The position numbers and the translations under genes were made by a program. From the NCBI RefSeq assembly GCF_004341685.1, contig NZ_SMAA01000002.1, forward strand, positions 1 to 64,000: a stretch of DNA of 64,000 bases, in the 5' to 3' direction. Of this stretch, positions 1-64,000 are shown piece after piece. Each line of letters begins with the position of its first letter. Positions within the stretch are counted from its first letter, which is position 1. Origin of the DNA: Pectinatus cerevisiiphilus. Lineage in GTDB: Bacteria > Bacillota > Negativicutes > Selenomonadales > Selenomonadaceae. The notes beneath the pieces are model-generated. The model made no database searches and had not been told where the DNA came from. It saw only the letters and a list, made by a program, of their open reading frames with translations.

Positions 1-469
1 TCTTCTCAGTTGTTCCTAGAAAACACGGAAAAGAAGTGGGTCGCATGCTCAAAGCAATTCATGCCCAAGAAGACAAAGCCGCTGCTTTAGAAAAGGCCGA
101 ACTCGTAGCTAAAAAGCTACGTATGATGAAACTGAAGAAAACGGCAGATAAACTACTGGATGAGATTGCTGAGACACTGACATATATGGATTTTCCAGAA
201 GAACACTGGAAGAAAATCCGTACCAACAATGCTATTGAACGGCTCAACCGAGAAATACGACGCCGTACTCGCGTCATTGGCACTTTCCCTGATGGAGAAA
301 GCGCATTAATGCTTGTTTGTGCTAGGCTTCGCCATGTAGTAAGCACTCAATGGGGTGCGAAAAAATATATGGATATGAAGCATCTGTATGAATGCGGTAC
401 CGAGACAATTCTTGGCTAACTTTAGTAGCAATGAGGTCTATGATTTTGCGAAAGAATATTGACAGTACC
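1..469 (+). mobile_element. Right-hand end of an IS256-family insertion sequence
   Basis: The window opens inside a mutator-type (IS256 family) transposase whose reading frame is already open at base 3. After the stop codon at 419 there are about 50 bases ending in GAATATTGACAGTACC (454-469), which looks like an IS256-type terminal inverted repeat. The left end lies outside the window, so the right boundary is an estimate. The element sits about 160 bases upstream of the arabinose operon and is read in the same direction. Confidence 0.6.
3..419 (+). CDS. IS256-family transposase, C-terminal part (partial)
   Basis: This is the C-terminal part of a DDE transposase of the mutator/IS256 family, which moves the element by cut-or-copy transposition. 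The visible portion carries the typical tail: a Lys/Arg-rich helical stretch, then RTNNAIERLNREIRRRTRV with the conserved Asn-Asn-x-x-Glu-Arg-x-Asn pattern that contains the third catalytic acidic residue, and the VGxFP-like segment IGTFPDGESAL. The frame continues upstream past the window edge without a stop, so the N-terminus and the first two catalytic Asp residues cannot be seen. No internal stop is present in the part that is visible, so the gene may be intact. Confidence 0.85.
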   Translation, partial: FSVVPRKHGKEVGRMLKAIHAQEDKAAALEKAELVAKKLRMMKLKKTADKLLDEIAETLTYMDFPEEHWKKIRTNNAIERLNREIRRRTRVIGTFPDGESALMLVCARLRHVVSTQWGAKKYMDMKHLYECGTETILG

Positions 470-545
470 TGGAAAAATTGAAGTGTTTACAATAGTGAAA
501 AAATTATTAATAATTTTTTCATTCTATATTTACATCTCAATGAAT

Positions 546-573
546 AAGTTGTATTATATATATAAAGTTGTAT
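546..573 (+). promoter_or_regulatory. Candidate regulatory direct repeat upstream of the ribulokinase gene
   Basis: The 9-mer AAGTTGTAT occurs at 546-554 and again at 565-573, a 19-base period (about two helical turns), between the IS end and the ribulokinase start. Direct repeats with this spacing are typical of activator sites, for example AraC-type. No regulator gene for arabinose is present in the window, so the assignment is only a suggestion. The rest of 470-631 is AT-rich with no gene. Confidence 0.3.
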
Positions 574-631
574 GATGTTTATAAACAAGTATGACGAATT
601 GGAGTGAGTATAAGGAGGTGTACTGTTTTCG

Positions 632-2281
632 ATGAATTTAATTGAGACTTCACAAGCGATAAAAGAAGGTCGCACTTCACTTGGACTTGAACTGGGGTCT
701 ACGCAGATCAAGTCGGTACTAATTACAGATGATTTTGAAACAATAGCTTCAGGGAGCTATGTGTGGGAAAACCAATATAAAGATGGTATATGGACATATC
801 CCTTGGAGCAGGTTTGGGACGGAATCAGAGAAAGTTATAAGCACTTAGCGGCTGATGTTTTTAGTAAATACCATCAACCTTTGGTGAAGATAGGTGCTAT
901 TGGTGTCAGTGCTATGATGCATGGATATCTGACTTTTTCTAAAAATGGGAAATTACTGACGCCTTTTAGAACATGGCGTAATAACATGACTGAAGCTGCT
1001 ACAGATGAACTGACAGAGTTATTTGGCTTTAATATTCCACAGCGGTGGTGTATTGCCCATTTGTACCAAGCAATACTAAACAATGAAGAACATGTCGCTA
1101 AAATAGATTTTATGACTACTTTGGCCGGTTATGTGCATTGGCAGCTTTCAGGTGAAAAAGTTATTGGTATAGGGGATGCATCAGGTGCTTTTCCGATTGA
1201 TGAACAGGCAGGCAATTATAATGCTGAATTTATGAACCTGTTTAGTAATATGGAAAAGGTGAAACCGTACCCGTGGGATATTCGTGCAATACTTCCTAAA
1301 GTATTAAAGGCAGGTCAGCCAGCGGGAACGCTGACGAAGGAAGGCGCTGCTATGCTGGACGCGAAAGGCATACTTGCAAGTGGCAGCATAATGGCACCAC
1401 CGGAAGGTGATGCTGGTACAGGTATGGTCGCGACCAATAGTGTGCGTAAAAGAACAGGCAATGTTTCAGTAGGAACTTCAGCTTTCTCAATGGTCGTTTT
1501 AGATAAACCGCTGAGAAAAGTTCACCGTGATATTGATGTAGTAATGACACCTGACGGTTCTCCAGTAGCGATGGTCCATACTAATAACTGTTCGTCGGAT
1601 ATCAATGCCTGGGCAGAAATTTTTAAACAGTTTGCAGGTAGATTGGGAATTGATTTGCAGCCTGATAAATTGTATGAAGCTTTATTCCTTGTGGCTGTGA
1701 AAGCTGAACCGGATGCGGGTGGCCTTGTTAATTATAGTTATTTATCTGGTGAAAATATAACTAAAATGCCATCTGGCAGACCTTTGTTTGTCAGAACTGC
1801 CAATTGCAAGTTTAATTTAGACAATTTCGTATTATCACAGCTTTATGCTGCTTTTGCGCCATTGAAGATTGGTATGGATATTTTGATGAATGAAGAACAT
1901 ATCGAAACTGAGGTGCTTATTGCGCAAGGTGGTTTATTTAAAACACCTGTGATCGCGCAACAGATACTGGCTAATGCGCTTAATACACCGATTACGGTTA
2001 TGAAAACGGCAAGTCAGGGAGGCCCATGGGGAATGGCTGTCTTGGCGGCATATGTAAGAGAAAAAGATAGCGGTTTAAGCTTGGATGATTTTTTAGATCA
2101 GAAAGTTTTTGAAAAACCGGAAACACTGACATTGAATCCTGAACCGATAGGTGTTGAAGGCTGTGAAAAATATATTAAGCTTTATCAGTCTGGATTGCCT
2201 GTAGAAAAAACGGCAATTGATATGCTTGTAGAAAAAAATAGTAACGGTAGGTTTTTGGGTGGTTATTTAAACGGTATTTAA
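632..2281 (+). CDS. araB: Ribulokinase, FGGY family (Bacteroides-type AraB)
   Basis: Predicted ATP-dependent kinase converting L-ribulose to L-ribulose 5-phosphate in the cytoplasm, the second step of L-arabinose use. The N-terminal FGGY phosphate loop is seen near residues 18-30 (GLELGSTQIKSVLI) and the second nucleotide-binding motif near 275-290 (GNVSVGTSAFS). The C-terminal subdomain has GGLFKTPVIAQQ and GGPWGMAVLAAY. At 549 residues, with a VSAMMHGYL...FRTWRNN N-terminal half, it matches the kinase class found beside araA in Bacteroidetes rather than the E. coli/Bacillus AraB class. The start is fixed by AAGGAGGTG about 10 bases upstream. Arabinose isomerase follows 121 bases later. Xylulokinase or another pentulokinase is the alternative, made less likely by the neighbour. 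Confidence 0.82.
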   Translation: MNLIETSQAIKEGRTSLGLELGSTQIKSVLITDDFETIASGSYVWENQYKDGIWTYPLEQVWDGIRESYKHLAADVFSKYHQPLVKIGAIGVSAMMHGYLTFSKNGKLLTPFRTWRNNMTEAATDELTELFGFNIPQRWCIAHLYQAILNNEEHVAKIDFMTTLAGYVHWQLSGEKVIGIGDASGAFPIDEQAGNYNAEFMNLFSNMEKVKPYPWDIRAILPKVLKAGQPAGTLTKEGAAMLDAKGILASGSIMAPPEGDAGTGMVATNSVRKRTGNVSVGTSAFSMVVLDKPLRKVHRDIDVVMTPDGSPVAMVHTNNCSSDINAWAEIFKQFAGRLGIDLQPDKLYEALFLVAVKAEPDAGGLVNYSYLSGENITKMPSGRPLFVRTANCKFNLDNFVLSQLYAAFAPLKIGMDILMNEEHIETEVLIAQGGLFKTPVIAQQILANALNTPITVMKTASQGGPWGMAVLAAYVREKDSGLSLDDFLDQKVFEKPETLTLNPEPIGVEGCEKYIKLYQSGLPVEKTAIDMLVEKNSNGRFLGGYLNGI

Positions 2282-2326
2282 TCTGTTTTATAGTGAAGAA
2301 TATGCTGTAAAAAATACCGTTTTATA
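2269..2326 (+). terminator. Weak hairpin overlapping the araB stop codon
   Basis: AAACGGTATTT (2269-2279) pairs perfectly with AAATACCGTTT (2312-2322) across a 32-base loop, followed by a short T/A tract. The left arm includes the last codons of the kinase gene. It could be a leaky terminator or an mRNA-stability element separating araB and araA expression. Confidence 0.35.
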
Positions 2327-2402
2327 AAATAATAAATTGAAAATTTACAAATTAAGAAATATTTATTTAAACAATATTGTATATTTAAGGGAGTAATGAA
2401 AA

Positions 2403-3827
2403 ATGTTATCGATTCCAGAATATGAATTTTGGTTTGTTACAGGCAGCCAGTTCTTGTATGGTGAAGAACAATTGAAACAGGTGGCTGAAGATGCAAAGGA
2501 TGTAGTAAAAAAACTAAATGATAGTGGTAAATTACCGTATAAAATAGTTTTTAAAGATGTTATGACGACTGCTGATGGAATCACAAAATTTATGAAAGAA
2601 GTAAATTATAATGATAAAGTGGCAGGCGTAATCACTTGGATGCATACTTTTTCACCAGCCAAAAATTGGATTCGTGGCACTAAATTATTACAAAAACCAT
2701 TATTGCATTTAGCTACTCAGTATTTGAATAAAATCCCTTATGCTACTATTGACTTTGATTATATGAATTTAAACCAAAGTGCACATGGTGATCGTGAATA
2801 TGGTTATATTAATGCCCGGTTGCATTTAAATAATAAAATAGTTTACGGTTATTGGGGCGATGCGGATGTGCAGGATGAAATCGCTCGTTGGGAAGATGTA
2901 GCTGTTGCTTATGATGAAAGCTTTAAAATTAAAATATGTCGTTTTGGCGATACTATGCGTAATGTTGCTGTTACTGAACTTGATAAAGTAGAAGCACAGA
3001 TAGTATTGGGTTGGACAATTGATTATTACGGCGTTGGTGACTTGGTGGAAGAATTGGAAAAAGTCACTGAAGCAGATATCGATAAAGAATACAAAGAACT
3101 GCAAAAAAATTATACATTGGTTCAGGGAAACAATGATGCAAGCAAATTTGAACATTCAGTACGCGGCCAGTTGAAAGAATATATTGGCATTAAAAGATTT
3201 TTGGAACGCGGTGGTTATACAGCCTTTACTACTAACTTTGAAGATTTGCACGGGCTCACACAGTTACCTGGACTGGCAACTCAGCTGCTGATGCGCGACG
3301 GATATGGATTTGGTGCTGAAGGTGATGCTAAATCAGCTGGCCTAAGCAGACTGATGAAAATTATGGCACATAATAAGAAAACTGCTTTTATGGAAGACTA
3401 TACACTTGATTTACGTAAGGGTCATGAAGCTATTTTGGGTGCGCATATGCTGGAAGTTGATCCGTCTATTGCCAGTGAAAAACCACGCGTTGAAGTGCAT
3501 CCACTTGATATCGGTGGTAAAGAAGATCCGGCAAGGCTTGTATTTACTGGATCAGAAGGCGATGCTATCGATGTGACACTTTCTCATTTTGCTGACGGAT
3601 TCCAATTGTTGAGCTATCCTGTAAATGGTAATAAACCAGAAGCGGAAACACCACATTTACCAGTAGCTAAACAATTATGGACACCTAAAGTAGGCTTGAG
3701 AAAAGGTTCGATTAAATGGATTGAAAATGGTGGCGGACATCATTCTGTTTTCTCATTTGCTTTGACAGAAGAACAAATAAATGATTTAGCTAAAATGTTT
3801 GGTATAAAATCAATTGCAATTGAATAA
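2403..3827 (+). CDS. araA: L-arabinose isomerase
   Basis: Interconverts L-arabinose and L-ribulose in the cytoplasm using Mn2+. The protein (474 residues, slightly shorter than the usual 490-500) has the hallmark N-terminus [13 protein letters not shown] and [12 protein letters not shown]. The metal-binding acidic and histidine residues lie in [13 protein letters not shown] (about 300-312), [10 protein letters not shown] (about 330), [10 protein letters not shown] (about 348) and GGGHHSVFS near the C-terminus. GGGAGTAATG-type ribosome binding sequence (AAGGGAG) precedes the ATG. It follows the ribulokinase and precedes a sugar porter, giving a kinase-isomerase-transporter block. The L-ribulose-5-phosphate 4-epimerase (araD) needed to complete the pathway is not in this window. 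Confidence 0.95.
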
Positions 3828-3924
3828 AAACATTATATTACCATAAATATGAATTGATGGTCAGTTTAAATGTAGATAGCGGCATTTATGGTAATGCTAG
3901 CAATCAGTTCGTCATTGTAGGATG

Positions 3925-3976
3925 CATTAGGGATATTTTTTACTTATATAAAGCTTGAAATATCCCTAATGTTTTA
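3925..3976 (+). terminator. Intrinsic terminator after araA
   Basis: A perfect 13-bp stem, CATTAGGGATATT (3925-3937) with AATATCCCTAATG (3959-3971), is followed by TTTT. A second perfect inverted repeat, TTACCATAAAT (3838-3848) with ATTTATGGTAA (3884-3894), lies just upstream. The 185-base gap between araA and the porter therefore holds two hairpins, so porter expression may be partly uncoupled from araBA. Confidence 0.6.
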
Positions 3977-4012
3977 AAATGACTTCTTATCTAAGTGGAG
4001 AGGTGTAAAATT

Positions 4013-5377
4013 TTGGAAGAGAAAAAGATATCAAGCAGTTATATTTATTTTTTTGGGGCATTTGGTGGGATTCTCTTTGGTTATGATATTGGTGTTATGA
4101 CCGGAGCCTTGCCTTTTTTGACATATGATTGGCAGCTTACCGATGCGTCAACTGTAGGCTGGATAACTTCTGCTGTTATGTTCGGGGCAATTTTTGGTGG
4201 AGCTTTAGCAGGGCAGTTAGCCGATAAACTGGGACGACGCAGAATGATTTTATTATCGGCAGTATTATTTGCCATTTTTGCATTGTTATCAGGTGTAGCT
4301 CCTGATAATGGACAGACCTATATGATAATAATTCGTACATTTTTAGGTTTAGGCGTTGGTGCAGCTTCTGCTTTGGTACCGGCCTATATTTCGGAATTGG
4401 CACCGGCGCGGCTGCGTGGTCGTCTTTCTGGGATTAACCAGACGATGATTGTTTCAGGGATGTTGATCTCATATGTTATAGACTTTTTACTAAAGGATCT
4501 GCCAGGGGAAATGTCATGGCGCTTGATGCTGGGATTTGCATGCCTGCCAGCTATAGTTTTGTTCTTGGGCGTTTTGCGTTTGCCAGAATCGCCACGCTAT
4601 CTTATAAAAAATGGGCATTATGATGAAGCTCGCAAAGTATTGAGTTATGTTCGGCCGGAAAATGAAATTGATGCTGAACTAAAAGATATACAGGAAACTG
4701 CAGAAAAAGAAAATCGTGCAGAACATCAGACTAGCTGGGGCAGTCTGTTGAGCAGTAAATATCGTTATTTGATCATTGCTGGTGTCGGAGTTGCCGCGTT
4801 TCAACAATTTCAGGGCGCTAATGCTATTTTCTACTATATTCCATTAATTGTAGAAAAGGCAACTGGTAGTGCGGCTACCAATGAACTGATGTGGCCTATT
4901 ATCCAAGGTGTAATTCTTGTTTTAGGTTCATTAGTATATATTTGGATCGCGGAAAAATTCAATAGACGTACACTTTTAATGGTTGCTGGTTTTGTTATGG
5001 GACTGTCGTTTATTTTACCAGCAATTATAAATTGGCTTGTACCTGGTACGAGTCCAATGATGATCGTATTTTTCTTGTGTATTTATGTTGCGTTCTACTC
5101 TGCAACATGGGCACCAATAACATGGGTTCTTGTCGGGGAAATATTTCCTTTGGCGGTTCGTGGCCGTGCAGCAGGGGTGGCATCTTCTTTTAACTGGATC
5201 GGTTCATGGCTCGTTGGACTGTTATTCCCTATCATGACTGCGGCTATGTCACAGGAAGCAGTATTTGCTATTTTTGGCATCATCTGTATGCTGGGTGTGT
5301 TGTTTGTAAAAATGCGTGTTCCGGAAACTCGTGGTCGCACATTGGAAGCAATAGAAGCGCAGGAAACAGATAAATAA
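4013..5377 (+). CDS. MFS sugar porter (AraE/XylE type), probable pentose:H+ symporter
   Basis: Twelve-helix inner-membrane transporter of the major facilitator sugar-porter family, probably importing L-arabinose or another pentose with protons. Family signatures are visible in order: FGYDIGVMTGAL in helix 1, DKLGRRRMI in the first cytoplasmic loop, RLRGRLSGINQ, PESPRYLIKNG, the sugar-binding FQQFQGANAIFYYIP motif, EIFPLAVRGRAAG and PETRGRTLEAIE near the C-terminus. I prefer the TTG at 4013 because GGAGAGG (3997-4003) sits 9 bases before it; an in-frame GTG at 3995 would place the ribosome binding site inside the gene. Its position after araA is the only basis for the arabinose assignment. Confidence 0.85.
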   Translation: MEEKKISSSYIYFFGAFGGILFGYDIGVMTGALPFLTYDWQLTDASTVGWITSAVMFGAIFGGALAGQLADKLGRRRMILLSAVLFAIFALLSGVAPDNGQTYMIIIRTFLGLGVGAASALVPAYISELAPARLRGRLSGINQTMIVSGMLISYVIDFLLKDLPGEMSWRLMLGFACLPAIVLFLGVLRLPESPRYLIKNGHYDEARKVLSYVRPENEIDAELKDIQETAEKENRAEHQTSWGSLLSSKYRYLIIAGVGVAAFQQFQGANAIFYYIPLIVEKATGSAATNELMWPIIQGVILVLGSLVYIWIAEKFNRRTLLMVAGFVMGLSFILPAIINWLVPGTSPMMIVFFLCIYVAFYSATWAPITWVLVGEIFPLAVRGRAAGVASSFNWIGSWLVGLLFPIMTAAMSQEAVFAIFGIICMLGVLFVKMRVPETRGRTLEAIEAQETDK

Positions 5378-5421
5378 ACCGTTATCTTAGCATCGAAAAG
5401 AATTAAATAATGTTGTATATG

Positions 5422-5463
5422 ATACCGAAGCAGGAAGGTCTTAGCTGCTTCGGTATTTTTTTC
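5422..5463 (+). terminator. Intrinsic terminator after the sugar porter
   Basis: ATACCGAAGCA (5422-5432) pairs with TGCTTCGGTAT (5446-5456), an 11-bp stem followed by a run of T residues. It ends the arabinose block before the epimerase gene, which therefore probably has its own promoter in 5464-5614. Confidence 0.85.
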
Positions 5464-5614
5464 TAAATATTTGAACCTTGGATAATTATATGATAATATA
5501 ATTATTACTTTAAGCATTCGCCAACATTGATGCTGACTTTGTGTACTCTAATACTATATAGAATATATATATTGATATCTGTGGTGTAATATCTTGCAAA
5601 AGGAGAAAAGCAAT

Positions 5615-6283
5615 ATGAAAATAGTTTTATCACCTTCAATTTTGTCGGCTGATTTTTCCTGCCTGGCCGATGATGTACAAAGATTGGAAAAGAGTGGGAT
5701 TGAGGATATACATCTTGATATTATGGATGGGCATTTTGTTGATAATATCACTTTTGGAACCGGTACAATTAAATCCTTGCGTCCTCATACGAAAACAAAT
5801 TTTGATGCACATCTAATGGTGACAAAGCCTGACGCACTTTTAGCGGGACTGGCTGATGCTGGTGTGAATAGCGTTACTGTCCATAAAGAAGCATGTGTCC
5901 ATTTATATCATACCTTGGAAACTATTAAAAAACTGGGCATGGACGGTGGGGTAGTGCTGAATCCGGCTACTGATTATGAATCACTGAAATATGTGGCGCG
6001 GGATGGATTACTTAAAAAAGTTTTGGTAATGTCTGTCGAACCCGGTTTTGGTGGACAAGCATATTTGCCAATGAGTACGAAAAAAATAGCAGATTTGGCA
6101 GAGTGGAGAGATAAAAATAAATTCGAATTTGTTATACAGGTTGATGGTGGCATAAATATACATAATATAAAAACAGTTATTGAAGCAGGAGCAACAGATA
6201 TTGTTATTGGTTCCGCTATGTTTAAGGAGCGTCAAATCGAGGATAATGTTGCAACCTTTCGTAAGGCAATTGAAATATTTTAA
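5615..6283 (+). CDS. rpe: Ribulose-phosphate 3-epimerase
   Basis: Interconverts D-ribulose 5-phosphate and D-xylulose 5-phosphate in the pentose phosphate pathway. The 222-residue TIM barrel has the expected start LSPSILSADFSCL, the metal-binding HLDIMDGHFV (His and Asp), DAHLMV (His), the phosphate-binding region VEPGFGGQ, and VDGGIN containing the second catalytic Asp. AAGGAG ending at 5604 places the start at ATG 5615 rather than at an in-frame TTG 21 bases upstream. It lies alone between two strong terminators next to the arabinose genes. A divergent paralogue lies at 12605-13309. Allulose-6-phosphate epimerase is a close alternative that motifs alone do not exclude. Confidence 0.9.
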   Translation: MKIVLSPSILSADFSCLADDVQRLEKSGIEDIHLDIMDGHFVDNITFGTGTIKSLRPHTKTNFDAHLMVTKPDALLAGLADAGVNSVTVHKEACVHLYHTLETIKKLGMDGGVVLNPATDYESLKYVARDGLLKKVLVMSVEPGFGGQAYLPMSTKKIADLAEWRDKNKFEFVIQVDGGINIHNIKTVIEAGATDIVIGSAMFKERQIEDNVATFRKAIEIF

Positions 6284-6320
6284 AAAAATAACGTAGATAA
6301 AAGCTATGTTGTAAATAAGT

Positions 6321-6369
6321 TACCCCCTATAAGTTGGATTTTAGATCCAAACTTATAGGGGGTATTTTA
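6321..6369 (+). terminator. Strong intrinsic terminator after rpe
   Basis: TACCCCCTATAAGTT-GGA (from 6321) pairs with TCCAAACTTATAGGGGGTA (to 6363) with a single bulge, and is followed by TTTTAG. This is one of the strongest hairpins in the window and isolates rpe from the PTS locus. Confidence 0.9.
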
Positions 6370-6432
6370 GAAAAAAATATGTTTTTGGGAAGATTAATGG
6401 TGTAGTTATTATAATATGAAAATAAAGATGGT

Positions 6433-6494
6433 GTATAAGAATAATACACTATTATAATGGTATAAGAATAATCATTACTGTTATGATAATGATT
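6433..6494 (+). promoter_or_regulatory. Repeat-rich control region upstream of the PRD regulator
   Basis: The 340-base gap before the regulator gene has no ORF. It holds a perfect 13-base direct repeat GTATAAGAATAAT at 6433-6445 and 6460-6472 (27-base period). An 8-bp inverted repeat AATCATTA (6470-6477) / TAATGATT (6487-6494) directly abuts the second copy. These are candidate operator sites for the PRD activator that follows or for a global regulator. Confidence 0.35.
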
Positions 6495-6624
6495 TAATAT
6501 TGCCAGATATATGCGGAAATTACTTTTTGTGTATCAGAAAATTTTCCGTATTTCTGGAAAACATTTCATCTATGACAGTAAATAAAAATTTGTTAGAATG
6601 AATTTAGGTTAGGGAGTGACTAAA

Positions 6625-8544
6625 ATGGTCAAGCTGAAAAAACGTAGTAAGCGAATTTTTGAACTATTAAAAAATTATCCTAATGGAATAACAGGCGAAC
6701 AGATGGCAAAACAGTTAGGCGTTTCCTCAAGGACTATCAGATCAGATATAAAATTTTTGCAGGAATTGCTTGAACCACATGATGTTAATATTATTGCTAT
6801 ACCAAATAGAGGTTATCATATTAATAATATAGAAAATGTGGGGCAGCTTGAAGATGAACTATCTAGACAGGATAATATTAATTTTGAAACTTCAGAAGAA
6901 AGAATTAATTGTATAATAGCAAAATTATTAGAAAATACTTTTTCAGAAAAACCTATAACCCAAATGGATTTAGCGGATATGTTGTTTGTCAGTGTATCTA
7001 CGTTGAAAGCACATTTATGTGATGCAAAGAAGATACTTGGTAAGTATGATTTGAAAATTGTGCAGTATAAAGGGAAAGGAATGATTATTGACGGTGAAGA
7101 GATAAAAATTCGTTATTGTATGGCAGAATTTATAAACAAGCATAATTTTAAACCATTTTATCAGAAAATATTGCCTAACACAGACATGGTAAAGATAGAT
7201 AAAATAATCAAAAAAATTTTGAATCAAAGAAAACTACAATTGGCTGATGATGCAAAAGAAAATTTATGTGCACATACAGCTATAGCTGTCCAACGGTCAA
7301 AATATAATAAAACTGTTTTATATTCAGCGAGTCTTGCACAGAAAATAAGCAATACTTTCGAATATGATGTGGCTAAAGATATTGTTGCTGAAATTTATGA
7401 ACAAGATGGGATAGATTTATCATATGCAGAAATTTATTATATTGCTCAATGCCTTTTAGCTAGTAAGAAAGTTTTTGATATGGGAGAATCAGCAGATAAA
7501 GTCCATGTGAAGGAATTGGTAGATGTCATTTTAAGAGAAATTAATGAAAAGATGGTAATTGATTTTACTAATGATGAATATCTGCGTGATGGTTTAATGT
7601 TGCACTTGAATATAGCCTTGACCAGAATAGAATTCCATATGATTATTCGTAATGAACTTTTGGATACTATAAAAAATGATTATCCATTAGCATTTCAAAT
7701 GGGCGTTATAGCTGGAAAAATCGTTGAAAAATATGACAATATTAAGATCAATGAAAATGAAATAGGCTATATTGCGTTACATTTTGGAGCGGCAATAAGC
7801 CGTAATGGTATCAAAGAAAATATAAAAGCAAAAAATGTTGTTATTGTTTGTTCAGCTGGACTTGGTATGTCAGTGTTACTTAAGGCGAAAATAGAAGAAC
7901 ATTTTAATAATAGACTGAACATAATGAAAATTATACCTGGGTATGAAGTGGATAATTCTATAATGGATAATACAGATTTTGTGTTTACCACAGTTCCTTT
8001 AAAAGGAATCCACTCAGATAAAGTGATAATGATAAATCATATGCTAAAGGAAGAAGATATTGTAAAAATAGAGAACAAAGTTTTTCGAGAAAATAAAACA
8101 GAAAAAATTGAGATTGAAACGTTTTTTTCTAAAACAAATTTTTATATAAATAAGAATTTTGAAGGAAAAAACGAATGCCTCCATTTTTTGACAGATCAAG
8201 CGATAAAAAAAGGTTTGATGACAAGTAAAATAAAAGAATTAGTTTTTGAAAGGGAAGAAATGGCGTCAACAGCTATAGGGGATTTGGCTGCTATTCCTCA
8301 TCCTATGTATAACGAAGATAATAAATCCTTTGTATCTTGTCTTATTTTGGATAAGGCTATCATGTGGGAGGATCTTCCTGTTCAAGTTATATTTTTGCTC
8401 AATATTGGTAAAAATAATGCAAATCTTTGGGAAACAATGTTTTTGAAACTTTACAACTATATTAAATTGAAAAATGGTATAAATTCTATGCTGGAAAATA
8501 AATCATATGATTTATTTTTAAGAGAATTTATGGAAATGTTTTAG
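6625..8544 (+). CDS. PRD-containing PTS-regulated transcriptional activator (MtlR/LicR-like)
   Basis: Multi-domain regulator of 639 residues, predicted to activate the downstream pentitol-type PTS genes according to PTS-dependent phosphorylation. Domains in order: an HTH_11 winged helix (about 5-60; SRTIRSDIKFL), a second Mga/HTH-like segment (about 85-140), PRD1 (about 190-280; LCAHTAIAVQR), PRD2 (about 295-395; LHLNIAL and EIGYIALHFG), a galactitol-type EIIB domain with phosphorylatable Cys in VCSAGLGMS (about 408-416), and a C-terminal EIIA-like domain with the PHP histidine (about 555). GGGAG (6612-6616) sits 8 bases before ATG 6625. The nearest PTS gene starts 197 bases downstream on the same strand. 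The HTH N-terminus makes a DNA-binding activator more likely than an RNA-binding BglG antiterminator. Confidence 0.88.
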   Translation: MVKLKKRSKRIFELLKNYPNGITGEQMAKQLGVSSRTIRSDIKFLQELLEPHDVNIIAIPNRGYHINNIENVGQLEDELSRQDNINFETSEERINCIIAKLLENTFSEKPITQMDLADMLFVSVSTLKAHLCDAKKILGKYDLKIVQYKGKGMIIDGEEIKIRYCMAEFINKHNFKPFYQKILPNTDMVKIDKIIKKILNQRKLQLADDAKENLCAHTAIAVQRSKYNKTVLYSASLAQKISNTFEYDVAKDIVAEIYEQDGIDLSYAEIYYIAQCLLASKKVFDMGESADKVHVKELVDVILREINEKMVIDFTNDEYLRDGLMLHLNIALTRIEFHMIIRNELLDTIKNDYPLAFQMGVIAGKIVEKYDNIKINENEIGYIALHFGAAISRNGIKENIKAKNVVIVCSAGLGMSVLLKAKIEEHFNNRLNIMKIIPGYEVDNSIMDNTDFVFTTVPLKGIHSDKVIMINHMLKEEDIVKIENKVFRENKTEKIEIETFFSKTNFYINKNFEGKNECLHFLTDQAIKKGLMTSKIKELVFEREEMASTAIGDLAAIPHPMYNEDNKSFVSCLILDKAIMWEDLPVQVIFLLNIGKNNANLWETMFLKLYNYIKLKNGINSMLENKSYDLFLREFMEMF

Positions 8545-8741
8545 ATGCTTATTAATTAAGTATTTAAATATTGATGGAAATATAAAGAAACTTTTGCAAC
8601 AAATATAAATTGAATATATTTGGGGAATGTAATTTTTAGTGATATCCAAAATAGAGATAGAATTTTAACTAAGAGTAAGTGTATGACAAATAAAAATATT
8701 GTTTGCTGAATACTATATAGAAACAATAGGGGGATACTTGT

Positions 8742-9206
8742 ATGAGCGCAATAGCATTAGATGAAGAATTAATTTTATTAAATCTTGATGGGAAAGATAA
8801 ATTGGAAGTAATTTCTAAAATGGCGAATAACTTACAAAAACTTGGATATGTAAAAGAATCCTATAAAGATGCAATTATCGCGCGTGAAAAAGTTTTTGCC
8901 ACAGGATTACCGACATCGCCATATGGAGTAGCAATCCCTCATACTGATATTGAACATGTGAATAAACCGGCTATTTGTGTAGCATGTCTTTCTCAACCCG
9001 TAGATTTTGTGATAATGGGTGAGAAGAATGAAGAAGTTCCTGTCAGAATAATTTTTATGCTGGCGATGAAGGAACAACATGCACAACTTGGAATGTTACA
9101 AAAATTGATGAAAATATTACAAGAGAAGGGTGCTTTAGAAAAGATAATAAAAGCGCATGACTCTGTAGATATTAAAGATTTCATACGTAAAAGATTAGAA
9201 TTATAA
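8742..9206 (+). CDS. PTS galactitol-family EIIA component
   Basis: Cytoplasmic phosphocarrier that accepts phosphate from HPr-His-P and passes it to the EIIB encoded next. The 154-residue fructose/mannitol-type EIIA fold is recognised from ATGLPTSPYGVAIPHTD, whose His (about residue 68) is the phosphorylation site, and from the downstream IIFMLAMKEQHAQLGMLQKLM. AGGGGGATA precedes the ATG. EIIB starts 16 bases after the stop. Together with EIIB and EIIC it forms a complete Gat-family permease. The neighbouring RpiB/RPE/dehydrogenase genes suggest a pentitol such as D-arabitol or xylitol rather than galactitol. Confidence 0.9.
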   Translation: MSAIALDEELILLNLDGKDKLEVISKMANNLQKLGYVKESYKDAIIAREKVFATGLPTSPYGVAIPHTDIEHVNKPAICVACLSQPVDFVIMGEKNEEVPVRIIFMLAMKEQHAQLGMLQKLMKILQEKGALEKIIKAHDSVDIKDFIRKRLEL

Positions 9207-9221
9207 AAGGGAGCGTTTATT

Positions 9222-9506
9222 ATGCAAAAAGAAAAATTAGTTTTAGTCGCGTGCGGCACAGGTATTGCAACATCTACAGTTGTTTGTAAAAAAGTAGAGG
9301 AGTTGCTCGATAAGAATCATGTTAAAGCAAAGGTAATACAATGCAAGATTGCTGAAGTAGGTAGCTATGAAGATCAGGCTACAGTGTTAGTTACAACTAC
9401 TATACCACCAAGAGAATATAAAATACCGGTAGTAAAAGCTTTAAATTATTTAACCAATATGAATACCGAAAAGACAGATAAGGAAATATTGGATGCATTA
9501 AAGTAA
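9222..9506 (+). CDS. PTS galactitol-family EIIB component
   Basis: Small cytoplasmic phosphocarrier (94 residues) that receives phosphate from EIIA on a cysteine and transfers it to the incoming sugar alcohol. The P-loop-like LVACGTGIATSTVV at residues 7-20 contains the active-site Cys. The length is standard for a stand-alone GatB. AAAGGGAGC precedes the ATG, and the gene follows EIIA by 15 bases. EIIC follows after 135 bases of AT-rich sequence with no clear terminator. Confidence 0.92.
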   Translation: MQKEKLVLVACGTGIATSTVVCKKVEELLDKNHVKAKVIQCKIAEVGSYEDQATVLVTTTIPPREYKIPVVKALNYLTNMNTEKTDKEILDALK

Positions 9507-9641
9507 AAAATTCCCCCTCAGTTAAAGTCACATCTAGAAAAATTGTTAAATAAAACAAAATATAAATAAATATATGATATTTCACAATTATTCTATCGTT
9601 GAATTTTGTAATGTAATTTTATGTTTCAGGAGGAGATTAAA

Positions 9642-10904
9642 ATGATTTTAGAAGTAGTTCAATTTATTTTAGGATTGGGGCCAACGGTAATGCTACCAAT
9701 TGTTATCACTATTATTGGTATGGCATTCGGGCAAGGGTTTAAAAAAGCATTTCGATCAGGTGTAACAATAGGTGTAGGTTTTGTTGGTATTAACCTTGTT
9801 ATTGGTTTATTAACTTCCAATTTAGGTGATGCTACACATCAAATGGTTACGCGTTACGGATTAGCTTTGAATATTATTGACGTTGGTTGGCCTGCTGCGG
9901 CAGCTATGACATGGGCTTCACCAGTGGCTGCATTTATGATACCAATTTGTATGGTTGTTAATATCATCATGTTGGTCACAAAAGCAACAAATGTTGTTGA
10001 TATTGATATTTGGAATTATTGGCATTTTGCAGCGGCTTCAGCAACTGTATTTGTATTAACTGGAGGAAACTGGGGATTTGCTATTTTAGCTGGTATTATT
10101 TATGAAATTGCAGTTTTGAAAATTGCTGACTGGACTGCTCCTATTGTTAAAAATTATTTTGGGATGGAGGGCCTTTCGTTCCCAACAGGATCAACTTGCG
10201 CCCAAGGTCTTATAGGTATTCCTATTGTAAAATTAATTAGTAAAATTCCTGGTATTAAAAATTTACAGGCAGATCCAGATACTATTCAGAAACGTTTTGG
10301 TATTTTTGGTGAACCTCTTATGATGGGTTTAATATTGGGAATTTTACTTGGAATTCTTGCTGGGTATCCGGTGGGGAAAATACTCCAAATTGGGATTATA
10401 ATGGCGGGCGTTATGTTCTTAATGCCTCGCATGGTTAAAATCCTTATGGAAGGGTTAATTCCTATATCAGAGTCAGTTAAAGAATATCTTCAAAAGAAAA
10501 ATTTTGGTAAAGATAGAGAATTGACTATCGGTCTTGATGCAGCGGTTGCTGTAGGACATCCTGCAGTTATTGCTACTGCTCTTGTATTAGTACCATGTAC
10601 CTTGTTTTTATCTGTAGTGATTCCTGGAAATAATGTATTACCTTTTGGTGATTTGGCAACAATTTGTTTTTATGTAGCATTTATTGTAGGTGCAGCGAAA
10701 GGTAATATTGTTCATTCTGTTTTAGCAGGAATCGTTGTTATGGGGTTAGCTCTTTTGATGGCAACGAATATTGCTCAATTCCATACATCTATGGCTGTTG
10801 CGGCAAATTTCCAAATGCCGGAAAATACGACAATGATTTCAAGTCTTGATCTTGGTGGTAATTTCTTAAACTGGATTGTCATTAAAATATTTCAATTTAT
10901 TTAA
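9642..10904 (+). CDS. PTS galactitol-family EIIC membrane permease
   Basis: Integral membrane subunit that translocates and presents the polyol for phosphorylation. The protein is almost entirely hydrophobic, with about ten predicted segments. It carries the Gat-EIIC features FGQGFKKAFRSGVTIGVGFVG near the N-terminus, WPAAAAMTWASP, and the cytoplasmic segment GLSFPTGSTCAQG. AGGAGGAG (9629-9636) fixes the start at ATG 9642 rather than at the in-frame ATG at 9621. It is followed by the dehydrogenase genes that presumably oxidise the resulting polyol phosphate. Confidence 0.92.
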   Translation: MILEVVQFILGLGPTVMLPIVITIIGMAFGQGFKKAFRSGVTIGVGFVGINLVIGLLTSNLGDATHQMVTRYGLALNIIDVGWPAAAAMTWASPVAAFMIPICMVVNIIMLVTKATNVVDIDIWNYWHFAAASATVFVLTGGNWGFAILAGIIYEIAVLKIADWTAPIVKNYFGMEGLSFPTGSTCAQGLIGIPIVKLISKIPGIKNLQADPDTIQKRFGIFGEPLMMGLILGILLGILAGYPVGKILQIGIIMAGVMFLMPRMVKILMEGLIPISESVKEYLQKKNFGKDRELTIGLDAAVAVGHPAVIATALVLVPCTLFLSVVIPGNNVLPFGDLATICFYVAFIVGAAKGNIVHSVLAGIVVMGLALLMATNIAQFHTSMAVAANFQMPENTTMISSLDLGGNFLNWIVIKIFQFI

Positions 10905-11003
10905 GTTCATTTAAGTTTACTTTCAACATAACAGAGCCATAAGTCTGGTGCTTGTGATGCTGGTATATTTGATATATTTATGTTTTAAAGGAGATATCGT
11001 TTT

Positions 11004-12041
11004 ATGAAAGCTTTGGTAAAAACACAACCGGGTGGCGGCCACTTTGAGCTTATTGATAAAGAAGAACCAATAGCAGGCATAGGGCAAGTGAAGATACAAG
11101 TCGAATATGCGGGTGTATGCGGTAGTGATGTTCATACATTTGAAGGACATTATAATTATGATGCCACTGATCTAATATTGGGGCATGAATTTGCTGGGGT
11201 AATAACTGAAGTAGGTGAAGGTGTAACCGGTTTTAAAATTGGTGATAGAGTAACGTCCGAAACCACTTTTGAAATATGTGGAAAGTGTAGATATTGTAAA
11301 GAAAAACAATACAATCTTTGTTCTACGCGAAAAGGAATTGGTACACAACAAAATGGCGCATTTACAAAATATGTAATTGCACGTGCTGCAAGTGTACATC
11401 GGTTACCCCAAAGTGTGAGTTGCAGAGATGCTTCTATAACGGAAGCTGCTGCATGTGCTTATCATGGAGTCAGTAGGGCAAAGATAAATAAGGACGATAT
11501 TGTATTAGTACTGGGACCAGGACCTATAGGGCTTTTAGTGGCACAAATAGTAAAATCATATGATGGTATCGTTGTAATGACAGGGCTTACTAAAGATAAA
11601 GAACGACTTGATGCTGCTAAAGAAAAATTTGCTATAGATTATATCGTTGATGTGCAGACAGAGAATACAGCAGAGTTAGTAAAAAAACTTACTGATGGAT
11701 ATGGTGCTGATGTTTGCTTTGATTGTACTGGAGCAGTTCCTTCAATGCAATTGGGTATGGATTTGTTGCGTAAACAAGGTCAATACGTTCAGGTAGGTTT
11801 ATTTGCAAAAAATGTAGTAGATGTAGATTTTTCCAAAATAATTCAGAAAGAATTATATGTAACGGGAACAAGAAGTCAGAATACACATGATTGGGAACCT
11901 ACTTTAGCTTTAATGAGCAAAGGGGCTATTAATGCAGCTAAGATGATAACAAATGAACTTGGCATAAATGAATGGGATAAAGCATATCATCTCATAAAAA
12001 GTGGTGAGGCAATTAAGGTCATTTTTAAACCTATTGACTAA
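11004..12041 (+). CDS. Zinc-dependent polyol(-phosphate) dehydrogenase, sorbitol/arabitol-phosphate dehydrogenase type
   Basis: Medium-chain dehydrogenase of 345 residues, predicted to oxidise the polyol phosphate delivered by the PTS to a ketose phosphate with NAD(P)+. The catalytic zinc site is visible as GVCGSD (Cys about 40), GHEFAG (His-Glu about 65) and the downstream Glu region. The structural zinc loop is CGKCRYCKEKQYNLC (four Cys, about 92-106), and the nucleotide-binding motif is VLGPGPIGLL (about 170-179). AAAGGAGAT lies before the ATG. In comparable Listeria and Enterococcus pentitol PTS loci, dehydrogenases of this kind act on D-arabitol or xylitol phosphates; galactitol-1-phosphate dehydrogenase (GatD) is the main alternative. 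Confidence 0.85.
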   Translation: MKALVKTQPGGGHFELIDKEEPIAGIGQVKIQVEYAGVCGSDVHTFEGHYNYDATDLILGHEFAGVITEVGEGVTGFKIGDRVTSETTFEICGKCRYCKEKQYNLCSTRKGIGTQQNGAFTKYVIARAASVHRLPQSVSCRDASITEAAACAYHGVSRAKINKDDIVLVLGPGPIGLLVAQIVKSYDGIVVMTGLTKDKERLDAAKEKFAIDYIVDVQTENTAELVKKLTDGYGADVCFDCTGAVPSMQLGMDLLRKQGQYVQVGLFAKNVVDVDFSKIIQKELYVTGTRSQNTHDWEPTLALMSKGAINAAKMITNELGINEWDKAYHLIKSGEAIKVIFKPID

Positions 12042-12079
12042 AAACTAATCTGAGTATAAAAATGAATGGGGTGTTTAGT

Positions 12080-12532
12080 ATGGGGACAACTATAGTAATC
12101 GGAAGCGATCATGCTGGTTTTAGGATGAAAGAATTTATTATAAAGAAACTAGAAGAAGCAGGCTATACTGTTGAAGATAAAGGAACCCATAATGAAACAT
12201 CCGTAGATGCGGGGGTATATGCAGTGGCTGTTGGTGAAGCAGTCGCTGCAGATCCGCAGCAGAAGCGGGGAATTTTAATTTGTGGGACGGGAATTGGAAT
12301 GTCAATGATGGCTAATAAAGTGAAAGGTATACGGGCGTCACTTGTTACTGATCTTTTCTCGGCTAAAATGACAAGAGCCCATAATGATGCGAATGTACTG
12401 TGCATGGGAGCAAGGATAATAGCACCTTATATGGCTTGGGAGTTTACTCAAACATGGCTTAATACAAAACATCTTGGTGGTAAATATGCTAAAAGAGTAC
12501 AAGCCATGATGGATTATGAAAAGCAACATTAA
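12080..12532 (+). CDS. rpiB: Sugar-phosphate isomerase, RpiB/LacAB family
   Basis: Predicted aldose-ketose isomerase, most likely ribose-5-phosphate/ribulose-5-phosphate. The family signature GSDHAGF is at residues 8-14, the catalytic Cys in LICGTGIGMSMMANK near 67, and the phosphate-binding ARAHNDANVLCMGAR-like segment (here TRAHNDANVLCMGAR) near 98-112. The usual VDYPDYA stretch is altered to SVDAGVYA, so substrate preference may differ from classical RpiB. GGGGTG (12068-12073) directs initiation at ATG 12080 rather than at ATG 12062. It follows the dehydrogenase by under 40 bases in the pentitol operon. Confidence 0.85.
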   Translation: MGTTIVIGSDHAGFRMKEFIIKKLEEAGYTVEDKGTHNETSVDAGVYAVAVGEAVAADPQQKRGILICGTGIGMSMMANKVKGIRASLVTDLFSAKMTRAHNDANVLCMGARIIAPYMAWEFTQTWLNTKHLGGKYAKRVQAMMDYEKQH

Positions 12533-12604
12533 AAATATAGCTTAGGTAATATGTAAATATTAATAAATACTAATAAATGAATTTTATAATAGCAGGAGAA
12601 GCAA

Positions 12605-13309
12605 ATGAAAATAAATTTACCTATGCCAGCAATATCAGCATCTGTTTCTTGTATGGATTTAGGACATATGCATGAGGACATAAAAGCTGTTGAAAACAGT
12701 ACAGTTTCTTTTTTCCATTATGATGTTGTTGATGGGAAATTTAACAAATGTTATATATTAGGTGATTTGCTTTGCCAGTATTTAAAAAATAATACTAAAT
12801 TACCAGTAGAAGTGCATTTGGCAGTGTATGATGTAGAACCGTATATTAATGTTTTTGCGGCTAAGGGTGCAGATTATATAGCGGTGCATTATGAAGCTAT
12901 GCAAGGACAAAATCCACATAAGATTTTTTCTAAAATACGAGCATTAGGAGCGGAACCAGTGTTGGCATATAAGGCTGATACTGCACCACAAACTGATTTT
13001 ATTGAGCTGGCTAAAAATGTTGCATGGATACTAAAACTTACAGTCAATCCTGGTTTTTCTGGACAAAAAATAAAACAAGATGCAATTAAGCATATAAAAA
13101 TGATGTATAGTATGCTTAAATCTGCTAACATAGATACACGAATTCAAGCGGATGGTAATGTCAATGCATCAACAGCAGGGATGTTGGCTGAAGCGGGGGC
13201 AACTATATTTACAGGGGGCACATCTGGATTATTTTTACGGGAAAGAAGTATACAAGAAAATATAGAAAAAATGTTAGTACCTATACACACAGTGCTGTCA
13301 CAAAATTGA
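12605..13309 (+). CDS. Ribulose-phosphate 3-epimerase-like protein (divergent paralogue)
   Basis: TIM-barrel sugar-phosphate epimerase of 234 residues. The four metal ligands of the RPE family are all present: HYDVVDG (His and Asp, about 39-41), EVHLAV (His, about 71) and IQADGNVN (Asp, about 180). The phosphate loop appears as VNPGFSGQ, and GGTSGLF near the C-terminus binds phosphate in the family. However, the N-terminal SPSILSADF block is replaced by MPAISASVSCMDLG, and overall it differs strongly from the RPE at 5615-6283, so it is an old paralogue rather than a recent duplicate. It probably processes the ketose phosphate made from the PTS substrate. A GCAGGAGAAGC-type site precedes the ATG. 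Confidence 0.8.
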   Translation: MKINLPMPAISASVSCMDLGHMHEDIKAVENSTVSFFHYDVVDGKFNKCYILGDLLCQYLKNNTKLPVEVHLAVYDVEPYINVFAAKGADYIAVHYEAMQGQNPHKIFSKIRALGAEPVLAYKADTAPQTDFIELAKNVAWILKLTVNPGFSGQKIKQDAIKHIKMMYSMLKSANIDTRIQADGNVNASTAGMLAEAGATIFTGGTSGLFLRERSIQENIEKMLVPIHTVLSQN

Positions 13310-13386
13310 TAATATTAGAACTTAATTGATTATGTAGTATAAGTTTTGCTGAAAATTTTTTAAGAAGATGAAAACGAGGATTTATT

Positions 13387-14431
13387 ATGAAAGCATTATG
13401 TCTGCACGGAAAGCATGATATTCGTTTTGAAGATATAGCGGAACCTCAGATAGAGCATGATAATGACATAAAGATAAAAATAAAAGCAGCAGGGATATGC
13501 GGCTCAGATATTCATCGTTATGCGCAACTAGGACCATATGTAAAAGGAATGACATGGGGACATGAATTTGCTGGACAAATAGTGGCTGTTGGTAAAGCTG
13601 TTAAACATTATAAAAAAGGGCAAAAAGTTACAGCCTGTCCTGCATTATATTGTGGGATATGTGATTCGTGTAAAAAAGGGAAATATGCACAATGTGAGAA
13701 ACTTTCTGTCATAGGTGCGTATCGGCAAGGCGCTTTTGCTGAATATATTGTTTTACCAGAAGAAAATGTAGTTGCACTTTCAGATACAGTAGCTTATGAT
13801 GAGGCTGCAATTATAGAACCATCTTGTGTGGCTGTGCATGGTTTATATAATGCAGGAGGTATACAGGCAGGAGATGTAGTTTGCTGTACTAGGGTGTGGA
13901 ACAGTGGGGGCTATGGCACTGCAATGGGCAATAATATCAGGAGCAAAACGGGTAATAGCTATAGATATAAATCAAGCTCGTTTGCAAACTGCACTTAAAC
14001 TTGGAGCAGATAATATTATAAATGCAGTGGGAAAAGATCCCTATGAAGCAGTTTATGAGTTGACTAAAGGTAAGGGTGTGGATATCGCTGTAGAAGCAGC
14101 AGGAACGGTTGAAACATCTGCGCAAGTGCTAGCTTTACCAGAAAAAGGGGGAAAGGTAGTTTATCTGGGAATACCATATAATGATGTCAATATAAATCGC
14201 TTTCGTTTTGAAAGAATAGTGCGCAATGAACTTTCTATATTTGGTACGTGGAATGCCATATCAGGACCTTTTCCAGGGAAAGAATGGAAAACTTGTGTAC
14301 ATTTTCTAGAAAAGAAAATTTTAAAAACAACACCTTTGATAGATAGAGAAATACCTTTAGCAAAAGGACCAGAAGCTTTTGAAGATGCTGTAAATGGCAA
14401 GGTTACTGGGAAGGTTATATTTTGTCCGTAA
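13387..14431 (+). pseudogene. Second zinc-dependent polyol dehydrogenase, split by a single-base frameshift
   Basis: Medium-chain zinc dehydrogenase related to the one at 11004-12041. The first frame (13387-13998) has the catalytic zinc motifs GICGSD and GHEFAG and a structural zinc loop CGICDSCKKGKYAQC. It reads correctly up to AGDVV and then degenerates. The second frame (open by 13904, ending 14431) carries the rest of the coenzyme domain. Removing one T from the TTT at 13880-13882 joins them and restores VAVLGCGTVGAMALQ, the expected GxGxxG dinucleotide loop. The repaired product has 347 residues, normal for the family. This is either a recent inactivating mutation or a sequencing error in a short homopolymer; no other damage is visible. 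Confidence 0.88.
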
Positions 14432-14470
14432 GATATCAATTATTGGTGAAAATATATAAGGAGTATTTGT

Positions 14471-15817
14471 ATGGTAAACTGGAGCGAACATCTTAATAAA
14501 AAAATAAGCTGTAAATGTGGACATGACCATGAATGTGATATTGCTCATGTTGATATAGGATATAATGTAATAGAAAAATTGACCGAATATGTTAAGGTAG
14601 AAAAACACAAAAGTATATGCATAATAGCTGATAAAAATACAATAAAAGTCGCTGGTAAAAAAGTATATGAAGCCTTGAAAAAAGCTGGAGTTGATTATTC
14701 AGAATTTGTTTTTCAGGATGATGAGTTAATTCCTAATGAATTCAATATAGGTAGAATATTTACGCATATACCATATGATTGTGATTTTATAATAGCTGTT
14801 GGTTCGGGTGTAATCAATGATATGACACGTTTTGTTTCACAAAAATTGAAATGTCCGTATATTATTATAGCAACAGCACCATCAATGGATGGCTATGCAT
14901 CTGCGGTATCACCGCTTATTGTTGATGATATGAAGCAAACATATGAAAAACTCGGCTTTCCTTGGGCTATTATAGGAGATGTTGATATTTTAAAGAATGC
15001 ACCAGAGCATATGATAACATCAGGAACTGGTGACGTTTTTGGTAAATATGTTTGTCTGGTGGAATGGAAATTCTCCCATATTGTCAATGATGAATATTAT
15101 TGCCCGAGTATTGTGGAAATAATGTATAATGCTGTTAATAAGACAGCTAAAGCTGCGGATAATGGTATAGCGCAAAGAGATCCAGAAGCAATTATTTCAG
15201 TCATGGAAGGTTTGGTATGGGCAGGTACAGGAATAAGCTATTGTGGTAATTCCCGCCCAGCATCAGGGTGTGAACATCAAATGGCACATTTTTGGGAAAT
15301 GATGTTTCTCCAAAAAGGACATCATGATATTTTACATGGAACATTAGTCGGTATTGCTACGATTGCTGCCTTATATATATATAAAGAGGCAATGGCCTTA
15401 TTGCAGCATGAAACCGATTTTACGAAAAAACCATTTGATAAAGCCGTTTGGGAAAATAAAATAAAAGAAGTATATGGACCAGCTGCGGATGGTGTATTAA
15501 AGTTAGAAAAAACGGTAAATAAAAATAGAGATGATAAATCTGCATATCGTATGAAAAACGTTCTTGCACATAAGGCAGAAATAATAGAAATAAGTAAAGC
15601 ATTACCTGATGTAAATGTAATGATAAAACGTATGCAAAAAATTCATGAACCATATTTGCCACAACATGTAGGCATTTCTCATGAACTACTTAGAAATGCC
15701 TTGGTTTATGCGAAAGAACTACGTAATCGATATGGTGTTCTTCAGATGTTATTTGATTGTGGGAAATTAGAAGAAGTGGCTGATAAGGTTTGTACACAAT
15801 TAGAACAAATGTCTTGA
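14471..15817 (+). CDS. AraM-like (glycerol-1-phosphate dehydrogenase family) iron/zinc-type dehydrogenase
   Basis: NAD(P)-dependent dehydrogenase of the AraM/EgsA branch of the iron-containing alcohol dehydrogenase superfamily, 448 residues. It begins with a Cys/His-rich stretch (SCKCGHDHECDIAH, residues 12-25), followed by the nucleotide-binding GSGVINDMTRF and TAPSMDGYASAVSPL. Metal ligands are in SGTGDVFGKYV (Asp), GCEHQMAHFWE (His) and HGTLVGIAT (His). In Bacillus subtilis araM lies in the arabinose operon and makes glycerol 1-phosphate; here it ends a pentitol PTS operon. That recurrent link with pentose loci suggests a sugar- or polyol-phosphate role, which the sequence alone does not settle. 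AGGAGTATTTGT precedes the ATG and a strong terminator follows. Confidence 0.82.
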   Translation: MVNWSEHLNKKISCKCGHDHECDIAHVDIGYNVIEKLTEYVKVEKHKSICIIADKNTIKVAGKKVYEALKKAGVDYSEFVFQDDELIPNEFNIGRIFTHIPYDCDFIIAVGSGVINDMTRFVSQKLKCPYIIIATAPSMDGYASAVSPLIVDDMKQTYEKLGFPWAIIGDVDILKNAPEHMITSGTGDVFGKYVCLVEWKFSHIVNDEYYCPSIVEIMYNAVNKTAKAADNGIAQRDPEAIISVMEGLVWAGTGISYCGNSRPASGCEHQMAHFWEMMFLQKGHHDILHGTLVGIATIAALYIYKEAMALLQHETDFTKKPFDKAVWENKIKEVYGPAADGVLKLEKTVNKNRDDKSAYRMKNVLAHKAEIIEISKALPDVNVMIKRMQKIHEPYLPQHVGISHELLRNALVYAKELRNRYGVLQMLFDCGKLEEVADKVCTQLEQMS

Positions 15818-15868
15818 TTGTAGGTACAAAAAATTTTTTATAAAGTGAAAAGTTATTGATATGCAAAC

Positions 15869-15915
15869 TATCCCCTTATGTTAGAGTTTAAGGCTAACAC
15901 AAGGGGATAATTTTA
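15869..15915 (+). terminator. Intrinsic terminator ending the pentitol PTS locus
   Basis: TATCCCCTTATGTTAG (from 15869) pairs with CTAACACAAGGGGATA (to 15909) with one mismatch, followed by ATTTTAT. It marks the end of the transcription unit that begins with the PTS genes. Confidence 0.85.
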
Positions 15916-16042
15916 TATAAGAGTATACTTCAAATGAAATGGAAGTTATAAAAATACTCTTAGTCAGTAGTTGTAGGGGAAAACAAAGCCGGGTTATATT
16001 AATATTTGACTATCATTTAAAAAACTATATTTATATGGAGAG

Positions 16043-16855
16043 TTAATTTGAATAATACATATCGAGAACCTTATTTATAGCTTTAGCCACACCGTCATTA
16101 TCACAATCATCAGTGACAAAAGAAGCAGCGGCTTTTGCTGCTGGTATGGCATTGGCCGTTGCAGCAGAAATACCTGCATATTTTAACATAGCAACGTCAT
16201 TATCACCATCACCCAATACAAATATTTCATCCTTGGGTATATGCAGATAATTGGCAAGGCATTTTAAGCCAACAGCCTTATTAATGCCAGGAGGAGTAAC
16301 ATCAATAGTATAACCGGTGTTTTGTTGTAATTTTATGCTCTTGGCAAAATGTTCCTGCAAATATTTAATTATATCCGCGGGTAATTTAGTGTTACTGCGC
16401 AAAACTATTTGAGTAACGTTTTTAGTATAGGCTTTATAATTGTCGCCTACTTCCGTAACCTTAAAATTATCTATAGTATGGTAGCCGGAAAACATGTCCC
16501 AAGAAAAATGGGGGGTGAACCGTCCTGTCCCTATATACCAACTGCAATATACATGGTTTTCAATAAGAAAGGATAAGATCGCCGCAGTGGCTTCATTGTC
16601 AATATAATTTTCAGATATTAATTTATCTGTATAAGCATCACGGACCATTGCGCCGTTACAGGAAATGACAGGTACCTGCGCGCCTATTAGTTTACCAAAA
16701 AAAGCGGCGGCGAAATGCATTCGACCTGTCGCAATAGAAATATCAATGCCATGTTCACGGGCGGCATGGAAAGCTTTGATGTTGGTTTCACTTACTAATT
16801 TTTTCCCGTTTAATAATGTTCCGTCAAGATCGGTAACAATTAATTTTATTGGCAT
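16043..16855 (-). CDS. HAD-superfamily Cof-type sugar phosphatase
   Basis: Haloacid-dehalogenase hydrolase of subfamily IIB (Cof/YbjI/YidA type), 270 residues, probably a cytoplasmic phosphatase of sugar phosphates or other small phosphorylated metabolites. Motif I is DLDGTLL (residues 9-15, nucleophile Asp9, acid Asp11), motif II is SIATGR, motif III the Lys in GINKAVGLK, and motif IV GDGDNDVAMLKYAG. The gene is transcribed away from thiD. An AAAGGA lies about 13 bases before the ATG, a rather long spacing. Substrate cannot be predicted; the setting after a sugar PTS locus is compatible with sugar-phosphate detoxification. Confidence 0.85.
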   Translation of the reverse strand: MPIKLIVTDLDGTLLNGKKLVSETNIKAFHAAREHGIDISIATGRMHFAAAFFGKLIGAQVPVISCNGAMVRDAYTDKLISENYIDNEATAAILSFLIENHVYCSWYIGTGRFTPHFSWDMFSGYHTIDNFKVTEVGDNYKAYTKNVTQIVLRSNTKLPADIIKYLQEHFAKSIKLQQNTGYTIDVTPPGINKAVGLKCLANYLHIPKDEIFVLGDGDNDVAMLKYAGISAATANAIPAAKAAASFVTDDCDNDGVAKAINKVLDMYYSN

Positions 16856-17101
16856 AATAAGATTTCATTCCTTTAAATTTTCTTAAAATACATATATAAA
16901 CATGTTTGAGGTATAAACGTAATTTTTATGCTGTTATCTGCGGTTATTATAACTTATTTAATTGGTAAAATAAATAGGAAATATTTGCTCTGATACAGTA
17001 TAATATATATTATACTATAGATGAATAAAAAGGCCGGTGGCATATTATGACCGGTAGTGTTGTTGATATCAGAAATATTATAATACTGGATGGATGAGGT
17101 T

Positions 17102-17926
17102 ATGAAAAAAATTTTAACGATAGCCGGTTCTGATTGCAGCGGTGGAGCAGGTATTCAAGCAGATATAAAAACAATAACTACACATAGAATGTATGCTATG
17201 AGCGTCATAACCGCTTTGACCGCCCAAAATACTATTGGAGTGAGTGGCATTATGGAAGTCGATGCTGACTTTGTGGCTATGCAGATGGATGCGGTATTTT
17301 CTGACATATATCCCGATGCGGTAAAAATAGGGATGGTTGCCAATAGTGATATTATAAAAATAATCGCTAAGAAACTGGTGCAGTATAATGCAAAAAATAT
17401 AGTAGTAGATCCTGTAATGGTTTCCACTTCGGGCAGCCGTCTTTTGGGCGAAGAAGCCGTGACAGCATTGAGGGAAGAGTTGCTGCCAATAGCTGCTCTT
17501 ATAACCCCTAATATACCTGAAACTAAAATGTTATGCGGTATAGAGCCAACTTCTGAAGAAGAAATGGAACAGGCTGCAAAGAAAATTTTTACGCAAGTTT
17601 ACCAAAATAACGGGCGTGATGGTGCGGTATTGGTAAAAGGCGGCCATTTAATAGACAGCGCTGTTGATGTATTGCGGGATCAATCGGTTACTTATGTGTA
17701 CCATGGGTACAAAATAGATAACCAGAACACACATGGAACAGGATGCACGCTCTCTTCAGCTATAGCGTGTAATTTAGCAAACGGGTTAAATGTGTACGAA
17801 AGTGTAAAATATGCGAAAAAATATATAAACTTAGCATTGCAGGCTAAGATGAACTTGGGCGCAGGCAGTGGACCGTTAAATCACATGGCAGCTAATACGT
17901 GGATTTCAAAAGAAATTTTAGATTGA
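17102..17926 (+). CDS. thiD: Hydroxymethylpyrimidine/phosphomethylpyrimidine kinase
   Basis: ATP-dependent kinase phosphorylating HMP and HMP-phosphate to HMP-pyrophosphate for thiamine synthesis or salvage. The ribokinase-type fold is clear: GSDCSGGAGIQADIKT at residues 8-23, VVDPVMVSTSG near 100, VKGGH near 180 and the anion-hole motif HGTGCTLSSAIA near 210. GGATGAGG lies directly before ATG 17102, which I prefer over an ATG 12 bases upstream. No TPP riboswitch was recognised upstream; 16856-17101 holds only AT-rich sequence and a short CCGGT/ACCGG hairpin. ThiD-like pyridoxal kinases look very similar, so vitamin B6 salvage is possible. The UbiB-like kinase gene follows within 15-30 bases. 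Confidence 0.88.
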   Translation: MKKILTIAGSDCSGGAGIQADIKTITTHRMYAMSVITALTAQNTIGVSGIMEVDADFVAMQMDAVFSDIYPDAVKIGMVANSDIIKIIAKKLVQYNAKNIVVDPVMVSTSGSRLLGEEAVTALREELLPIAALITPNIPETKMLCGIEPTSEEEMEQAAKKIFTQVYQNNGRDGAVLVKGGHLIDSAVDVLRDQSVTYVYHGYKIDNQNTHGTGCTLSSAIACNLANGLNVYESVKYAKKYINLALQAKMNLGAGSGPLNHMAANTWISKEILD

Positions 17927-17941
17927 GTTCTTATTATTGAA

Positions 17942-19564
17942 ATGGACGGTAACAATATGGTGCTGAAAAATATGTTAAAACGCGATAAATATGGCTATAT
18001 AAGTTCGTCTATGCGGTTGCGCCAGATGCTGTCAGTATTACGTAAATATGATGCGGTACGCGGCATGAACCCAGTGCGCATGAGACTTATCCTTGAAGCA
18101 CTGGGACCAACCTTTGTGAAATTAGGGCAGGTCATATCAATGCGTCCTGACTTTTTGCCTAATGAATATATATATGAATTGAGCAAACTAAGGACGAGAG
18201 CAAACCCGCTTCCCTTTGAAGTTATAAAAGAAGTAATTGAAAAAGAATATGCACAAAAATGGAGCAATGTTTTTAAACAGATTGATGAAAATGCATTGGG
18301 ATCGGCCTCAATAGCGCAGGTTCATCGTGCTGTATTGAAAACAGGAGAAAAAGTCGTCATCAAAGTGCAAAGGCCAGGAATCTATGACATCATGACGCAG
18401 GATATCATGTTGCTCAAAAGGACAGTAGCCTTGCTGCAAATCTTTAGTAAATCACGTGATGTAGTGGATTTTACGGCGGTAGTTGATGAAATGTGGACAA
18501 TTACCAAACAGGAAATGGATTTTATGATGGAGGCTGACCACATTGATGAATTTCGGCACCTGAACAGTGACGACACACATGTAGAATGTCCGCATGTCTA
18601 TAGAAAATTGACTACGGCACGGATTCTTGTCATGGAGTATGTAGACGGGATACGCATTGATGAAATTGATAAATTAAAACAAGCCGGTTATAATGTAGAA
18701 ACTTTAGGCCGTAATCTTGCTAAAAATTATATAAAACAGATTATAAAAGATGGATATTTCCATGCAGATCCGCATTCTGGCAATGTTTGGGTACGCGATG
18801 GAAAGATTGTTTGGCTAGATTTGGGGATGATGGGGCGGCTTTCGCAACAGGAAAGAAATGCATTAAAAAAAGCTATTTATGCGTTAGTACATAATGATAC
18901 TTTTTCGATGAAATCAGCTATACTATCGTTAGGTATACCAAAAGGACGAATAGACCATATAAAATTATATGAAGATATAGATACCTTGATGCTGCGATAT
19001 AGTGACCTGCGCTTTGAGGAACTTAATCTTGGCAGGTTGTCACATGACATAATAGCTGTTTTACGTCGACATAATATGGGAATTATACCGGGACTAAGCA
19101 TGTTTGCAAGAGGTATTATGACTATTGATGGAATTATGCAGATTACTTGTCCTAATATAAATTTTGTAGATATACTTAAAGAACGGATGCAAAGTGATTT
19201 TTCTAAAGACTTCAACTGGCATAATGAATTGAAGAAAATGCGGCAGGAAGGGTATTCCTTGTTGTATCGTTCTATGCAGCTGCCTGAACAGATTTCAGAT
19301 ATGATCAAAATGACAATGAGTGGGCAGACAAAGGTAAATCTGGATCTTACAGGTTCTGAGGAACCATTGAAACGCATAGATAAAATGATAAATAAGCTTA
19401 TTATTGGGATAATAAGTTCGGCACTTTTATTGGGTTCATCTATAATTTGCACGACTAATATGACACCCAAATTTTTGGAAATCCCGTTCTTAGGAATTTT
19501 AGGGTATCTGGCGGCACTTATTTTGTGTGCCCGACTATTGATAAGTATTTGGCGACATCGATAG
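17942..19564 (+). CDS. UbiB/ABC1 (AarF) family atypical protein kinase-like ATPase
   Basis: Membrane-attached member of the ABC1/ADCK/UbiB family, proteins that bind ATP and support isoprenoid-quinone or lipid metabolism. Seen in the 540 residues: the family N-terminal signature FVKLGQVISMRPD (about 58-70), ALGSASIAQVHRA (about 115-127), the ATP-binding Lys in VVIKVQRPG, the catalytic segment GYFHADPHSGNVWV (about 275-288), WLDLGMMG in place of DFG, and two hydrophobic helices near the C-terminus (about 480-535). It follows thiD by 15 bases and is probably co-transcribed. No strong ribosome binding site fixes the start; ATG 17957 is an alternative. The physiological target is unknown. Confidence 0.85.
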   Translation: MDGNNMVLKNMLKRDKYGYISSSMRLRQMLSVLRKYDAVRGMNPVRMRLILEALGPTFVKLGQVISMRPDFLPNEYIYELSKLRTRANPLPFEVIKEVIEKEYAQKWSNVFKQIDENALGSASIAQVHRAVLKTGEKVVIKVQRPGIYDIMTQDIMLLKRTVALLQIFSKSRDVVDFTAVVDEMWTITKQEMDFMMEADHIDEFRHLNSDDTHVECPHVYRKLTTARILVMEYVDGIRIDEIDKLKQAGYNVETLGRNLAKNYIKQIIKDGYFHADPHSGNVWVRDGKIVWLDLGMMGRLSQQERNALKKAIYALVHNDTFSMKSAILSLGIPKGRIDHIKLYEDIDTLMLRYSDLRFEELNLGRLSHDIIAVLRRHNMGIIPGLSMFARGIMTIDGIMQITCPNINFVDILKERMQSDFSKDFNWHNELKKMRQEGYSLLYRSMQLPEQISDMIKMTMSGQTKVNLDLTGSEEPLKRIDKMINKLIIGIISSALLLGSSIICTTNMTPKFLEIPFLGILGYLAALILCARLLISIWRHR

Positions 19565-19706
19565 TTACCTATTATGATGATTAATTGGTTTTAATTTTAA
19601 TTAAAATAGATTGACGAATCTTCACTGGAGATAAAAAGATAATCATAATTTGCAGAGTATAATAATATTAGGTAACTTTTTGCATAGTTTTAGGGAGGGA
19701 ATTTAT

Positions 19707-20063
19707 TTGCGTGGAATACGCGGTGCAATAACTGTGGAAAAAAATGACAGCACAGAAGTTTGTAATGCAGTACAGGAAATGCTGAAAGAAATTATGTCTA
19801 AAAATGAACTTGCTACAAGCGATATAGGGGCTGCTATTTTTTCGGCAACAAATGATATAAATGCCATTTTTCCGGCAGCAGCGGCACGGAAAATGGAAGG
19901 TTGGGATTTAGTACCACTCTTTGATGCACAACAGCTGGAGATAGAAGGCAGTATTACCAAATGCGTCAGGGTATTGCTTTTGGTGGATACTGATAAACCC
20001 CAGAAGGAAATAAAACATATTTATTTGCGTCGGGCTAAGATGCTTAGACCGGATATAAAATAA
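19707..20063 (+). CDS. aroH: Chorismate mutase, AroH class
   Basis: Monofunctional chorismate mutase of the Bacillus AroH trimeric class, converting chorismate to prephenate for Phe/Tyr synthesis. The 118-residue product begins MRGIRGAITVE, containing the active-site Arg of RGIRGA. It includes the SATNDINAIFPAAAAR block with a conserved Arg, and ends CVRVLLLVDTD...HIYLRRAKMLRPD, supplying the Arg and Tyr that bind chorismate. AGGGAGG (19692-19698) eight bases upstream selects the TTG at 19707; an in-frame TTG at 19650 would add 19 residues not found in the family. A strong terminator follows 12 bases after the stop. Confidence 0.92.
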   Translation: MRGIRGAITVEKNDSTEVCNAVQEMLKEIMSKNELATSDIGAAIFSATNDINAIFPAAAARKMEGWDLVPLFDAQQLEIEGSITKCVRVLLLVDTDKPQKEIKHIYLRRAKMLRPDIK

Positions 20064-20074
20064 GATTTAGTGTG

Positions 20075-20117
20075 AACCACTTTGAAGAGGATGAGCTTAT
20101 TCAAAGTGGTTTTTTTA
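20075..20117 (+). terminator. Intrinsic terminator after aroH
   Basis: AACCACTTTGAA (20075-20086) pairs perfectly with TTCAAAGTGGTT (20100-20111), followed by seven more T residues. Confidence 0.93.
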
Positions 20118-20178
20118 TTTGTCTTTAATGATTGGTTGAAGTTCATTTATTTAATATAAATAAAGTTAATAAATAGTA

Positions 20179-20207
20179 TTGCAATTATCATACTAGCATG
20201 GTAGTAT
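20179..20207 (+). promoter_or_regulatory. Candidate uxuA promoter with overlapping operator
   Basis: TTGCAA (20179-20184) and TAGTAT (20202-20207) are 17 bases apart. The -10 element forms one arm of a perfect inverted repeat ATACTA (20190-20195) N6 TAGTAT (20202-20207). Such an 18-base palindrome covering the -10 is a plausible binding site for the GntR/FCD regulator encoded at the end of this locus. Confidence 0.45.
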
Positions 20208-20305
20208 ACTTTATATAGAGATAAACTTTATAAATTATAAAATTATTAGTGAAATTGTTTGAATTTTTGATTTAATTGCAAAAAAATATAAATGGGGGTA
20301 TAAAA

Positions 20306-21385
20306 ATGCGATTTACTTTTCGGTGGTATGGAGAAAAGGACGATCAAATAACGTTGCAGCAAATTGGGCAAATACCGGGAATGGATGGTATCGTTGGAGC
20401 ATTATTTGATATTCCTGTAGGGGAAGTATGGCCGCTTGAACCGTTGCTGAAAATGAAACAACAGGCCGAAAAAAATAATTTGTATTTTAAGGATATTGAA
20501 AGTATTAATGTACATGAAGATATAAAGTTAGGTTTACCGAGTCGAGACAAATATATAGAAAATTATATCATATCGTTACGAAATGCAGCAAAAGCCGGTG
20601 TAGAGGTTGTTTGTTATAATTTTATGCCGGTATTTGATTGGACACGCACCGATTTGGCGAAACCTTTATATGATGGTTCTACAGCCTTAGCATACGATTA
20701 TCACCTTATTGCCGGTAAAAAACCACAAGATATGGTAAAGTCGATTTTAGGAAATAGCAATGGTTTTGTTTTACCTGGTTGGGAACCGGAACGTTTAGGA
20801 GAATTGACTGAATTATTTAAGCAGTATGATGGAATGGAGGAAGATGACCTAAGAAATAATCTGGAATATTTCTTGCGTGCTGTTATACCAGAAGCTGAAA
20901 AATGCGGGATAAAAATGGCAATACATCCTGATGATCCGCCTATTTCTGTTTTTGGTTTACCACGTATTGTCAAAAATGAAAAAGATTTGGATAAAATTGC
21001 CGATATGGTAGACAGTGAAAGTAATGGTTTTACTATTTGTACAGGTTCACTTGGTTCAAATCTTAAAAATGATATTCCGCATATTATACGTAAGCTTGGC
21101 AAGAAAAAGCGTGTTGCTTTTATGCACGTACGTAATGTACAAGTACATGAACCTTGGGTATTCAATGAAGTCGCCCATAAATCGAAAGAGGGATCTTTAG
21201 ATATATTTGAAATTATGAAGGCTATATATGATATAGATTTTGATGGACCAATACGGCCTGACCATGGCCGCATGATTTGGAATGAAAAAGGGCGGCCTGG
21301 ATATGGGTTGTTCGACAGAGCTCTTGGTGCAAATTATTTATGTGGTTTGTGGGATGCAATTAACCGTATATATGGTAAGAAATAA
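20306..21385 (+). CDS. uxuA: Mannonate dehydratase
   Basis: Dehydrates D-mannonate to 2-keto-3-deoxygluconate in glucuronate breakdown. The 359-residue protein starts MRFTFRWYGEKDD and shows the family blocks GIVGALFDIPVGEVWP, CYNFMPVFDWTRTDL, MAIHPDDPP (metal-binding His) , FTICTGSLGSN with the catalytic Cys, FMHVRNV and RPDHGRMIW (His). GGGGGT (20293-20298) indicates ATG 20306 rather than an upstream TTG. It is followed after 12 bases by uxuB, forming the mannonate arm of the hexuronate pathway. Confidence 0.95.
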   Translation: MRFTFRWYGEKDDQITLQQIGQIPGMDGIVGALFDIPVGEVWPLEPLLKMKQQAEKNNLYFKDIESINVHEDIKLGLPSRDKYIENYIISLRNAAKAGVEVVCYNFMPVFDWTRTDLAKPLYDGSTALAYDYHLIAGKKPQDMVKSILGNSNGFVLPGWEPERLGELTELFKQYDGMEEDDLRNNLEYFLRAVIPEAEKCGIKMAIHPDDPPISVFGLPRIVKNEKDLDKIADMVDSESNGFTICTGSLGSNLKNDIPHIIRKLGKKKRVAFMHVRNVQVHEPWVFNEVAHKSKEGSLDIFEIMKAIYDIDFDGPIRPDHGRMIWNEKGRPGYGLFDRALGANYLCGLWDAINRIYGKK

Positions 21386-21397
21386 AGGAGGATTTGT

Positions 21398-22999
21398 ATG
21401 CTGCGGTTGAATCGGGAAAATATAGCTTCAAATAAAATGCAATGGCATGAAGCGGGTATAAAGACATATAGTTTTTCTGATGCTGAAGTTATCAGGAAAA
21501 CAAAAATGAAACCACAATGGCTGCATTTTGGGGGAGGAAATATATTTCGTGCATTTATAGCCCGCTTACAGCAGGAATTACTGGAAAAATCACTGGTATC
21601 GACAGGGATTATAGTAGCAACAACACATAATAAGGAAGTGATAACTAAATTATATCGACCTTATGATAATTTGAGTGTAGCAGTTACTATGCACGCAGAT
21701 GGAACATTTACGAAAGAGGTTATCGGCGATATAACTGAATCGCTTATTTGTGATGCAAAAGAAAAGAAAGATTGGCAGCGTATGCAGGAGATTTTTACTG
21801 CACCCTCATTACAAATGGTCAGCTTTACCATTACCGAGAAAGCTTATAAATTAAAGGATTATAATGAAGCTTATTTTCCCGCGGTAGTTGAGGATATGAA
21901 AAACGGACCAGAAAATGTAAGCAGCCCGATGGGGTGCGTTACTTCTTTGTTATATTCACGCTATAAGGCTGGTGGTCAACCGGTAGCTCTTCTGAGCATG
22001 GATAATTGTTCACATAATGGTGACAAGCTGAAGGAAGCAGTAACAACTTTTGCTGAAAGCTGGATAAAAAATAATTTCCTTGATCCAGATTTTTTAGTAT
22101 ATATACAGAATGAAAATAGAGTAACGTTTCCTTGGAGCATGATTGATAAAATAACGCCGCAACCTTCTGCAAGAGTACGGCAGGATTTGCAAAAATGTGG
22201 TTTTCAGGATGCTGACCTAATTTCTACAGGGAAAAGTGAATCATCTTTGTTTGTAAATGCGGAAAAAACGGAATATCTTGTCATAGAAGATAAATTTCCC
22301 AACGGGCGTCCACCGTTAGAAAAAACAGGCGTTATCTTTGTAGATAGAGCTACAGTTGATAAGGTTGAACACATGAAAGTGTGTACCTGCCTTAATCCAT
22401 TGCATACAACATTGGCGGTATATGGTTGCTTACTGGGGTATAAATCAATTGCGGACGAAATGAAGGATGCTGAACTTAAAAAACTTATTCAACTTATAGG
22501 GTATCAGGAAGGGTTGCCTGTTGTTGTAAATCCGAAAGTTTTAGATCCTAAGAAATTTATTGATGAAGTTATCGAAGAACGTTTTAGTAATCCTAATATA
22601 CCTGATACACCGCAGCGTATAGCTTCGGATACATCGCAAAAGGTGGGTATCCGTTTTGGAGAAACAATAAAAGCTTATGGAGAAAATGCACGTAAACTAA
22701 AATATATACCACTGGCTATAGCAGGATGGTGTCGATACTTACTGGGGGTTGATGATAATGGGCATTCTTTTGTACCTAGTCCAGATCCGATGCTTGTATA
22801 TTTGCAAAAAAATTTAACGAATATAAAATTGGGAGAACCTGCTACAGCAACTGGTAAATTAACAGAAATTTTGTCAAATAAAAATATTTTTGGCAGTAAT
22901 CTTTATGAAGTTGGTTTAGGGCAAAAAGTGGAAGGTTATTTTAGTGAACTTATTGCAGGCGAAGGCGCGGTTAGAAATGTTTTGAAAAAATATGTTTAG
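21398..22999 (+). CDS. uxuB: Fructuronate reductase (mannitol dehydrogenase family)
   Basis: NADH-dependent polyol dehydrogenase of the long-chain mannitol dehydrogenase family, 533 residues, assigned as D-fructuronate reductase producing D-mannonate. The nucleotide-binding N-terminal region is seen as LHFGGGNIFRAFIARLQQE (about 42-60). The C-terminal all-helical domain holds the catalytic CTCLNPLHTTLAVYGCLLGY block, with the conserved Lys and His region near 330-350. AAAGGAGG is correctly placed before the ATG. Its position directly after uxuA and before uxaC supports fructuronate over tagaturonate or mannitol as substrate, though UxaB-like activity cannot be excluded. Confidence 0.9.
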   Translation: MLRLNRENIASNKMQWHEAGIKTYSFSDAEVIRKTKMKPQWLHFGGGNIFRAFIARLQQELLEKSLVSTGIIVATTHNKEVITKLYRPYDNLSVAVTMHADGTFTKEVIGDITESLICDAKEKKDWQRMQEIFTAPSLQMVSFTITEKAYKLKDYNEAYFPAVVEDMKNGPENVSSPMGCVTSLLYSRYKAGGQPVALLSMDNCSHNGDKLKEAVTTFAESWIKNNFLDPDFLVYIQNENRVTFPWSMIDKITPQPSARVRQDLQKCGFQDADLISTGKSESSLFVNAEKTEYLVIEDKFPNGRPPLEKTGVIFVDRATVDKVEHMKVCTCLNPLHTTLAVYGCLLGYKSIADEMKDAELKKLIQLIGYQEGLPVVVNPKVLDPKKFIDEVIEERFSNPNIPDTPQRIASDTSQKVGIRFGETIKAYGENARKLKYIPLAIAGWCRYLLGVDDNGHSFVPSPDPMLVYLQKNLTNIKLGEPATATGKLTEILSNKNIFGSNLYEVGLGQKVEGYFSELIAGEGAVRNVLKKYV

Positions 23000-23131
23000 T
23001 AAAGTTTGATTGGACAGGGTGTAATATAATCTGGTTCAAATATAGATGTTTATATATTGTGAGTATAATTATCTACTTAGGTACGTTAAATGTATTGTGA
23101 AAATTGTATGCAGCGATAGGAGGCAAAAATA

Positions 23132-24547
23132 ATGTCGTTATTAAATGAAGATTTTTTATTGACAAGTACTGTGGCTAAGGAACTGTATCATAATTATGCT
23201 GAAAAAATGCCTATTATTGATTATCATTGCCATCTTAATCCCAAAGATATTTATGAAAATAAAAATTATCCTAATTTAACACGTATTTGGTTAAATGATG
23301 GATTATTTGGCGATCATTATAAATGGCGTTTGGAGAGAGCCAATGGGGTACCTGAAGATTTGATTACAGGTGATGGCGATGAGTATGAGAAGCTTTTAGC
23401 TTGGGCTGCGACTATTGAGAAAGCAATTGGCAATCCACTTTATGAATGGACAAATCTTGAATTAAAACGTTTCTTTAATATTGATGAGGCTTTTACTGTT
23501 AAAAATGCACCCAGTATATGGAAAAAAGCTAATGCTATGTTAGCAACTGGAGATTTTAAACCGCGAAATATTATAAAGAATGCGAATGTAAAAGTAATAT
23601 GTACTACAGATGACCCCGCTTCAGATTTATATTATCATAAACTTTTGGCGCAAGAAGAGAAAAACTTTAAAGTCGTTCCAGCCATGCGGCCAGATCAATT
23701 ATTAAACATTAATCATGGTGATTATAAAGGATATTTAGCTAAGCTGAGCACGGTTTCAGGAATAGCAATAGCTGATTTTGATTCCTTGGAAAAAGCCATA
23801 GAACAAAGAATTGTTTTTTTTGAATCATTAGGGGCCCGTTTGTCAGATCATGGTTTGAATAGTTATCATTATAAAAAAATAAATAAGGCAGAGCTTGATA
23901 AGATTATAGTGAAAGCATGCAATAATAATGCGGAATTAACTGACAAAGAAATTGCGGGGTACCAAACAGCATTATTAAAAGTGCTGATGAAATTGAATAA
24001 AAAATATGGATGGACAATGCAGTTTCATATTAATGTAATGCGAAATGCTAATCAATTAATGTTTCAGAAATTAGGTCCAGATACAGGATTTGATTCTATT
24101 GGTTCACAAGAAGATATAGCAGAAGAAGTAATAAAATTAATAAATGATGGTTTTAAAGATAATAACATACCACAAATAATACTTTATTCTACAAATCCTA
24201 ATGATTGGATGAAATTAGCAACTGGTATGCAGAATTTTCAGGGAGGGTGCATCCAAAGATTGCAACTTGGCTGCGCATGGTGGTTTAATGACACACGCGA
24301 AGGAATGCGTAATCAGTTACAGATTATGGCACAGCAAAGCTTGTTAGGAAATTTTGTTGGAATGCTTACTGATTCGAGAAGTTTTCTCTCATACTCACGA
24401 CATGAATATTTTCGGCGGGTCTTGTGTGATTTAGTAGGAGAATGGGTAAACAGAGGACAGGTGATAGATGATTGCGATTATTTAGGAAGCATTATTAAAG
24501 ACATATCCTATAATAATGCATATAAATATTTCCATTTTTTTGATTAA
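23132..24547 (+). CDS. uxaC: Uronate isomerase
   Basis: Isomerises D-glucuronate to D-fructuronate and D-galacturonate to D-tagaturonate, the entry step of this locus. The 471-residue amidohydrolase-fold enzyme has the metal site DYHCHLNPKDI near residues 29-39, CTTDDPASDLYYH near 165, MQFHINVMRN near 295 and the C-terminal LTDSRSFLSYSRHEYFRRVLC motif. AGGAGG lies before the ATG. The 132-base gap from uxuB contains no terminator. With uxuA and uxuB it gives a complete route from glucuronate to KDG; KDG kinase and aldolase are not in the window. Confidence 0.95.
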   Translation: MSLLNEDFLLTSTVAKELYHNYAEKMPIIDYHCHLNPKDIYENKNYPNLTRIWLNDGLFGDHYKWRLERANGVPEDLITGDGDEYEKLLAWAATIEKAIGNPLYEWTNLELKRFFNIDEAFTVKNAPSIWKKANAMLATGDFKPRNIIKNANVKVICTTDDPASDLYYHKLLAQEEKNFKVVPAMRPDQLLNINHGDYKGYLAKLSTVSGIAIADFDSLEKAIEQRIVFFESLGARLSDHGLNSYHYKKINKAELDKIIVKACNNNAELTDKEIAGYQTALLKVLMKLNKKYGWTMQFHINVMRNANQLMFQKLGPDTGFDSIGSQEDIAEEVIKLINDGFKDNNIPQIILYSTNPNDWMKLATGMQNFQGGCIQRLQLGCAWWFNDTREGMRNQLQIMAQQSLLGNFVGMLTDSRSFLSYSRHEYFRRVLCDLVGEWVNRGQVIDDCDYLGSIIKDISYNNAYKYFHFFD

Positions 24548-24573
24548 TATAATAATTGAAAGAAGTGAGAAAA

Positions 24574-26094
24574 ATGAAGAAAGAGAATAACTGGGTATAT
24601 CAAGCAAAACCTATAAACATAAGAAGAGGAATAGCTTATGGGTTAACTGATTTAATGGGTGGTGGATGGAATAATATTGTTTCAGGGGTCATTTTTGCAT
24701 TTGTACTTAGTCAAGGAATTGGTCCTATACTTGCAGGTGCCATTACAGGAATAGGCAGGATTTTCGATGCTTTATTTTCGTTGTTCTTTGGCAGTATTAC
24801 AGATAATTTTTATAGGACTAAATTGGGAAAACGCTTTGGTAGACGCCATTTTTTCATTTTGCTCGGAGGAATTATATTCGCTTTAATTTTTCCAGCATTC
24901 TGGATTAGATATGATGATTGGCGTTATTATCTAATTGTTTACATCGTAATTGAACTGGCGATTGCCATGATTCTTATTTCATGGGAAACGTTACCGACAG
25001 AAATGACTAATGACTATAAATTAAGAACGATTCTATCTGGTTCGCGAATGTTTATCTCGGCAACAGGTACAGCTATTGTTTTCATTGTTTTGGCAATACT
25101 GAAACATACGCAAAATCCAGATGCTTATTTGGTAACAGGTATTATTTGGACAATTATTTTTGTTGTTGCTATTTTTATATCGTATAGAAGTACTTGGGAA
25201 AGACCGCTTACTCCTGAATTTATTAAAGAGCTGGAAAATCGGCCTAAATTAACAATGGGGCAATTTATAAAACAGATGGTTGTTGACTTTTTTTCTACTT
25301 TTAAAAATAAGGCATTTCGTCAACACCTTTTCATTTATTTATTATCCTTTACAGGAAAAGATTTTTATTCGACTATGTTACCAGTATTTATTTTATCCTG
25401 TGTACAAGGCGTTGGAAGTGATCTGCCATGGACACTGCAGGCTTTATCTATATTTGGTATTTTGTCGACGTTAGCGGCTACTAAATTAATGATTACACGT
25501 GGACCGCGATACCTTTACGTTATGAGCTATACGACAATTATCATTACGATGATAGGCTATGTTTTAGTTTGGTTTATGGATATTTCTAATCCAGTTGAGA
25601 TTTTGATCGTCATTTCAGTTTTTTATCAGTTGGCACGTGGAATTTTAGAATTTACACCATGGAATGTATTTCCTTTTATTCCTGACGTGGACAGGATTAT
25701 GACGCGTGGCGATCGTGCAGGCATTTATGCTGCAGTTATGACTTTTTTCCGCAAATCAACAGGTGCAGTTGCATCCTGGGCTGCTGGCATTTTATTGGCA
25801 ATGGTTGGTTTTGATTCTAAAACAATGCTTAATTTTGCATCGACCCCGCATGGAGTGCAAGTGGGTATATCGTTAATATTTTTTGTTGGACCAGTTGTTT
25901 TAATCTTGGTAGCATTAATTCTTTCCAGAAAATTTAAATTAAATAAACATACACATGAAATTCTTAAAAATGAATTGGCTCGTCTTGACGAAGGTGGCAG
26001 TAAAAAAGATGTGTCACCTGAAGCAAAGGAAGTAGCCGAAGAATTAACTGGTTGGTCATATGATAAGTTGTGGCCTAGTAAAGCTCGTATATAA
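24574..26094 (+). CDS. GPH-family sugar:cation symporter, probable hexuronide/hexuronate transporter
   Basis: Twelve-helix inner-membrane transporter of the glycoside-pentoside-hexuronide family within the MFS, predicted to import glucuronides or uronic acids with a cation. Family features include AYGLTDLMGGGWNNIV in helix 1, GRIFDALFSLFFGSITDN with the conserved Asp residues in helix 2, GKRFGRRHFFILLG in the loop, and WETLPTEMTNDYKLRT. The C-terminal tail is hydrophilic. An AGAAGTGAG site favours ATG 24574 over the upstream TTG at 24556. The location directly after uxaC, before the terminator, argues that it feeds this pathway. Confidence 0.88.
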   Translation: MKKENNWVYQAKPINIRRGIAYGLTDLMGGGWNNIVSGVIFAFVLSQGIGPILAGAITGIGRIFDALFSLFFGSITDNFYRTKLGKRFGRRHFFILLGGIIFALIFPAFWIRYDDWRYYLIVYIVIELAIAMILISWETLPTEMTNDYKLRTILSGSRMFISATGTAIVFIVLAILKHTQNPDAYLVTGIIWTIIFVVAIFISYRSTWERPLTPEFIKELENRPKLTMGQFIKQMVVDFFSTFKNKAFRQHLFIYLLSFTGKDFYSTMLPVFILSCVQGVGSDLPWTLQALSIFGILSTLAATKLMITRGPRYLYVMSYTTIIITMIGYVLVWFMDISNPVEILIVISVFYQLARGILEFTPWNVFPFIPDVDRIMTRGDRAGIYAAVMTFFRKSTGAVASWAAGILLAMVGFDSKTMLNFASTPHGVQVGISLIFFVGPVVLILVALILSRKFKLNKHTHEILKNELARLDEGGSKKDVSPEAKEVAEELTGWSYDKLWPSKARI

Positions 26095-26129
26095 TGAAAT
26101 AAAAATTGAGAAGATATAAATGAATATTC

Positions 26130-26177
26130 AAAAAATCCCGAAGATGTTTTATTTAAAATGATTTTCGGGATTTTTTG
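26130..26177 (+). terminator. Intrinsic terminator ending the uxu-uxa operon
   Basis: AAAAAATCCCGAA (from 26130) pairs with TTCGGGATTTTTT (to about 26176); the descending arm runs into the T tract. The 370-base gap 26095-26464 otherwise contains the promoter of the GntR gene and no ORF. Confidence 0.88.
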
Positions 26178-26344
26178 GATTTCATTATGAAGAAATTAAA
26201 TAATTGGATAGAAAAATCTGTAAAAAATTTTAATATGATAAAATAAAATTATTGCTTAAAGAAACAGTAAAGGAACGTATAGGATAAAATTTTTGATTGG
26301 CGTGTATAAACATATACCATATTCGTGTAATATGTTTAATAAAC

Positions 26345-26372
26345 TTGACTAAATTGAAAGCAATCATATAAT
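26345..26372 (+). promoter_or_regulatory. Predicted sigma-A promoter of the GntR regulator gene
   Basis: TTGACT (26345-26350) and TATAAT (26367-26372) are separated by 16 bases, leaving an untranslated leader of about 85 bases before the ATG at 26465. Confidence 0.6.
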
Positions 26373-26464
26373 ATGTTCTAGAGAGTAAGTGCGAATAACG
26401 ACATATAACGTAGTAAAATATAGTTTTAGGACTTGGAAATAATACATATTAATGGAGTAATTTA

Positions 26465-27154
26465 ATGATAGATTTGACAATATCAAAAGCAGAAGGAAAA
26501 GAATCAGTTAGGGAATATGCATATCGTATTTTAAGAGAGAACATATTGAATTTAACATTGCTGCCGGGGACTGCTATATCAGAACAGGAAATTTCTGATA
26601 CTTTGGCAATAAGCCGTACTCCTGTACGGGAAGCGTTTATCCGCTTGGCACAGGAAAGTCTGTTGGAAATACGGCCACAGCGCGGTTCATATGTTTCCAA
26701 GATTGATACAGGACAAATTGCGGAATTCCGTTTTTTACGTGTTACAATGGAGCAGGCCGTTGTTCGGTTGGCATGCAGGCATTTTCCCGATGAATTCAAG
26801 GAAAAGTTGTCTGACTGCCTAGAAAAACAGTGCTTTTGCGTAAAGCGTAGAAACTATGAGCAGTTCTTCAAGCTTGATAATATGATGCATGATATTATAT
26901 TTACAGGCTGTGAAAAACCGCATATATGGAAAATTATCCAGGAAGCAAATTTGAATTATATTCGGGCCCGCGTGATTGATTTGTCCTTTAAACAAGACGA
27001 GATAGAAGTTTTATTCAGTCAACATAGCGATATTGTCAAAGCTATAATGGAATCAGATGAAAAGTTGGGATATGCTACGATAACTAAACATGTCAATAAA
27101 GTCATAAGCGATGTTGATGAATTGCAGAGAAAGTATACAGAGCTTTTTAAATAA
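26465..27154 (+). CDS. GntR/FadR-subfamily transcriptional regulator
   Basis: DNA-binding repressor of 229 residues, probably controlling the adjacent hexuronate operon in response to a uronate intermediate, as UxuR/ExuR do in enteric bacteria. The N-terminal winged helix-turn-helix is clear (SEQEISDTLAISRTPVREAF, about 36-55, then LLEIRPQRGSYVS). The C-terminal FCD ligand-binding domain has the helical pattern FKLDNMMHDIIF and SQHSDIVKAIMES, with Asp/His residues that bind a metal in this family. It has its own promoter and a bidirectional terminator. The regulated site may be the palindrome at 20190-20207. This is an inference from proximity. Confidence 0.87.
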   Translation: MIDLTISKAEGKESVREYAYRILRENILNLTLLPGTAISEQEISDTLAISRTPVREAFIRLAQESLLEIRPQRGSYVSKIDTGQIAEFRFLRVTMEQAVVRLACRHFPDEFKEKLSDCLEKQCFCVKRRNYEQFFKLDNMMHDIIFTGCEKPHIWKIIQEANLNYIRARVIDLSFKQDEIEVLFSQHSDIVKAIMESDEKLGYATITKHVNKVISDVDELQRKYTELFK

Positions 27155-27156
27155 AA

Positions 27157-27199
27157 AAGGTGCGTTTATTATAGTGTTGTTAATAAACGCACCTTCTTT
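27157..27199. terminator. Bidirectional terminator between the GntR and YgjP genes
   Basis: AAGGTGCGTTTATT (27157-27170) pairs with AATAAACGCACCTT (27182-27195). A-rich sequence precedes it and a T-rich stretch follows, so it can serve the two convergent genes. Confidence 0.85.
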
Positions 27200-27202
27200 G
27201 TT

Positions 27203-27907
27203 CTATTGTCGTAGGACGTGTAGTAAAATATCGCCATTTTGTCTCAACCAAAGTCGATGGTTTTTGAATAACGGATCATATTGTTCAACTACCTGCCAAA
27301 ATTTTGCTGAGTGGTTCATTTGCAGTAAGTGGGCAGCTTCATGGATTACAAGATAATCAATGATGGGAATGGGTGCCATCATAATACGCCAATTATAATT
27401 TATATTATGGCGGCTAGAGCAGCTCCCCCAGCGGCTCCTTTGGTCACGTATGGATATGCGGGCAACGGTTACCTGCATTTTATTTGCCCAAAACGAAGTT
27501 CTTTGGGAAAGGTAAAGTTTTGCTTGTTCTTTATACCAAGGAATAAAAATATCCTTTAAAGGCAGGAAGAGATCATTTTGGCAATTGACAATAATTTTTT
27601 TCTCGCAGATTTTTACAGAAGGAAGGGTATCTGCAAAACGACGTTCTATATAGAAGGTTTCACCTTTATAGACTATGTAATTATCATTGATAGGGGCATC
27701 GTGTGAAAGTTTTTCATAAGCTTGGTCTTTTTTCGTTATCCAGTTGGCATAACGATGCAGAATTTTGTAGGTTTCTTCGGTAGAAATTCCTGGCGGGGTT
27801 TTTATCAAAATATTGCCACGTGTTTTTAGCGCTATTGATATTGTCTTCCTTTTTTGACGCTCCTGAGTGAATGCAAATAATTTATTACCTATTTGTATAT
27901 AAGGCAT
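27203..27907 (-). CDS. YgjP-like zinc metallopeptidase (DUF45/M48-like)
   Basis: Cytoplasmic metalloprotein of the YgjP/SprT-like family, 234 residues. The zinc motif HEAAHLLQMNHS (residues about 175-186) has the two histidines and catalytic Glu of HExxH plus a downstream His, and the family block RWGSCSSRHNINYNWRIMMAP precedes it. AAAAGGTGAT sits 8 bases before ATG 27907, preferred to the GTG four codons upstream. Physiological substrates are not established for this family. Confidence 0.85.
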   Translation of the reverse strand: MPYIQIGNKLFAFTQERQKRKTISIALKTRGNILIKTPPGISTEETYKILHRYANWITKKDQAYEKLSHDAPINDNYIVYKGETFYIERRFADTLPSVKICEKKIIVNCQNDLFLPLKDIFIPWYKEQAKLYLSQRTSFWANKMQVTVARISIRDQRSRWGSCSSRHNINYNWRIMMAPIPIIDYLVIHEAAHLLQMNHSAKFWQVVEQYDPLFKNHRLWLRQNGDILLHVLRQ

Positions 27908-28141
27908 ACTGGATATCACCTTTTCAATGAAATTATTATCGATAGTACGATTTATTTTAAATATATGTAATTTATTAGAAACCTTATGACATTATAATAA
28001 AGTTGTTTTTTATTTTTGACAATATGCTATAATAATATTATATAATTATATTGGTAATATTATCTTTAAATAAGCCGTGCATATTTGTTTGGAAGACACA
28101 ATGGAAGGCTGAATAGATTTTACTCATGGGGGGTAAGACTT

Positions 28142-29056
28142 GTGAATTATGTCATATTAGGCGCTGGCGGGACGGGTGGCTGCATAGGCGGATTTTTAGC
28201 TGCGGCAGGTAAAAATGTTGTATTTATTGCCCGTGGTCGTCATTTACAGGCAATGCAAGAAAAAGGGTTGACCATACATTCAGACAAAAAAGGCGAAATG
28301 CACTTAAAAAATATAAAGGCAATGGGTACTGACGAATATAAAAGCAAAGCCGATGTTATTTTTGTGAGTGTTAAAGGCTATTCGCTTGATGATATCGTTC
28401 CGTTTTTGAAAAAAGCGGCGGACAGACATACTATTATTATTCCAATATTGAATATTTTTGGAACAGGAAAAGCTCTGGCTGAAAAATTACCGGGGAAAAA
28501 TGTCTTGGAAGGATGCATTTACATTGTGGCTTGGATCTCTGCACCAGGAGAAATAACACAAAGAAGTGATATCTTTCGAGTTGTTTATGGAACGCGCGGA
28601 GAAACTGCACTGCGTCCTCAACTTGACCAGATTGCTGCTGATCTATTATCTGCCGGTATCGCACCTGTTGTTTCGCAGAATATAGCTGAAGATACATATA
28701 GAAAGTTTACATTTGTTTCGCCGATGGCAGCAGTAGGTGCTTATTACGATATTACGGCGCAGGCAATGCAAAAACAGGGAGAAAAACGTGATGCTTTTGC
28801 GGCTGCGGTAAAAGAAGTAATCGAAGTGGGCAAGGCAATGGGTTTGAATTTGGACAGTGGACTTTTTGACAAAAATTTAGCTATTATGGATGCGCTTACA
28901 CCAGAGACAACGGCATCTATGCAGAAAGATTTGAAAAAGGGCGGTAAATCGGAACTAGATGGTTTGGTCTTTGAAGTTGTGCGTATGGCCGAAAAATTTG
29001 GTGTTGCCGTTCCCATTTATACCCAAATCGCCAAAAAGTTTGGTTTTGAAAAGTGA
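28142..29056 (+). CDS. Ketopantoate reductase family protein (PanE/ApbA-like)
   Basis: NADPH-dependent 2-oxoacid reductase of the PanE/ApbA fold, 304 residues. The nucleotide-binding loop is ILGAGGTGGCIGGFLAAAGKNVVFIARG at the extreme N-terminus. The conserved catalytic Lys is present in YRKFTFVSPMAA and a Glu in KSELDGLV. However, the usual Asn-rich KLxxNAxxN motif is changed to KFTFVSPMAAVGA, so the substrate may be a different 2-keto or beta-hydroxy acid rather than ketopantoate. GGGGGGT (28128-28134) selects the GTG at 28142; the longer in-frame start at 28085 lacks a site. No pan genes lie nearby. Confidence 0.75.
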   Translation: MNYVILGAGGTGGCIGGFLAAAGKNVVFIARGRHLQAMQEKGLTIHSDKKGEMHLKNIKAMGTDEYKSKADVIFVSVKGYSLDDIVPFLKKAADRHTIIIPILNIFGTGKALAEKLPGKNVLEGCIYIVAWISAPGEITQRSDIFRVVYGTRGETALRPQLDQIAADLLSAGIAPVVSQNIAEDTYRKFTFVSPMAAVGAYYDITAQAMQKQGEKRDAFAAAVKEVIEVGKAMGLNLDSGLFDKNLAIMDALTPETTASMQKDLKKGGKSELDGLVFEVVRMAEKFGVAVPIYTQIAKKFGFEK

Positions 29057-29173
29057 ATAATTGAGAAGTGTGGCTGGCATACGCGGTCACATTTTCTTTT
29101 TACTGAGTGAAAAGATAGATGCATTATAAGAAATCTGCTGAAGTATTATGGCTGGCAGGAGGAAAACAAGCAA

Positions 29174-29980
29174 GTGGATATAGTAATTTTATTTGTGATC
29201 GGTATAGGCGTTGGCGCTTTTGGCACTCTTGTAGGCATAGGCGGCGGTCTTATAATGATTCCTCTTTTTGTGTTGGTAATGACAGGCAGGGCAGATGCTC
29301 CGCCTAGTTTTTTCAACACCTTTCATACGGTATCTCAGGCAGTTGGGACGTCGCTGTTTGGCGTATTTTTGAATACCTTTTCAGGTACAGTGGCTTATAT
29401 CCGGCAAAAAAAAGTTTATTTTGATGCTGCACTGCCCTTTGCTGTGGCAACTTTACCGGGAGCGTTTATTGGCAGCTATGTAGATGAGTATTTTACAGGA
29501 AATGCTTTTAATATCCTTTTTGGCGCGATGCTCATGGTTTTATCAGTGGTAATGTATTGGAAATCATCAGCGGCAAAGGCTAAAGCAGAATATTTTAACC
29601 AGCAGGATTTTAAATATTCTAAAAAAATTGGTATCTTTATAAGTATATTTGTAGGATTTTTGTCTAGCATACTGGGAATTGGTGGTGGTGTCGTACATGT
29701 GCCCTTGATGATATATGTACTATCTTTTCCGCCGCATGTTGCTACGGCTACATCTCATTTTATATTGGCGGTCTCCTCCTTCGCAGGAACTGTGTCCCAT
29801 GTACTGTTGGGGCATGTTGTTTGGAAACCAGCTATTGCTATTGGCGGGGGAGCCGCAGTTGGCGCACAGCTGGGAGCTGTAATTTCACGAAAGACAAAAC
29901 CGCGGATAATCGTTATTTTACTTTCTGTAGTGATGTGTGCACTCGGTTTAAAATTAATTTTTATGGCTGGCATTAAATGA
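29174..29980 (+). CDS. TauE/SafE-family anion permease
   Basis: Integral membrane protein of 268 residues with about eight hydrophobic segments and the duplicated TauE/SafE pattern. The repeats show as GTLVGIGGGLIMIPLFVL near residue 15 and SSILGIGGGVVHVPLMIYVL near 165, each followed by a PPxxxT/ATATS-type motif. Members export sulfite, sulfoacetate or other organic anions, or import sulfur compounds; the substrate here is unknown. AGGAGG (29158-29163) is placed before the GTG start. A bidirectional terminator separates it from the Fur-family gene. Confidence 0.85.
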   Translation: MDIVILFVIGIGVGAFGTLVGIGGGLIMIPLFVLVMTGRADAPPSFFNTFHTVSQAVGTSLFGVFLNTFSGTVAYIRQKKVYFDAALPFAVATLPGAFIGSYVDEYFTGNAFNILFGAMLMVLSVVMYWKSSAAKAKAEYFNQQDFKYSKKIGIFISIFVGFLSSILGIGGGVVHVPLMIYVLSFPPHVATATSHFILAVSSFAGTVSHVLLGHVVWKPAIAIGGGAAVGAQLGAVISRKTKPRIIVILLSVVMCALGLKLIFMAGIK

Positions 29981-30008
29981 ACATATTAAAAAATCAATGA
30001 TATAAAAT

Positions 30009-30046
30009 AGGCATAAAACGCTTTCAAAACGTTTTATGCCTATTCT
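30009..30046. terminator. Bidirectional terminator between tauE-like and fur-like genes
   Basis: AGGCATAAAACG (30009-30020) pairs perfectly with CGTTTTATGCCT (30030-30041). Confidence 0.8.
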
Positions 30047-30062
30047 TGTTTGTAAAAAAATA

Positions 30063-30524
30063 TCAGCCTATTTTACGATTGGCTTTGGCTTGACATTCCG
30101 GACAGACACCGTAGAAATAGAATTGTTGGCCGGAAAGATCATAGGAAGTGCGTTGGGCGACATCCTTTATGGCTGGAGTGAAATCAAAATCCATAATATC
30201 TTCTACCTTATTGCAAACTGTGCAGCGTATATGAGAATGTGATTTAACAACAGCATCATAACGTAGACTGTCTTCACCAACATTGATAATCTGAATGAGA
30301 TTGATCTCTTTTAATATGTCGATGGTTTTGTAAATGGTAGCCAAGCTCATGGTTGGGTAATAGGGCTGTAACTTGTTGAAGATCATTTCAGCGTTAGGGT
30401 GTGCCTTGGTATTGCATAGCACATTGTATATAGCCAGACGTTGCGGTGTTACTTTAAATCCTTTTTTACGTAACAACGCAGTAACTTTTTTTGCATCCAT
30501 CATGATGTCCATGCGTCCTTTCAT
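30063..30524 (-). CDS. Fur-family metal-dependent transcriptional regulator
   Basis: Dimeric repressor of the Fur superfamily, about 150 residues. The N-terminal winged helix is FKVTPQRLAIYNVLCNTKAHPNAEMIFNKL with the recognition region SLATIYKTIDILKE. The C-terminal dimerisation domain has the metal-binding HSHIRCTVCNK, and a second CPEC pair near the end completes a Cys4 structural zinc site. The pattern is compatible with Fur or PerR; the residues that distinguish them cannot be assigned with certainty. An AAAGGA lies just inside the long form, so ATG 30512 or slightly later is an alternative start. If it is Fur, the boxes at 44561 and 47423 are candidate targets. Confidence 0.85.
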   Translation of the reverse strand: MKGRMDIMMDAKKVTALLRKKGFKVTPQRLAIYNVLCNTKAHPNAEMIFNKLQPYYPTMSLATIYKTIDILKEINLIQIINVGEDSLRYDAVVKSHSHIRCTVCNKVEDIMDFDFTPAIKDVAQRTSYDLSGQQFYFYGVCPECQAKANRKIG

Positions 30525-30798
30525 AAATATTGAAATTCATTATTAATAAACCTATATTATGTTAATATTCTAATCAAAAGGGAATAGGATGTCAATATCT
30601 ATAGATAAAATTTTATATTAGATAATAATTATCCACAAAAAAGATGAAACAAATTTGCTTTATAATAATTATATTTATTGGAAAATAATAATTAATTATA
30701 TATGATAACAACAACCTTTAATAAAAAAATTGACAAATTTTTAAAAAAATGATATCCTATATATCGTTGCCAATAGAAGATGTATATTGAGAGCATTT

Positions 30799-30888
30799 GG
30801 AGAGTTGTCCGAGTGGTTGAAGGAGCACGCCTGGAAAGCGTGTGTGCGGGAAACTGTACCGAGGGTTCGAATCCCTCACTCTCCGCCA
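30799..30888 (+). tRNA. tRNA-Ser (anticodon GGA)
   Basis: A 90-base class II tRNA cloverleaf. The acceptor stem GGAGAGT pairs with ACTCTCC, followed by discriminator G and an encoded CCA. The anticodon loop CTGGAAA gives anticodon GGA (Ser, UCC/UCU). A long variable arm and the T-loop GGTTCGAATCC are present. A short ORF on the opposite strand is an artefact of this gene. Confidence 0.97.
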
Positions 30889-30902
30889 TACTTAGAAATG
30901 TA

Positions 30903-30930
30903 GAGCCTGCATGCTATGCGGGCTTTTTTA
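30903..30930 (+). terminator. Terminator after tRNA-Ser
   Basis: AGCCTGC and GCGGGCT form a 7-bp stem with one G-U pair around ATGCTAT, followed by six T residues. Confidence 0.85.
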
Positions 30931-30985
30931 GTTTATAAATTTATAGTGCCATCACTTCAACTCATGACGCCATTATATTTTTTTA

Positions 30986-31014
30986 TTGCAGATTCTAGAT
31001 GATAATGATATACT
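30986..31014 (+). promoter_or_regulatory. Predicted promoter of the amino-acid-binding lipoprotein gene
   Basis: TTGCAG (30986-30991) and TATACT (31009-31014) are 17 bases apart. Transcription would begin near 31021 and give a leader of about 120 bases that contains the strong hairpin at 31053-31107. Confidence 0.65.
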
Positions 31015-31052
31015 AAATCTACCGAAACTGAATAGATGTTTTTGTGCAAGGG

Positions 31053-31115
31053 AGCCCGCTAACAAAGCAGTAATATGTTATAGCTATTACTGTTTTGTTA
31101 GCGGGCTTTTGTTTT
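31053..31115 (+). terminator. Leader terminator/attenuator before the amino-acid-binding lipoprotein gene
   Basis: AGCCCGCTAACAAA (31053-31066) pairs with TTTGTTAGCGGGCT (31094-31107 region) and the stem continues with AGTAAT/ATTACT. It is followed by TTTGTTTTC. The hairpin lies only about 27 bases before the lipoprotein ribosome binding site and downstream of a good promoter. It therefore probably acts as an attenuator; no known riboswitch or T-box motif was recognised. Confidence 0.7.
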
Positions 31116-31141
31116 CGGAAAATATATGGGGAGTGAAGATT

Positions 31142-32308
31142 ATGTTAAAGGGCAGGCTTTTGAAAACTGTTGCATTATCTGGTGCATTGATTTTTGCCAT
31201 TTTGGGAACAGGCTGCGGAGCAGGAAGTTCTGATACAATTAAAATCGGCGGGGATCTTGAATTGACAGGAAATAATGCATCTTATGGCACTTCGACGGCA
31301 AATGGTGCACAGCTGGCATTTGATGAAATAAATGCTGCTGGTGGTATTGACGGCAAAAAAATTGAATTTATAAAAGCTGATAATAAATCAGAACCTGCAG
31401 AGGCTGCAAATGCAATTACGAAATTGATATCGTCTAATAAAGTATCTGTTGTCCTGGGGGCATGTACATCATCAAATACGATGGCAATAACACAGATTGC
31501 TGATGCCAGTAAGGTGCCATTGGTAAGTTCTTTTTCCACTAATCCTAAAGTGACAGTTACGGATGATGGTAAAGTAAATCCGTATATTTATCGTGTCTGC
31601 TTTATTGATCCCTTTCAGGGTACAGTAATGGGGAATTTCGCCACAAATACATTGAAAGTAAAAAAAGTAGCGGTATACATAGATAATAGTTCTGATTATT
31701 CCAAGGGGTTGGCTCATTTCTTCGAAGAAAGCTTTGTCAAGAATGGTGGCCAGATAGTTGATGAAGAAGCTTATTTGCAAAAAGATAATGATTTTAAAGC
31801 TACACTGACTAAAATTGCTGCGTCAAATCCAGATATGATTTATATTCCTGGTTATTACGAAGAAGTTGGCAAAATAATAAAGCAGGCGCGTGATCTTGGT
31901 ATAACCGTGCCAATAACAGGTGGTGATGGCTGGGACAGCAGTAAATTAGTTGATATCGCAGGACCAGATGCACTAAATAATACTTATTTTACTAACCATT
32001 ATTCAGTACAGAATAAGACACCGGAAACCGATAAATTCCTTAATGCTTATAAGGATAAATACGGGCAGGACCCTGATGCGGCAGCCGTCCTCGGTTATGA
32101 TGCAGCTACCATGATCATTGATGCCATAAAACGGGCAGGCAGTACTGAACCGGAAAAAATTAATACGGCTTTGGCGGTCACGAAGGATTTGCAACTAGTT
32201 TCTGGTAAAATTACTATAGACGAAGAACATAATCCTGTAAAACAAGCTGTGATAATAGAATTCAAGGATGGTAAGCAGACCTTTAAACAGGCAGTAGAAC
32301 CAGAATAA
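31142..32308 (+). CDS. Branched-chain amino acid ABC transporter substrate-binding lipoprotein (LivJ/LivK-like)
   Basis: Periplasmic type I binding protein (Peripla_BP_6), 388 residues, anchored as a lipoprotein. The signal peptide runs to the lipobox LGTGC (Cys near residue 25). The mature part begins IKIGGDLELTGNNASYGTS, and contains GLAHFFEESF, DGWDSSKLVDIAG and LGYDAATMIIDAIKRAG typical of Liv/amide-binding proteins. GGGGAG sits 9 bases before ATG 31142; the open frame extends upstream through the promoter and is not coding there. No livHMGF permease or ATPase genes follow, so it is an orphan that must use components encoded elsewhere. Confidence 0.88.
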   Translation: MLKGRLLKTVALSGALIFAILGTGCGAGSSDTIKIGGDLELTGNNASYGTSTANGAQLAFDEINAAGGIDGKKIEFIKADNKSEPAEAANAITKLISSNKVSVVLGACTSSNTMAITQIADASKVPLVSSFSTNPKVTVTDDGKVNPYIYRVCFIDPFQGTVMGNFATNTLKVKKVAVYIDNSSDYSKGLAHFFEESFVKNGGQIVDEEAYLQKDNDFKATLTKIAASNPDMIYIPGYYEEVGKIIKQARDLGITVPITGGDGWDSSKLVDIAGPDALNNTYFTNHYSVQNKTPETDKFLNAYKDKYGQDPDAAAVLGYDAATMIIDAIKRAGSTEPEKINTALAVTKDLQLVSGKITIDEEHNPVKQAVIIEFKDGKQTFKQAVEPE

Positions 32309-32424
32309 ATAGTAGATTGAAACCTTAATAAATATATTTAGCAGGTGTATGTGAATGTTTTAGTGAAATAGATTCTCAGGGGATAACCTGGGGATTTATT
32401 TTACAATATAGCTGAAACACTGTA

Positions 32425-32453
32425 TTGATAATCTTTATCAGTTATGATATATT
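32425..32453 (+). promoter_or_regulatory. Predicted enolase promoter
   Basis: TTGATA (32425-32430) and TATATT (32448-32453) have a 17-base spacer. The leader to the enolase ATG is about 125 bases. Nothing else is recognised in 32309-32584. Confidence 0.6.
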
Positions 32454-32545
32454 ATACATAGAGTTAGTGATAAAAATTCTTTGGAAAGCAATGGAACTTT
32501 ATCCATTCATATAACGGAACCATAACTGTTAGATGATGATATTGA

Positions 32546-33892
<1,347 letters not shown>

Positions 33893-33921
33893 GTTAAACT
33901 GAATCATCGTATTGCATAAAG

Positions 33922-33966
33922 AAGGCTCCTTGGGTTTATCATAGAATAAACCCAAGGAGCCTTTTT
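33922..33966. terminator. Very strong bidirectional terminator after eno
   Basis: AAGGCTCCTTGGGTTTA (33922-33938) pairs perfectly with TAAACCCAAGGAGCCTT (33947-33963) and is followed by TTTT. It lies between convergent eno and permease genes. Confidence 0.95.
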
Positions 33967-33994
33967 GTATAGCTGAGTGTTACTGATTTTATGT

Positions 33995-35362
33995 TCATTT
34001 ATGGGAACTTTTTTTATGGGAAAGTTTATACCAAAGCATTGGTATTATCATCATTGGCAATCCTGTATATAAAGCTGAACGAAGGTCTTTTGTAAAAACC
34101 ATCACAGCAAGGCAGAGTAACTGCACAAAAATGCCAAAAAGAGTGACATAAGGAAAAAACGGAGTTTTATATTTCAAAGTGTCTACAAGATGTGCTCTTT
34201 CTAATTTCCTGCGAAAATTGTATTGGCTCCAACAAATGGATATCCACGCCATTGCGCCTGTAAAACCTGATACGGCTAGTAAATAGGTATAAGCGAGTGA
34301 ACTGCTGTCATAAGTATAAAGTAAAATAATGAGCCAGCAGCCAATGATTGAAACGAGAATAGAATTTTGCGGCATACCCTGTGAATTTAAACGGCCAAGC
34401 CATTTGGGTGCCATGTTAAGTCGGGCCAGAGCCTGTAAGGCGCGTCCACTACCATAGAGCCCAGAATTGGAGCAGGAGATAGCTGCGGTCAAAACAACGA
34501 AGGCAAAACAGGAGGCTAGTTGATTTAAACCATATTCTTGTAAGGCAGCAGCGAAAGGACTTTCTGTAAGTCCCGCATGATCCCATGGCAGGATGGAGAT
34601 GAGCAGCGAAACAGGAATGATATAAAGGGCAATGATGCGCCAGCTTACATTTCTAACAGCAATAGGGATGCTTTTTTCCGGATTTTTGCATTCGCCGGCA
34701 GCGAGTCCTATTATTTCAGAGCCTTGGAAATTTACAAGAATGATAACCATAGTTATCAGAATGGAATCATAACCATTAGGGGCAAAGCCGCCATGGTTCA
34801 ATAAAATACTGGTTCCTATATAATGGCCACCGATAAGACCGGTACAAAGTGCAATAGCGGTGCAGCTAAATATTATTAACGCGACAATTTTTATAAGGGA
34901 AAGCCAGAATTCGCTTTCGCCAAATTTACCGACGCTGAGAAGATTGATTAACGTTATTATAAAGCCAAAAATTATTGCCCAGCCGACTTGGCCGATTTGG
35001 GGAATAAAATTATTCATAATTATTCCGGCGGCAATCATTTCAGACGGGACATAAGCAATCCAATTCAACCAATATGCCCAGCCAACACCACAGGCCCAAG
35101 TGGGGGAGATAAATTCGTTCGTATAATTGACAAATGAACCAGATATCGGCTTGGCAACAGCCAGTTCTGCCAGGCAGAGCATAACACAAAAGACAATGAG
35201 CCCGCCTAAAAGATACGCTAAAATAGCAGCCGGCCCGGCTTTTTCAAGAATATAACCTGTACCCAAAAAATAACCGCTGCCTATGATGCCGCCGAGCGAT
35301 ATCAATTGTAAATGCCTGTTCTTCAGGCTGCGATGCATATGGTTGTCCACTATCAATAACAC
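33995..35362 (-). CDS. Amino acid permease, APC superfamily (AAT type)
   Basis: Twelve-helix cytoplasmic-membrane amino acid:proton symporter, 455 residues. The AAT-family start RSLKNRHLQLISLGGIIGSGYFLGTG is clear, followed by GPAAILAYLLGGLIVFCVMLCLAEL, FQGSEIIGLAAGECKNPEKSIP and SCSNSGLYGSGRALQALA. Specific substrate (for example proline, lysine or an aromatic amino acid) cannot be told. The annotated GTG start is only two bases from an AAAGGG sequence; a TTG at about 35356 has better spacing, so the exact N-terminus is uncertain by a few residues. Confidence 0.88.
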   Translation of the reverse strand: MLLIVDNHMHRSLKNRHLQLISLGGIIGSGYFLGTGYILEKAGPAAILAYLLGGLIVFCVMLCLAELAVAKPISGSFVNYTNEFISPTWACGVGWAYWLNWIAYVPSEMIAAGIIMNNFIPQIGQVGWAIIFGFIITLINLLSVGKFGESEFWLSLIKIVALIIFSCTAIALCTGLIGGHYIGTSILLNHGGFAPNGYDSILITMVIILVNFQGSEIIGLAAGECKNPEKSIPIAVRNVSWRIIALYIIPVSLLISILPWDHAGLTESPFAAALQEYGLNQLASCFAFVVLTAAISCSNSGLYGSGRALQALARLNMAPKWLGRLNSQGMPQNSILVSIIGCWLIILLYTYDSSSLAYTYLLAVSGFTGAMAWISICWSQYNFRRKLERAHLVDTLKYKTPFFPYVTLFGIFVQLLCLAVMVFTKDLRSALYTGLPMMIIPMLWYKLSHKKSSHK

Positions 35363-35620
35363 GACCCTTTCGTGAAGTTAAATTCAACATATATTATTAG
35401 GCACAATTGAGATAATACTACAAAAAGAAATAATTTACCACATAAAAAATAAAAATATGAATACGTTATACAGAAATGTAAAAATTGACTTATAATATAT
35501 TACAGCATTCAATAGAATGTTGCAGAAGGTGTGGATGGATAAGAACTGTTGACTGGACAACCTGTTATGACAGGAAATTTGGGGCGATGTATGTAATTAT
35601 GGAGGAAAATAAAGTATTAA

Positions 35621-36256
35621 ATGTTGATAAAATATAAAACGCTGCAAGATACGGCAGCTGCTGAATATGTGATAAATAAATCCAAGTTTATAGTAAATGC
35701 TAAAAGAACTGAAACAGAAGACGCTGCCACGGACTATATCGTTTCAATGAAAAAAAAGTATTGGGATGCTACGCATAATTGTTCAGCTTATGTACTGGGG
35801 GATAAGGCTGGACTAAAAAAAGCTGATGATGATGGAGAACCATCTGGAACGGCCGGAAGACCAATTCTGGATGGTTTAGTGAAAAATGAGCTTTCTGATT
35901 TAACTGTAGTAGTCACCCGCTATTTTGGCGGTATAAAATTGGGGGCTGGTGGGCTGATACGTGCATATGGGCATGGTGCATCGTTGGTTTTGGCAAAGGC
36001 TGTAATAGTGGAAAGACTTCCCTGCGAAAAAGTGGAATTGCAATTTGCTTATAATTTTATGGGAAATATTGAAAGTTATTTACATAAAAAGGATGTCAAT
36101 ATTTTACAAAAAGAATTTACGGATATGGTAAAGTTTACGGTATTGATAGATGCGGTAGTAAGTGGGCAAATAGTGGATACTGTGACGGATATTACTGCCG
36201 GCTCTTGCGCTATAAATAGTCTGGGACAAGTTTATTATGATGTTCCATTGAGTTGA
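35621..36256 (+). CDS. YigZ/YvyE family protein (IMPACT/UPF0029 domain)
   Basis: Cytoplasmic protein of 211 residues related to YigZ (E. coli) and YvyE (Bacillus) with an N-terminal IMPACT domain and a C-terminal EF-G-like DUF1949 domain. Signatures are HNCSAYVLGD, ADDDGEPSGTAGRPILDGL (about 68-87) and VVTRYFGGIKLGAGGLIRAY (about 97-116). The molecular function is not settled; translation-related regulation is proposed for the family. GGAGG lies about 15 bases before the ATG. Confidence 0.9.
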   Translation: MLIKYKTLQDTAAAEYVINKSKFIVNAKRTETEDAATDYIVSMKKKYWDATHNCSAYVLGDKAGLKKADDDGEPSGTAGRPILDGLVKNELSDLTVVVTRYFGGIKLGAGGLIRAYGHGASLVLAKAVIVERLPCEKVELQFAYNFMGNIESYLHKKDVNILQKEFTDMVKFTVLIDAVVSGQIVDTVTDITAGSCAINSLGQVYYDVPLS

Positions 36257-36278
36257 TTTTATAATAATTTGTGGCAAA

Positions 36279-36320
36279 AAAATAATGGCTATCTCCTAAA
36301 AAGAGACGGCCATTATTTAT
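36279..36320. terminator. Terminator between yigZ-like and flavin reductase genes
   Basis: AATAATGGC (36281-36289) pairs with GCCATTATT (36309-36317), with an inner TCTC/GAGA pair. It is flanked by A and T tracts suitable for both directions. Confidence 0.75.
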
Positions 36321-36329
36321 AAAAGTAAC

Positions 36330-36827
36330 TTAGTCTTTATAAGCAGCTACAATTTCACCAAAATAAAGGGTGTGCCAATCGTTGTCACCATACCATCTAT
36401 CGGTAACAGCGGCAGAAAGATTCTTCGGCAGCATATCCTGCTGATAAACTACCTTACATTCAAAATGCATTCCCGCAGAGGCTATTACAGGTGTATCCAG
36501 TTTTTGGCTCTTTTGGGCAGTTAGTGAAGCAGTCGCAAATTTATCAATATCACGGCCGGATTTTGTGCCACATATAGCCAGCGCTGCACGCATGTCATGC
36601 GTAGGCACGCTTACTGTAAATTCGTGGCTTTTTTCGAGGAATGACCATGTAAAACGAGATTTTCTCACCATTGCCATGAAAACAGGACCACCCCAAATGA
36701 AACCGATACTTCCCCAGCCGATAGTCATTGTATTTATTTTACCATCTAACTTTGTAGTCAGAAAAGCACCTTGCTTTAAAGTTTCTATCACCTGTTCAGA
36801 AACAGATAATGGATCAATTACCTTCAT
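36330..36827 (-). CDS. Flavin reductase-like FMN-binding split-barrel protein
   Basis: Small flavoprotein of 165 residues in the flavin reductase/DIM6-NTAB family, likely binding FMN and transferring electrons from NAD(P)H or serving as a reductase component. Recognisable segments are GAFLTTKLDGKINTMTIGWG, PVFMAMVRKSRFTWSFLEKS, FTVSVPT and the C-terminal WHTLYFGEIVAAY. AAAGGAGG eight bases upstream fixes the start at 36827, seven codons inside the longest frame. The gene lies about 48 bases downstream of serC on the same strand and is probably co-transcribed. Confidence 0.85.
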   Translation of the reverse strand: MKVIDPLSVSEQVIETLKQGAFLTTKLDGKINTMTIGWGSIGFIWGGPVFMAMVRKSRFTWSFLEKSHEFTVSVPTHDMRAALAICGTKSGRDIDKFATASLTAQKSQKLDTPVIASAGMHFECKVVYQQDMLPKNLSAAVTDRWYGDNDWHTLYFGEIVAAYKD

Positions 36828-36874
36828 GCAAAAACCTCCTTTAAACATTTTGGCATTAATAGCAAAAACAGAGC

Positions 36875-37966
36875 TTATTTATTGGCAGTACGGAACTGTT
36901 CCATAAAGTCGGTAAGGCATTTTACACCTTCATATGGCATAGCATTATATATAGAAGCACGCAGACCGCCAACAGAGCGATGGCCTTTCACGCCGCAGAG
37001 TTTATGTTCCTTGGCTTCGGCGATAAATTTTGCTTCAAGTTCTTCTGTAGGTAAACGGAAAGTGACATTCATAAAGGAACGGCTGTCTTTTTCGGCATGT
37101 CCTTTATAAAAACCATTGCTATTGTCGATGGCGTCATACAATAAAGCGGCTTTTTTAGCATTGCGTTCAGCTAAAACAGACAGTCCGCCTTGTTTTTTCA
37201 ACCAAGCGGCAACCTTGCCAACCATGTAAATACAAAAGGCAGGCGGTGTGTTATAGAGAGAATTCTTTTTACTGTATGTATTGTAGCGCAGCATTGTGGG
37301 AAGGTTTTCAGGACTATTTTCAATGAATGATTTTCTGGCAACAACAATAGTTACTCCGGCAGGACCGAGATTCTTTTGGGCACCAGCGTAAATAAAGGAA
37401 AATTTATTGAAGTCAAGAGGACGGGAAAGCATATCAGAAGACATATCAGCTATCAAAGGTATGCCGTTTGTGTCAGGAATATAATGATATTCTGTACCAT
37501 AAATGGTATTGTTATAACAGATGTGCAAATAGGCGGCATTAGGATCTATTTTAAGATCACCTTGTTTGGGTACATTGCGGAAGTCATTTTCCTTACTGGA
37601 AGCGGCAACAGTACCAACACCTTGGATTTCTGCTTCTTTATAAGCTTTGCTTGCAAAACTGCCAGAAAGAACATAGTTCCCTTTTTTGCCATTGATGGCA
37701 AAATTCATTGGCACCATAGCAAATTGCAGACTAGCACCGCCTTGAATAAACAATACGTCGTAGTCATCGCCAAGTCCCATTAATTCTTTGATGTCTGCTT
37801 TAGCCTTGTTATGGACTGCATCATATTCCTTGGAACGATGGCTGATTTCCATAATGGACATACCGCTGCCACTGAAATTAAGCAATTCTGCTTGAGTTTC
37901 TTTCAAAACTTCCAAAGGAAGGGTGGCAGGACCAGGATTAAAATTATATACACGATTTGCTTCCAC
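36875..37966 (-). CDS. serC: Phosphoserine aminotransferase
   Basis: PLP-dependent transaminase forming 3-phosphoserine from 3-phosphohydroxypyruvate in serine synthesis; members also act in pyridoxine synthesis. The 363-residue protein starts YNFNPGPATLP and contains SGSGMSIMEISHRSKE, VLFIQGGASLQFAM, the cofactor-lysine segment FIYAGAQKNLGPAGVT (Lys about 196) and GHRSVGGLRASIYNAMP near the end. TTGGAGG stands before a GTG start. No serA or serB is adjacent; flavin reductase follows. Confidence 0.95.
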   Translation of the reverse strand: MEANRVYNFNPGPATLPLEVLKETQAELLNFSGSGMSIMEISHRSKEYDAVHNKAKADIKELMGLGDDYDVLFIQGGASLQFAMVPMNFAINGKKGNYVLSGSFASKAYKEAEIQGVGTVAASSKENDFRNVPKQGDLKIDPNAAYLHICYNNTIYGTEYHYIPDTNGIPLIADMSSDMLSRPLDFNKFSFIYAGAQKNLGPAGVTIVVARKSFIENSPENLPTMLRYNTYSKKNSLYNTPPAFCIYMVGKVAAWLKKQGGLSVLAERNAKKAALLYDAIDNSNGFYKGHAEKDSRSFMNVTFRLPTEELEAKFIAEAKEHKLCGVKGHRSVGGLRASIYNAMPYEGVKCLTDFMEQFRTANK

Positions 37967-38191
37967 TATAAAACCTCCAAAATAATTGCAAATTGCGTTC
38001 TCAGAAAACTAAAAGTTAAAATTCGCGCATTTATCATTACATAATTTTACGCTAAATCAGTAATATCGTCAAGCAAAAGACAACACTGTACTATGCTGAA
38101 TATATATTATATAAATATAAAGCGTACATGAGTCGCATTTTACTAAAAAAGATATTATAATAAAATATAATTGTTGCAAAAGGAGCGTATC

Positions 38192-38686
38192 ATGAGAGAA
38201 AAAAATGAAGTAGAAAATATTACTTTACTTGGTAAGAAAAATGTAAAGTATAATTATGACTATTGTCCTGAAATTCTGGAAACATTTGTAAATAAGCATC
38301 CTGATCGGGACTACTGGGTAAAATTTAATTGCCCGGAATTTACCAGCCTGTGTCCAATAACAGGTCAGCCTGATTTTGCCACTATTTATATTTCCTATAT
38401 TCCAGATAAAATAATGGTCGAAAGTAAATCCCTAAAACTTTATCTGGTAAGTTTTAGAAATCATGGTGATTTCCATGAAGATGTGGTTAATATAATCATG
38501 GATGACTTGATAAAATTGATGCAGCCTCGCTATATAGAAATATGGGGAAAGTTTTTACCACGGGGAGGCATCTCAATTGATCCATACGTCAATTATGGGC
38601 GGCCAAACACAAAATACGAAAAAATAGCACAGCAGCGTTTTGTCCAGCATGATATGGCTGGTATGGATAAAATTGATAACAGATGA
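38192..38686 (+). CDS. queF: NADPH-dependent 7-cyano-7-deazaguanine reductase
   Basis: Reduces the nitrile of preQ0 to preQ1 in queuosine biosynthesis. The 164-residue unimodular (YkvM-type) enzyme has the catalytic Cys in [17 protein letters not shown] (about residues 45-61, with the conserved Asp), the substrate-binding Glu in [22 protein letters not shown], and [13 protein letters not shown] near the end. AAAGGAG (38179-38185) supports ATG 38192 rather than the earlier TTG. No other queuosine genes and no preQ1 riboswitch were found nearby. Confidence 0.94.
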
Positions 38687-38775
38687 AAAATGCGTCCATC
38701 CTTTCAGATAACGCATTTATTCTGTCAATATTATTTACAGTTATTTGTTTGCTATTTTATGCATAGGATAATTGC

Positions 38776-39849
38776 TTATTTAGGATTATATTCAATTATC
38801 GTCGTATTATTTTTACGACGTTCTTCATTGAGGTCTAAAACTGTATTATCGTCTATTCTTATGATTGGCAAAGATAAATAGTCGGCAGGATAATAGACAA
38901 TGCGGCCACGGCGGCCATCATTTAAGCCCACTATTGAGCCTAAGAAAGAATTTTGGATGTTGGCTATAAAAGGAACGCATATTTGGGCGTCAAGAGAAGA
39001 AAACATGCTTTTGGCAATTAATTCAACGGCATCAAACGGTGTATGCTTGATTTCGCCCTCCCGTTCAGTGGTGATGTTGTCATAACGGTCGGCAACTGCC
39101 ACAATGCGTGCATATTCATCAATATCTTTACCACTTACGCCAAAAGGTTCACCAGTGCCGTCCATCGCTTCGTGATGTTGCAGAGCGGACGCACGTACTC
39201 CCTCAGAAATCCCCGGTCTGTCAGATAGTATTTTTTGGCCGTTAATAGTATGCTGTATGTAAAGTTCATAATCGTCTGGCTTTAAGGTCTCAGGATTGCG
39301 GTTTACTATTTTTTCAGGCAGCATGGTTTTGCCGATATCATGTAGAAAACCAGCTAAAATGAGGTCGTTGATTTTATTTTCACTAAAACGCAGCCATTTG
39401 CCGATAACTCCGGATAATATTGAAACGCGCACTGAATGGTGACAGACATTGTCGCTGATATTACTTAAAGTATATAGAAAATCAATGACGCCACTTTCTT
39501 TAACAGTGGGCAGTAATGAGTTTTTTACCTTTTCACCAGTTTCTTCTATCGATATGTCTTTTTTCTTACCGAGACTTGTGAAGAGTTCATTTGCTTCTAA
39601 AACGACATCATTGTATTTTTTTACAAAGGCATTTTCCTTGTTGAACATGATCTCGACAATCTGGTAATTGCTGCTTAGTTCAAAGTCATCTTTTATGTAT
39701 GCGAAAGGGGTATTTAAAAATTTTAGTCTGGTTATATGTGCCTGAGTCAGCATAGTACCCGAGGATAGGATAACGACCATCTTATCATTGATAATTGTGC
39801 GCCCCAAAATCATACCAGGCGTAAGTTTGTCAATGCTTAGCTTTTTCAC
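38776..39849 (-). CDS. HD-GYP-like domain protein (c-di-GMP phosphodiesterase family, degenerate GYP)
   Basis: Cytoplasmic protein of 357 residues with an N-terminal DUF3391-like segment (LTPGMILGRTIIND) and a C-terminal HD-GYP domain. Metal-site motifs are present: HHSVRVS, GFLHDIGKTMLP and LQHHEAMDGTGEPFGVSG. In the last, the diagnostic Gly-Tyr-Pro is Gly-Glu-Pro, so c-di-GMP binding or hydrolysis may be altered. DKYDN-like VADRYDNITTERE is retained. AAGGAGG is 8 bases before the GTG start. It is convergent with queF and lies directly beside it with no strong terminator in the 90-base gap. Confidence 0.85.
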   Translation of the reverse strand: MKKLSIDKLTPGMILGRTIINDKMVVILSSGTMLTQAHITRLKFLNTPFAYIKDDFELSSNYQIVEIMFNKENAFVKKYNDVVLEANELFTSLGKKKDISIEETGEKVKNSLLPTVKESGVIDFLYTLSNISDNVCHHSVRVSILSGVIGKWLRFSENKINDLILAGFLHDIGKTMLPEKIVNRNPETLKPDDYELYIQHTINGQKILSDRPGISEGVRASALQHHEAMDGTGEPFGVSGKDIDEYARIVAVADRYDNITTEREGEIKHTPFDAVELIAKSMFSSLDAQICVPFIANIQNSFLGSIVGLNDGRRGRIVYYPADYLSLPIIRIDDNTVLDLNEERRKNNTTIIEYNPK

Positions 39850-39981
39850 ATGTAGACCTCCTTGTAGATATTCCTTATTGTAGATGTATATGATATATAT
39901 TCTTTAAATAACTGATAAATCCTACCTTAGAGAAAGTAAATCTTTTGCAAGTGTTAAAAATTAAAGAATGGAGGCACCAAA

Positions 39982-40554
39982 ATGTTACAGGTGTATACGG
40001 GAAATGGCAAAGGTAAGACTACTGCAGCCATTGGTTTATCTATACGTGCAATCGGTGCAGGTATGAAAGTTTATTTCGCCCAATTTATGAAAAGTCTTGC
40101 CTACAGTGAGCAGAAAATTCTTCAAGATCTTTCACCGCGGATCACGTTAAGGACCAGCGGAAAACCATATTTTATCGCTGAAGAAGGAATGATTGATAAG
40201 GAAAAGCTCAAGGCTTGGGGAGATGATGTGGTGGTATTTCCTAAAGGTAAACCACCAGCAGCATATAAGGCTATGATTGAGGAAGGTGTTACTGAGGCAA
40301 AGCGGGCAGCAGTTTCCGGAAAATATAATGTCATAGTCCTCGATGAAATAAATGTTGCCTTGTTTTTTGGGTTAATAGGCAGAGCTCAGGTTGAGGATCT
40401 CCTAAATAGTGTCGCAACTGATACGGAAGTGGTCTGCACGGGAAGAAATGCACCCGAGTGGTTGATAGAAAGAGCCGATTTAGTGACTGAGATGAAATTG
40501 ATAAAGCATTATTATGATAAAGGCGTTATGGGTAGAAAAGGAATAGAAGACTGA
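39982..40554 (+). CDS. cobO: Cob(I)yrinic acid a,c-diamide adenosyltransferase (CobO/BtuR type)
   Basis: ATP:corrinoid adenosyltransferase that makes adenosylcobamide, in de novo synthesis or salvage. The 190-residue protein starts with the unusual P-loop YTGNGKGKTTAAIGLSIRAIGAG, and has VYFAQFMKS, the Walker-B-like NVIVLDEINVALFFGL and VCTGRNAPEWLIERADLVTEMK, all characteristic of CobA/CobO/BtuR. GGAGG is placed before the ATG. No cobalamin riboswitch or other cob genes are visible here. Confidence 0.93.
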   Translation: MLQVYTGNGKGKTTAAIGLSIRAIGAGMKVYFAQFMKSLAYSEQKILQDLSPRITLRTSGKPYFIAEEGMIDKEKLKAWGDDVVVFPKGKPPAAYKAMIEEGVTEAKRAAVSGKYNVIVLDEINVALFFGLIGRAQVEDLLNSVATDTEVVCTGRNAPEWLIERADLVTEMKLIKHYYDKGVMGRKGIED

Positions 40555-40624
40555 AAAAAGGCACCGCTGTGGATATGATCTGTATCCTTTGGAAAGAGCA
40601 ATTAAAAAAAGGCTATGTATTATT

Positions 40625-40663
40625 AAGATGATTTCTGTATTGAACAGGAGTCATCTTTTTTTT
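40625..40663 (+). terminator. Terminator downstream of cobO
   Basis: AAGATGA (40625-40631) pairs with TCATCTT (40651-40657), followed by a run of T residues. Confidence 0.65.
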
Positions 40664-40716
40664 AATTCCATTGGTATCTAAAAGTGGAACGTTTGCTTAT
40701 TTTTTAATATAATAAA

Positions 40717-40763
40717 ATTCTATTCCCCAAAGTGTTGAAAAATAAAAGTTTGGGGAATAGAAT
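40717..40763. repeat. Perfect 15-bp inverted repeat
   Basis: ATTCTATTCCCCAAA (40717-40731) is perfectly repeated in inverse as TTTGGGGAATAGAAT (40749-40763) with a 17-base loop. On the plus strand no T run follows; on the minus strand it is followed by a T-rich stretch, so it could end transcription of the lipase gene. It also immediately precedes the ribosome binding site of the small ORF at 40777. Confidence 0.6.
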
Positions 40764-40776
40764 AAGGAGAGAGGTG

Positions 40777-40848
40777 ATGGAACGTGATTCTGATTTCAAT
40801 CTCTTTATTTATTACATTTTCTCCATTATACAGAGAAGTACCCTATAG
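40777..40848 (+). CDS. Possible 23-residue hydrophobic peptide
   Basis: A very short frame starts at ATG 40777 behind an excellent ribosome binding sequence (AAGGAGAGAGG, 40764-40774) and ends at the TAG at 40846, inside the next hairpin. The product has a charged N-terminus (MERDSD) and a hydrophobic core (FNLFIYYIFSII). An alternative frame beginning at GTG 40784 would encode about 46 residues, also hydrophobic at its start. The hairpin-RBS-peptide-terminator arrangement resembles small type I toxin genes, but no family was recognised. Coding status is unproven. Confidence 0.25.
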   Translation: MERDSDFNLFIYYIFSIIQRSTL

Positions 40849-40891
40849 AGATAGACTCTTTTTTCATTGTCTACTCTATAGGGTACTTTTT
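40836..40891. terminator. Strong hairpin terminator
   Basis: AAGTACCCTATAGAG (40836-40850) pairs perfectly with CTCTATAGGGTACTT (40874-40888), the stem continues with TAGAC/GTCTA, and TTT follows. It lies 28 bases beyond the end of the minus-strand lipase gene and overlaps the end of the small plus-strand ORF, so it can act on either strand. The 361 bases from 40555 to 40915 contain three hairpins and no other gene. Confidence 0.85.
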
Positions 40892-40915
40892 AATAATTAT
40901 CCACAGTGGTACCTT

Positions 40916-42202
40916 TTAGATTAATGTTGCTTTTAATTCGTCAGCCAGTTTTAAATTGTTATATAAAACTGCCTCTATAGGAGTAAGCTCAGCAGTATTG
41001 GAAGCTATGGAAAAGGCCGAGATCAATTTACCGCTCGGGGCATCGTAGACAGTATAAGTTGTAGATACATAGAAACTATTTTGTACGTATTTCTGCCGTG
41101 AAATAGTTATGTCCGTATTGACTATATATTTAATGTTGCTGTCAGTAGGTGAGGCATTGGTAGAATCGCTCCAAACAGTACCATCAATATAATGGGAAAT
41201 ATCATCCTTTAAAACAGCATAAATATAAAAATCAATATTTTCATTGCTTTGTCCAGCTTCAAGCTGGCAAACCGGTTTCGTAAAGAGAACTTTTCCATCA
41301 CTGGCAGGCGGTTCGACAGTGTCTTTGCTTTCATCGTAGTATCTGCGCAAGCTGGCATCAACATACAAAAGAATTTTGTGACTAAGTTTATCATCATAAG
41401 ACGGCACTGTAGAATATTTTATTTCTTTGCCAAATTGTTGGTAGTTAGGATTGAGGAGCTGCACAAGGTTACGGACAGGATCACCCGCTAATATTATTCT
41501 TGATAAATTGATAGACGGGCCGTAGGTTTTGGCAAAGGCCTCGTTACCAACGACAGGCGCACCGAAGGTGACTACACTTATTTGGGCGGGGTCAACACCG
41601 ATGCTGTTGAGCCTGGCAGCAGTGAGTACAACAACAGCACCGCCGAGACTGTGCCCTGTGATATACAAGTGCGCATGCGGATCGTTGTGCAGGATAGAAA
41701 CAAGCTTTTCACCTATTGTTTGACCGTCATCACCTTTTTTAGTAAAGAAGGCCGTTTGCACATACTGGTTAAAGCCGCTGTGTACCATTGGCATTTGGGC
41801 ATTGGTGGGTTGGGCAAGATAAGCGTCAAATCCTTCAGGTGTATTGCCGCCGAAAGGGACAAGCGAGATTTTCATATCACTGGAGACATCATTTAAATCG
41901 TTGGTTCCACGCACAGAAAGCAGATAAGAACTTTCACCCGGTACAAAGTTGTCATTATGCGCAATAAAAAAATTTGCGGCTGGATTTTCTACATTATCGT
42001 TAAACGAATTAAAATCCCAACCATACGAAGTCAAGGTATCACGTGCTAGTTCGCCATATTTGTCATTATAGGCTGTCATGGACATCAGTGAACAAATGTA
42101 TTGGATTTTTGCGTCATAATTTGCTTGGGCATAAACAGGCAGCAGACTAAAAAAGATCAAAAGGCAAACGGAGATGGATATTCTAAAAAAATTTTTCCGC
42201 AT
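40916..42202 (-). CDS. Secreted class 3 lipase
   Basis: Exported alpha/beta-hydrolase of the lipase class 3 (fungal lipase-like) family, 428 residues. A Sec signal peptide is visible (MRKNFFRIS, hydrophobic core, cleavage near VYAQA at about 26). The core includes LLSVRGTNDLNDVSSDMK (oxyanion region) and HLYITGHSLGGAVVVLTAARL with the nucleophile Ser of GHSLGG (about 195). It also has VTFGAPVVGNEAF, and candidate catalytic Asp/His residues in ILAGDPVRNL and KLSHKI. The C-terminal 130 residues are not part of the lipase core and match nothing I recognise. GGGGAAG precedes the ATG. It is monocistronic and presumably acts in the periplasm or outside the cell. Confidence 0.87.
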   Translation of the reverse strand: MRKNFFRISISVCLLIFFSLLPVYAQANYDAKIQYICSLMSMTAYNDKYGELARDTLTSYGWDFNSFNDNVENPAANFFIAHNDNFVPGESSYLLSVRGTNDLNDVSSDMKISLVPFGGNTPEGFDAYLAQPTNAQMPMVHSGFNQYVQTAFFTKKGDDGQTIGEKLVSILHNDPHAHLYITGHSLGGAVVVLTAARLNSIGVDPAQISVVTFGAPVVGNEAFAKTYGPSINLSRIILAGDPVRNLVQLLNPNYQQFGKEIKYSTVPSYDDKLSHKILLYVDASLRRYYDESKDTVEPPASDGKVLFTKPVCQLEAGQSNENIDFYIYAVLKDDISHYIDGTVWSDSTNASPTDSNIKYIVNTDITISRQKYVQNSFYVSTTYTVYDAPSGKLISAFSIASNTAELTPIEAVLYNNLKLADELKATLI

Positions 42203-42395
42203 AACTTCCCCTTAAAATAAAATTGCCAAAATGGTTTTGTATAAACCCTTAAAAATTTCTTAATTAATATTCTCAGACTATTTTACCATAAAATTAAATT
42301 TGCTGAAATATTTTAGTTGTAAGAGAGAGAAAGTAGTATTATAATAAACATGTGAACAGATAATCATATGTTTATATTGCGAGGGGGTTACTGCG

Positions 42396-44345
42396 TTGGA
42401 CGGAAGTGAAAGAATAGAAAAGGATAGTTCCTGTCTGGTTGAGGACACATGCGGCTGTTCTTGCTGTCACAATGAAGGGGCAGAGGAAGAAGAGGATGAA
42501 GGCGTATGGTATAAAAGCAGTGAATTTTATGAGATCCTTATTGGCGCTGTCCTTTTTGCGGCAGCACAGCTAATATCCTTGTATATGCCTGCGTACCAGC
42601 TGCCTTTATTAATTATTTCTTATCTTATTTTAGGTAAAGAGGTACTTTTGAATGCTGGCCGAAATATTTTAAAGGGGCATGTATTTGATGAAAATTTCCT
42701 AATGAGTATAGCGACTCTTGGTGCTTTTGCTATTGCTGAGTATCCTGAAGCAGCGGGTGTAATGCTTTTTTTCCGAATCGGTGAATTTTTTGAAGAAAGA
42801 GCTGCCAATAAAAGCCGTAGACAAATAATAGAAGCCATTGATATGCGTCCGGAAACAGTCCTGCTGGTCAATGAACAGGATGAACCTGTTGCTATTCCTG
42901 CAAATCAGGCGGTTGTTGGCAATATTATAATAGTGCGGCCGGGAGATCGCATACCACTTGACGGGACAGTACTTGAGGGAACAAGTCAGATTGATTCTTC
43001 CCCCCTTACCGGCGAAGCTGTGCCGATCACTGTTTCGGAAAAAGAAAGTGTTTTGTCAGGATGTATAAATAAAACTGGTGTCTTAAAAATAAGGGTAGAA
43101 AAAATATTAGATGAATCAATGGTATCGAGAGTTTTGGCATCTGTACAAAGTGCCGCTGCAAATAAACCTCGCATCCAACGCTTTATTTCGCGTTTCGCAG
43201 GAGTTTATACGCCAATAGTTGTCATAGTGGCATTGCTAATAGCCGTGGTCCCCTCGTTATTCACAGGCCAGTGGCATAATTATATATATATTGCGCTTAC
43301 TTTCTTAGTAATAAGTTGTCCATGTGCTTTAGTTTTAAGTGTTCCCTTGGCGTTTTTTGCAGGGATAGGTAATGCATCACGGCATGGCATTTTATTTAAG
43401 GATGGGGCGGCGATAGAAGCTTTGACACAAATCAAGGCGGCTGCATTGGATAAGACAGGAACGATAACACATGGTGTTTTTGATGTACAGAAAATTAAAA
43501 CCCATAATGGATTTACGGAAAATATAATACTGCAACTTTGCGCAGCCGTGGAAAATGCGTCTACACATCCGTTGGCAGTAAGTATAGTAAGACAAGCGAA
43601 AGAAAAAACGCTGAAAATTTTACCGGCAGTTGATGTAGAGGAAGTTCCAGGTAAAGGTGTTAAAGCGTATGTTGAAAATAAAAAAGTACTCTGTGGTAAT
43701 GCTGTTTTTATGCAGGACTATGATATTCAAATAAATGATGCGGCAGAAAAGACGGCAGTATATTTAGCTGTTGATAATAAATATGCAGGTTGTATCATAC
43801 TAGGAGATCAGATAAAAGATGATGCAGTCAGTGCTATTGCCGGTTTGAAAAAGCAAGGCATCAGCGTAGCTATGCTTACGGGTGATTCCAGTGAAGGCGC
43901 CGCAGCAGTAGCTGATAAAACAGGAATAGATATGGTTCACGCAAAACTTTTACCGGATGAAAAACTTAGCACCATGCAAAAAATACGTGCGGAAAAAGGA
44001 AAAATACTATTTGTCGGAGACGGCATTAACGATGCACCTGTTTTAGCCAATGCAGACGTCGGTGCTGCTATGGGCTCTGGGGCTGATGCGGCGATAGAAG
44101 CTGCTGACGTCGTTTTCATGACATCTCGTGTAGATGCCATCCCCTATGCACTGCGCTTAGCTAAGACAACACGTGCTATCGCGGTTCAAAATGTCGTGTT
44201 TGCCTTAACTATAAAAATATTGATAATGATAGGCAGCTTTTTAGGCTATGCTTCTTTGTGGAGTGCTGTTTTTGCGGATACAGGCGTTGCCATTATCTGT
44301 GTTTTGAATGCTGTACGCATTTTATATAGTGACCATACTACGTGA
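42396..44345 (+). CDS. Heavy-metal-transporting P1B-type ATPase (Zn/Cd/Co efflux type)
   Basis: ATP-driven metal exporter of the inner membrane, 649 residues. Motifs in order: eight hydrophobic helices in the usual 2+2+2+2 pattern, the actuator motif LTGEAVPI, the metal-binding CPC in VISCPCALVLSVPL, the phosphorylated Asp in ALDKTGTITHG, the HP locus in ASTHPLAVSIV, MLTGDSSEGA and VGDGINDAPVLANADVG. CPC and the overall form fit the ZntA/CadA class. The N-terminus lacks a ferredoxin-like HMA domain and instead has a short Cys-rich segment (CLVEDTCGCSCCHNE) followed by acidic residues, probably a metal-sensing tail. GAGGGGG precedes the TTG start, and a terminator follows. Confidence 0.9.
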   Translation: MDGSERIEKDSSCLVEDTCGCSCCHNEGAEEEEDEGVWYKSSEFYEILIGAVLFAAAQLISLYMPAYQLPLLIISYLILGKEVLLNAGRNILKGHVFDENFLMSIATLGAFAIAEYPEAAGVMLFFRIGEFFEERAANKSRRQIIEAIDMRPETVLLVNEQDEPVAIPANQAVVGNIIIVRPGDRIPLDGTVLEGTSQIDSSPLTGEAVPITVSEKESVLSGCINKTGVLKIRVEKILDESMVSRVLASVQSAAANKPRIQRFISRFAGVYTPIVVIVALLIAVVPSLFTGQWHNYIYIALTFLVISCPCALVLSVPLAFFAGIGNASRHGILFKDGAAIEALTQIKAAALDKTGTITHGVFDVQKIKTHNGFTENIILQLCAAVENASTHPLAVSIVRQAKEKTLKILPAVDVEEVPGKGVKAYVENKKVLCGNAVFMQDYDIQINDAAEKTAVYLAVDNKYAGCIILGDQIKDDAVSAIAGLKKQGISVAMLTGDSSEGAAAVADKTGIDMVHAKLLPDEKLSTMQKIRAEKGKILFVGDGINDAPVLANADVGAAMGSGADAAIEAADVVFMTSRVDAIPYALRLAKTTRAIAVQNVVFALTIKILIMIGSFLGYASLWSAVFADTGVAIICVLNAVRILYSDHTT

Positions 44346-44368
44346 TTTTTATAAAATTTATTTTGTGG

Positions 44369-44413
44369 AAAAAGAGATGGGATAAATATTTTATCAGCCT
44401 ATCTCTTTTTTTG
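44369..44413 (+). terminator. Terminator after the P-type ATPase
   Basis: AAAAAGAGAT (from about 44369) pairs with ATCTCTTTTT (44401-44410), followed by TT. Confidence 0.85.
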
Positions 44414-44516
44414 CGTTAAAAAAATACAGATTAGATTGCGTTTAAATTGGAATATATAGCATAATGTAGCAATTTTATTTGTAATTTTTAATGAAGGTTT
44501 TTTCTGTGCAATTTCA

Positions 44517-44546
44517 TTGACAACTAGAAAATAAGTGTTATATTAT
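44517..44546 (+). promoter_or_regulatory. Predicted promoter of the iron-uptake operon
   Basis: A consensus TTGACA (44517-44522) is followed by TATATT (44539-44544, 16-base spacer) or TATTAT (44541-44546, 18-base spacer). The Fur-like palindrome starts 15-17 bases downstream, in the expected initiation region. Confidence 0.65.
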
Positions 44547-44560
44547 ATTGTTATGGGCGG

Positions 44561-44587
44561 TAATGATAATTATTCTCCTTATCATTA
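44561..44587 (+). promoter_or_regulatory. Fur box controlling the iron-uptake operon
   Basis: A perfect inverted repeat TAATGATAA (44561-44569) N9 TTATCATTA (44579-44587). Its central 19 bases (44565-44583) match the classical 19-base Fur consensus at 15 positions by my count. It lies just downstream of the promoter, where a bound repressor would block initiation, and every gene downstream is iron-related. Confidence 0.8.
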
Positions 44588-44704
44588 CTACTACAATTCT
44601 AAAGATGCTGACTTAACTGATAATATTTTTGCGGGCAGTCACTCCTGGCGATTGTTTGTTAATCTTCATTGAACATAGTAATTATGAGAAAGGAGGTTAA
44701 CCCA

Positions 44705-45688
44705 ATGTCTGTAGCGGAGACCTGTTATATTGAGTCTAAATGCGGGATGGGTACCTTCCTACGCGTTATGAGTTTTACAAAAGAAAATGAGCATTCGTTT
44801 ACCCCTATATGGGAAGTTTTTGAAAATGTCGAACGGCTTTGCAGCCGTTTCAGCAGTGATAGCCAGCTTTCCTTGATCAATAAAATGGCTGGACAAGAAC
44901 GAGTGCAGGTTGATGAAAAGCTGGCAAAGATTTTGCTTGCGGCGCAGCGGATATCAGCTTTTACTGATGGAGCTTTTGATGCTACAGTAGGGGCTGTCAC
45001 CTCTTTGTGGTCGATGAAACCGCATGATGTCAAGATACCAACAGAAATAGAACAAAAGGCGGCAGAGTCTTTGGTCAATTACCGGTGGTTTGATATTAAA
45101 GGGCGAGATGCTTTCTTGGCAAAAGAAAAGATGAAACTTGATCTTGGCGGTATTGCTAAAGAATTTGCGCTCCATGAAGCGGCAGAAACGGCAACAAAAA
45201 TAGGTGTTGGCTCCGCCATAATAGACGCAGGTGGTGATGTGTGCACTATTGGCGCTAAACCGAACAATAGGCCATGGCGCATTGGCATCCAACATCCAAG
45301 ACGTGCCAAGACTTTGTTGGCAAGTGTAGTCTTGCAAAATTGGGACACAGTGGAAACATCAGGTGACTATCAACGCTTTATAAAAGATGGTGACAAGGTG
45401 TACAGCCATATTTTCTCTGTCAGACAGGCAGATGTGTCTGAGAAATTGATCAGTGCAACTTTGATTTACCGGCGGCAGCATGAGCTTTTACCAATAAATG
45501 GCGCAGCTTTTATTGCCAGCGGTCTTGCGAAAAGCAAAGCTTTTTTAGAGATGCTCCCCAATGTTGAGGCAATATTGGTTACAGATGCAATGCAGGTATT
45601 TATAACAGAAGGACTGAGAGGATATATTCACATCCTGCCGCATCAGATGAGGCATCAAACTTTTATTTTTAACAGGAGGGCATGTTGA
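44705..45688 (+). CDS. ApbE-like FAD:protein FMN transferase (degenerate)
   Basis: Member of the ApbE family, enzymes that attach FMN to Ser/Thr of extracytoplasmic proteins; 327 residues. Family features are seen in GMGTFLRVMSF, FDATVGAVTSLW, KLDLGGIAKEFALHEAA, AIIDAGGDVCTIG and PWRIGIQHPR. The C-terminal half retains ETSGDYQRFI and YSHI, but the metal-binding DPxTG that should follow HI is replaced by FSVRQADVSEK. No signal peptide or lipobox is present. AGGAGG gives a clear ATG at 44705. It is first in the iron operon, whose last gene encodes a flavinylation-motif lipoprotein, so the two probably work together. Given the missing motif, catalysis is uncertain. Confidence 0.8.
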   Translation: MSVAETCYIESKCGMGTFLRVMSFTKENEHSFTPIWEVFENVERLCSRFSSDSQLSLINKMAGQERVQVDEKLAKILLAAQRISAFTDGAFDATVGAVTSLWSMKPHDVKIPTEIEQKAAESLVNYRWFDIKGRDAFLAKEKMKLDLGGIAKEFALHEAAETATKIGVGSAIIDAGGDVCTIGAKPNNRPWRIGIQHPRRAKTLLASVVLQNWDTVETSGDYQRFIKDGDKVYSHIFSVRQADVSEKLISATLIYRRQHELLPINGAAFIASGLAKSKAFLEMLPNVEAILVTDAMQVFITEGLRGYIHILPHQMRHQTFIFNRRAC

Positions 45689-45689
45689 T

Positions 45690-46313
45690 TTGAGTAGTGT
45701 AGAACTTTTTAGCAAGGGCGGTCCTGTAATGTATGTGTTATTGCTGTGCTCGTTATGTGTGGCAGCAATAGCAATCGACCGATTTATTTTTTATCGACGG
45801 GCGCAAAAAGGAATAAGCCCTTTTTTAGAGTCACTGCCGGAAATAACGAAAAAACCGTTGGATAATGCTGTGGAAACATGTGAAAAGGAAACAAACGCAG
45901 CAGGTTTTATTGCTACGACGGGCTTGAAAGCAGCTGAAGAAAGTACCGATGTGAAACTTGCACTCGATACTGCTTATGCTTCTGCTGCTATGCAGTTGCG
46001 GGCAAGATTAAATTATCTTTCGATGATTGTTACGTTATCACCTCTTTTGGGGTTGTTGGGAACAATCTCCGGTATGATCCAGTCATTTAGTATTTTCAGC
46101 TTGCAGGCAGGACAACCGCTGGCTATCACCGGTGGCATAGGCGAAGCACTAATCGCTACAGCTACAGGTTTATGTGTAGCTATTTTTGCACTTTTAGTAC
46201 ATACGTATTTTGCCCAGCAGCTGGATAAGATACTTAATGATCTGGACCGTGCGGCATCTATTGTACTGTCTTCTGTTTATAAAGGAAATGAGGGACAAGC
46301 AGATGCGACGTGA
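45690..46313 (+). CDS. exbB: ExbB/TolQ/MotA-family proton channel protein
   Basis: Inner-membrane stator subunit that, with ExbD, uses the proton gradient to energise TonB. The 207-residue protein has one N-terminal helix (GGPVMYVLLLCSLCVAAIAI) and two further helices in the conserved region LSMIVTLSPLLGLLGTISGMIQSF and GIGEALIATATGLCVAIFALLVHTYF. The motifs GLLGTV-like and A-T-G-L match the family. It starts at TTG 45690, right after the ApbE-like stop codon, with AGGAGG inside the end of that gene. It overlaps exbD by 11 bases, indicating translational coupling. Confidence 0.93.
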   Translation: MSSVELFSKGGPVMYVLLLCSLCVAAIAIDRFIFYRRAQKGISPFLESLPEITKKPLDNAVETCEKETNAAGFIATTGLKAAEESTDVKLALDTAYASAAMQLRARLNYLSMIVTLSPLLGLLGTISGMIQSFSIFSLQAGQPLAITGGIGEALIATATGLCVAIFALLVHTYFAQQLDKILNDLDRAASIVLSSVYKGNEGQADAT

Positions 46314-46713
46314 TTTTCGTATTACAGAGGAACCGAAAGTTGTTATAATTCCAATGATTGACATAATGCTTTTCTTATTGGTCTTTTTTATGATAAGTAC
46401 AATTTATATGGTTCAACTCAATACGATGACAGTTAATTTACCAGCAGCTGCCGCAGCACAAAGAGAAACAAAACCTAATCTAGTATCAATAACTGTGACC
46501 GATAAGGGTGACGTAGTATATGATAAAGACCAAACCCCTGTGGATAATCTGGCACAGAGAGTACAGCAATCATTGACGGAGGATACAGATACGGTATTTG
46601 TCCTGCGTGGAGATAGAAACGCTGCTTATGAAGGTATTGCTTCCGTATTAGACGTATTGAAGCAGTCAGGAGCGCGTCATGTATCCATTGCAACTGAAAT
46701 CAAGGGGAGGTAA
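46303..46713 (+). CDS. exbD: ExbD/TolR-family biopolymer transport protein
   Basis: Partner of ExbB with one N-terminal helix and a periplasmic domain, 136 residues. The proton-carrying Asp lies in IIPMIDIMLFLLVFFMI (about residues 16-32), and the C-terminal domain has VFVLRGDRNAAYEGIASVLDVLKQSG, the standard ExbD pattern. The start at ATG 46303 behind GAGGGA is chosen because the longer frame extends deep into exbB. Confidence 0.93.
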   Translation: MRRDFRITEEPKVVIIPMIDIMLFLLVFFMISTIYMVQLNTMTVNLPAAAAAQRETKPNLVSITVTDKGDVVYDKDQTPVDNLAQRVQQSLTEDTDTVFVLRGDRNAAYEGIASVLDVLKQSGARHVSIATEIKGR

Positions 46714-46718
46714 CAGCT

Positions 46719-47402
46719 TTGCAATATCCTACTCATTGGCGGATGGCATTTTTGCTGGCACTTTTCTTTCATTTGGGTGTTTGGCTGGCAGGTAGTTTCA
46801 TCTTGCCGCATTTACATGCGGAAGCACTACCGCCTGAAGAAACGCAGGCTCTTGAATGGGATACTGTCGATGAAGATGATGAACCGCCTGGACCGATAGA
46901 GGAAGAAAAAGAACCAACCCCTTCCGTACCACAAGAACAGAATGCTGCACCGGCAGCAACATCTGAACAGGAAACCCCAGAAGAAGATACAACACCTATA
47001 ATAGCTGAAGAAGACGAACCTGCTACGGCAGAGCTCATCAAAGAAGCGGCGGGTGATCCTTCTAAAAGCGATAAGATAGTGATTGTCAGTAAAGCAATTA
47101 GTGGCGGCGGTGGTGGACAATCAGTACAGATGGGACAGCCCCCTATATTGATAGATGATTTTTATCCACCGGTTAACATTGTGAGTTTTAAAGGCCGTGT
47201 CAGTGTTTATGCCACGATTGACAAGACTGGCAAAATCGTGAAAACGAGGATAGCAGTAACTTCCGGCAGCCCCAGTGTGGATCAGATTGCAATGGATTCC
47301 GCACGCCGGTGGACATTTAAACCGGCACTGGACCAAAACGGCATGCCGATGGAATGCACGAAGATCATTTCGATTCCATTTAATATGCCCGTGCGGAAAT
47401 AA
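46719..47402 (+). CDS. tonB: TonB-family energy transducer
   Basis: Periplasm-spanning protein, 227 residues, transmitting ExbBD energy to an outer-membrane receptor. It has one N-terminal signal-anchor helix (MAFLLALFFHLGVWLAGSFIL). A proline-rich linker (about 40-110) follows that is strongly acidic (EDDEPPGPIEEEKEPTPS) instead of the alternating Glu-Pro/Lys-Pro usual in enteric TonB. The C-terminal domain contains VSVYATIDKTGKIVKTRIAVTSG and ARRWTFKPALDQNGMP, with the family's RWxFxPA. GGGGAGG lies before a TTG start. It probably serves the receptor at the right end of the window or others elsewhere. Confidence 0.9.
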   Translation: MQYPTHWRMAFLLALFFHLGVWLAGSFILPHLHAEALPPEETQALEWDTVDEDDEPPGPIEEEKEPTPSVPQEQNAAPAATSEQETPEEDTTPIIAEEDEPATAELIKEAAGDPSKSDKIVIVSKAISGGGGGQSVQMGQPPILIDDFYPPVNIVSFKGRVSVYATIDKTGKIVKTRIAVTSGSPSVDQIAMDSARRWTFKPALDQNGMPMECTKIISIPFNMPVRK

Positions 47403-47422
47403 TTTTTTTTTGCAATCTTAAT

Positions 47423-47441
47423 GATAATAATAATAATAATC
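47423..47441 (+). promoter_or_regulatory. Second Fur-box-like site before the FTR1 gene
   Basis: A 19-base GAT(AAT)5C-type run, built from a trinucleotide repeat, matches the E. coli Fur consensus at 16 of 19 positions by hand count. It lies in the 61-base gap between tonB and the permease gene, 22 bases before the FTR1 ATG. It may allow internal iron control of the second half of the operon. The low complexity makes a chance match possible. Confidence 0.4.
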
Positions 47442-47463
47442 AATACTGAAAGGACATGCATAA

Positions 47464-48660
47464 ATGAAAAAAGTCATTATGCTCCTGGCGATGCTGATAG
47501 TTTTTTCTGTGGTATTACCGGCACAGGCTGCGCCGAAATGGGAGCAGGTCGGTCAGCATATTACACAGGCTATGGGAGCGGCTCTTGATATTTACAATTC
47601 TGGTGACAATGAGGGAGCAAAGAATGCTGTCAATGATATCTACTACGGCATTTATGAAAAAGATGGTTTGGAAACGGCTATTCGTAACACCGTAGCAGCT
47701 AAAAATGCCAATTTGACAGAATATCAGTTCAGTAAATTAAAGAAACTTATGACACAGGGGGCTGACAGTGCCCAAGTAAAAGAAGCAGCAGATACTTTGC
47801 TCAAAATGATTGATGGTGACGTACAGAGCCTTCAAGGTTCACATGCCGCGCAAGGCGGTTGGGCTTCTTTTTGGCCAGCTTTTATAATCCTTTTACGTGA
47901 AGGTATTGAAGCCATTTTGGTTTTAGCAGCTATTATAGCTTATCTTTGTAAATCGGGCAATGAAAAGTATTTGAGCTATGTTTATAACTATTCAATAGCA
48001 GCAATCATTGCCAGTTTCATTACAGCATATATTTTCAATTCGATTGCCCAGGAGTTCGGCGCTGGTGCCAATCAGGAAATAGTAGAAGGTGTTACTGTCC
48101 TGATTGCTGTGGTGGTTTTGCTTTCTGTCAGCCTTTGGATGGGTGGTAAGTCCAATGCCAAGGTGTGGGAAGCATATATACAGAAAATGGTAAAGACTTC
48201 CATGTCAACAGGCCGTGCGAGAACTCTTGGATTTGCGGCATTTCTGGCCGTGTATCGTGAAGGTGCTGAAGTAGTGCTCTTTTATCAAGCTTTGTTCAAC
48301 AATGCCGCTGGTGATGTTGAAATGATATGGCTTGGTTTTGCAGCGGCTTGTGTGGCGTTGGCCATAATATTCACACTGATTCGTGTAGGTGCGCTGCGCA
48401 TACCTTTACGTCCGTTCTTTATTGGTACAAGTATTTTTATGTATATATTAGCCGTAAGCTTTGCCGGCAGCGGCATCGAAGAATTACAGGAAGGAGGTCT
48501 CATCAGTATTACGCCTATTGAAGGGATTCCTATGCCAAATATAGACATATTAGGTATATATCCAACATATGAAACAATGGCGATACAGGTGATTCTAGTG
48601 ATTGCTGCGATTGTGGGCATTGTTTATTATAAAAAGAAGGATTCATCGCAACCAACATAA
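47464..48660 (+). CDS. FTR1-family iron permease with periplasmic N-terminal domain (FetM/Cj1658-like)
   Basis: Inner-membrane high-affinity iron permease, 398 residues. A signal peptide (to about AQA, residue 22) precedes a periplasmic helical domain of about 110 residues. Seven hydrophobic helices follow, carrying the two iron-translocation motifs REGIEAILVL (about 143) and REGAEVVLFY (about 264). The C-terminus has a short Lys-rich tail. This architecture is that of bacterial FTR1 proteins paired with P19, as in Campylobacter and uropathogenic E. coli. GAAAGGAC precedes the ATG. The P19 gene follows after 24 bases. Confidence 0.93.
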   Translation: MKKVIMLLAMLIVFSVVLPAQAAPKWEQVGQHITQAMGAALDIYNSGDNEGAKNAVNDIYYGIYEKDGLETAIRNTVAAKNANLTEYQFSKLKKLMTQGADSAQVKEAADTLLKMIDGDVQSLQGSHAAQGGWASFWPAFIILLREGIEAILVLAAIIAYLCKSGNEKYLSYVYNYSIAAIIASFITAYIFNSIAQEFGAGANQEIVEGVTVLIAVVVLLSVSLWMGGKSNAKVWEAYIQKMVKTSMSTGRARTLGFAAFLAVYREGAEVVLFYQALFNNAAGDVEMIWLGFAAACVALAIIFTLIRVGALRIPLRPFFIGTSIFMYILAVSFAGSGIEELQEGGLISITPIEGIPMPNIDILGIYPTYETMAIQVILVIAAIVGIVYYKKKDSSQPT

Positions 48661-48684
48661 TGTTATTTTAAGAGGAGTGTATTT

Positions 48685-49239
48685 ATGAAAAAGTTTAGGT
48701 CGTTGTTCGCAGTTTTTGCTGCAATGGTATCATTATTTGCTTTTGTCGGTGCTGCATCTGCTGCAGGCTTTCAGGAATATCCGATCGGAGACGAACAAGA
48801 AGCAGCTAATGAACATTTTAAAGTCGCACTTGTTTACTTCCAGCCTATCGAAATGGAACCTAAGGGAATGATGCTCGAACCAGATAAAGCTGACATTCAT
48901 ATGGAAACAGACATTCATGCTACTGAAGGTAATAACACAGGCTTTGGTGTTGGTGAATGGATCCCTTATCTTACCGTTCATTATAAACTTACAAAACAGG
49001 AAACTGGTGAATCAATTGAAGGCGTATTCATGCCGATGAACGCTGACGATGGCCCTCATTACGGAGCTAATGTAAAAATGCTGGGTGCTGGTACCTATGA
49101 TTGCGAATTTACGATCGACAGCCCGCTGCGTATGAACTATGGACTCCATGTAGATAAAGATACTGGTGTTGAAGGACGTTTCTGGGAAACACCGGTTGTT
49201 ATGCATTGGACATTCAACTACGTTCCCAGAAATTGGTAA
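48685..49239 (+). CDS. Periplasmic iron-transport protein of the P19/Tp34 (FetP) family
   Basis: Secreted metal-binding protein of 184 residues that hands iron to the FTR1 permease. The signal peptide ends near ASAAG (about 27). The mature part shows EYPIGDEQE, ALVYFQPIEMEPKGMM, ADIHMETDIHATEGN, GFGVGEWIPYLTVHYKL, FMPMNADDGPHYGANVKM and YGLHVDKDTG. Together these supply the Met, His, Glu and Asp residues that bind Cu and Fe in P19. GAGGAG lies before the ATG. The strong hairpin after the gene may favour its accumulation over the downstream membrane components. Confidence 0.94.
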   Translation: MKKFRSLFAVFAAMVSLFAFVGAASAAGFQEYPIGDEQEAANEHFKVALVYFQPIEMEPKGMMLEPDKADIHMETDIHATEGNNTGFGVGEWIPYLTVHYKLTKQETGESIEGVFMPMNADDGPHYGANVKMLGAGTYDCEFTIDSPLRMNYGLHVDKDTGVEGRFWETPVVMHWTFNYVPRNW

Positions 49240-49258
49240 GAAATACAACTGAAATATT

Positions 49259-49307
49259 CCTGTCCGACATTAAGCCGTTGGTGTGGCTTAGGCCGGACAG
49301 GGCTTTT
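49259..49307 (+). terminator. Intra-operon hairpin after the P19 gene
   Basis: CCTGTCCG (49259-49266) pairs with CGGACAGG (49294-49301), with an inner AAGCC/GGCTT stem, and CTTTTT follows. It sits 20 bases before the next start codon. It probably causes partial termination or protects the upstream mRNA end. Confidence 0.65.
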
Positions 49308-49326
49308 TCATTGAAAGGAACAAGTT

Positions 49327-50589
49327 ATGTTACAAACTTTTTTGCAACAATTCATTCCGGCTATGGAGCAAGGTGTTACATTGGCTGTTCCCTTGGGAAT
49401 TTTGCTAGCAATTCTCGTAAATATGGACACGAAAGAATATAAGAAGACTTTTTTTCGCGCTTTAGCATGGGGCTTTTGGGGTTCCATATTTATTGTGGTT
49501 GTCAAAGTTGGTACACGAAATGCGGTCAGCCGTGAAGTTTTTGAGAGTTTGGCAATAGTCGTTGCTGTTTGTGCTGAAATCGCTATATTGCTGTTTTTCT
49601 TTAGGAAAGATATGCGAAAAAGAAAAATAAAAGATAAAAAGGTTTCCGGTGCAGTGGCAGCTATGGTTGTGGCACTATGCCTATATCATGGCATGGAAAT
49701 TTGGCTTATTCCTGTAACAACGCTTGTTACAGCAGCTGGCAATTATTTTACGGTTATGGTTTTGATCAGACTATTGGGTTTTGCGTTTGGTTTTGGTTTT
49801 TCTGTCCTTGGTGGATATCTTGTACATAAGGCTGCGGCCGCTCTTTATTATGGAAGGCTGCTGTTTGTTTTTACTGTACAGTTAGCTGCAATTTTTTTAC
49901 AGCAAATTATATTTTTAATACAGATAATGATGGCGAGACAGTTCTTGCCCGGTGGACCTTTAATGAAGGTTATGGCACCGTTAATAGATCATCAGTCATG
50001 GTTCATTTTTATTGTGTTTTTTATTACGGTATTGGTTCCTGTTACGCTCTTTTTGCAGAAAAAACCACAGCGTCCACAGGGAACGAATCCTGCCCAGTAT
50101 AGAAAAATTCTTATGTATGCCAAGCATAAATTGCGCTGGGGAACAGCAGTGATAATAAGCTTGTGCATAATGGTAGCAATATCGAGTTATGGCAGCGTTT
50201 ATGCCAATAAAAAAGAAATATTAGTGCCGGCAGTGCCTGTAAATGCGGTTGACGGTAATGTTAGTGTTTCTCTTGATAAAGTTAATGACGGACATTTGCA
50301 TAGATTTGTGTATAAAGCATCCGGTGGAGAAATGGTTCGCTTTATTGTTATACAAAAAGGCGGGTCTTCTTATGGAGTCGGACTTGACGCTTGTGAAATC
50401 TGTGGGGCCACAGGTTATTATGAAAAAGATGGTCAGGTTATCTGCAGATTGTGTGATGTCAGAATGAATAAGGCAACTATCGGTATGAAAGGTGGCTGCA
50501 ACCCGATTCCCGTTGAGTATAAAGTGGCAAACGGCAGTATAAATGTCACTCAGGCCAGTCTAGAAAAAGACCGGGACAAATTTAAATGA
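49327..50589 (+). CDS. DUF2318 multi-pass membrane protein (Cj1660-like), cysteine-rich C-terminus
   Basis: Inner-membrane protein of 420 residues with about eight helices and a C-terminal extracytoplasmic DUF2318 domain of about 110 residues. That domain contains VGLDACEICGATGYYEKDGQVICRLCDVRMN-type spacing: two CxxC pairs (DACEIC near 352, CRLCD near 369) and TIGMKGGCNPIP near 380, probably a metal or Fe-S site. Proteins of this family occupy the same place in Campylobacter p19 and E. coli fet clusters, between the iron-binding protein and the ABC genes. A redox or iron-handling role is likely but not proven. AAAGGAACAAGTT precedes the ATG. Confidence 0.85.
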   Translation: MLQTFLQQFIPAMEQGVTLAVPLGILLAILVNMDTKEYKKTFFRALAWGFWGSIFIVVVKVGTRNAVSREVFESLAIVVAVCAEIAILLFFFRKDMRKRKIKDKKVSGAVAAMVVALCLYHGMEIWLIPVTTLVTAAGNYFTVMVLIRLLGFAFGFGFSVLGGYLVHKAAAALYYGRLLFVFTVQLAAIFLQQIIFLIQIMMARQFLPGGPLMKVMAPLIDHQSWFIFIVFFITVLVPVTLFLQKKPQRPQGTNPAQYRKILMYAKHKLRWGTAVIISLCIMVAISSYGSVYANKKEILVPAVPVNAVDGNVSVSLDKVNDGHLHRFVYKASGGEMVRFIVIQKGGSSYGVGLDACEICGATGYYEKDGQVICRLCDVRMNKATIGMKGGCNPIPVEYKVANGSINVTQASLEKDRDKFK

Positions 50590-50612
50590 TGCAGCGAGAG
50601 GAGTGACCGGTT

Positions 50613-51893
50613 TTGTTTTGGCAGATGGTAAAAGGAGCTATAATGCGGCAGAGCCGCCGACTTTTGTTAGTGGCATTGACTGTAGCTTTAGGCGTATCTT
50701 TGGCAACGGCCATGCTCAACGTAATGTTTGATGTCGGGGATAAAGTTAATCAGGAATTAAAGGCCTATGGTGCAAATATCGTAGTTACACCAAAAAATGC
50801 GTCCGTATTGAAAGACGTTTATGGTTTGGATGATACGAGTGCGCGTATGGAATACTTGAATGAATCAGACTTGGGCAAAATTAAAACAATATTTTGGACA
50901 AATAATATTGTTGCATTTGCTCCGCAGCTTAATGCGTCTATAAGCTTGCAGGATGGGCAGACAGTTAATATAGAAGGCACCTGGTTTGACCACCAAATGC
51001 TCCTGCCGACAGGAGAATATTTCTCTACAGGTGATAAATATTTGAAATCATGGTGGCAGGTTGACGGTGCATGGGCTAACGATGACGGCAGTAATGGTGT
51101 TATGGTTGGTAAAAAGCTGGCAAAAGATCTCAATGTAAATCCAGGTGATACGATAACCTACAAAAAACCGGATGGACAGACTGACGTGCTGACGGTAAGT
51201 GGAATTGTAAGTGGCGGAGGCAATGAAGAAAACGCTATATTGGCACCATTGGCTTTTGTGCAGAATTTGACGGGATTGCAAAATAAAATTGATCAGGTCG
51301 AAGTCAGTGCTGTAACGACACCAGAAAATGAACTTGCCCGTAAAGCAGCAGCCAATCCGAAGAGCCTGACGATGAAGGAATATGAAATATGGTATTGTAC
51401 CTCATACGTAAGTTCAATAGCATTTCAGATAGAAGAAGTAATTCCGGATTCCGTGGCACATCCAGTACGGCAAATAGCTGAATCGGAAGGAAAAATCTTA
51501 GATAAGACACAAATGCTGATGCTGCTCATAACAGGGCTTAGCTTGTTGAGTTCTATCCTTGGCGTATCCAACCTTGTGAGTGCTAATATTATGGAAAGAA
51601 GCCGTGAACTGGGATTGTTAAAAGCGCTGGGGGCTACTAATTTGGCGATCGTGCTGCTGATTTTGACAGAGATATTCTTGGCAGGATTGGCTGGCGGAAT
51701 TTGCGGCTACTTTATCGGTCTGGGCTTTGCGCAAATCATAGGGAATACAGTGTTTAATTCAAGCATTGCGATTAATATAGTAGTCGTACCTATAGTAGCA
51801 GGGCTCATGTCATTGGTTATATTACTGGGCAGCCTGCCGGCTATCCGAATGATCTTGTCCCTGCGGCCGGCGATTGTTCTTCATGGCAGGTGA
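50613..51893 (+). CDS. ABC transporter permease, MacB/FtsX type (first of pair)
   Basis: Inner-membrane subunit of 426 residues with the mechanotransmission topology. It has one N-terminal helix (RRLLLVALTVALGVSLATAML), a large periplasmic MacB-PCD domain (about 40-290) with Gly-Ala-Asn motif KAYGANIVVTPKN, then three helices in the FtsX domain including ERSRELGLLKALGATN and a C-terminal LRPAIVLHGR. Such transporters move signals or substrates in the periplasm rather than import them. It starts at TTG 50613 behind GAGAGGAG. It corresponds to the cj1661/1662 position of the p19 cluster. Confidence 0.9.
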   Translation: MFWQMVKGAIMRQSRRLLLVALTVALGVSLATAMLNVMFDVGDKVNQELKAYGANIVVTPKNASVLKDVYGLDDTSARMEYLNESDLGKIKTIFWTNNIVAFAPQLNASISLQDGQTVNIEGTWFDHQMLLPTGEYFSTGDKYLKSWWQVDGAWANDDGSNGVMVGKKLAKDLNVNPGDTITYKKPDGQTDVLTVSGIVSGGGNEENAILAPLAFVQNLTGLQNKIDQVEVSAVTTPENELARKAAANPKSLTMKEYEIWYCTSYVSSIAFQIEEVIPDSVAHPVRQIAESEGKILDKTQMLMLLITGLSLLSSILGVSNLVSANIMERSRELGLLKALGATNLAIVLLILTEIFLAGLAGGICGYFIGLGFAQIIGNTVFNSSIAINIVVVPIVAGLMSLVILLGSLPAIRMILSLRPAIVLHGR

Positions 51894-51902
51894 GAAAACT
51901 TA

Positions 51903-53033
51903 ATGAAAAAATATAGAATGTACTTTATTATGGTCATAAATGCGTTGCTGCGGCGGCGTACAAGAATGGCTATCGCCCTGCTGGCAGTTGCGGTCGGGGC
52001 AACTATCATCTCTGGAATGATAACTGTTTATCGAGAAATTCCGCAGCAGATGGGACGTGAATTTAGAGCGTATGGTGCCAATCTGCTTATTTTACCGGGA
52101 AAAGACCGCAGCACGTTATCAGGCGATGAAGTAAAGAAAATAAGTGACAGTTTAAGTGATTATGAAATAGTAGGGGTTGCCCCATTTCTGTACGAAAGAT
52201 TGAAGATAAATGAACAACCAATACTGACTGGCGGTGCTGATTTCGCTATGCTGCAAAAGGTAACTCCTTATTGGCAGATAACAGGTAATTGGCCGCAAGA
52301 AGGAAAACAAGAAATTCTGCTTGGTGATGAAGAAGCACAAAGAATGAGTATCAAACCAGGGCAGACCGTTCTTGTAAGCGCGGGCAATGATGCTGCTGAG
52401 CAGACTTTTGTAGTTTCCGGTATAGTCCATACAGGGGGTAAGGAAGAACAATTTGCCTTTATGGATTTGGCGCTGTTACAGAAAATGCTCCAAAAAGAAG
52501 ACCAAGTCAGTTTAGCACAGATAAGTATTGTCGCTGATGGAACGGTACTGGAAAATGTCAGCAAAATGATAAGCGAAAAGTATCCAGATGTCCAACCGCA
52601 GTTAGTAAAGCAGATCGCCCATTCGGAAGAAACCGTTTTGAGTAAACTGCAAGCACTTGTCCTTTTGGTTACAATGGTCGTTTTATTACTGACATTAATC
52701 TGTGTAGCGACGACGATGATGGCAGTTGTTACTGAACGGCGTCGTGAAATAGGGTTGAAAAAAGCACTTGGCGCAGAAAACAAAAATATCATCTGTGAAT
52801 TTTTGGGTGAAGGATGTATATTGGGATTTTTCGGCGGCGTGTTAGGAGCAGGGCTAGGCTATTTATTTGCCCAGCTTGTAAGTATGAACGTATTCGGCCG
52901 CACAATCGAATTTGCACCATCAATTGCAGTGTTTTCGATAGTTCTGTCAATTGTTATAACAGGCATAGCCAGCCTTATACCGGTGCGTATTGCTACAAAT
53001 GTTGAACCGGCAATCGTATTGCGCGGTGAATGA
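51903..53033 (+). CDS. ABC transporter permease, MacB/FtsX type (second of pair)
   Basis: Second permease of 376 residues with the same layout as its neighbour: an N-terminal helix (MAIALLAVAVGATIISGMI), a periplasmic domain with EFRAYGANLLILPGKDR, and three C-terminal helices around ERRREIGLKKALGAEN, ending VEPAIVLRGE. It is somewhat shorter and clearly paralogous to the first, so the transporter is probably a heterodimer. It begins 10 bases after the first permease stop, and its stop overlaps the ATPase leader. Confidence 0.9.
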   Translation: MKKYRMYFIMVINALLRRRTRMAIALLAVAVGATIISGMITVYREIPQQMGREFRAYGANLLILPGKDRSTLSGDEVKKISDSLSDYEIVGVAPFLYERLKINEQPILTGGADFAMLQKVTPYWQITGNWPQEGKQEILLGDEEAQRMSIKPGQTVLVSAGNDAAEQTFVVSGIVHTGGKEEQFAFMDLALLQKMLQKEDQVSLAQISIVADGTVLENVSKMISEKYPDVQPQLVKQIAHSEETVLSKLQALVLLVTMVVLLLTLICVATTMMAVVTERRREIGLKKALGAENKNIICEFLGEGCILGFFGGVLGAGLGYLFAQLVSMNVFGRTIEFAPSIAVFSIVLSIVITGIASLIPVRIATNVEPAIVLRGE

Positions 53034-53044
53034 GGAGGATGGTC

Positions 53045-53704
53045 ATGAGTTTATTGGAATTAAAAGATGTATCTATGGCCTATGGCGGAAAAGTATTCGC
53101 TTTGCAGGACATCAATATGACTGTTGAAAAAGGTGAGTGGCTGGCGATAATGGGTCCGTCAGGTTCCGGCAAGACTACTCTTATGAACATAATTGGGTGT
53201 ATGGATAAAGCTACATCGGGAACAGTAATTTTGGATGGAATAGACTTGACTGATGTTACCCATCAGCAATTGACAACCATGCGCCGTGATAAAATTGGCA
53301 TGGTATTTCAGCAGTTTCATCTTATTCCGTATCTGACCGCAGTAGAAAATATAATGGTTGCCCAATATTACCATAGTTTACCTGATAAAAAGGAAGCCTT
53401 GGCGGCTTTGGACCGAGTGGGGTTGGAGGATCGTGCCAACCATCTGCCCAGCCAGTTATCAGGCGGTGAACAGCAGCGTGTGTGTATTGCCCGTGCACTT
53501 ATTAATTATCCAGTTTTGATTTTAGCGGATGAACCGACAGGGAACCTTGATGAAGCAAATGAAAGACTGGTTATGAAGATATTCCATGAGCTTCACGACG
53601 AGGGACATACTATTTTGACTGTAACTCACGCACCGGAAGTTGGCAGGGAAGCGCAACGGGAAATCATTATAGAACATGGACGTATTGCGAACAGTGAGGT
53701 ATGA
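53045..53704 (+). CDS. ABC transporter ATP-binding protein (MacB/LolD-like)
   Basis: Cytoplasmic ATPase of 219 residues driving the two FtsX-type permeases. Walker A GPSGSGKTTLMNIIG (about 38-52), Q-loop FQQFHLIP, signature LSGGEQQRVCIARAL, Walker B LILADEPTGNLD and the H-loop Val-Thr-His are all present. GAGGAGG (53032-53038) lies 6 bases before ATG 53045, which I prefer over the in-frame ATG at 53030. The stop overlaps the open frame of the lipoprotein that follows. Confidence 0.95.
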   Translation: MSLLELKDVSMAYGGKVFALQDINMTVEKGEWLAIMGPSGSGKTTLMNIIGCMDKATSGTVILDGIDLTDVTHQQLTTMRRDKIGMVFQQFHLIPYLTAVENIMVAQYYHSLPDKKEALAALDRVGLEDRANHLPSQLSGGEQQRVCIARALINYPVLILADEPTGNLDEANERLVMKIFHELHDEGHTILTVTHAPEVGREAQREIIIEHGRIANSEV

Positions 53705-53709
53705 TCGGG

Positions 53710-54219
53710 ATGAAGAAAAAATATGAAGCTTTGGTTTTTGCCGGTATTTTATCGACGCAGATTTTGGCAGGTTGTGCCAGTGATCAGCAGGAAAGCAGCA
53801 GTAGTGATGGTACAGTAGCTGTACCTGTGAGCTCAGGCGGTGATGGCAAAGCACCGTGCTGTGATTTGTCAGATACCAAAGATGGTGAGTTCACGGCTGA
53901 AAGTAAATCGGATAATTTTATGGGACATGGGCGGATTGCTGTTACGATTAAAGACCATAAAATTGTTGGCGTCAACTTTGTCGGGATAGATCCTGATGGT
54001 AATATTAAGGGTGCTGATTATGGAAAAACTAACGGACAAGTGGAAAATCCTGGTTTTTATCAAAAGGCACAGAGGGCTGTCAAGGCTAATTCTCAGTATG
54101 CAGACCAGTTATTGCAGGTGCAGGAATTAGAAAAAGTTGACGTTATTTCAGGGGCTACCGTATCATATGACCAATTCGTTGAAGCGGCCAAAACTGCTAT
54201 AGAAAATGCTAAAAAATAG
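53710..54219 (+). CDS. FMN-binding-domain lipoprotein (flavinylation target)
   Basis: Exported lipoprotein of 169 residues, predicted to carry covalently linked FMN and shuttle electrons outside the cytoplasmic membrane. The signal peptide ends in the lipobox LAGC (Cys about 20), followed by a Ser-rich linker. The FMN-binding domain then runs through FTAESKSDNFMGHGRIAVTIKD to the C-terminal acceptor motif VDVISGATVSYDQF, matching DxxSGATxS/T with Ser as probable FMN attachment residue. A CC pair (APCCDLSD, about 48-52) lies before the domain. With the ApbE-like protein at the operon start, it suggests a flavin-based step in iron uptake, most simply ferric reduction. Confidence 0.87.
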   Translation: MKKKYEALVFAGILSTQILAGCASDQQESSSSDGTVAVPVSSGGDGKAPCCDLSDTKDGEFTAESKSDNFMGHGRIAVTIKDHKIVGVNFVGIDPDGNIKGADYGKTNGQVENPGFYQKAQRAVKANSQYADQLLQVQELEKVDVISGATVSYDQFVEAAKTAIENAKK

Positions 54220-54235
54220 ATATATCACACTGATA

Positions 54236-54264
54236 TTGACAGGGATAGCAGCGGTAGATATAAT
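54236..54264 (+). promoter_or_regulatory. Perfect-consensus sigma-A promoter upstream of the GlpP-like gene
   Basis: TTGACA (54236-54241), a 17-base spacer and TATAAT (54259-54264): an exact match to the consensus. Initiation near 54271 gives an RNA of about 85 bases up to the terminator at 54310-54356, or a full mRNA if the terminator is read through. Confidence 0.85.
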
Positions 54265-54275
54265 ATGTATTGCAT

Positions 54276-54317
54276 AACAAAATAATTTTTACTGAAAAGA
54301 AAGTATACTCGGTATTA
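54276..54317 (+). promoter_or_regulatory. Putative ribonucleic antiterminator box A
   Basis: This stretch shares ordered blocks AACAAAATA, TTTTTA, TGAA, GTAT and TCGGTATTA with 55113-55156, the leader of the aldolase operon. In both leaders the last block forms the ascending arm of the terminator stem, the arrangement expected of an RNA target for an antiterminator protein. Both surrounding regions are AT-rich, but the order and spacing (42 and 44 bases) argue against chance. Confidence 0.6.
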
Positions 54318-54356
54318 AAAAATGGGATTAAAACTATTTTTTAATACCGTTTTTAT
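54310..54356 (+). terminator. Leader terminator before the GlpP-like gene
   Basis: CGGTATTAAAAAAT (54310-54323) pairs perfectly with ATTTTTTAATACCG (54336-54349), followed by TTTTT. It lies between a perfect promoter and the antiterminator gene and would allow autoregulation. Confidence 0.9.
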
Positions 54357-54400
54357 ATATGTGAAAATATTTATGTATAGCAAGTGGAGGAACCTAATTG

Positions 54401-54961
54401 ATGATAAAAAAGATTTTTTCTATCATTCCATCAGTACGTGATATAAAGGCTTTGAAAAAGGCATTGACTATTCCGGGAGATACTATTCTTTTGAGCACCA
54501 TTACACATATTGGCAACCTGAAGGAACTTACCGCACTTTGCCATAGTGCAGGTAAAAAAGTGATCGTGAACCATGAATTGGTTGGTGGTTTGGGAAATGA
54601 TAATACAGCATTTACTATGCTGAAAAATATGTATAAAGTGGATGCAGTCATAGAAAGCAACCAAATTTATGCTGGGCGTGCAAAAGCAGCTGGAATAGAA
54701 GTGATTTTAAAAATCCCGCTTATAGATTCCTTGGCGATGGAATCGGCACTTAAATTAATAAAAAATGTCAACCCTGGAACGCTTGAAGTCAAACCGGCAA
54801 TATGCGCGCTTAATAATATTGGAAAAATAAAAAAGCAATATAGTGGAAAGATTTTTGCCAGTGGTTTTATAGATGATATAGAATTAGCTGATAAATTATA
54901 TGACGGTGGCTTAGACGGAATTATGACCAGCAGGCAGAGCTTATGGAGTAAATATTATTAG
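54401..54961 (+). CDS. GlpP-family glycerol-3-phosphate-responsive antiterminator homologue
   Basis: Predicted RNA-binding antiterminator of 186 residues. The GlpP family has a TIM-barrel-like fold related to glycerophosphodiester enzymes and, in Bacillus, binds glycerol 3-phosphate and then the glp leader RNA to block termination. Recognisable features are SVRDIKALKKALTIPGDTILLSTITHIGNL-like N-terminus, GKKVIVNHELVGGLGNDNTAFTML, VDAVIESNQ, IDSLAMESALKLIKNVNPGTLEVKPA and FASGFIDDIELADKLYDGGLDGIMTSRQSLW. AAGTGGAGG sits 10 bases before ATG 54401. No glp genes are nearby; instead an aldolase/dehydrogenase operon with its own leader terminator follows, so the ligand may be another phosphorylated polyol or sugar. 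Confidence 0.85.
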   Translation: MIKKIFSIIPSVRDIKALKKALTIPGDTILLSTITHIGNLKELTALCHSAGKKVIVNHELVGGLGNDNTAFTMLKNMYKVDAVIESNQIYAGRAKAAGIEVILKIPLIDSLAMESALKLIKNVNPGTLEVKPAICALNNIGKIKKQYSGKIFASGFIDDIELADKLYDGGLDGIMTSRQSLWSKYY

Positions 54962-55042
54962 TAGGTTGAGAGTAAAATGTAGTCAATTATGCTGATATAA
55001 ATTTTCCAATAATATATTTATTCAGTATTTTCATATTTTATA

Positions 55043-55071
55043 TTGACAATTTTAATAAAGAATTTTATACT
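55043..55071 (+). promoter_or_regulatory. Predicted promoter of the aldolase-dehydrogenase operon
   Basis: TTGACA (55043-55048), a 17-base spacer and TATACT (55066-55071). The leader is about 160 bases. It contains a short GTCACCC/GGGTGGC hairpin (55086-55099), the shared box at 55113-55156 and a terminator. Confidence 0.8.
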
Positions 55072-55112
55072 AGAAAAAGTAAAAGGTCACCCGGGTGGCT
55101 GATTGCGGTTAC

Positions 55113-55156
55113 AACAAAATATTTTTATATTGAACTGTGTATTGAATTCGGTATTA
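55113..55156 (+). promoter_or_regulatory. Putative ribonucleic antiterminator box B
   Basis: Copy of the block pattern described for 54276-54317 (AACAAAATA, TTTTTA, TGAA, GTAT, TCGGTATTA). It ends in the ascending arm of the aldolase leader terminator. I infer it to be a target of the neighbouring GlpP-like protein. Confidence 0.6.
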
Positions 55157-55196
55157 GAGTGCAGAAGTTATTTCTGTGCTTTGATACCGTTTTTTT
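55149..55196 (+). terminator. Leader terminator before the aldolase gene
   Basis: CGGTAT (55149-55154) pairs with ATACCG (55184-55189), and inside it AGTGCAGAA pairs with TTCTGTGCT through two G-U wobbles. Seven T residues follow. It lies 43 bases before the aldolase start codon. Confidence 0.85.
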
Positions 55197-55238
55197 GTTG
55201 TCAGGATATAATGGCAAAATTTTAGGGAGGTATGATTT

Positions 55239-56099
55239 ATGTTGATAAACATGCAAGAGATGTTGGTAAAAGCAAGAAAGGGGAAATATGCTGTAGCTGC
55301 ATTTGATTGTGTAGAAGATATTTTTGTCAGAACCATTTTGGATACGGCCGCGGATATGGATTCACCTGTAATATTGATGGCACTTGAATATGACCTCAAT
55401 GGTCGGGGAATGGATTATATAGCAGGACTTATAAAGGCTGTTGCCCCAGTGTACAATATCCCCATTGCATTACATCTGGATCATGCATCCAATTTTGCGA
55501 TAATTGAACGTGCGTTGAAAAACGGTTTTACTTCTGTCATGTATGACGGCTCAGCACTGCCTTTTGAAGAAAATATAGAAAATACCAGGCATGTGGTTCA
55601 GTTGGCGAAAGAATATAAAGCAACAGTAGAAGCTGAATTGGGACATGTTGCGGGGAAAGAATTGTCAGGCAGTGAGGATACCCATGAAATACAGTTGACC
55701 GAACCGAAAGAAGTAGAAACGTTTATTGCCAAAACAGGTGTAGATGCTCTAGCCGTTTCTATTGGTACGGCACATGGAATATATGTTTCAGAGCCAAAGC
55801 TCAATATTGAAAGATTGCAAGAAATAACCTCTGTAAGTAAAGTTCCTTTGGTTTTACATGGTGGGTCGGGAACACCAGAAAGAGAATTAAAAGCAGCCAT
55901 TGATAACGGAATAACTAAGATAAACGTCTATTCTGATTTGCGGATTGCCTTGGGCGCAGGAATAAAAGAGGCGGTTTCTGTAAATGAAAGGATAGACCCT
56001 CTGCCGGATAAACTCTTTTTGCCTGTTAAACAGTCTATCAGTAAAGTTGTTAAAGACAGAATAACCTTATTCGGCTCGGCGGGAAAAGCGGATATCTGA
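55239..56099 (+). CDS. Class II (zinc) ketose-bisphosphate aldolase
   Basis: Zinc-dependent aldolase of the fructose/tagatose-bisphosphate family, 286 residues, cleaving a ketose bisphosphate to dihydroxyacetone phosphate and an aldehyde phosphate. Zinc and substrate motifs are visible: ALHLDHASNF (His-Asp-His, about 80-86), VMYDGSALPFEEN, VEAELGHVAG (Glu), SIGTAHGIY (His), VLHGGSGTP (His, Gly loop) and KINVYSDLR (Asn/Asp). The substrate could be fructose-1,6-, tagatose-1,6-bisphosphate or a 1-phosphate; GatY/KbaY and IolJ are near relatives. AGGGAGG precedes the ATG. The dehydrogenase gene starts 48 bases after its stop. Confidence 0.9.
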   Translation: MLINMQEMLVKARKGKYAVAAFDCVEDIFVRTILDTAADMDSPVILMALEYDLNGRGMDYIAGLIKAVAPVYNIPIALHLDHASNFAIIERALKNGFTSVMYDGSALPFEENIENTRHVVQLAKEYKATVEAELGHVAGKELSGSEDTHEIQLTEPKEVETFIAKTGVDALAVSIGTAHGIYVSEPKLNIERLQEITSVSKVPLVLHGGSGTPERELKAAIDNGITKINVYSDLRIALGAGIKEAVSVNERIDPLPDKLFLPVKQSISKVVKDRITLFGSAGKADI

Positions 56100-56147
56100 T
56101 ACGAGTTGCAAATTGCAAATAAATTTTTATTTATGGAGAAGAAGAAA

Positions 56148-57419
56148 ATGATTACAAAAGCAGTAAGAATGTATGGGAAAAATGATTTAAGATTGGAAGA
56201 ATTTTCTTTACCGGAAATAAAAGATGATGAAATTCTTGTAAAAGTTATTTCTGATAGTATCTGTATGTCAACATATAAAGAGTCAAAGCAAGGTTCAGAC
56301 CATAAGCGTGTACCACAAGGAATAGATGTGCATCCCGTTATAGTCGGCCATGAAACTGCGGGAGATATAGTCAAGGTTGGCAGTAAATGGCAGCATAAAT
56401 ATCATGTAGGGGATAAATTTTCCTTACAACCGGCACTGACATATAAAGGAAAAAATTACACTGTAGGATATAGCTATGAAAAATGCGGCGGCGCTTGTAC
56501 CTATGCGATTGTTCCGGCTGAAGTTATGTATACGGATAGTCTGCTCCAATATAAAGGCAAGGCCTATTATGAAGCATCTTTGTCGGAACCAATGAGCTGT
56601 ATAATTGGTGCGTTCCATGCATCCTATCACAATACTCCAGGTAAATATGAACATGTAATGGGAATCAAAAAAGATGGTTGCATGGCTATCCTCGCAGGTG
56701 CTGGCCCAATGGGAATGGGCACTATCGATTATGCATTGCATGGAGATAGGTACCCGCATGTACTCGTTGTTACAGATATTGATGAAAACAGATTAAAGCG
56801 GGCGGCTGCGATTTTTTCCGCTAAAGAGGCTGCCATGAGAGGTATAAAGTTGTATTTTGTGAATACGGCTGATTATGATGATCCAGTAAAATTCTTGCGT
56901 TCTCTGACAGATGGAAATGGTTTTGATGATGTATTTGTGCTTGCACCAGTAAGCGGAGTAATTGAGCAGGCCGATAAAATTTTAAATTATGACGGCTGCA
57001 TTAACTTCTTTTCTGGACCAATTGATACAGGTTTAAGCGCAAAAGTAAATTTTTACGATATTCATTATAATAGTATCCATATGTTGGGAACATCCGGTGG
57101 TTATACGACTGATATGCTCGAATCCCTAAAATTGTCAGAAGAAAAACGAATTAATCCGGCCGTTATGATTACGCATATATGTGGCATAAACGGTATTATT
57201 GATACGACGTTAAATTTGCCCCATATACCAGGAGGCAAGAAATTAGCTTATCCGCAAATAGAAATGGAATTGACAGCGATTGATGATTTTGCTGAAAAAG
57301 GGAAAAATAATCCTTATTTTGCAAAACTTGCAGAAATTTGTAAGAAGAATAACAACCTTTGGTGCGCAGAAGCAGAAGAATATTTATTAAATAATTGGCC
57401 GGTAAAAACTGTAAAATAA
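56148..57419 (+). CDS. YggP/SorE-type zinc-binding dehydrogenase (L-sorbose-1-phosphate reductase family)
   Basis: Long medium-chain dehydrogenase, 423 residues, related to E. coli YggP and to L-sorbose-1-phosphate reductase, which interconverts ketose phosphates and hexitol phosphates. It has SICMSTYKE in place of the usual GxCGSD, GHETAGDIVKVG (zinc His-Glu), YSYEKCGGACTYAIV, LSEPMSCIIGAFHASYH, the nucleotide loop LAGAGPMGMGTIDYAL, and FFSGPIDTG. No structural zinc Cys4 loop is present, as expected for this branch. GGAGAAG before ATG 56148 sets the start. With the aldolase it outlines hexitol phosphate to ketose phosphate to cleavage, but no transporter or kinase is in the operon. Confidence 0.85.
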   Translation: MITKAVRMYGKNDLRLEEFSLPEIKDDEILVKVISDSICMSTYKESKQGSDHKRVPQGIDVHPVIVGHETAGDIVKVGSKWQHKYHVGDKFSLQPALTYKGKNYTVGYSYEKCGGACTYAIVPAEVMYTDSLLQYKGKAYYEASLSEPMSCIIGAFHASYHNTPGKYEHVMGIKKDGCMAILAGAGPMGMGTIDYALHGDRYPHVLVVTDIDENRLKRAAAIFSAKEAAMRGIKLYFVNTADYDDPVKFLRSLTDGNGFDDVFVLAPVSGVIEQADKILNYDGCINFFSGPIDTGLSAKVNFYDIHYNSIHMLGTSGGYTTDMLESLKLSEEKRINPAVMITHICGINGIIDTTLNLPHIPGGKKLAYPQIEMELTAIDDFAEKGKNNPYFAKLAEICKKNNNLWCAEAEEYLLNNWPVKTVK

Positions 57420-57527
57420 AAAAACTGTATTTCGATTGAGAGTTCTGCTCCGGCCATAGCAAATTATTTAGGTCGGGGCAATAACTGTTAATACGGCACA
57501 TATAAATAGCAGCCTAAAAAATTGCAT

Positions 57528-57559
57528 AAAAAAAGCTCTGGATGTTAAAACTCCAGAGC
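57528..57559 (-). terminator. Minus-strand intrinsic terminator
   Basis: GCTCTGGA (57535-57542) pairs with TCCAGAGC (57552-57559) around a 9-base loop. On the minus strand it is followed by seven T residues; on the plus strand by A residues. No minus-strand gene ends nearby. The remaining 57420-57860 interval is AT-rich and contains an 8-codon frame at 57796 behind a GGGAGAGG sequence, and a TATAAT at about 57820. Confidence 0.7.
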
Positions 57560-57860
57560 AAAAAATATGAAAAGAGTGTAATTATGATCACCGTTGCCAA
57601 CGGTTATATGCTTATTATAATAGTTTATAATAAGGATTGTGTGACAATAATGTGACATTCATCTGAATTTTAATAGAAATTTAGCTGAATGAGGAAATTG
57701 TAATATAAAAGTGTTTTATAGATAACAGCAATGGTTCTGTATATCATTTTACCGGATATCATAAAACGGGACTTTTTTGGGAGAGGTGTAGGAAAATGAG
57801 TGAAATTTTAATCTATTTATGATATAATTGAAAATAATTATATAAAAGTGGAGTTGTAAA

Positions 57861-58286
57861 ATGGGTTATGAAGTGAACGTAAAAAAAATTACTAGAAGTA
57901 AGAATTATCTTGTTTCTGGTTCCCGATGGTTGGGAAAGGACTATTGTTTTGACATCCCCGAAATAGGAAGCTACTGTCAGCTATCCCAAGGTGTTTTTGC
58001 AGGGAATGTAGCAGATATTATGGAAATCCGAGAAGAAGAACGTCAACCTTCATATAAGGGCGGAATTGCGTATTGTCTAGCTGTACGGCGGGGAGCAGTA
58101 TTCAGAAAATTCAATAATATGAAGGTACCGCTTTACGTGTTAGTGTGGTATATCTCTATGGTAGATATAGCAAATATCGTAAAAGGGCTAGACCCCAAAC
58201 GTATGCCAAATGATCTGGCAGCATTTGATGAAGTATATAATTCAACTGGTTTTTATTCTATGGAAACTGGCATCATTGGTATATAA
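57861..58286 (+). CDS. Unrecognised 141-residue protein
   Basis: I do not recognise a family. The frame is 141 codons, preceded by GTGGAG about 9 bases before the ATG and followed at once by a terminator, so it is probably a real gene. The protein is soluble-looking, with a basic N-terminus (GYEVNVKKITRSKNYLVSGSRW), four Cys residues that are not in paired CxxC motifs, an EIREEERQPSY stretch, and a hydrophobic segment VPLYVLVWYISMVDIANIV near residues 88-106. It lacks a signal peptide. Neighbours belong to unrelated units. It may be lineage-specific. Confidence 0.6.
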   Translation: MGYEVNVKKITRSKNYLVSGSRWLGKDYCFDIPEIGSYCQLSQGVFAGNVADIMEIREEERQPSYKGGIAYCLAVRRGAVFRKFNNMKVPLYVLVWYISMVDIANIVKGLDPKRMPNDLAAFDEVYNSTGFYSMETGIIGI

Positions 58287-58325
58287 AAATCCCCGAGACA
58301 ATAATATCTCAGGGATTTTTTTATT
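58287..58325. terminator. Terminator between the small gene and the iron-type dehydrogenase
   Basis: AAATCCCCGAGA (from 58287) pairs with TCTCAGGGATTT (to about 58318) with one mismatch, followed by a T tract. It serves convergent genes. Confidence 0.85.
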
Positions 58326-58341
58326 TTAACTTTACTTAAAA

Positions 58342-59523
58342 TTAAAAATCAACTTTGCTGCCATAATATATAGCTTTTAGTAATTTTGCCATTTGTTCTT
58401 TATCAATTTGGCGTGGATTGCTGAGCGTGCAAGCGTCTTTAACTGCTGTTGAGGCTACATAATCAAGTTTTTGGAGAAATTCTTCTTCATTGATACCAAA
58501 TTGTTTCAATGTATGTGGTATGTTTAGTTTTTCGTCATATTCAGCTAACTTGTCACAAAGGGCGGTGACACTGGCTTGTTCGGTGTTCTTGCCGATACCG
58601 AGCCGTTTGGCAATTTCAGCATACCGCACGAGGGCTTCTTTTTCTTTGGCATTATAGGCAATAACATAGGGCAGGTAGATCGCATTCGCGCAACCGTGCG
58701 GAATATGGCCAGTGCTGTAAGCTGGTCCTGTTTTATGTGCTAAGGAATGGGTGATGCCCAGCAGTGCATTACTAAAAGCCATGCCGGCCATACATTGGGC
58801 ATAATGTATCTGTTCACGTGCTTGGTGGTCTCCCTTATAGGAGGCTTCAAGATATTTGTCTATAGTAACGATAGCCTGCATAGCAAGCGGATCGGTGAAC
58901 GGCCCGTGCATTGATGATACATATGCTTCGATAGCATGGGTGAGCGCATCCATTCCCGTATAAGCAGTAAGCTTAGGCGGCATGGTTTGAGCTAGTGCTG
59001 GGTCGACAATGGCGATGTCAGGTGTGATATTGAAATCTGCCAACGGATATTTAATCCTTTTCTTATTATCGGTAATTACTGAAAACGCCGTAACCTCAGT
59101 AGCTGTTCCCGATGTAGAAGGAATGGCGAGAAATTTTGCTTTTTTGCGTAGTGTAGGAAAAGAGAAGGGTCGGATTATATCTTCAAATTTGACGTCGGGG
59201 TATTCATAAAATACCCACATCGCTTTAGCAGCATCAATCGGTGAACCGCCACCCATTGCGATAATCCAGTCTGGATTGAAACTGCGCATTTTTTGGGCAC
59301 CCTGCATGACAGTTTCGACAGAAGGATCTGGCTCTACTTTTTCGATGAGTGCTGTTTCTATATTTGCTTCTTTCAAATAAGCCAGCACTTTGTCCACGAA
59401 ACCGAAACGGCGCATTGAACCGCCGCCTAAAACTAGCATAGCTTTTTTCCCTTTGAGATTTTTTAATTCTGCTAGGGCATTTTCACCCCAGTAGATATCT
59501 CTAGGCAACGTAAATCTTTTCAT
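58342..59523 (-). CDS. Iron-containing (class III) alcohol dehydrogenase
   Basis: NAD(P)H-dependent alcohol dehydrogenase of 393 residues, probably reducing acetaldehyde, butyraldehyde or similar aldehydes during fermentation. The N-terminal nucleotide domain has MLVLGGGSMRRFG and WIIAMGGGSPIDAAKAMW with the GGGSxxD signature (about 90-97), and IPSTSGTATEVTAFSVIT. Iron ligands are in TGMDALTHAIEAYVS (Asp, His), NALLGITHSLAHKTG (His) and HIPHGCANA (His). AAGGAAGG fixes the ATG at 59523; the longer open frame adds 25 residues not found in the family. Substrate range is not predictable. Confidence 0.92.
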   Translation of the reverse strand: MKRFTLPRDIYWGENALAELKNLKGKKAMLVLGGGSMRRFGFVDKVLAYLKEANIETALIEKVEPDPSVETVMQGAQKMRSFNPDWIIAMGGGSPIDAAKAMWVFYEYPDVKFEDIIRPFSFPTLRKKAKFLAIPSTSGTATEVTAFSVITDNKKRIKYPLADFNITPDIAIVDPALAQTMPPKLTAYTGMDALTHAIEAYVSSMHGPFTDPLAMQAIVTIDKYLEASYKGDHQAREQIHYAQCMAGMAFSNALLGITHSLAHKTGPAYSTGHIPHGCANAIYLPYVIAYNAKEKEALVRYAEIAKRLGIGKNTEQASVTALCDKLAEYDEKLNIPHTLKQFGINEEEFLQKLDYVASTAVKDACTLSNPRQIDKEQMAKLLKAIYYGSKVDF

Positions 59524-59614
59524 AATCAACCTTCCTTTACGCAAAATGATTATATTGTGAAAAAATGCACATTTGCATTTACGAAAACTATTATACAATA
59601 TTTATAATTTATAA

Positions 59615-60244
59615 TCAAGAGGTTTCATCTTCCCGTTTTAATTGTCCCAAAGGTACTTGTTGCAAGGTTTGCCACATTAATTCAGCAAAGCTGTGTTCCG
59701 GTATGGGCTTCCATGCGGATTTCGTTGCTGTTTCTGCAAGTAGGCGGCCTTTATCTGTGTAAACGTCAGTTTTTAATTCACGGTACAGTTTACCATGCAT
59801 GTTAAATAATAATGTTTGTACACAGTAGGCTGTTTTTTCGCCTTTTTCCAGTTGGTCTGCGTATAGTGTCGTATTAAAATAGTCAAGAAGTTTTTCATTG
59901 ACAAAGAAAGTTTTTATATCTACCTGTAAAAAATTTTTATCTGTGTTACCGAAAGGATCTTTCGTCGCAAAGATTCTGTTTTTGTCAAAATAATAGATAC
60001 CAATAGAATTGTCCATGAGTTGTGTCCAGCGTAATGCTTCTTTTTCCGCAGCTGTTTCGGCAGGAGGAAGAACACTTATCTGCCAGTTCAGGGCATCATT
60101 TTGGGTGCCTTCTGCATAGATAGAACCGGGATATAATAAAAAAGTAGCAAATAATATTACGAGATATTTATGTAGATAATATTTTTGGGAAAAAGATGTA
60201 TTTTCGGTATTTTTTATAGGAGTTTTTTGCATGATGTTAGCCAT
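59615..60244 (-). CDS. Exported protein of unknown function
   Basis: Protein of 209 residues with a long, basic N-terminal region and a hydrophobic segment (YLVILFATFLLYPGSIYA, about 28-45) that reads as a signal peptide with cleavage near IYAEG. The mature part contains WQISVLPPAETAAEKEALRWTQLMDNSIGIYYFDKNRI, VDIKTFFVNEKLLDYF and VYTDKGRLLAETATKSAWKPIPEHSFAELMWQ. This pattern of a one-domain periplasmic protein resembles the surface-adhesin E-like/DUF families common in Negativicutes. AAAGGTAAA stands before the ATG. It lies downstream of the propeller-like gene, separated by a terminator. No function is assigned. Confidence 0.65.
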   Translation of the reverse strand: MANIMQKTPIKNTENTSFSQKYYLHKYLVILFATFLLYPGSIYAEGTQNDALNWQISVLPPAETAAEKEALRWTQLMDNSIGIYYFDKNRIFATKDPFGNTDKNFLQVDIKTFFVNEKLLDYFNTTLYADQLEKGEKTAYCVQTLLFNMHGKLYRELKTDVYTDKGRLLAETATKSAWKPIPEHSFAELMWQTLQQVPLGQLKREDETS

Positions 60245-60253
60245 TTTACCTTT

Positions 60254-60292
60254 ATTAAAATTACCGCACTAATATAATCCATAGTGCGGTAA
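60254..60292 (-). terminator. Terminator after the propeller-like gene (minus strand)
   Basis: ACCGCACT (60263-60270) pairs with AGTGCGGT (60283-60290). Read on the minus strand it is followed by AATTTTAAT. It separates 60346-61653 from the exported-protein gene. Confidence 0.65.
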
Positions 60293-60310
60293 AGGATGAT
60301 ATATAGTTAT

Positions 60311-60336
60311 TGGTTTGGAGTGGTTTGGAGTGGTTG
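60311..60336. repeat. Short tandem repeat, 10-base unit
   Basis: TGGTTTGGAG occurs at 60311-60320 and 60321-60330, followed by a partial third copy TGGTTG. It lies immediately beyond the stop codon of the propeller-like gene and may vary in copy number. Confidence 0.7.
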
Positions 60337-60345
60337 TAAATTTTA

Positions 60346-61653
60346 TCAGGCTCTGCCAAGCTTTTCCAGAACTTCACGCGGCAGCATAACCTTGGCGAAC
60401 TTGGTATGCCCACCACTTACAGCGGAACGGGCAGCAGCGCGGGATACACCGGCGGTCGCTGAATAAGGGATGACAACGGAGGCTGTGTTGAGCTGACCAT
60501 AGGCACCACTTATACCAAGTCCTTGAGAATCACTGCTGTGGTCATTGGCATTGGCTCTTAAGGTCAAGGCAGAAGAACTTATTGCAACCGAGGTATCAAT
60601 GGTATAGACCTGCTTACCGGCGACAAACCAAAGTACCGTGCCGTCATAAGCAAGTAACCAGGTAGCACCAGAATCAACGGTTGCTGTGTAGCTGCTGTTG
60701 CCGTCGAAGGTACCGTTCAGAAGATTGGCTTGTGAAACTTTGACAAGCATATAGGTATATTGGGAAAAGTCATCGTTATAATTGGCTGTTAATACGTAAG
60801 CATAACTGCCGACTAAAGCAACATCAATATAATCACCAGCATCGACAGGTGTTGTTTTGGGACCGATAGTTTGTATAACAGTGCTGGGGGGAGTAAGATC
60901 AACAATCTGTAATTTTGAGGTATAGGGACTGCCGTTATTGCCACCGGCATTCTGTGGTCCACCATAGCTAGTTATATAAGCATGAGGAGTATTACCAGTA
61001 ATATTAATATTTAATGAGTTGGCGTTGGCATTTAAATTACATGTGCTAATGGTTTTTCCAGAAAAATCGAGAATGACTAACTGCGAATCACCGTAATTAC
61101 CATAACTACCATCATCATTAGAAAACAAGGCGACAATATAATCTGTATTGCCTATAGTTATTTTATCCATATCAACACCATGGCCTGTTTTCCCTGTGAG
61201 TGGTGTATAAGTGTAAAAGGTATTGGTGTAAGTATAATTAGTCGTGTTTATTTTGACAATGGTGTTTTGGTCATAACCCATAATATACATGTCATTGCCA
61301 TTGGTGACGATGCTGTAGGGATTGTTCGTATGCCAATCTGTACTGGTTGAAATATTTTCAGGATTTCCCCAAGTACTAACGTTTCTGCGTGGAGTGAAAA
61401 CTCCATATGTGGACGCAGCTTGATAATTATAATCCGCAACCAATGCTCTAGGTGGTTTTTGAGAGTCTGAAGTGTTAAAAAAGCCTAATATACGTGGATC
61501 ATGTCCATTGAAAGTATTGCCACTGTTAATTTGTGTGACTACACCGGCATTTACTGTACCAGTGCTGTCAACTTGACTGATTGCACCACCGGCTGTGCCG
61601 GGATGCGTATAATCGTTAATAACGCCTACACCCAATAATGATGGTTCTGCCAT
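60346..61653 (-). CDS. Propeller-like Asn/Thr/Gly-rich protein without signal peptide
   Basis: Protein of 435 residues that I cannot place in a named family. Repeated segments such as NDMYIMGYDQNTIVKINTT, DYIVALFSNDDGSYGNYG, SQLVILDFSGKTI, SKLQIVDLTP and YAYVLTANYNDDF recall beta-propeller blades with Asp/Asn-rich turns. The composition is that of an extracellular protein, and the C-terminus (AARSAVSGGHTKFAKVMLPREVLEKLGRA) is helical and basic. Yet the start is firmly fixed by AGGAGGT 9 bases before the ATG, and MAEPSLLGVGVINDYTH is not a signal peptide. It follows the TonB-dependent receptor gene by about 100 bases on the same strand, so a role as a surface or secreted partner is plausible. 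Confidence 0.7.
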   Translation of the reverse strand: MAEPSLLGVGVINDYTHPGTAGGAISQVDSTGTVNAGVVTQINSGNTFNGHDPRILGFFNTSDSQKPPRALVADYNYQAASTYGVFTPRRNVSTWGNPENISTSTDWHTNNPYSIVTNGNDMYIMGYDQNTIVKINTTNYTYTNTFYTYTPLTGKTGHGVDMDKITIGNTDYIVALFSNDDGSYGNYGDSQLVILDFSGKTISTCNLNANANSLNINITGNTPHAYITSYGGPQNAGGNNGSPYTSKLQIVDLTPPSTVIQTIGPKTTPVDAGDYIDVALVGSYAYVLTANYNDDFSQYTYMLVKVSQANLLNGTFDGNSSYTATVDSGATWLLAYDGTVLWFVAGKQVYTIDTSVAISSSALTLRANANDHSSDSQGLGISGAYGQLNTASVVIPYSATAGVSRAAARSAVSGGHTKFAKVMLPREVLEKLGRA

Positions 61654-61751
61654 AATAAAGACCTCCTAAAATTAATATTATCACTATTTGTCATATCCTT
61701 TAGTACGCAACATTACTGCAATGGACTCACCTCCTTCAAATTGTGGGAATA

Positions 61752-64000
61752 TTAAAATTTATATTCTAGCGTCATGTAATACATACGGCCGGGAAGTGGA
61801 TAATTAGGAGTATATGTCCTAGCTTCAGTAGGGGAATAATCAAATAATCTGTAATAAAAAGTATTAGTTACTGAAGGTCCCCTATTAAATAAGTCATTTA
61901 CACCGGCGGATAGCGCCCAGTTATTGTTAAACTTATATTTAGCGCCTACATTTACAGTAGTCAAGCTGCTCATCCACCAATTTTGGTCTTTCATTGGAGT
62001 AGAACCGGTGGTCTGTCCTGTAAATTGTTTGTCCATATAATTCCATTCTATAAAAGTATTTAGTTTATTCTTAGGCCAGAGGTAATCAAGCCGGGCATTT
62101 ATTACCCATTCCGGTGTATAGGAAATAGAAGTTTTATAGGATGCGCTGCTTCCTACACTACGCAGGGCATCAGCACCGGAGTATTCAGGTTTTTGCCAAG
62201 TGGCGGCAAGATTGAGCGTGGTGCGGTGCCATTTCATATTATGGGTGAGTTCGATGCCGTGGATTTTTGCTTCATCCATCGGGAAATAGGTACTATGGGA
62301 ATTCGGAACCACCGGTGTCCAGAGAGCAAACTGATTTTTTGCCCGGCGTTGGAACCATGTTAATACGGTGTCGGTATCAGCACCGGCTAATTTACCCTGC
62401 CAATTTAGGCTGAAATCAAACTGGGTACCGTGTTCCCAGGTATTGCCGCCTCGTGTATCGAAAAATTCACCAGCACCAGCATTCGGTGCAATCGTTGCGC
62501 CATCACCAAATAATTCGTAGAAATTTGGGTGGCGGTTATAGGTTCCCCAGGTCGTTTTGAAGCTCCAATGGTCGTTGAGCTGCTTTTGCAGGGCGGCACC
62601 ACCTGAATACTTCCAGGAACGGTCATTATTGCTCATTGTCTGCATATCGACTTTGTCCAGGCGTATGATAGGTGTGAACTTAAAATCACCGGCATCGTTG
62701 AGGGTAATGGTGTCCTGGATGTTGAAATGGTATTCATTTATTTTATACTGGTGTATGTATTGTAGACCGAGGTTTTCTAACATACTCCAATAGGTTTTTC
62801 TGCCGCTGACATCGGCATCCATCGTTTCACGGCTCATATCACCGTGTATTTCCAATAGATGGTTGGCACCCATTTTATAACTGCTGTCCATGGCCAGATT
62901 CCATTTTTTGGAGTGGTAATGAGCCCAGAGACCACCGGGAGAGGTAATATCCTGCATGCCACCGTTGGCTTCCGGATTTTTTATACCTGCATCCTGTAAC
63001 GCCTGGTAACGTTTATAATAACCTGTATTGAGATAATCTTTTTTGTTATCGAGGTAGCTCAACTGCCAGCCAAAGTCAAGCTTGCCGAAAGTATCGCGTC
63101 GGCCAACGAGAAATTCTTTTTGGTGTGTATCTTGTGTGCTGTCCCAAAATCCTTTTTCATAATTTTCTGGCCGCCAGTAAAGTAATGTTGCAGGCAAAAG
63201 CGGATCAGGAGGAAGATTTTTGTCAAAGAGCTCACCAACATTGGCAGGAAGGTTTTCGTGTAAATCTTTCCAGGATATTTTTGCCATCCAGTGATCGTCC
63301 TGCCACTTGAGCATGCCGTTATTATTTTGGTAACCATTGCTTTGGCGTTTTATATTCTGTGGGTCACCGCCTGCCATATTTGGATACAAATAATGAGGTG
63401 TAAAATCGTAGTCACCCCGCCAAATATCACGCTGGTAGGTAGCCAGCAGGCTGCCATCGCCAAGTGGTGTCGTCAGTTGGTAGGTACCGTTATAGCCACC
63501 ATAGGATTTAAAGCCCTGGGTTATGGAGCCGCCTAGTTTATTCGGTTTTTTGGTGACGATATTGATGACGCCGCCGATCGGTGCACCGGCAAAACGGGCT
63601 GGCACATAGCCGCGGTATACTTCGATACGTTCGACATTATCGACCGGCAATGCGGATAAATTGACGGCGCTTTCACCGTTGAGGTTCATCGGCACACCAT
63701 CGACATAAACGTTGACTTGTGCACCGGTAGCACCACGCACGCGGGCTACCGTATAATGTCCTGTGCCGGATACTTTCTGGACATAAAGGCCGGGGACGCT
63801 CTGTAACATAGCCGGCAGATCTTTTTGTTCACCTTTGTATTGGTCTGTATAAACAACGGATACCTGTCCCGGACTTAGCTGGTTTTCCCATTCGGGGCGT
63901 TTGGCTTCTACTGTGACACTGCCAAGATCAAAGGAAGGCATTCCTGTAGTATTATTATCAGTAGAAGAAACAGCGGGTGCTGTTTGAACCTGTTGTGGTT
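61752..64000 (-). CDS. TonB-dependent outer-membrane receptor (partial at 5' end)
   Basis: Outer-membrane beta-barrel receptor for an iron complex, vitamin or similar ligand, at least 748 residues here. The frame remains open to the window edge, so signal peptide and true start lie outside. The plug domain is recognised from VTVEAKRPEW (TonB-box region), DLPAMLQSVPGLYVQ, RGATGAQVNVYVDGVPMN, VERIEVYRGYVPARFAGAPIGGVINIVTKKP. The barrel follows and ends in the aromatic-terminated strand MYYMTLEYKF, with NPTEA-type DYSPTEARTYTPNYPLPGR just before it. This gene is direct evidence of an outer membrane. TonB, ExbB and ExbD are encoded at 45690-47402. Ligand specificity cannot be told. Confidence 0.93.
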   Translation of the reverse strand, partial: PQQVQTAPAVSSTDNNTTGMPSFDLGSVTVEAKRPEWENQLSPGQVSVVYTDQYKGEQKDLPAMLQSVPGLYVQKVSGTGHYTVARVRGATGAQVNVYVDGVPMNLNGESAVNLSALPVDNVERIEVYRGYVPARFAGAPIGGVINIVTKKPNKLGGSITQGFKSYGGYNGTYQLTTPLGDGSLLATYQRDIWRGDYDFTPHYLYPNMAGGDPQNIKRQSNGYQNNNGMLKWQDDHWMAKISWKDLHENLPANVGELFDKNLPPDPLLPATLLYWRPENYEKGFWDSTQDTHQKEFLVGRRDTFGKLDFGWQLSYLDNKKDYLNTGYYKRYQALQDAGIKNPEANGGMQDITSPGGLWAHYHSKKWNLAMDSSYKMGANHLLEIHGDMSRETMDADVSGRKTYWSMLENLGLQYIHQYKINEYHFNIQDTITLNDAGDFKFTPIIRLDKVDMQTMSNNDRSWKYSGGAALQKQLNDHWSFKTTWGTYNRHPNFYELFGDGATIAPNAGAGEFFDTRGGNTWEHGTQFDFSLNWQGKLAGADTDTVLTWFQRRAKNQFALWTPVVPNSHSTYFPMDEAKIHGIELTHNMKWHRTTLNLAATWQKPEYSGADALRSVGSSASYKTSISYTPEWVINARLDYLWPKNKLNTFIEWNYMDKQFTGQTTGSTPMKDQNWWMSSLTTVNVGAKYKFNNNWALSAGVNDLFNRGPSVTNTFYYRLFDYSPTEARTYTPNYPLPGRMYYMTLEYKF

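What the first reader, a model, noticed from the sequence alone, without database searches (positions are those of the whole stretch)
44517..54219. P19/FTR1 iron-import cluster fused with an ApbE-FMN-lipoprotein pair and its own ExbB-ExbD-TonB motor under a Fur box
Seen: one-direction operon with tight spacing: ApbE-like, ExbB, ExbD, TonB, FTR1, P19, DUF2318, two MacB-type permeases, ATPase, FMN-binding lipoprotein, preceded by TTGACA promoter and a 9-9-9 Fur palindrome. Established: Campylobacter p19 (Cj1658-1665) and E. coli fetMP-fetABCDEF share FTR1, P19, DUF2318 and the ABC parts, with thioredoxin-like proteins at the end. Inference: here the terminal thioredoxin-like role appears to be taken by a covalently flavinylated lipoprotein, so periplasmic ferric reduction by a flavin carrier may feed the FTR1 permease in a diderm Firmicute. 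The TonB motor adds outer-membrane import to the same regulon.
Basis: partly seen in the sequence, partly recalled or inferred. Interest (0 to 1): 0.8.

Follow-up and report, generated by a model that had tools for sequence, protein, structure and literature searches.

The report
Iron-uptake operon with cytoplasmic flavin loader
This is a known type of bacterial iron-uptake gene cluster, but the enzyme that should attach a flavin to its exported protein seems to stay inside the cell, in bacteria that also lack the usual flavin exporter, so the flavin may be attached before the protein leaves the cell.

Summary
In detail: window 44517-54219 holds ApbE-ExbB-ExbD-TonB-FTR1-P19-FtrD(DUF2318)-two permeases-ATPase-FMN lipoprotein in one direction, behind a Fur-like palindrome, in a relative of Pectinatus haikarae. 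The headline inference is not new: Liu 2018 and Meheust 2021 report an FMN-binding protein where Proteobacteria have thioredoxin. Two things go beyond it. (1) TonB stands upstream of FTR1 in 38 of 45 Negativicutes clusters and 0 of 15 others; I found no TonB-dependent receptor beside the Negativicutes clusters. (2) This ApbE has no recognisable signal peptide and lacks the conserved metal-site Asp, yet it is the genome's only ApbE match and the lipoprotein its only FMN_bind match. Seven such ApbEs occur in four families; a second, separate signal-less clade sits beside the FMN gene in Clostridia, Endomicrobium and Coriobacteriales. The FAD-exporter marker EetB is present in 0 of 7 genomes of the first kind and 0 of 5 of the second, against 69 of 70 relatives whose ApbE carries a signal. 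Best reading: an iron-starvation P19/FTR1 importer whose FMN lipoprotein is flavinylated in the cytoplasm before Sec export. The chief rival is that this ApbE is inactive. No experiment was possible.

The parts
44517..44546 (+). sigma-70-like promoter, TTGACA with TATATT or TATTAT
   Evidence: consensus scan only
44560..44588 (+). Fur-like operator: perfect 10-9-10 inverted repeat; contains a 7-1-7 Fur box with 2 mismatches
44705..45688 (+). ApbE-family FAD:protein FMN transferase without recognisable signal peptide ('class 1')
   Evidence: Pfam PF02424; AlphaFold model pLDDT 75.8, pTM 0.79, best matches FmnB with TM 0.78-0.80; motif and N-terminus analysis; only ApbE match in the genome
45690..46313 (+). 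ExbB/TolQ-like proton channel
   Evidence: PF01618
46297..46713 (+). ExbD/TolR-like protein (start uncertain, 46297 or 46303)
   Evidence: PF02472
46719..47402 (+). TonB-like protein, weak TonB_C domain
   Evidence: PF03544, 34 bits
47418..47446 (+). second Fur-like box, before FTR1
   Evidence: 3 mismatches to the first palindrome; 7-1-7 box with 2 mismatches, p 0.005
47464..48660 (+). FTR1/FetM iron permease
   Evidence: PF03239
48685..49239 (+). P19/FetP periplasmic iron-binding protein; signal peptide visible in the sequence
   Evidence: PF10634
49327..50589 (+). FtrD-like membrane protein (DUF2318, FetA) with CxxC-x13-CxxC-x14-C
   Evidence: PF10080; the five Cys invariant in the 16 aligned sequences
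50613..51893 (+). MacB/FtsX-type permease (FetB)
   Evidence: PF12704, PF02687
51903..53033 (+). MacB/FtsX-type permease (FetC)
   Evidence: PF12704, PF02687
53030..53704 (+). ABC ATPase (FetD)
   Evidence: PF00005
53701..54219 (+). FMN_bind lipoprotein; only FMN_bind match in the genome
   Evidence: PF04205, genome search; model pLDDT 80.7 matching 3o6u, an FMN_bind structure described as flavinylated in PMC11334425 (passage)
54139..54159 (+). flavinylation motif DVISGAT; Thr153 (54157-54159) is the expected FMN attachment site
   Evidence: D147, G151, A152, T153 invariant in 20 of 20 aligned sequences
54310..54349 (+). terminator-like stem-loop with T tail (may instead belong to the leader of the next gene)
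   Evidence: pattern scan only

Best explanation
The locus is an iron-starvation-controlled P19/FTR1/FtrD/ABC iron importer of a diderm Firmicute. Shown from sequence: the gene set, two Fur-like boxes, an exported lipoprotein with an intact ApbE target motif, and an ApbE without recognisable export signal. Inferred: P19 and FtrD bring iron to the FTR1 permease; the lipoprotein, carrying one FMN covalently on Thr153, gives or takes the electrons that this transfer needs, in the place that thioredoxins hold in Proteobacteria; ExbB-ExbD-TonB energises outer-membrane receptors encoded elsewhere. The new step, inferred: ApbE works in the cytoplasm with cytoplasmic FAD and attaches FMN to the lipoprotein precursor before it goes out through Sec, so that the cell needs no FAD exporter. 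Estimated likelihoods: iron importer with FMN lipoprotein about 0.9; lipoprotein covalently flavinylated about 0.7; flavinylated in the cytoplasm before export about 0.5.
For: Own genome: one ApbE match, one FMN_bind match, both here, no NqrB/RnfD match. Of 150 relatives, 31 of 31 genomes with an FtrD (a broken low-scoring one, G017, left out) have ApbE and FMN_bind, against 50 and 44 of the 119 others; Fisher 2e-10 for ApbE. In the genus the two species with FtrD have ApbE and FMN_bind and the three without have neither. By hydropathy, ApbE lacks a signal in 7 of 7 complete class-1 examples (L053 less clear) and in 5 Clostridia-type examples; of the other 74 ApbE genomes among the relatives I inspected 71 ApbEs, and 70 carry a hydrophobic N-terminal stretch. 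The two signal-less groups are separate clades. EetB, marker of FAD export: 0 of 7 class-1 genomes; the one other signal-less ApbE genome, G111, also lacks it; 69 of 70 genomes with a signal-bearing ApbE have it (Fisher 3.8e-10 for 0 of 8). Without inspection the count is 0 of 7 against 70 of 74 (9.5e-8), or 23 of 24 within FtrD genomes (3e-6). Second clade 0 of 5, against 4 of 4 Clostridia whose FMN cluster has no linked ApbE. EetB lies in or beside the cluster in ten other loci. Class-1 ApbE is under purifying selection (dN/dS about 0.06, dS saturated) and keeps the Ser and His of the active site. ApbE can flavinylate a seven-residue tag in cells of E. coli (PMC12052999, passages).
Against: The Asp that binds metal in known ApbEs is not conserved in any of the 7 class-1 proteins, and metal-ligand residues were the only ones found critical in T. 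pallidum Ftp (PMC4767422, passages). A Salmonella ApbE kept in the cytoplasm did not complement (PMC12052999, passages). ApbE-free relatives also mostly lack EetB (66 of 69), and all five genomes of this genus lack it, so its absence alone does not show where ApbE acts. One signal-bearing FtrD genome (G023) and two of five signal-bearing MAG controls (L078, L081) also lack EetB. G111, signal-less and EetB-free, has no FMN_bind match at all. The P values ignore shared ancestry. Tat export was not searched for; the signal peptides only lack a twin-arginine motif by eye. Signal peptides were judged by hydropathy, not by SignalP.
Confidence: 0.52

Rival explanations
1. The class-1 ApbE is catalytically dead and has been reused, for example as an FAD- or iron-linked partner or chaperone; the lipoprotein holds FMN loosely or not at all, and absence of the FAD exporter simply reflects that no flavinylation occurs.
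For: The metal-binding Asp is missing in 7 of 7 class-1 members and also in signal-bearing L034, L036 and L217; altered HIxDPxTG region; EetB absent.
Against: The target motif is intact in the six class-1 lipoproteins I could read, whose genomes have no other ApbE match; ApbE is under purifying selection and keeps Ser and His; the second signal-less clade has Glu at the Asp position in the four members that reach it.
Confidence: 0.27
2. Standard topology after all: ApbE reaches the periplasm by an unrecognised route and FAD is exported by a carrier other than EetB; the lipoprotein is flavinylated outside.
For: The review describes ApbEs of secreted targets as periplasmic (PMC12052999, passages); three signal-bearing cases (G023, L078, L081) also lack an EetB match, so another exporter may exist or the assemblies are incomplete.
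Against: No strong hydrophobic stretch in the open frame upstream of the ApbE domain in six of seven class-1 members, and none in the five Clostridia-type ones; both groups lack EetB.
Confidence: 0.12
3. The flavoprotein is not a ferric reductase but an oxidant or electron acceptor that works on ferrous iron or on the FtrD cysteines during passage through FTR1.
For: Bifidobacterium sifABCDE mutants, in a system with FTR1, two FtsX permeases, ATPase and FMN-binding SifE, were sensitive only to ferrous chelators (PMC5449479, passages); FetE of Campylobacter may act as an oxidase (PMC10783030, passages); FtrC is predicted to use Fe2+ oxidation (PMC11966278, start of abstract in a search listing).
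Against: I saw no redox measurement for an FMN-type P19 system; Liu 2018 and Meheust 2021 favour a reducing role.
Confidence: 0.35
4. Two independently transcribed units that merely adjoin: ApbE-ExbB-ExbD-TonB and FTR1-to-FMN.
For: A second Fur-like box before FTR1 in the window, and boxes with at most 2 mismatches in the 250 bases around the FTR1 start in 5 of 6 class-1 loci (in L046 it overlaps the assumed start and in L037 it is 148 bases upstream).
Against: Both would still be under iron control; ExbB, ExbD and TonB accompany FTR1 in 34 of 45 Negativicutes clusters.
Confidence: 0.3

Closest known systems
Campylobacter/E. coli FetMP-FetABCDEF (P19 system)
   Same: FTR1, P19, DUF2318 protein with CxxC-x13-CxxC-x14,15-C, two permeases, ATPase, in the same order, behind a Fur box
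   Different: FMN lipoprotein instead of thioredoxins; ApbE and ExbB-ExbD-TonB added
FMN-type P19 clusters of Firmicutes, Actinobacteria, Spirochaetes and Synergistetes (Liu 2018; Meheust 2021)
   Same: FMN-binding protein as seventh gene
   Different: the passages I read do not mention ExbB-ExbD-TonB or a signal-less ApbE in these clusters; Meheust looked for components with export signals
Bifidobacterium breve bfeUO-sifABCDE
   Same: FTR1, metal-binding protein, eight-TM protein, two FtsX permeases, ATPase, FMN-binding SifE; iron-induced; an apbE transposon mutant was also sensitive to iron limitation (PMC5449479, passages)
   Different: no TonB genes described there; apbE elsewhere (Bbr_1825); homology not tested here by alignment
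Listeria EetB-FmnA-FmnB-PplA
   Same: ApbE (FmnB) plus FMN lipoprotein; FmnB is the best-scoring solved structure
   Different: FmnB works outside and needs the FAD exporter EetB (PMC9973259, passages), of which this genome has no match
Klebsiella cytoplasmic ApbE
   Same: ApbE without signal peptide (review passage)
   Different: its target is a soluble fumarate reductase; here the only FMN_bind match is an exported lipoprotein

Membership tests
P19/FetMP-FetABCDEF iron-uptake system | FTR1, P19, DUF2318 protein, two permeases and ATPase in conserved order | tested here: met
P19/FetMP-FetABCDEF iron-uptake system | CxxC-x13-CxxC-x14,15-C in the DUF2318 protein | tested here: met
   C356, C359, C373, C376, C391 invariant in 16 of 16; motif as printed in PMC6083913
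P19/FetMP-FetABCDEF iron-uptake system | expression under iron limitation | tested here: inconclusive
   Fur-like boxes only; no expression data
P19/FetMP-FetABCDEF iron-uptake system | iron transport | not testable with these tools
   needs an uptake assay
P19/FetMP-FetABCDEF iron-uptake system | metal-binding residues of P19 | not tested
   only the Pfam match was used
ApbE FAD:protein FMN transferase | ApbE fold | tested here: met
   Pfam; model against FmnB TM 0.78-0.80
ApbE FAD:protein FMN transferase | catalytic Ser and His (Ser241, His257 of V. cholerae) | tested here: met
   S219 and H235 invariant in 7 of 7 class-1 proteins; assignment by alignment
ApbE FAD:protein FMN transferase | metal-binding Asp (Asp285 of V. 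cholerae, D283 of E. coli) | tested here: not met
   DxxST is replaced by PINGA, PINGT, PVNGT, PITGS or SVNGS in 7 of 7; in neither alignment does an acidic residue face the Asp. An acidic residue a few positions before, in most of them, might stand in
ApbE FAD:protein FMN transferase | export signal, for enzymes that act on secreted targets | tested here: not met
   by hydropathy; L053 less clear than the rest
FMN_bind flavoprotein | FMN_bind domain, lipobox and DxxSGAT | tested here: met
FMN_bind flavoprotein | covalent FMN | not testable with these tools
   needs mass spectrometry or in-gel fluorescence
TonB energy-transduction system | ExbB, ExbD and TonB | tested here: met
   Pfam; ExbB and ExbD fall below the NCBIfam equivalog cut-offs and score slightly better as TolQ and TolR
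TonB energy-transduction system | partner receptor in the cluster | tested here: not met
   no plug-domain match in the Negativicutes loci searched (flanks of about 5-9 kb, some contigs shorter); one in the spirochaete locus L135; 8 plug matches elsewhere in the genome

The most novel reading that the evidence does not exclude
Bacteria have at least twice moved protein flavinylation into the cytoplasm for the P19 iron-uptake flavoprotein: ApbE lost its signal peptide, the FAD exporter EetB became dispensable, and a Sec-exported lipoprotein leaves the cell already carrying covalent FMN. That would be a third route beside Tat export of folded, loaded proteins and Sec export with cofactor loading outside, and in class 1 it would use an ApbE active site without the usual metal-binding Asp.
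Probability: 0.45. Interest if true: 0.75.

Novelty: new variant of a known kind. Interest (0 to 1): 0.57.

Why it matters
ApbEs outside the membrane need exported FAD; in Listeria an ECF-type exporter with EetB supplies it (PMC9973259, passages). If this cluster loads its flavin inside, it is a compact cassette that carries its own maturation enzyme, which would help explain how it can be present in some species of a genus and absent from others. It also gives a cheap test of whether a covalently bound flavin can pass the Sec channel, and of whether ApbE can work without its metal-binding Asp. The recurring ExbB-ExbD-TonB module ties the P19 system to outer-membrane uptake in diderm Firmicutes; Liu 2018 left the outer-membrane receptor of the Campylobacter system open (passage).

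Tried and rejected
Rejected: that the FMN-for-thioredoxin swap is a discovery. Rejected: that every Firmicute P19 cluster has the FMN gene. From the 64 genomes with a match in the phylum search I chose 13 with long frames (375 codons or more) that were not yet held; 11 of those regions held the FTR1-to-ATPase set and only L182, plus a weak L180 (56 bits), had an FMN gene downstream (downstream frames of ten looked at by eye). L191 and L192 were not P19 clusters. Rejected: that a TonB-dependent receptor sits in the Negativicutes clusters (the first plug model rested on 3 seeds, the second on 8). Not resolved: the electron donor of the lipoprotein. A vicinal Cys pair (APCC) of the lipoprotein is shared by 5 of 20 aligned rows only, with a shifted CC in L053. 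One search used a wrong ApbE frame (start 44706) and its ApbE row was void; repaired with 44705. The dN/dS of FMN failed (dS -1) and most dS values are near or above 1. The strict motif count was 69 of 78 FMN hits: the nine exceptions have Glu, Asn or Gln for Asp, or SAAT, or GGAT, and one frame is cut off; all nine come from loci outside the Negativicutes. In one search, 17 loci identical in FtrD were dropped; loci counted for TonB only if 2.5 kb upstream of FTR1 was held, and for FMN only if 0.9 kb after the ATPase was held. L070 was left out of the class-1 counts because its ApbE is cut off; its genome has a PF07456 match below the cut-off (24.8 bits). Of the 74 other ApbE genomes, G070 and G110 (fragments) and G126 (below the cut-off) were not inspected for a signal. 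In the signal test the ApbEs were all that one search placed, apart from those three. L222 (G082) has a stop inside its ApbE frame.

Papers: I read passages, not whole papers. Literature searches; none listed a paper that I could see joining P19/FTR1 with ExbB in one cluster, or a signal-less ApbE with a secreted target, but subscription journals and preprints are not held.

Full report
What is there. The window lies in a 2.63-Mb genome (G000). Its nearest named relative is Pectinatus haikarae: G002, of the same genus as G000, has a 591,163-base contig like that of the P. haikarae record behind L067, with an identical FtrD end; the window's FtrD is 87% identical to it. Pfam confirms eleven genes in one direction between 44705 and 54219: ApbE, ExbB, ExbD, TonB, FTR1, P19, FtrD-like (DUF2318), two MacB/FtsX permeases, ATPase, FMN_bind lipoprotein. 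A TTGACA promoter and a perfect 10-9-10 palindrome with a Fur-like core precede them; a second Fur-like box lies in the 61-nt gap before FTR1. In the whole genome the 7-1-7 Fur pattern with up to 2 mismatches occurs 84 times against 26 for the reversed control. Fur-like boxes with at most 2 mismatches stand before ApbE in 5 of 6 class-1 loci and at or before FTR1 in 5 of 6 (in L046 the second overlaps the assumed start, in L037 it lies 148 bases up). In the same test none of eight Selenomonas/Centipeda loci (L056-L061, L088, L093) and none of five Clostridia loci (L105, L112, L114, L123, L130) had one.

What was already known. Liu and colleagues (2018, PMC6083913, passages) wrote that the first six genes are conserved in order and that Firmicutes, Actinobacteria, Spirochaetes and Synergistetes carry an FMN-binding protein as the seventh, where most Proteobacteria carry a thioredoxin, and that either can be a source of reducing power. 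Meheust and colleagues (2021, PMC8238504, passages) counted 260 such clusters, mostly in Gram-positives. In B. breve, the bfeUO-sifABCDE cluster looks like the same system; its mutants and an apbE mutant were sensitive to iron limitation, but the sif mutants only to ferrous chelators (PMC5449479, passages), which does not sit easily with a simple ferric-reductase role.

How general the TonB module is. I annotated 94 distinct loci with FtrD (after dropping 17 duplicates), using profiles built from the window and its nearest relatives. Of 45 Negativicutes loci with at least 2.5 kb upstream of FTR1, 38 have TonB and 34 have ExbB, ExbD and TonB; of 15 such loci from other groups none has TonB. The FMN gene was found in 47 of 47 Negativicutes loci and 22 of 23 others with enough DNA after the ATPase. 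These 94 are biased towards relatives of the window; among 11 P19 clusters that I picked from the phylum search only two showed an FMN gene, one of them weakly. No TonB-dependent receptor was found beside the Negativicutes clusters. The genome has 8 plug-domain matches and 5 TonB_C matches, this TonB included; one plug gene on contig C10 lies next to the only perfect 7-1-7 Fur box (C10:16936). So the motor is real and recurrent, but its partner is not known.

The ApbE anomaly. The ApbE of this cluster begins almost at its catalytic domain. No signal peptide can be seen in its open frame, and the same holds for the ApbE upstream of ExbB in G002, G116, G094, G099 and the Massilibacillus MAG (G091); the Propionispira one (L053) has a hydrophobic stretch upstream of the likely start and is less clear. 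All this rests on hydropathy, not on SignalP. As controls I inspected 71 of the 74 other ApbE genomes among the relatives: 20 ApbEs away from P19 clusters and five in or beside them, and 46 more. Seventy have a hydrophobic N-terminal stretch; the exception is G111 (L223). In one search ten ApbEs in or beside P19 clusters carry such a stretch. The metal-binding Asp (Asp285 of V. cholerae, D283 of E. coli) is not conserved in any of the seven class-1 proteins, while the catalytic Ser and His are invariant; three signal-bearing ApbEs (L034, L036, L217) also lack the Asp, so that loss is not tied to the missing signal. The fold is intact: the AlphaFold model (pLDDT 75.8, pTM 0.79) matches Listeria FmnB with TM 0.78-0.80. 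Between this window and P. haikarae the gene is under purifying selection (dN 0.175, dN/dS about 0.06 with dS saturated). A second group of signal-less ApbEs lies directly after the FMN gene in Clostridium minihomine, Faecalispora, two Endomicrobium MAGs and a Coriobacteriales MAG; there the Asp is Glu in the four that reach that far. On a tree of 41 ApbEs the two groups are separate clades, each 100/100, with supported branches and signal-bearing ApbEs between them (L125 and L070, which are cut off, were not in the tree).

The only visible partner is exported. In this genome ApbE and FMN_bind have one match each, both here, and NqrB/RnfD has none (DUF2271 and DUF3570 were not searched). Of 150 relatives, all 31 with an FtrD have ApbE and FMN_bind matches. 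In the genus, the two FtrD species have both and the three others have neither. Each of the seven class-1 genomes has one ApbE and one FMN_bind match; in G091, a MAG of 84% completeness, the FMN_bind match is on another contig and its identity with the cluster's lipoprotein is not shown. In the six lipoproteins I could read from class-1 clusters the motif DxxSGATxS is intact, which would not be expected if nothing used it.

A test against the FAD exporter. ApbEs outside the membrane need FAD there; in Listeria this is supplied by an ECF-type exporter whose marker is EetB, PF07456 (PMC9973259, passages). If class-1 ApbE works inside, EetB should be dispensable. It is absent: 0 of 7 class-1 genomes have a match, and G111, the one other signal-less case, has none either, while 69 of 70 genomes with an inspected signal-bearing ApbE have one (Fisher 3.8e-10; the exception is G023). 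Before inspection the count was 0 of 7 against 70 of 74 (9.5e-8), and 23 of 24 within the other FtrD genomes (3e-6). The second signal-less clade has 0 of 5, while four Clostridia with a P19-FMN cluster but no ApbE in the stretch held have 4 of 4; of five signal-bearing MAG controls three have it. In ten other P19 loci EetB lies in or beside the cluster, in L034 and L036 in the order FMN-EetB-ApbE. Limits: these P values ignore ancestry; the seven genomes come from four families but one ApbE clade; ApbE-free genomes also mostly lack EetB (66 of 69); G111 has no FMN_bind match. So the result fits both loading inside and no loading at all. That separate ApbE lineages agree is the stronger part.

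Mechanism and rivals. I judge most likely that ApbE flavinylates the lipoprotein precursor in the cytoplasm. That ApbE can modify a seven-residue tag on a protein co-expressed in E. coli is known (PMC12052999, passages); that a Sec substrate can carry FMN through the channel is not known to me. The chief rival is that class-1 ApbE has lost activity with its Asp. What the flavin does is open: reduction of ferric iron, or oxidation linked to FTR1 passage.

Verdict. A confirmed and well-read cluster whose headline was already in print, with a variant of its flavin-loading step that I did not find described and that can be tested with one co-expression experiment.

Noticed in passing
window 61752-64000 (-) continuing to G000:C2:67115; second copy G000:C2:70620-75944 (-): Two open frames of 1787 and 1775 codons each join an autotransporter beta-domain (PF03797) to a complete TonB-dependent receptor (Plug plus barrel) on one chain, which would be two outer-membrane barrels in one polypeptide.
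   Followed up: partly
window 53701-54219, residues about 54-55: The lipoprotein has a vicinal Cys pair (APCC) before the FMN domain, shared by five class-1 lipoproteins including this one; it could be redox-active or bind metal.
   Followed up: partly
window 54236-54349: A consensus-perfect TTGACA-17-TATAAT site followed about 45 bases later by a strong terminator-like hairpin, just before a glycerol-3-phosphate responsive antiterminator gene (54398-54961): possibly its leader.
   Followed up: no
window 42396-44345: A P-type metal ATPase with a Cys-rich N-terminus directly upstream; a P-type ATPase hit also lies upstream in the Propionispira locus L053 and, on the other strand, in L052.
   Followed up: no
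G000:C10:16430-16950: A TonB-dependent receptor lies beside the only perfect 7-1-7 Fur box in the genome, a candidate partner for the ExbB-ExbD-TonB of this operon.
   Followed up: no
G111:C17:175047-175928 (L223): An ApbE-like protein without a visible signal peptide and with a deviant active-site motif, in a relative that has neither EetB nor any FMN_bind match; its target is unknown.
   Followed up: no
genomes with FtrD-like matches in frames of about 200 codons: Many genomes of the phylum carry a short DUF2318 protein of about 200 residues, too short to hold the long membrane part of FtrD; whether these belong to another system was not examined.
   Followed up: no
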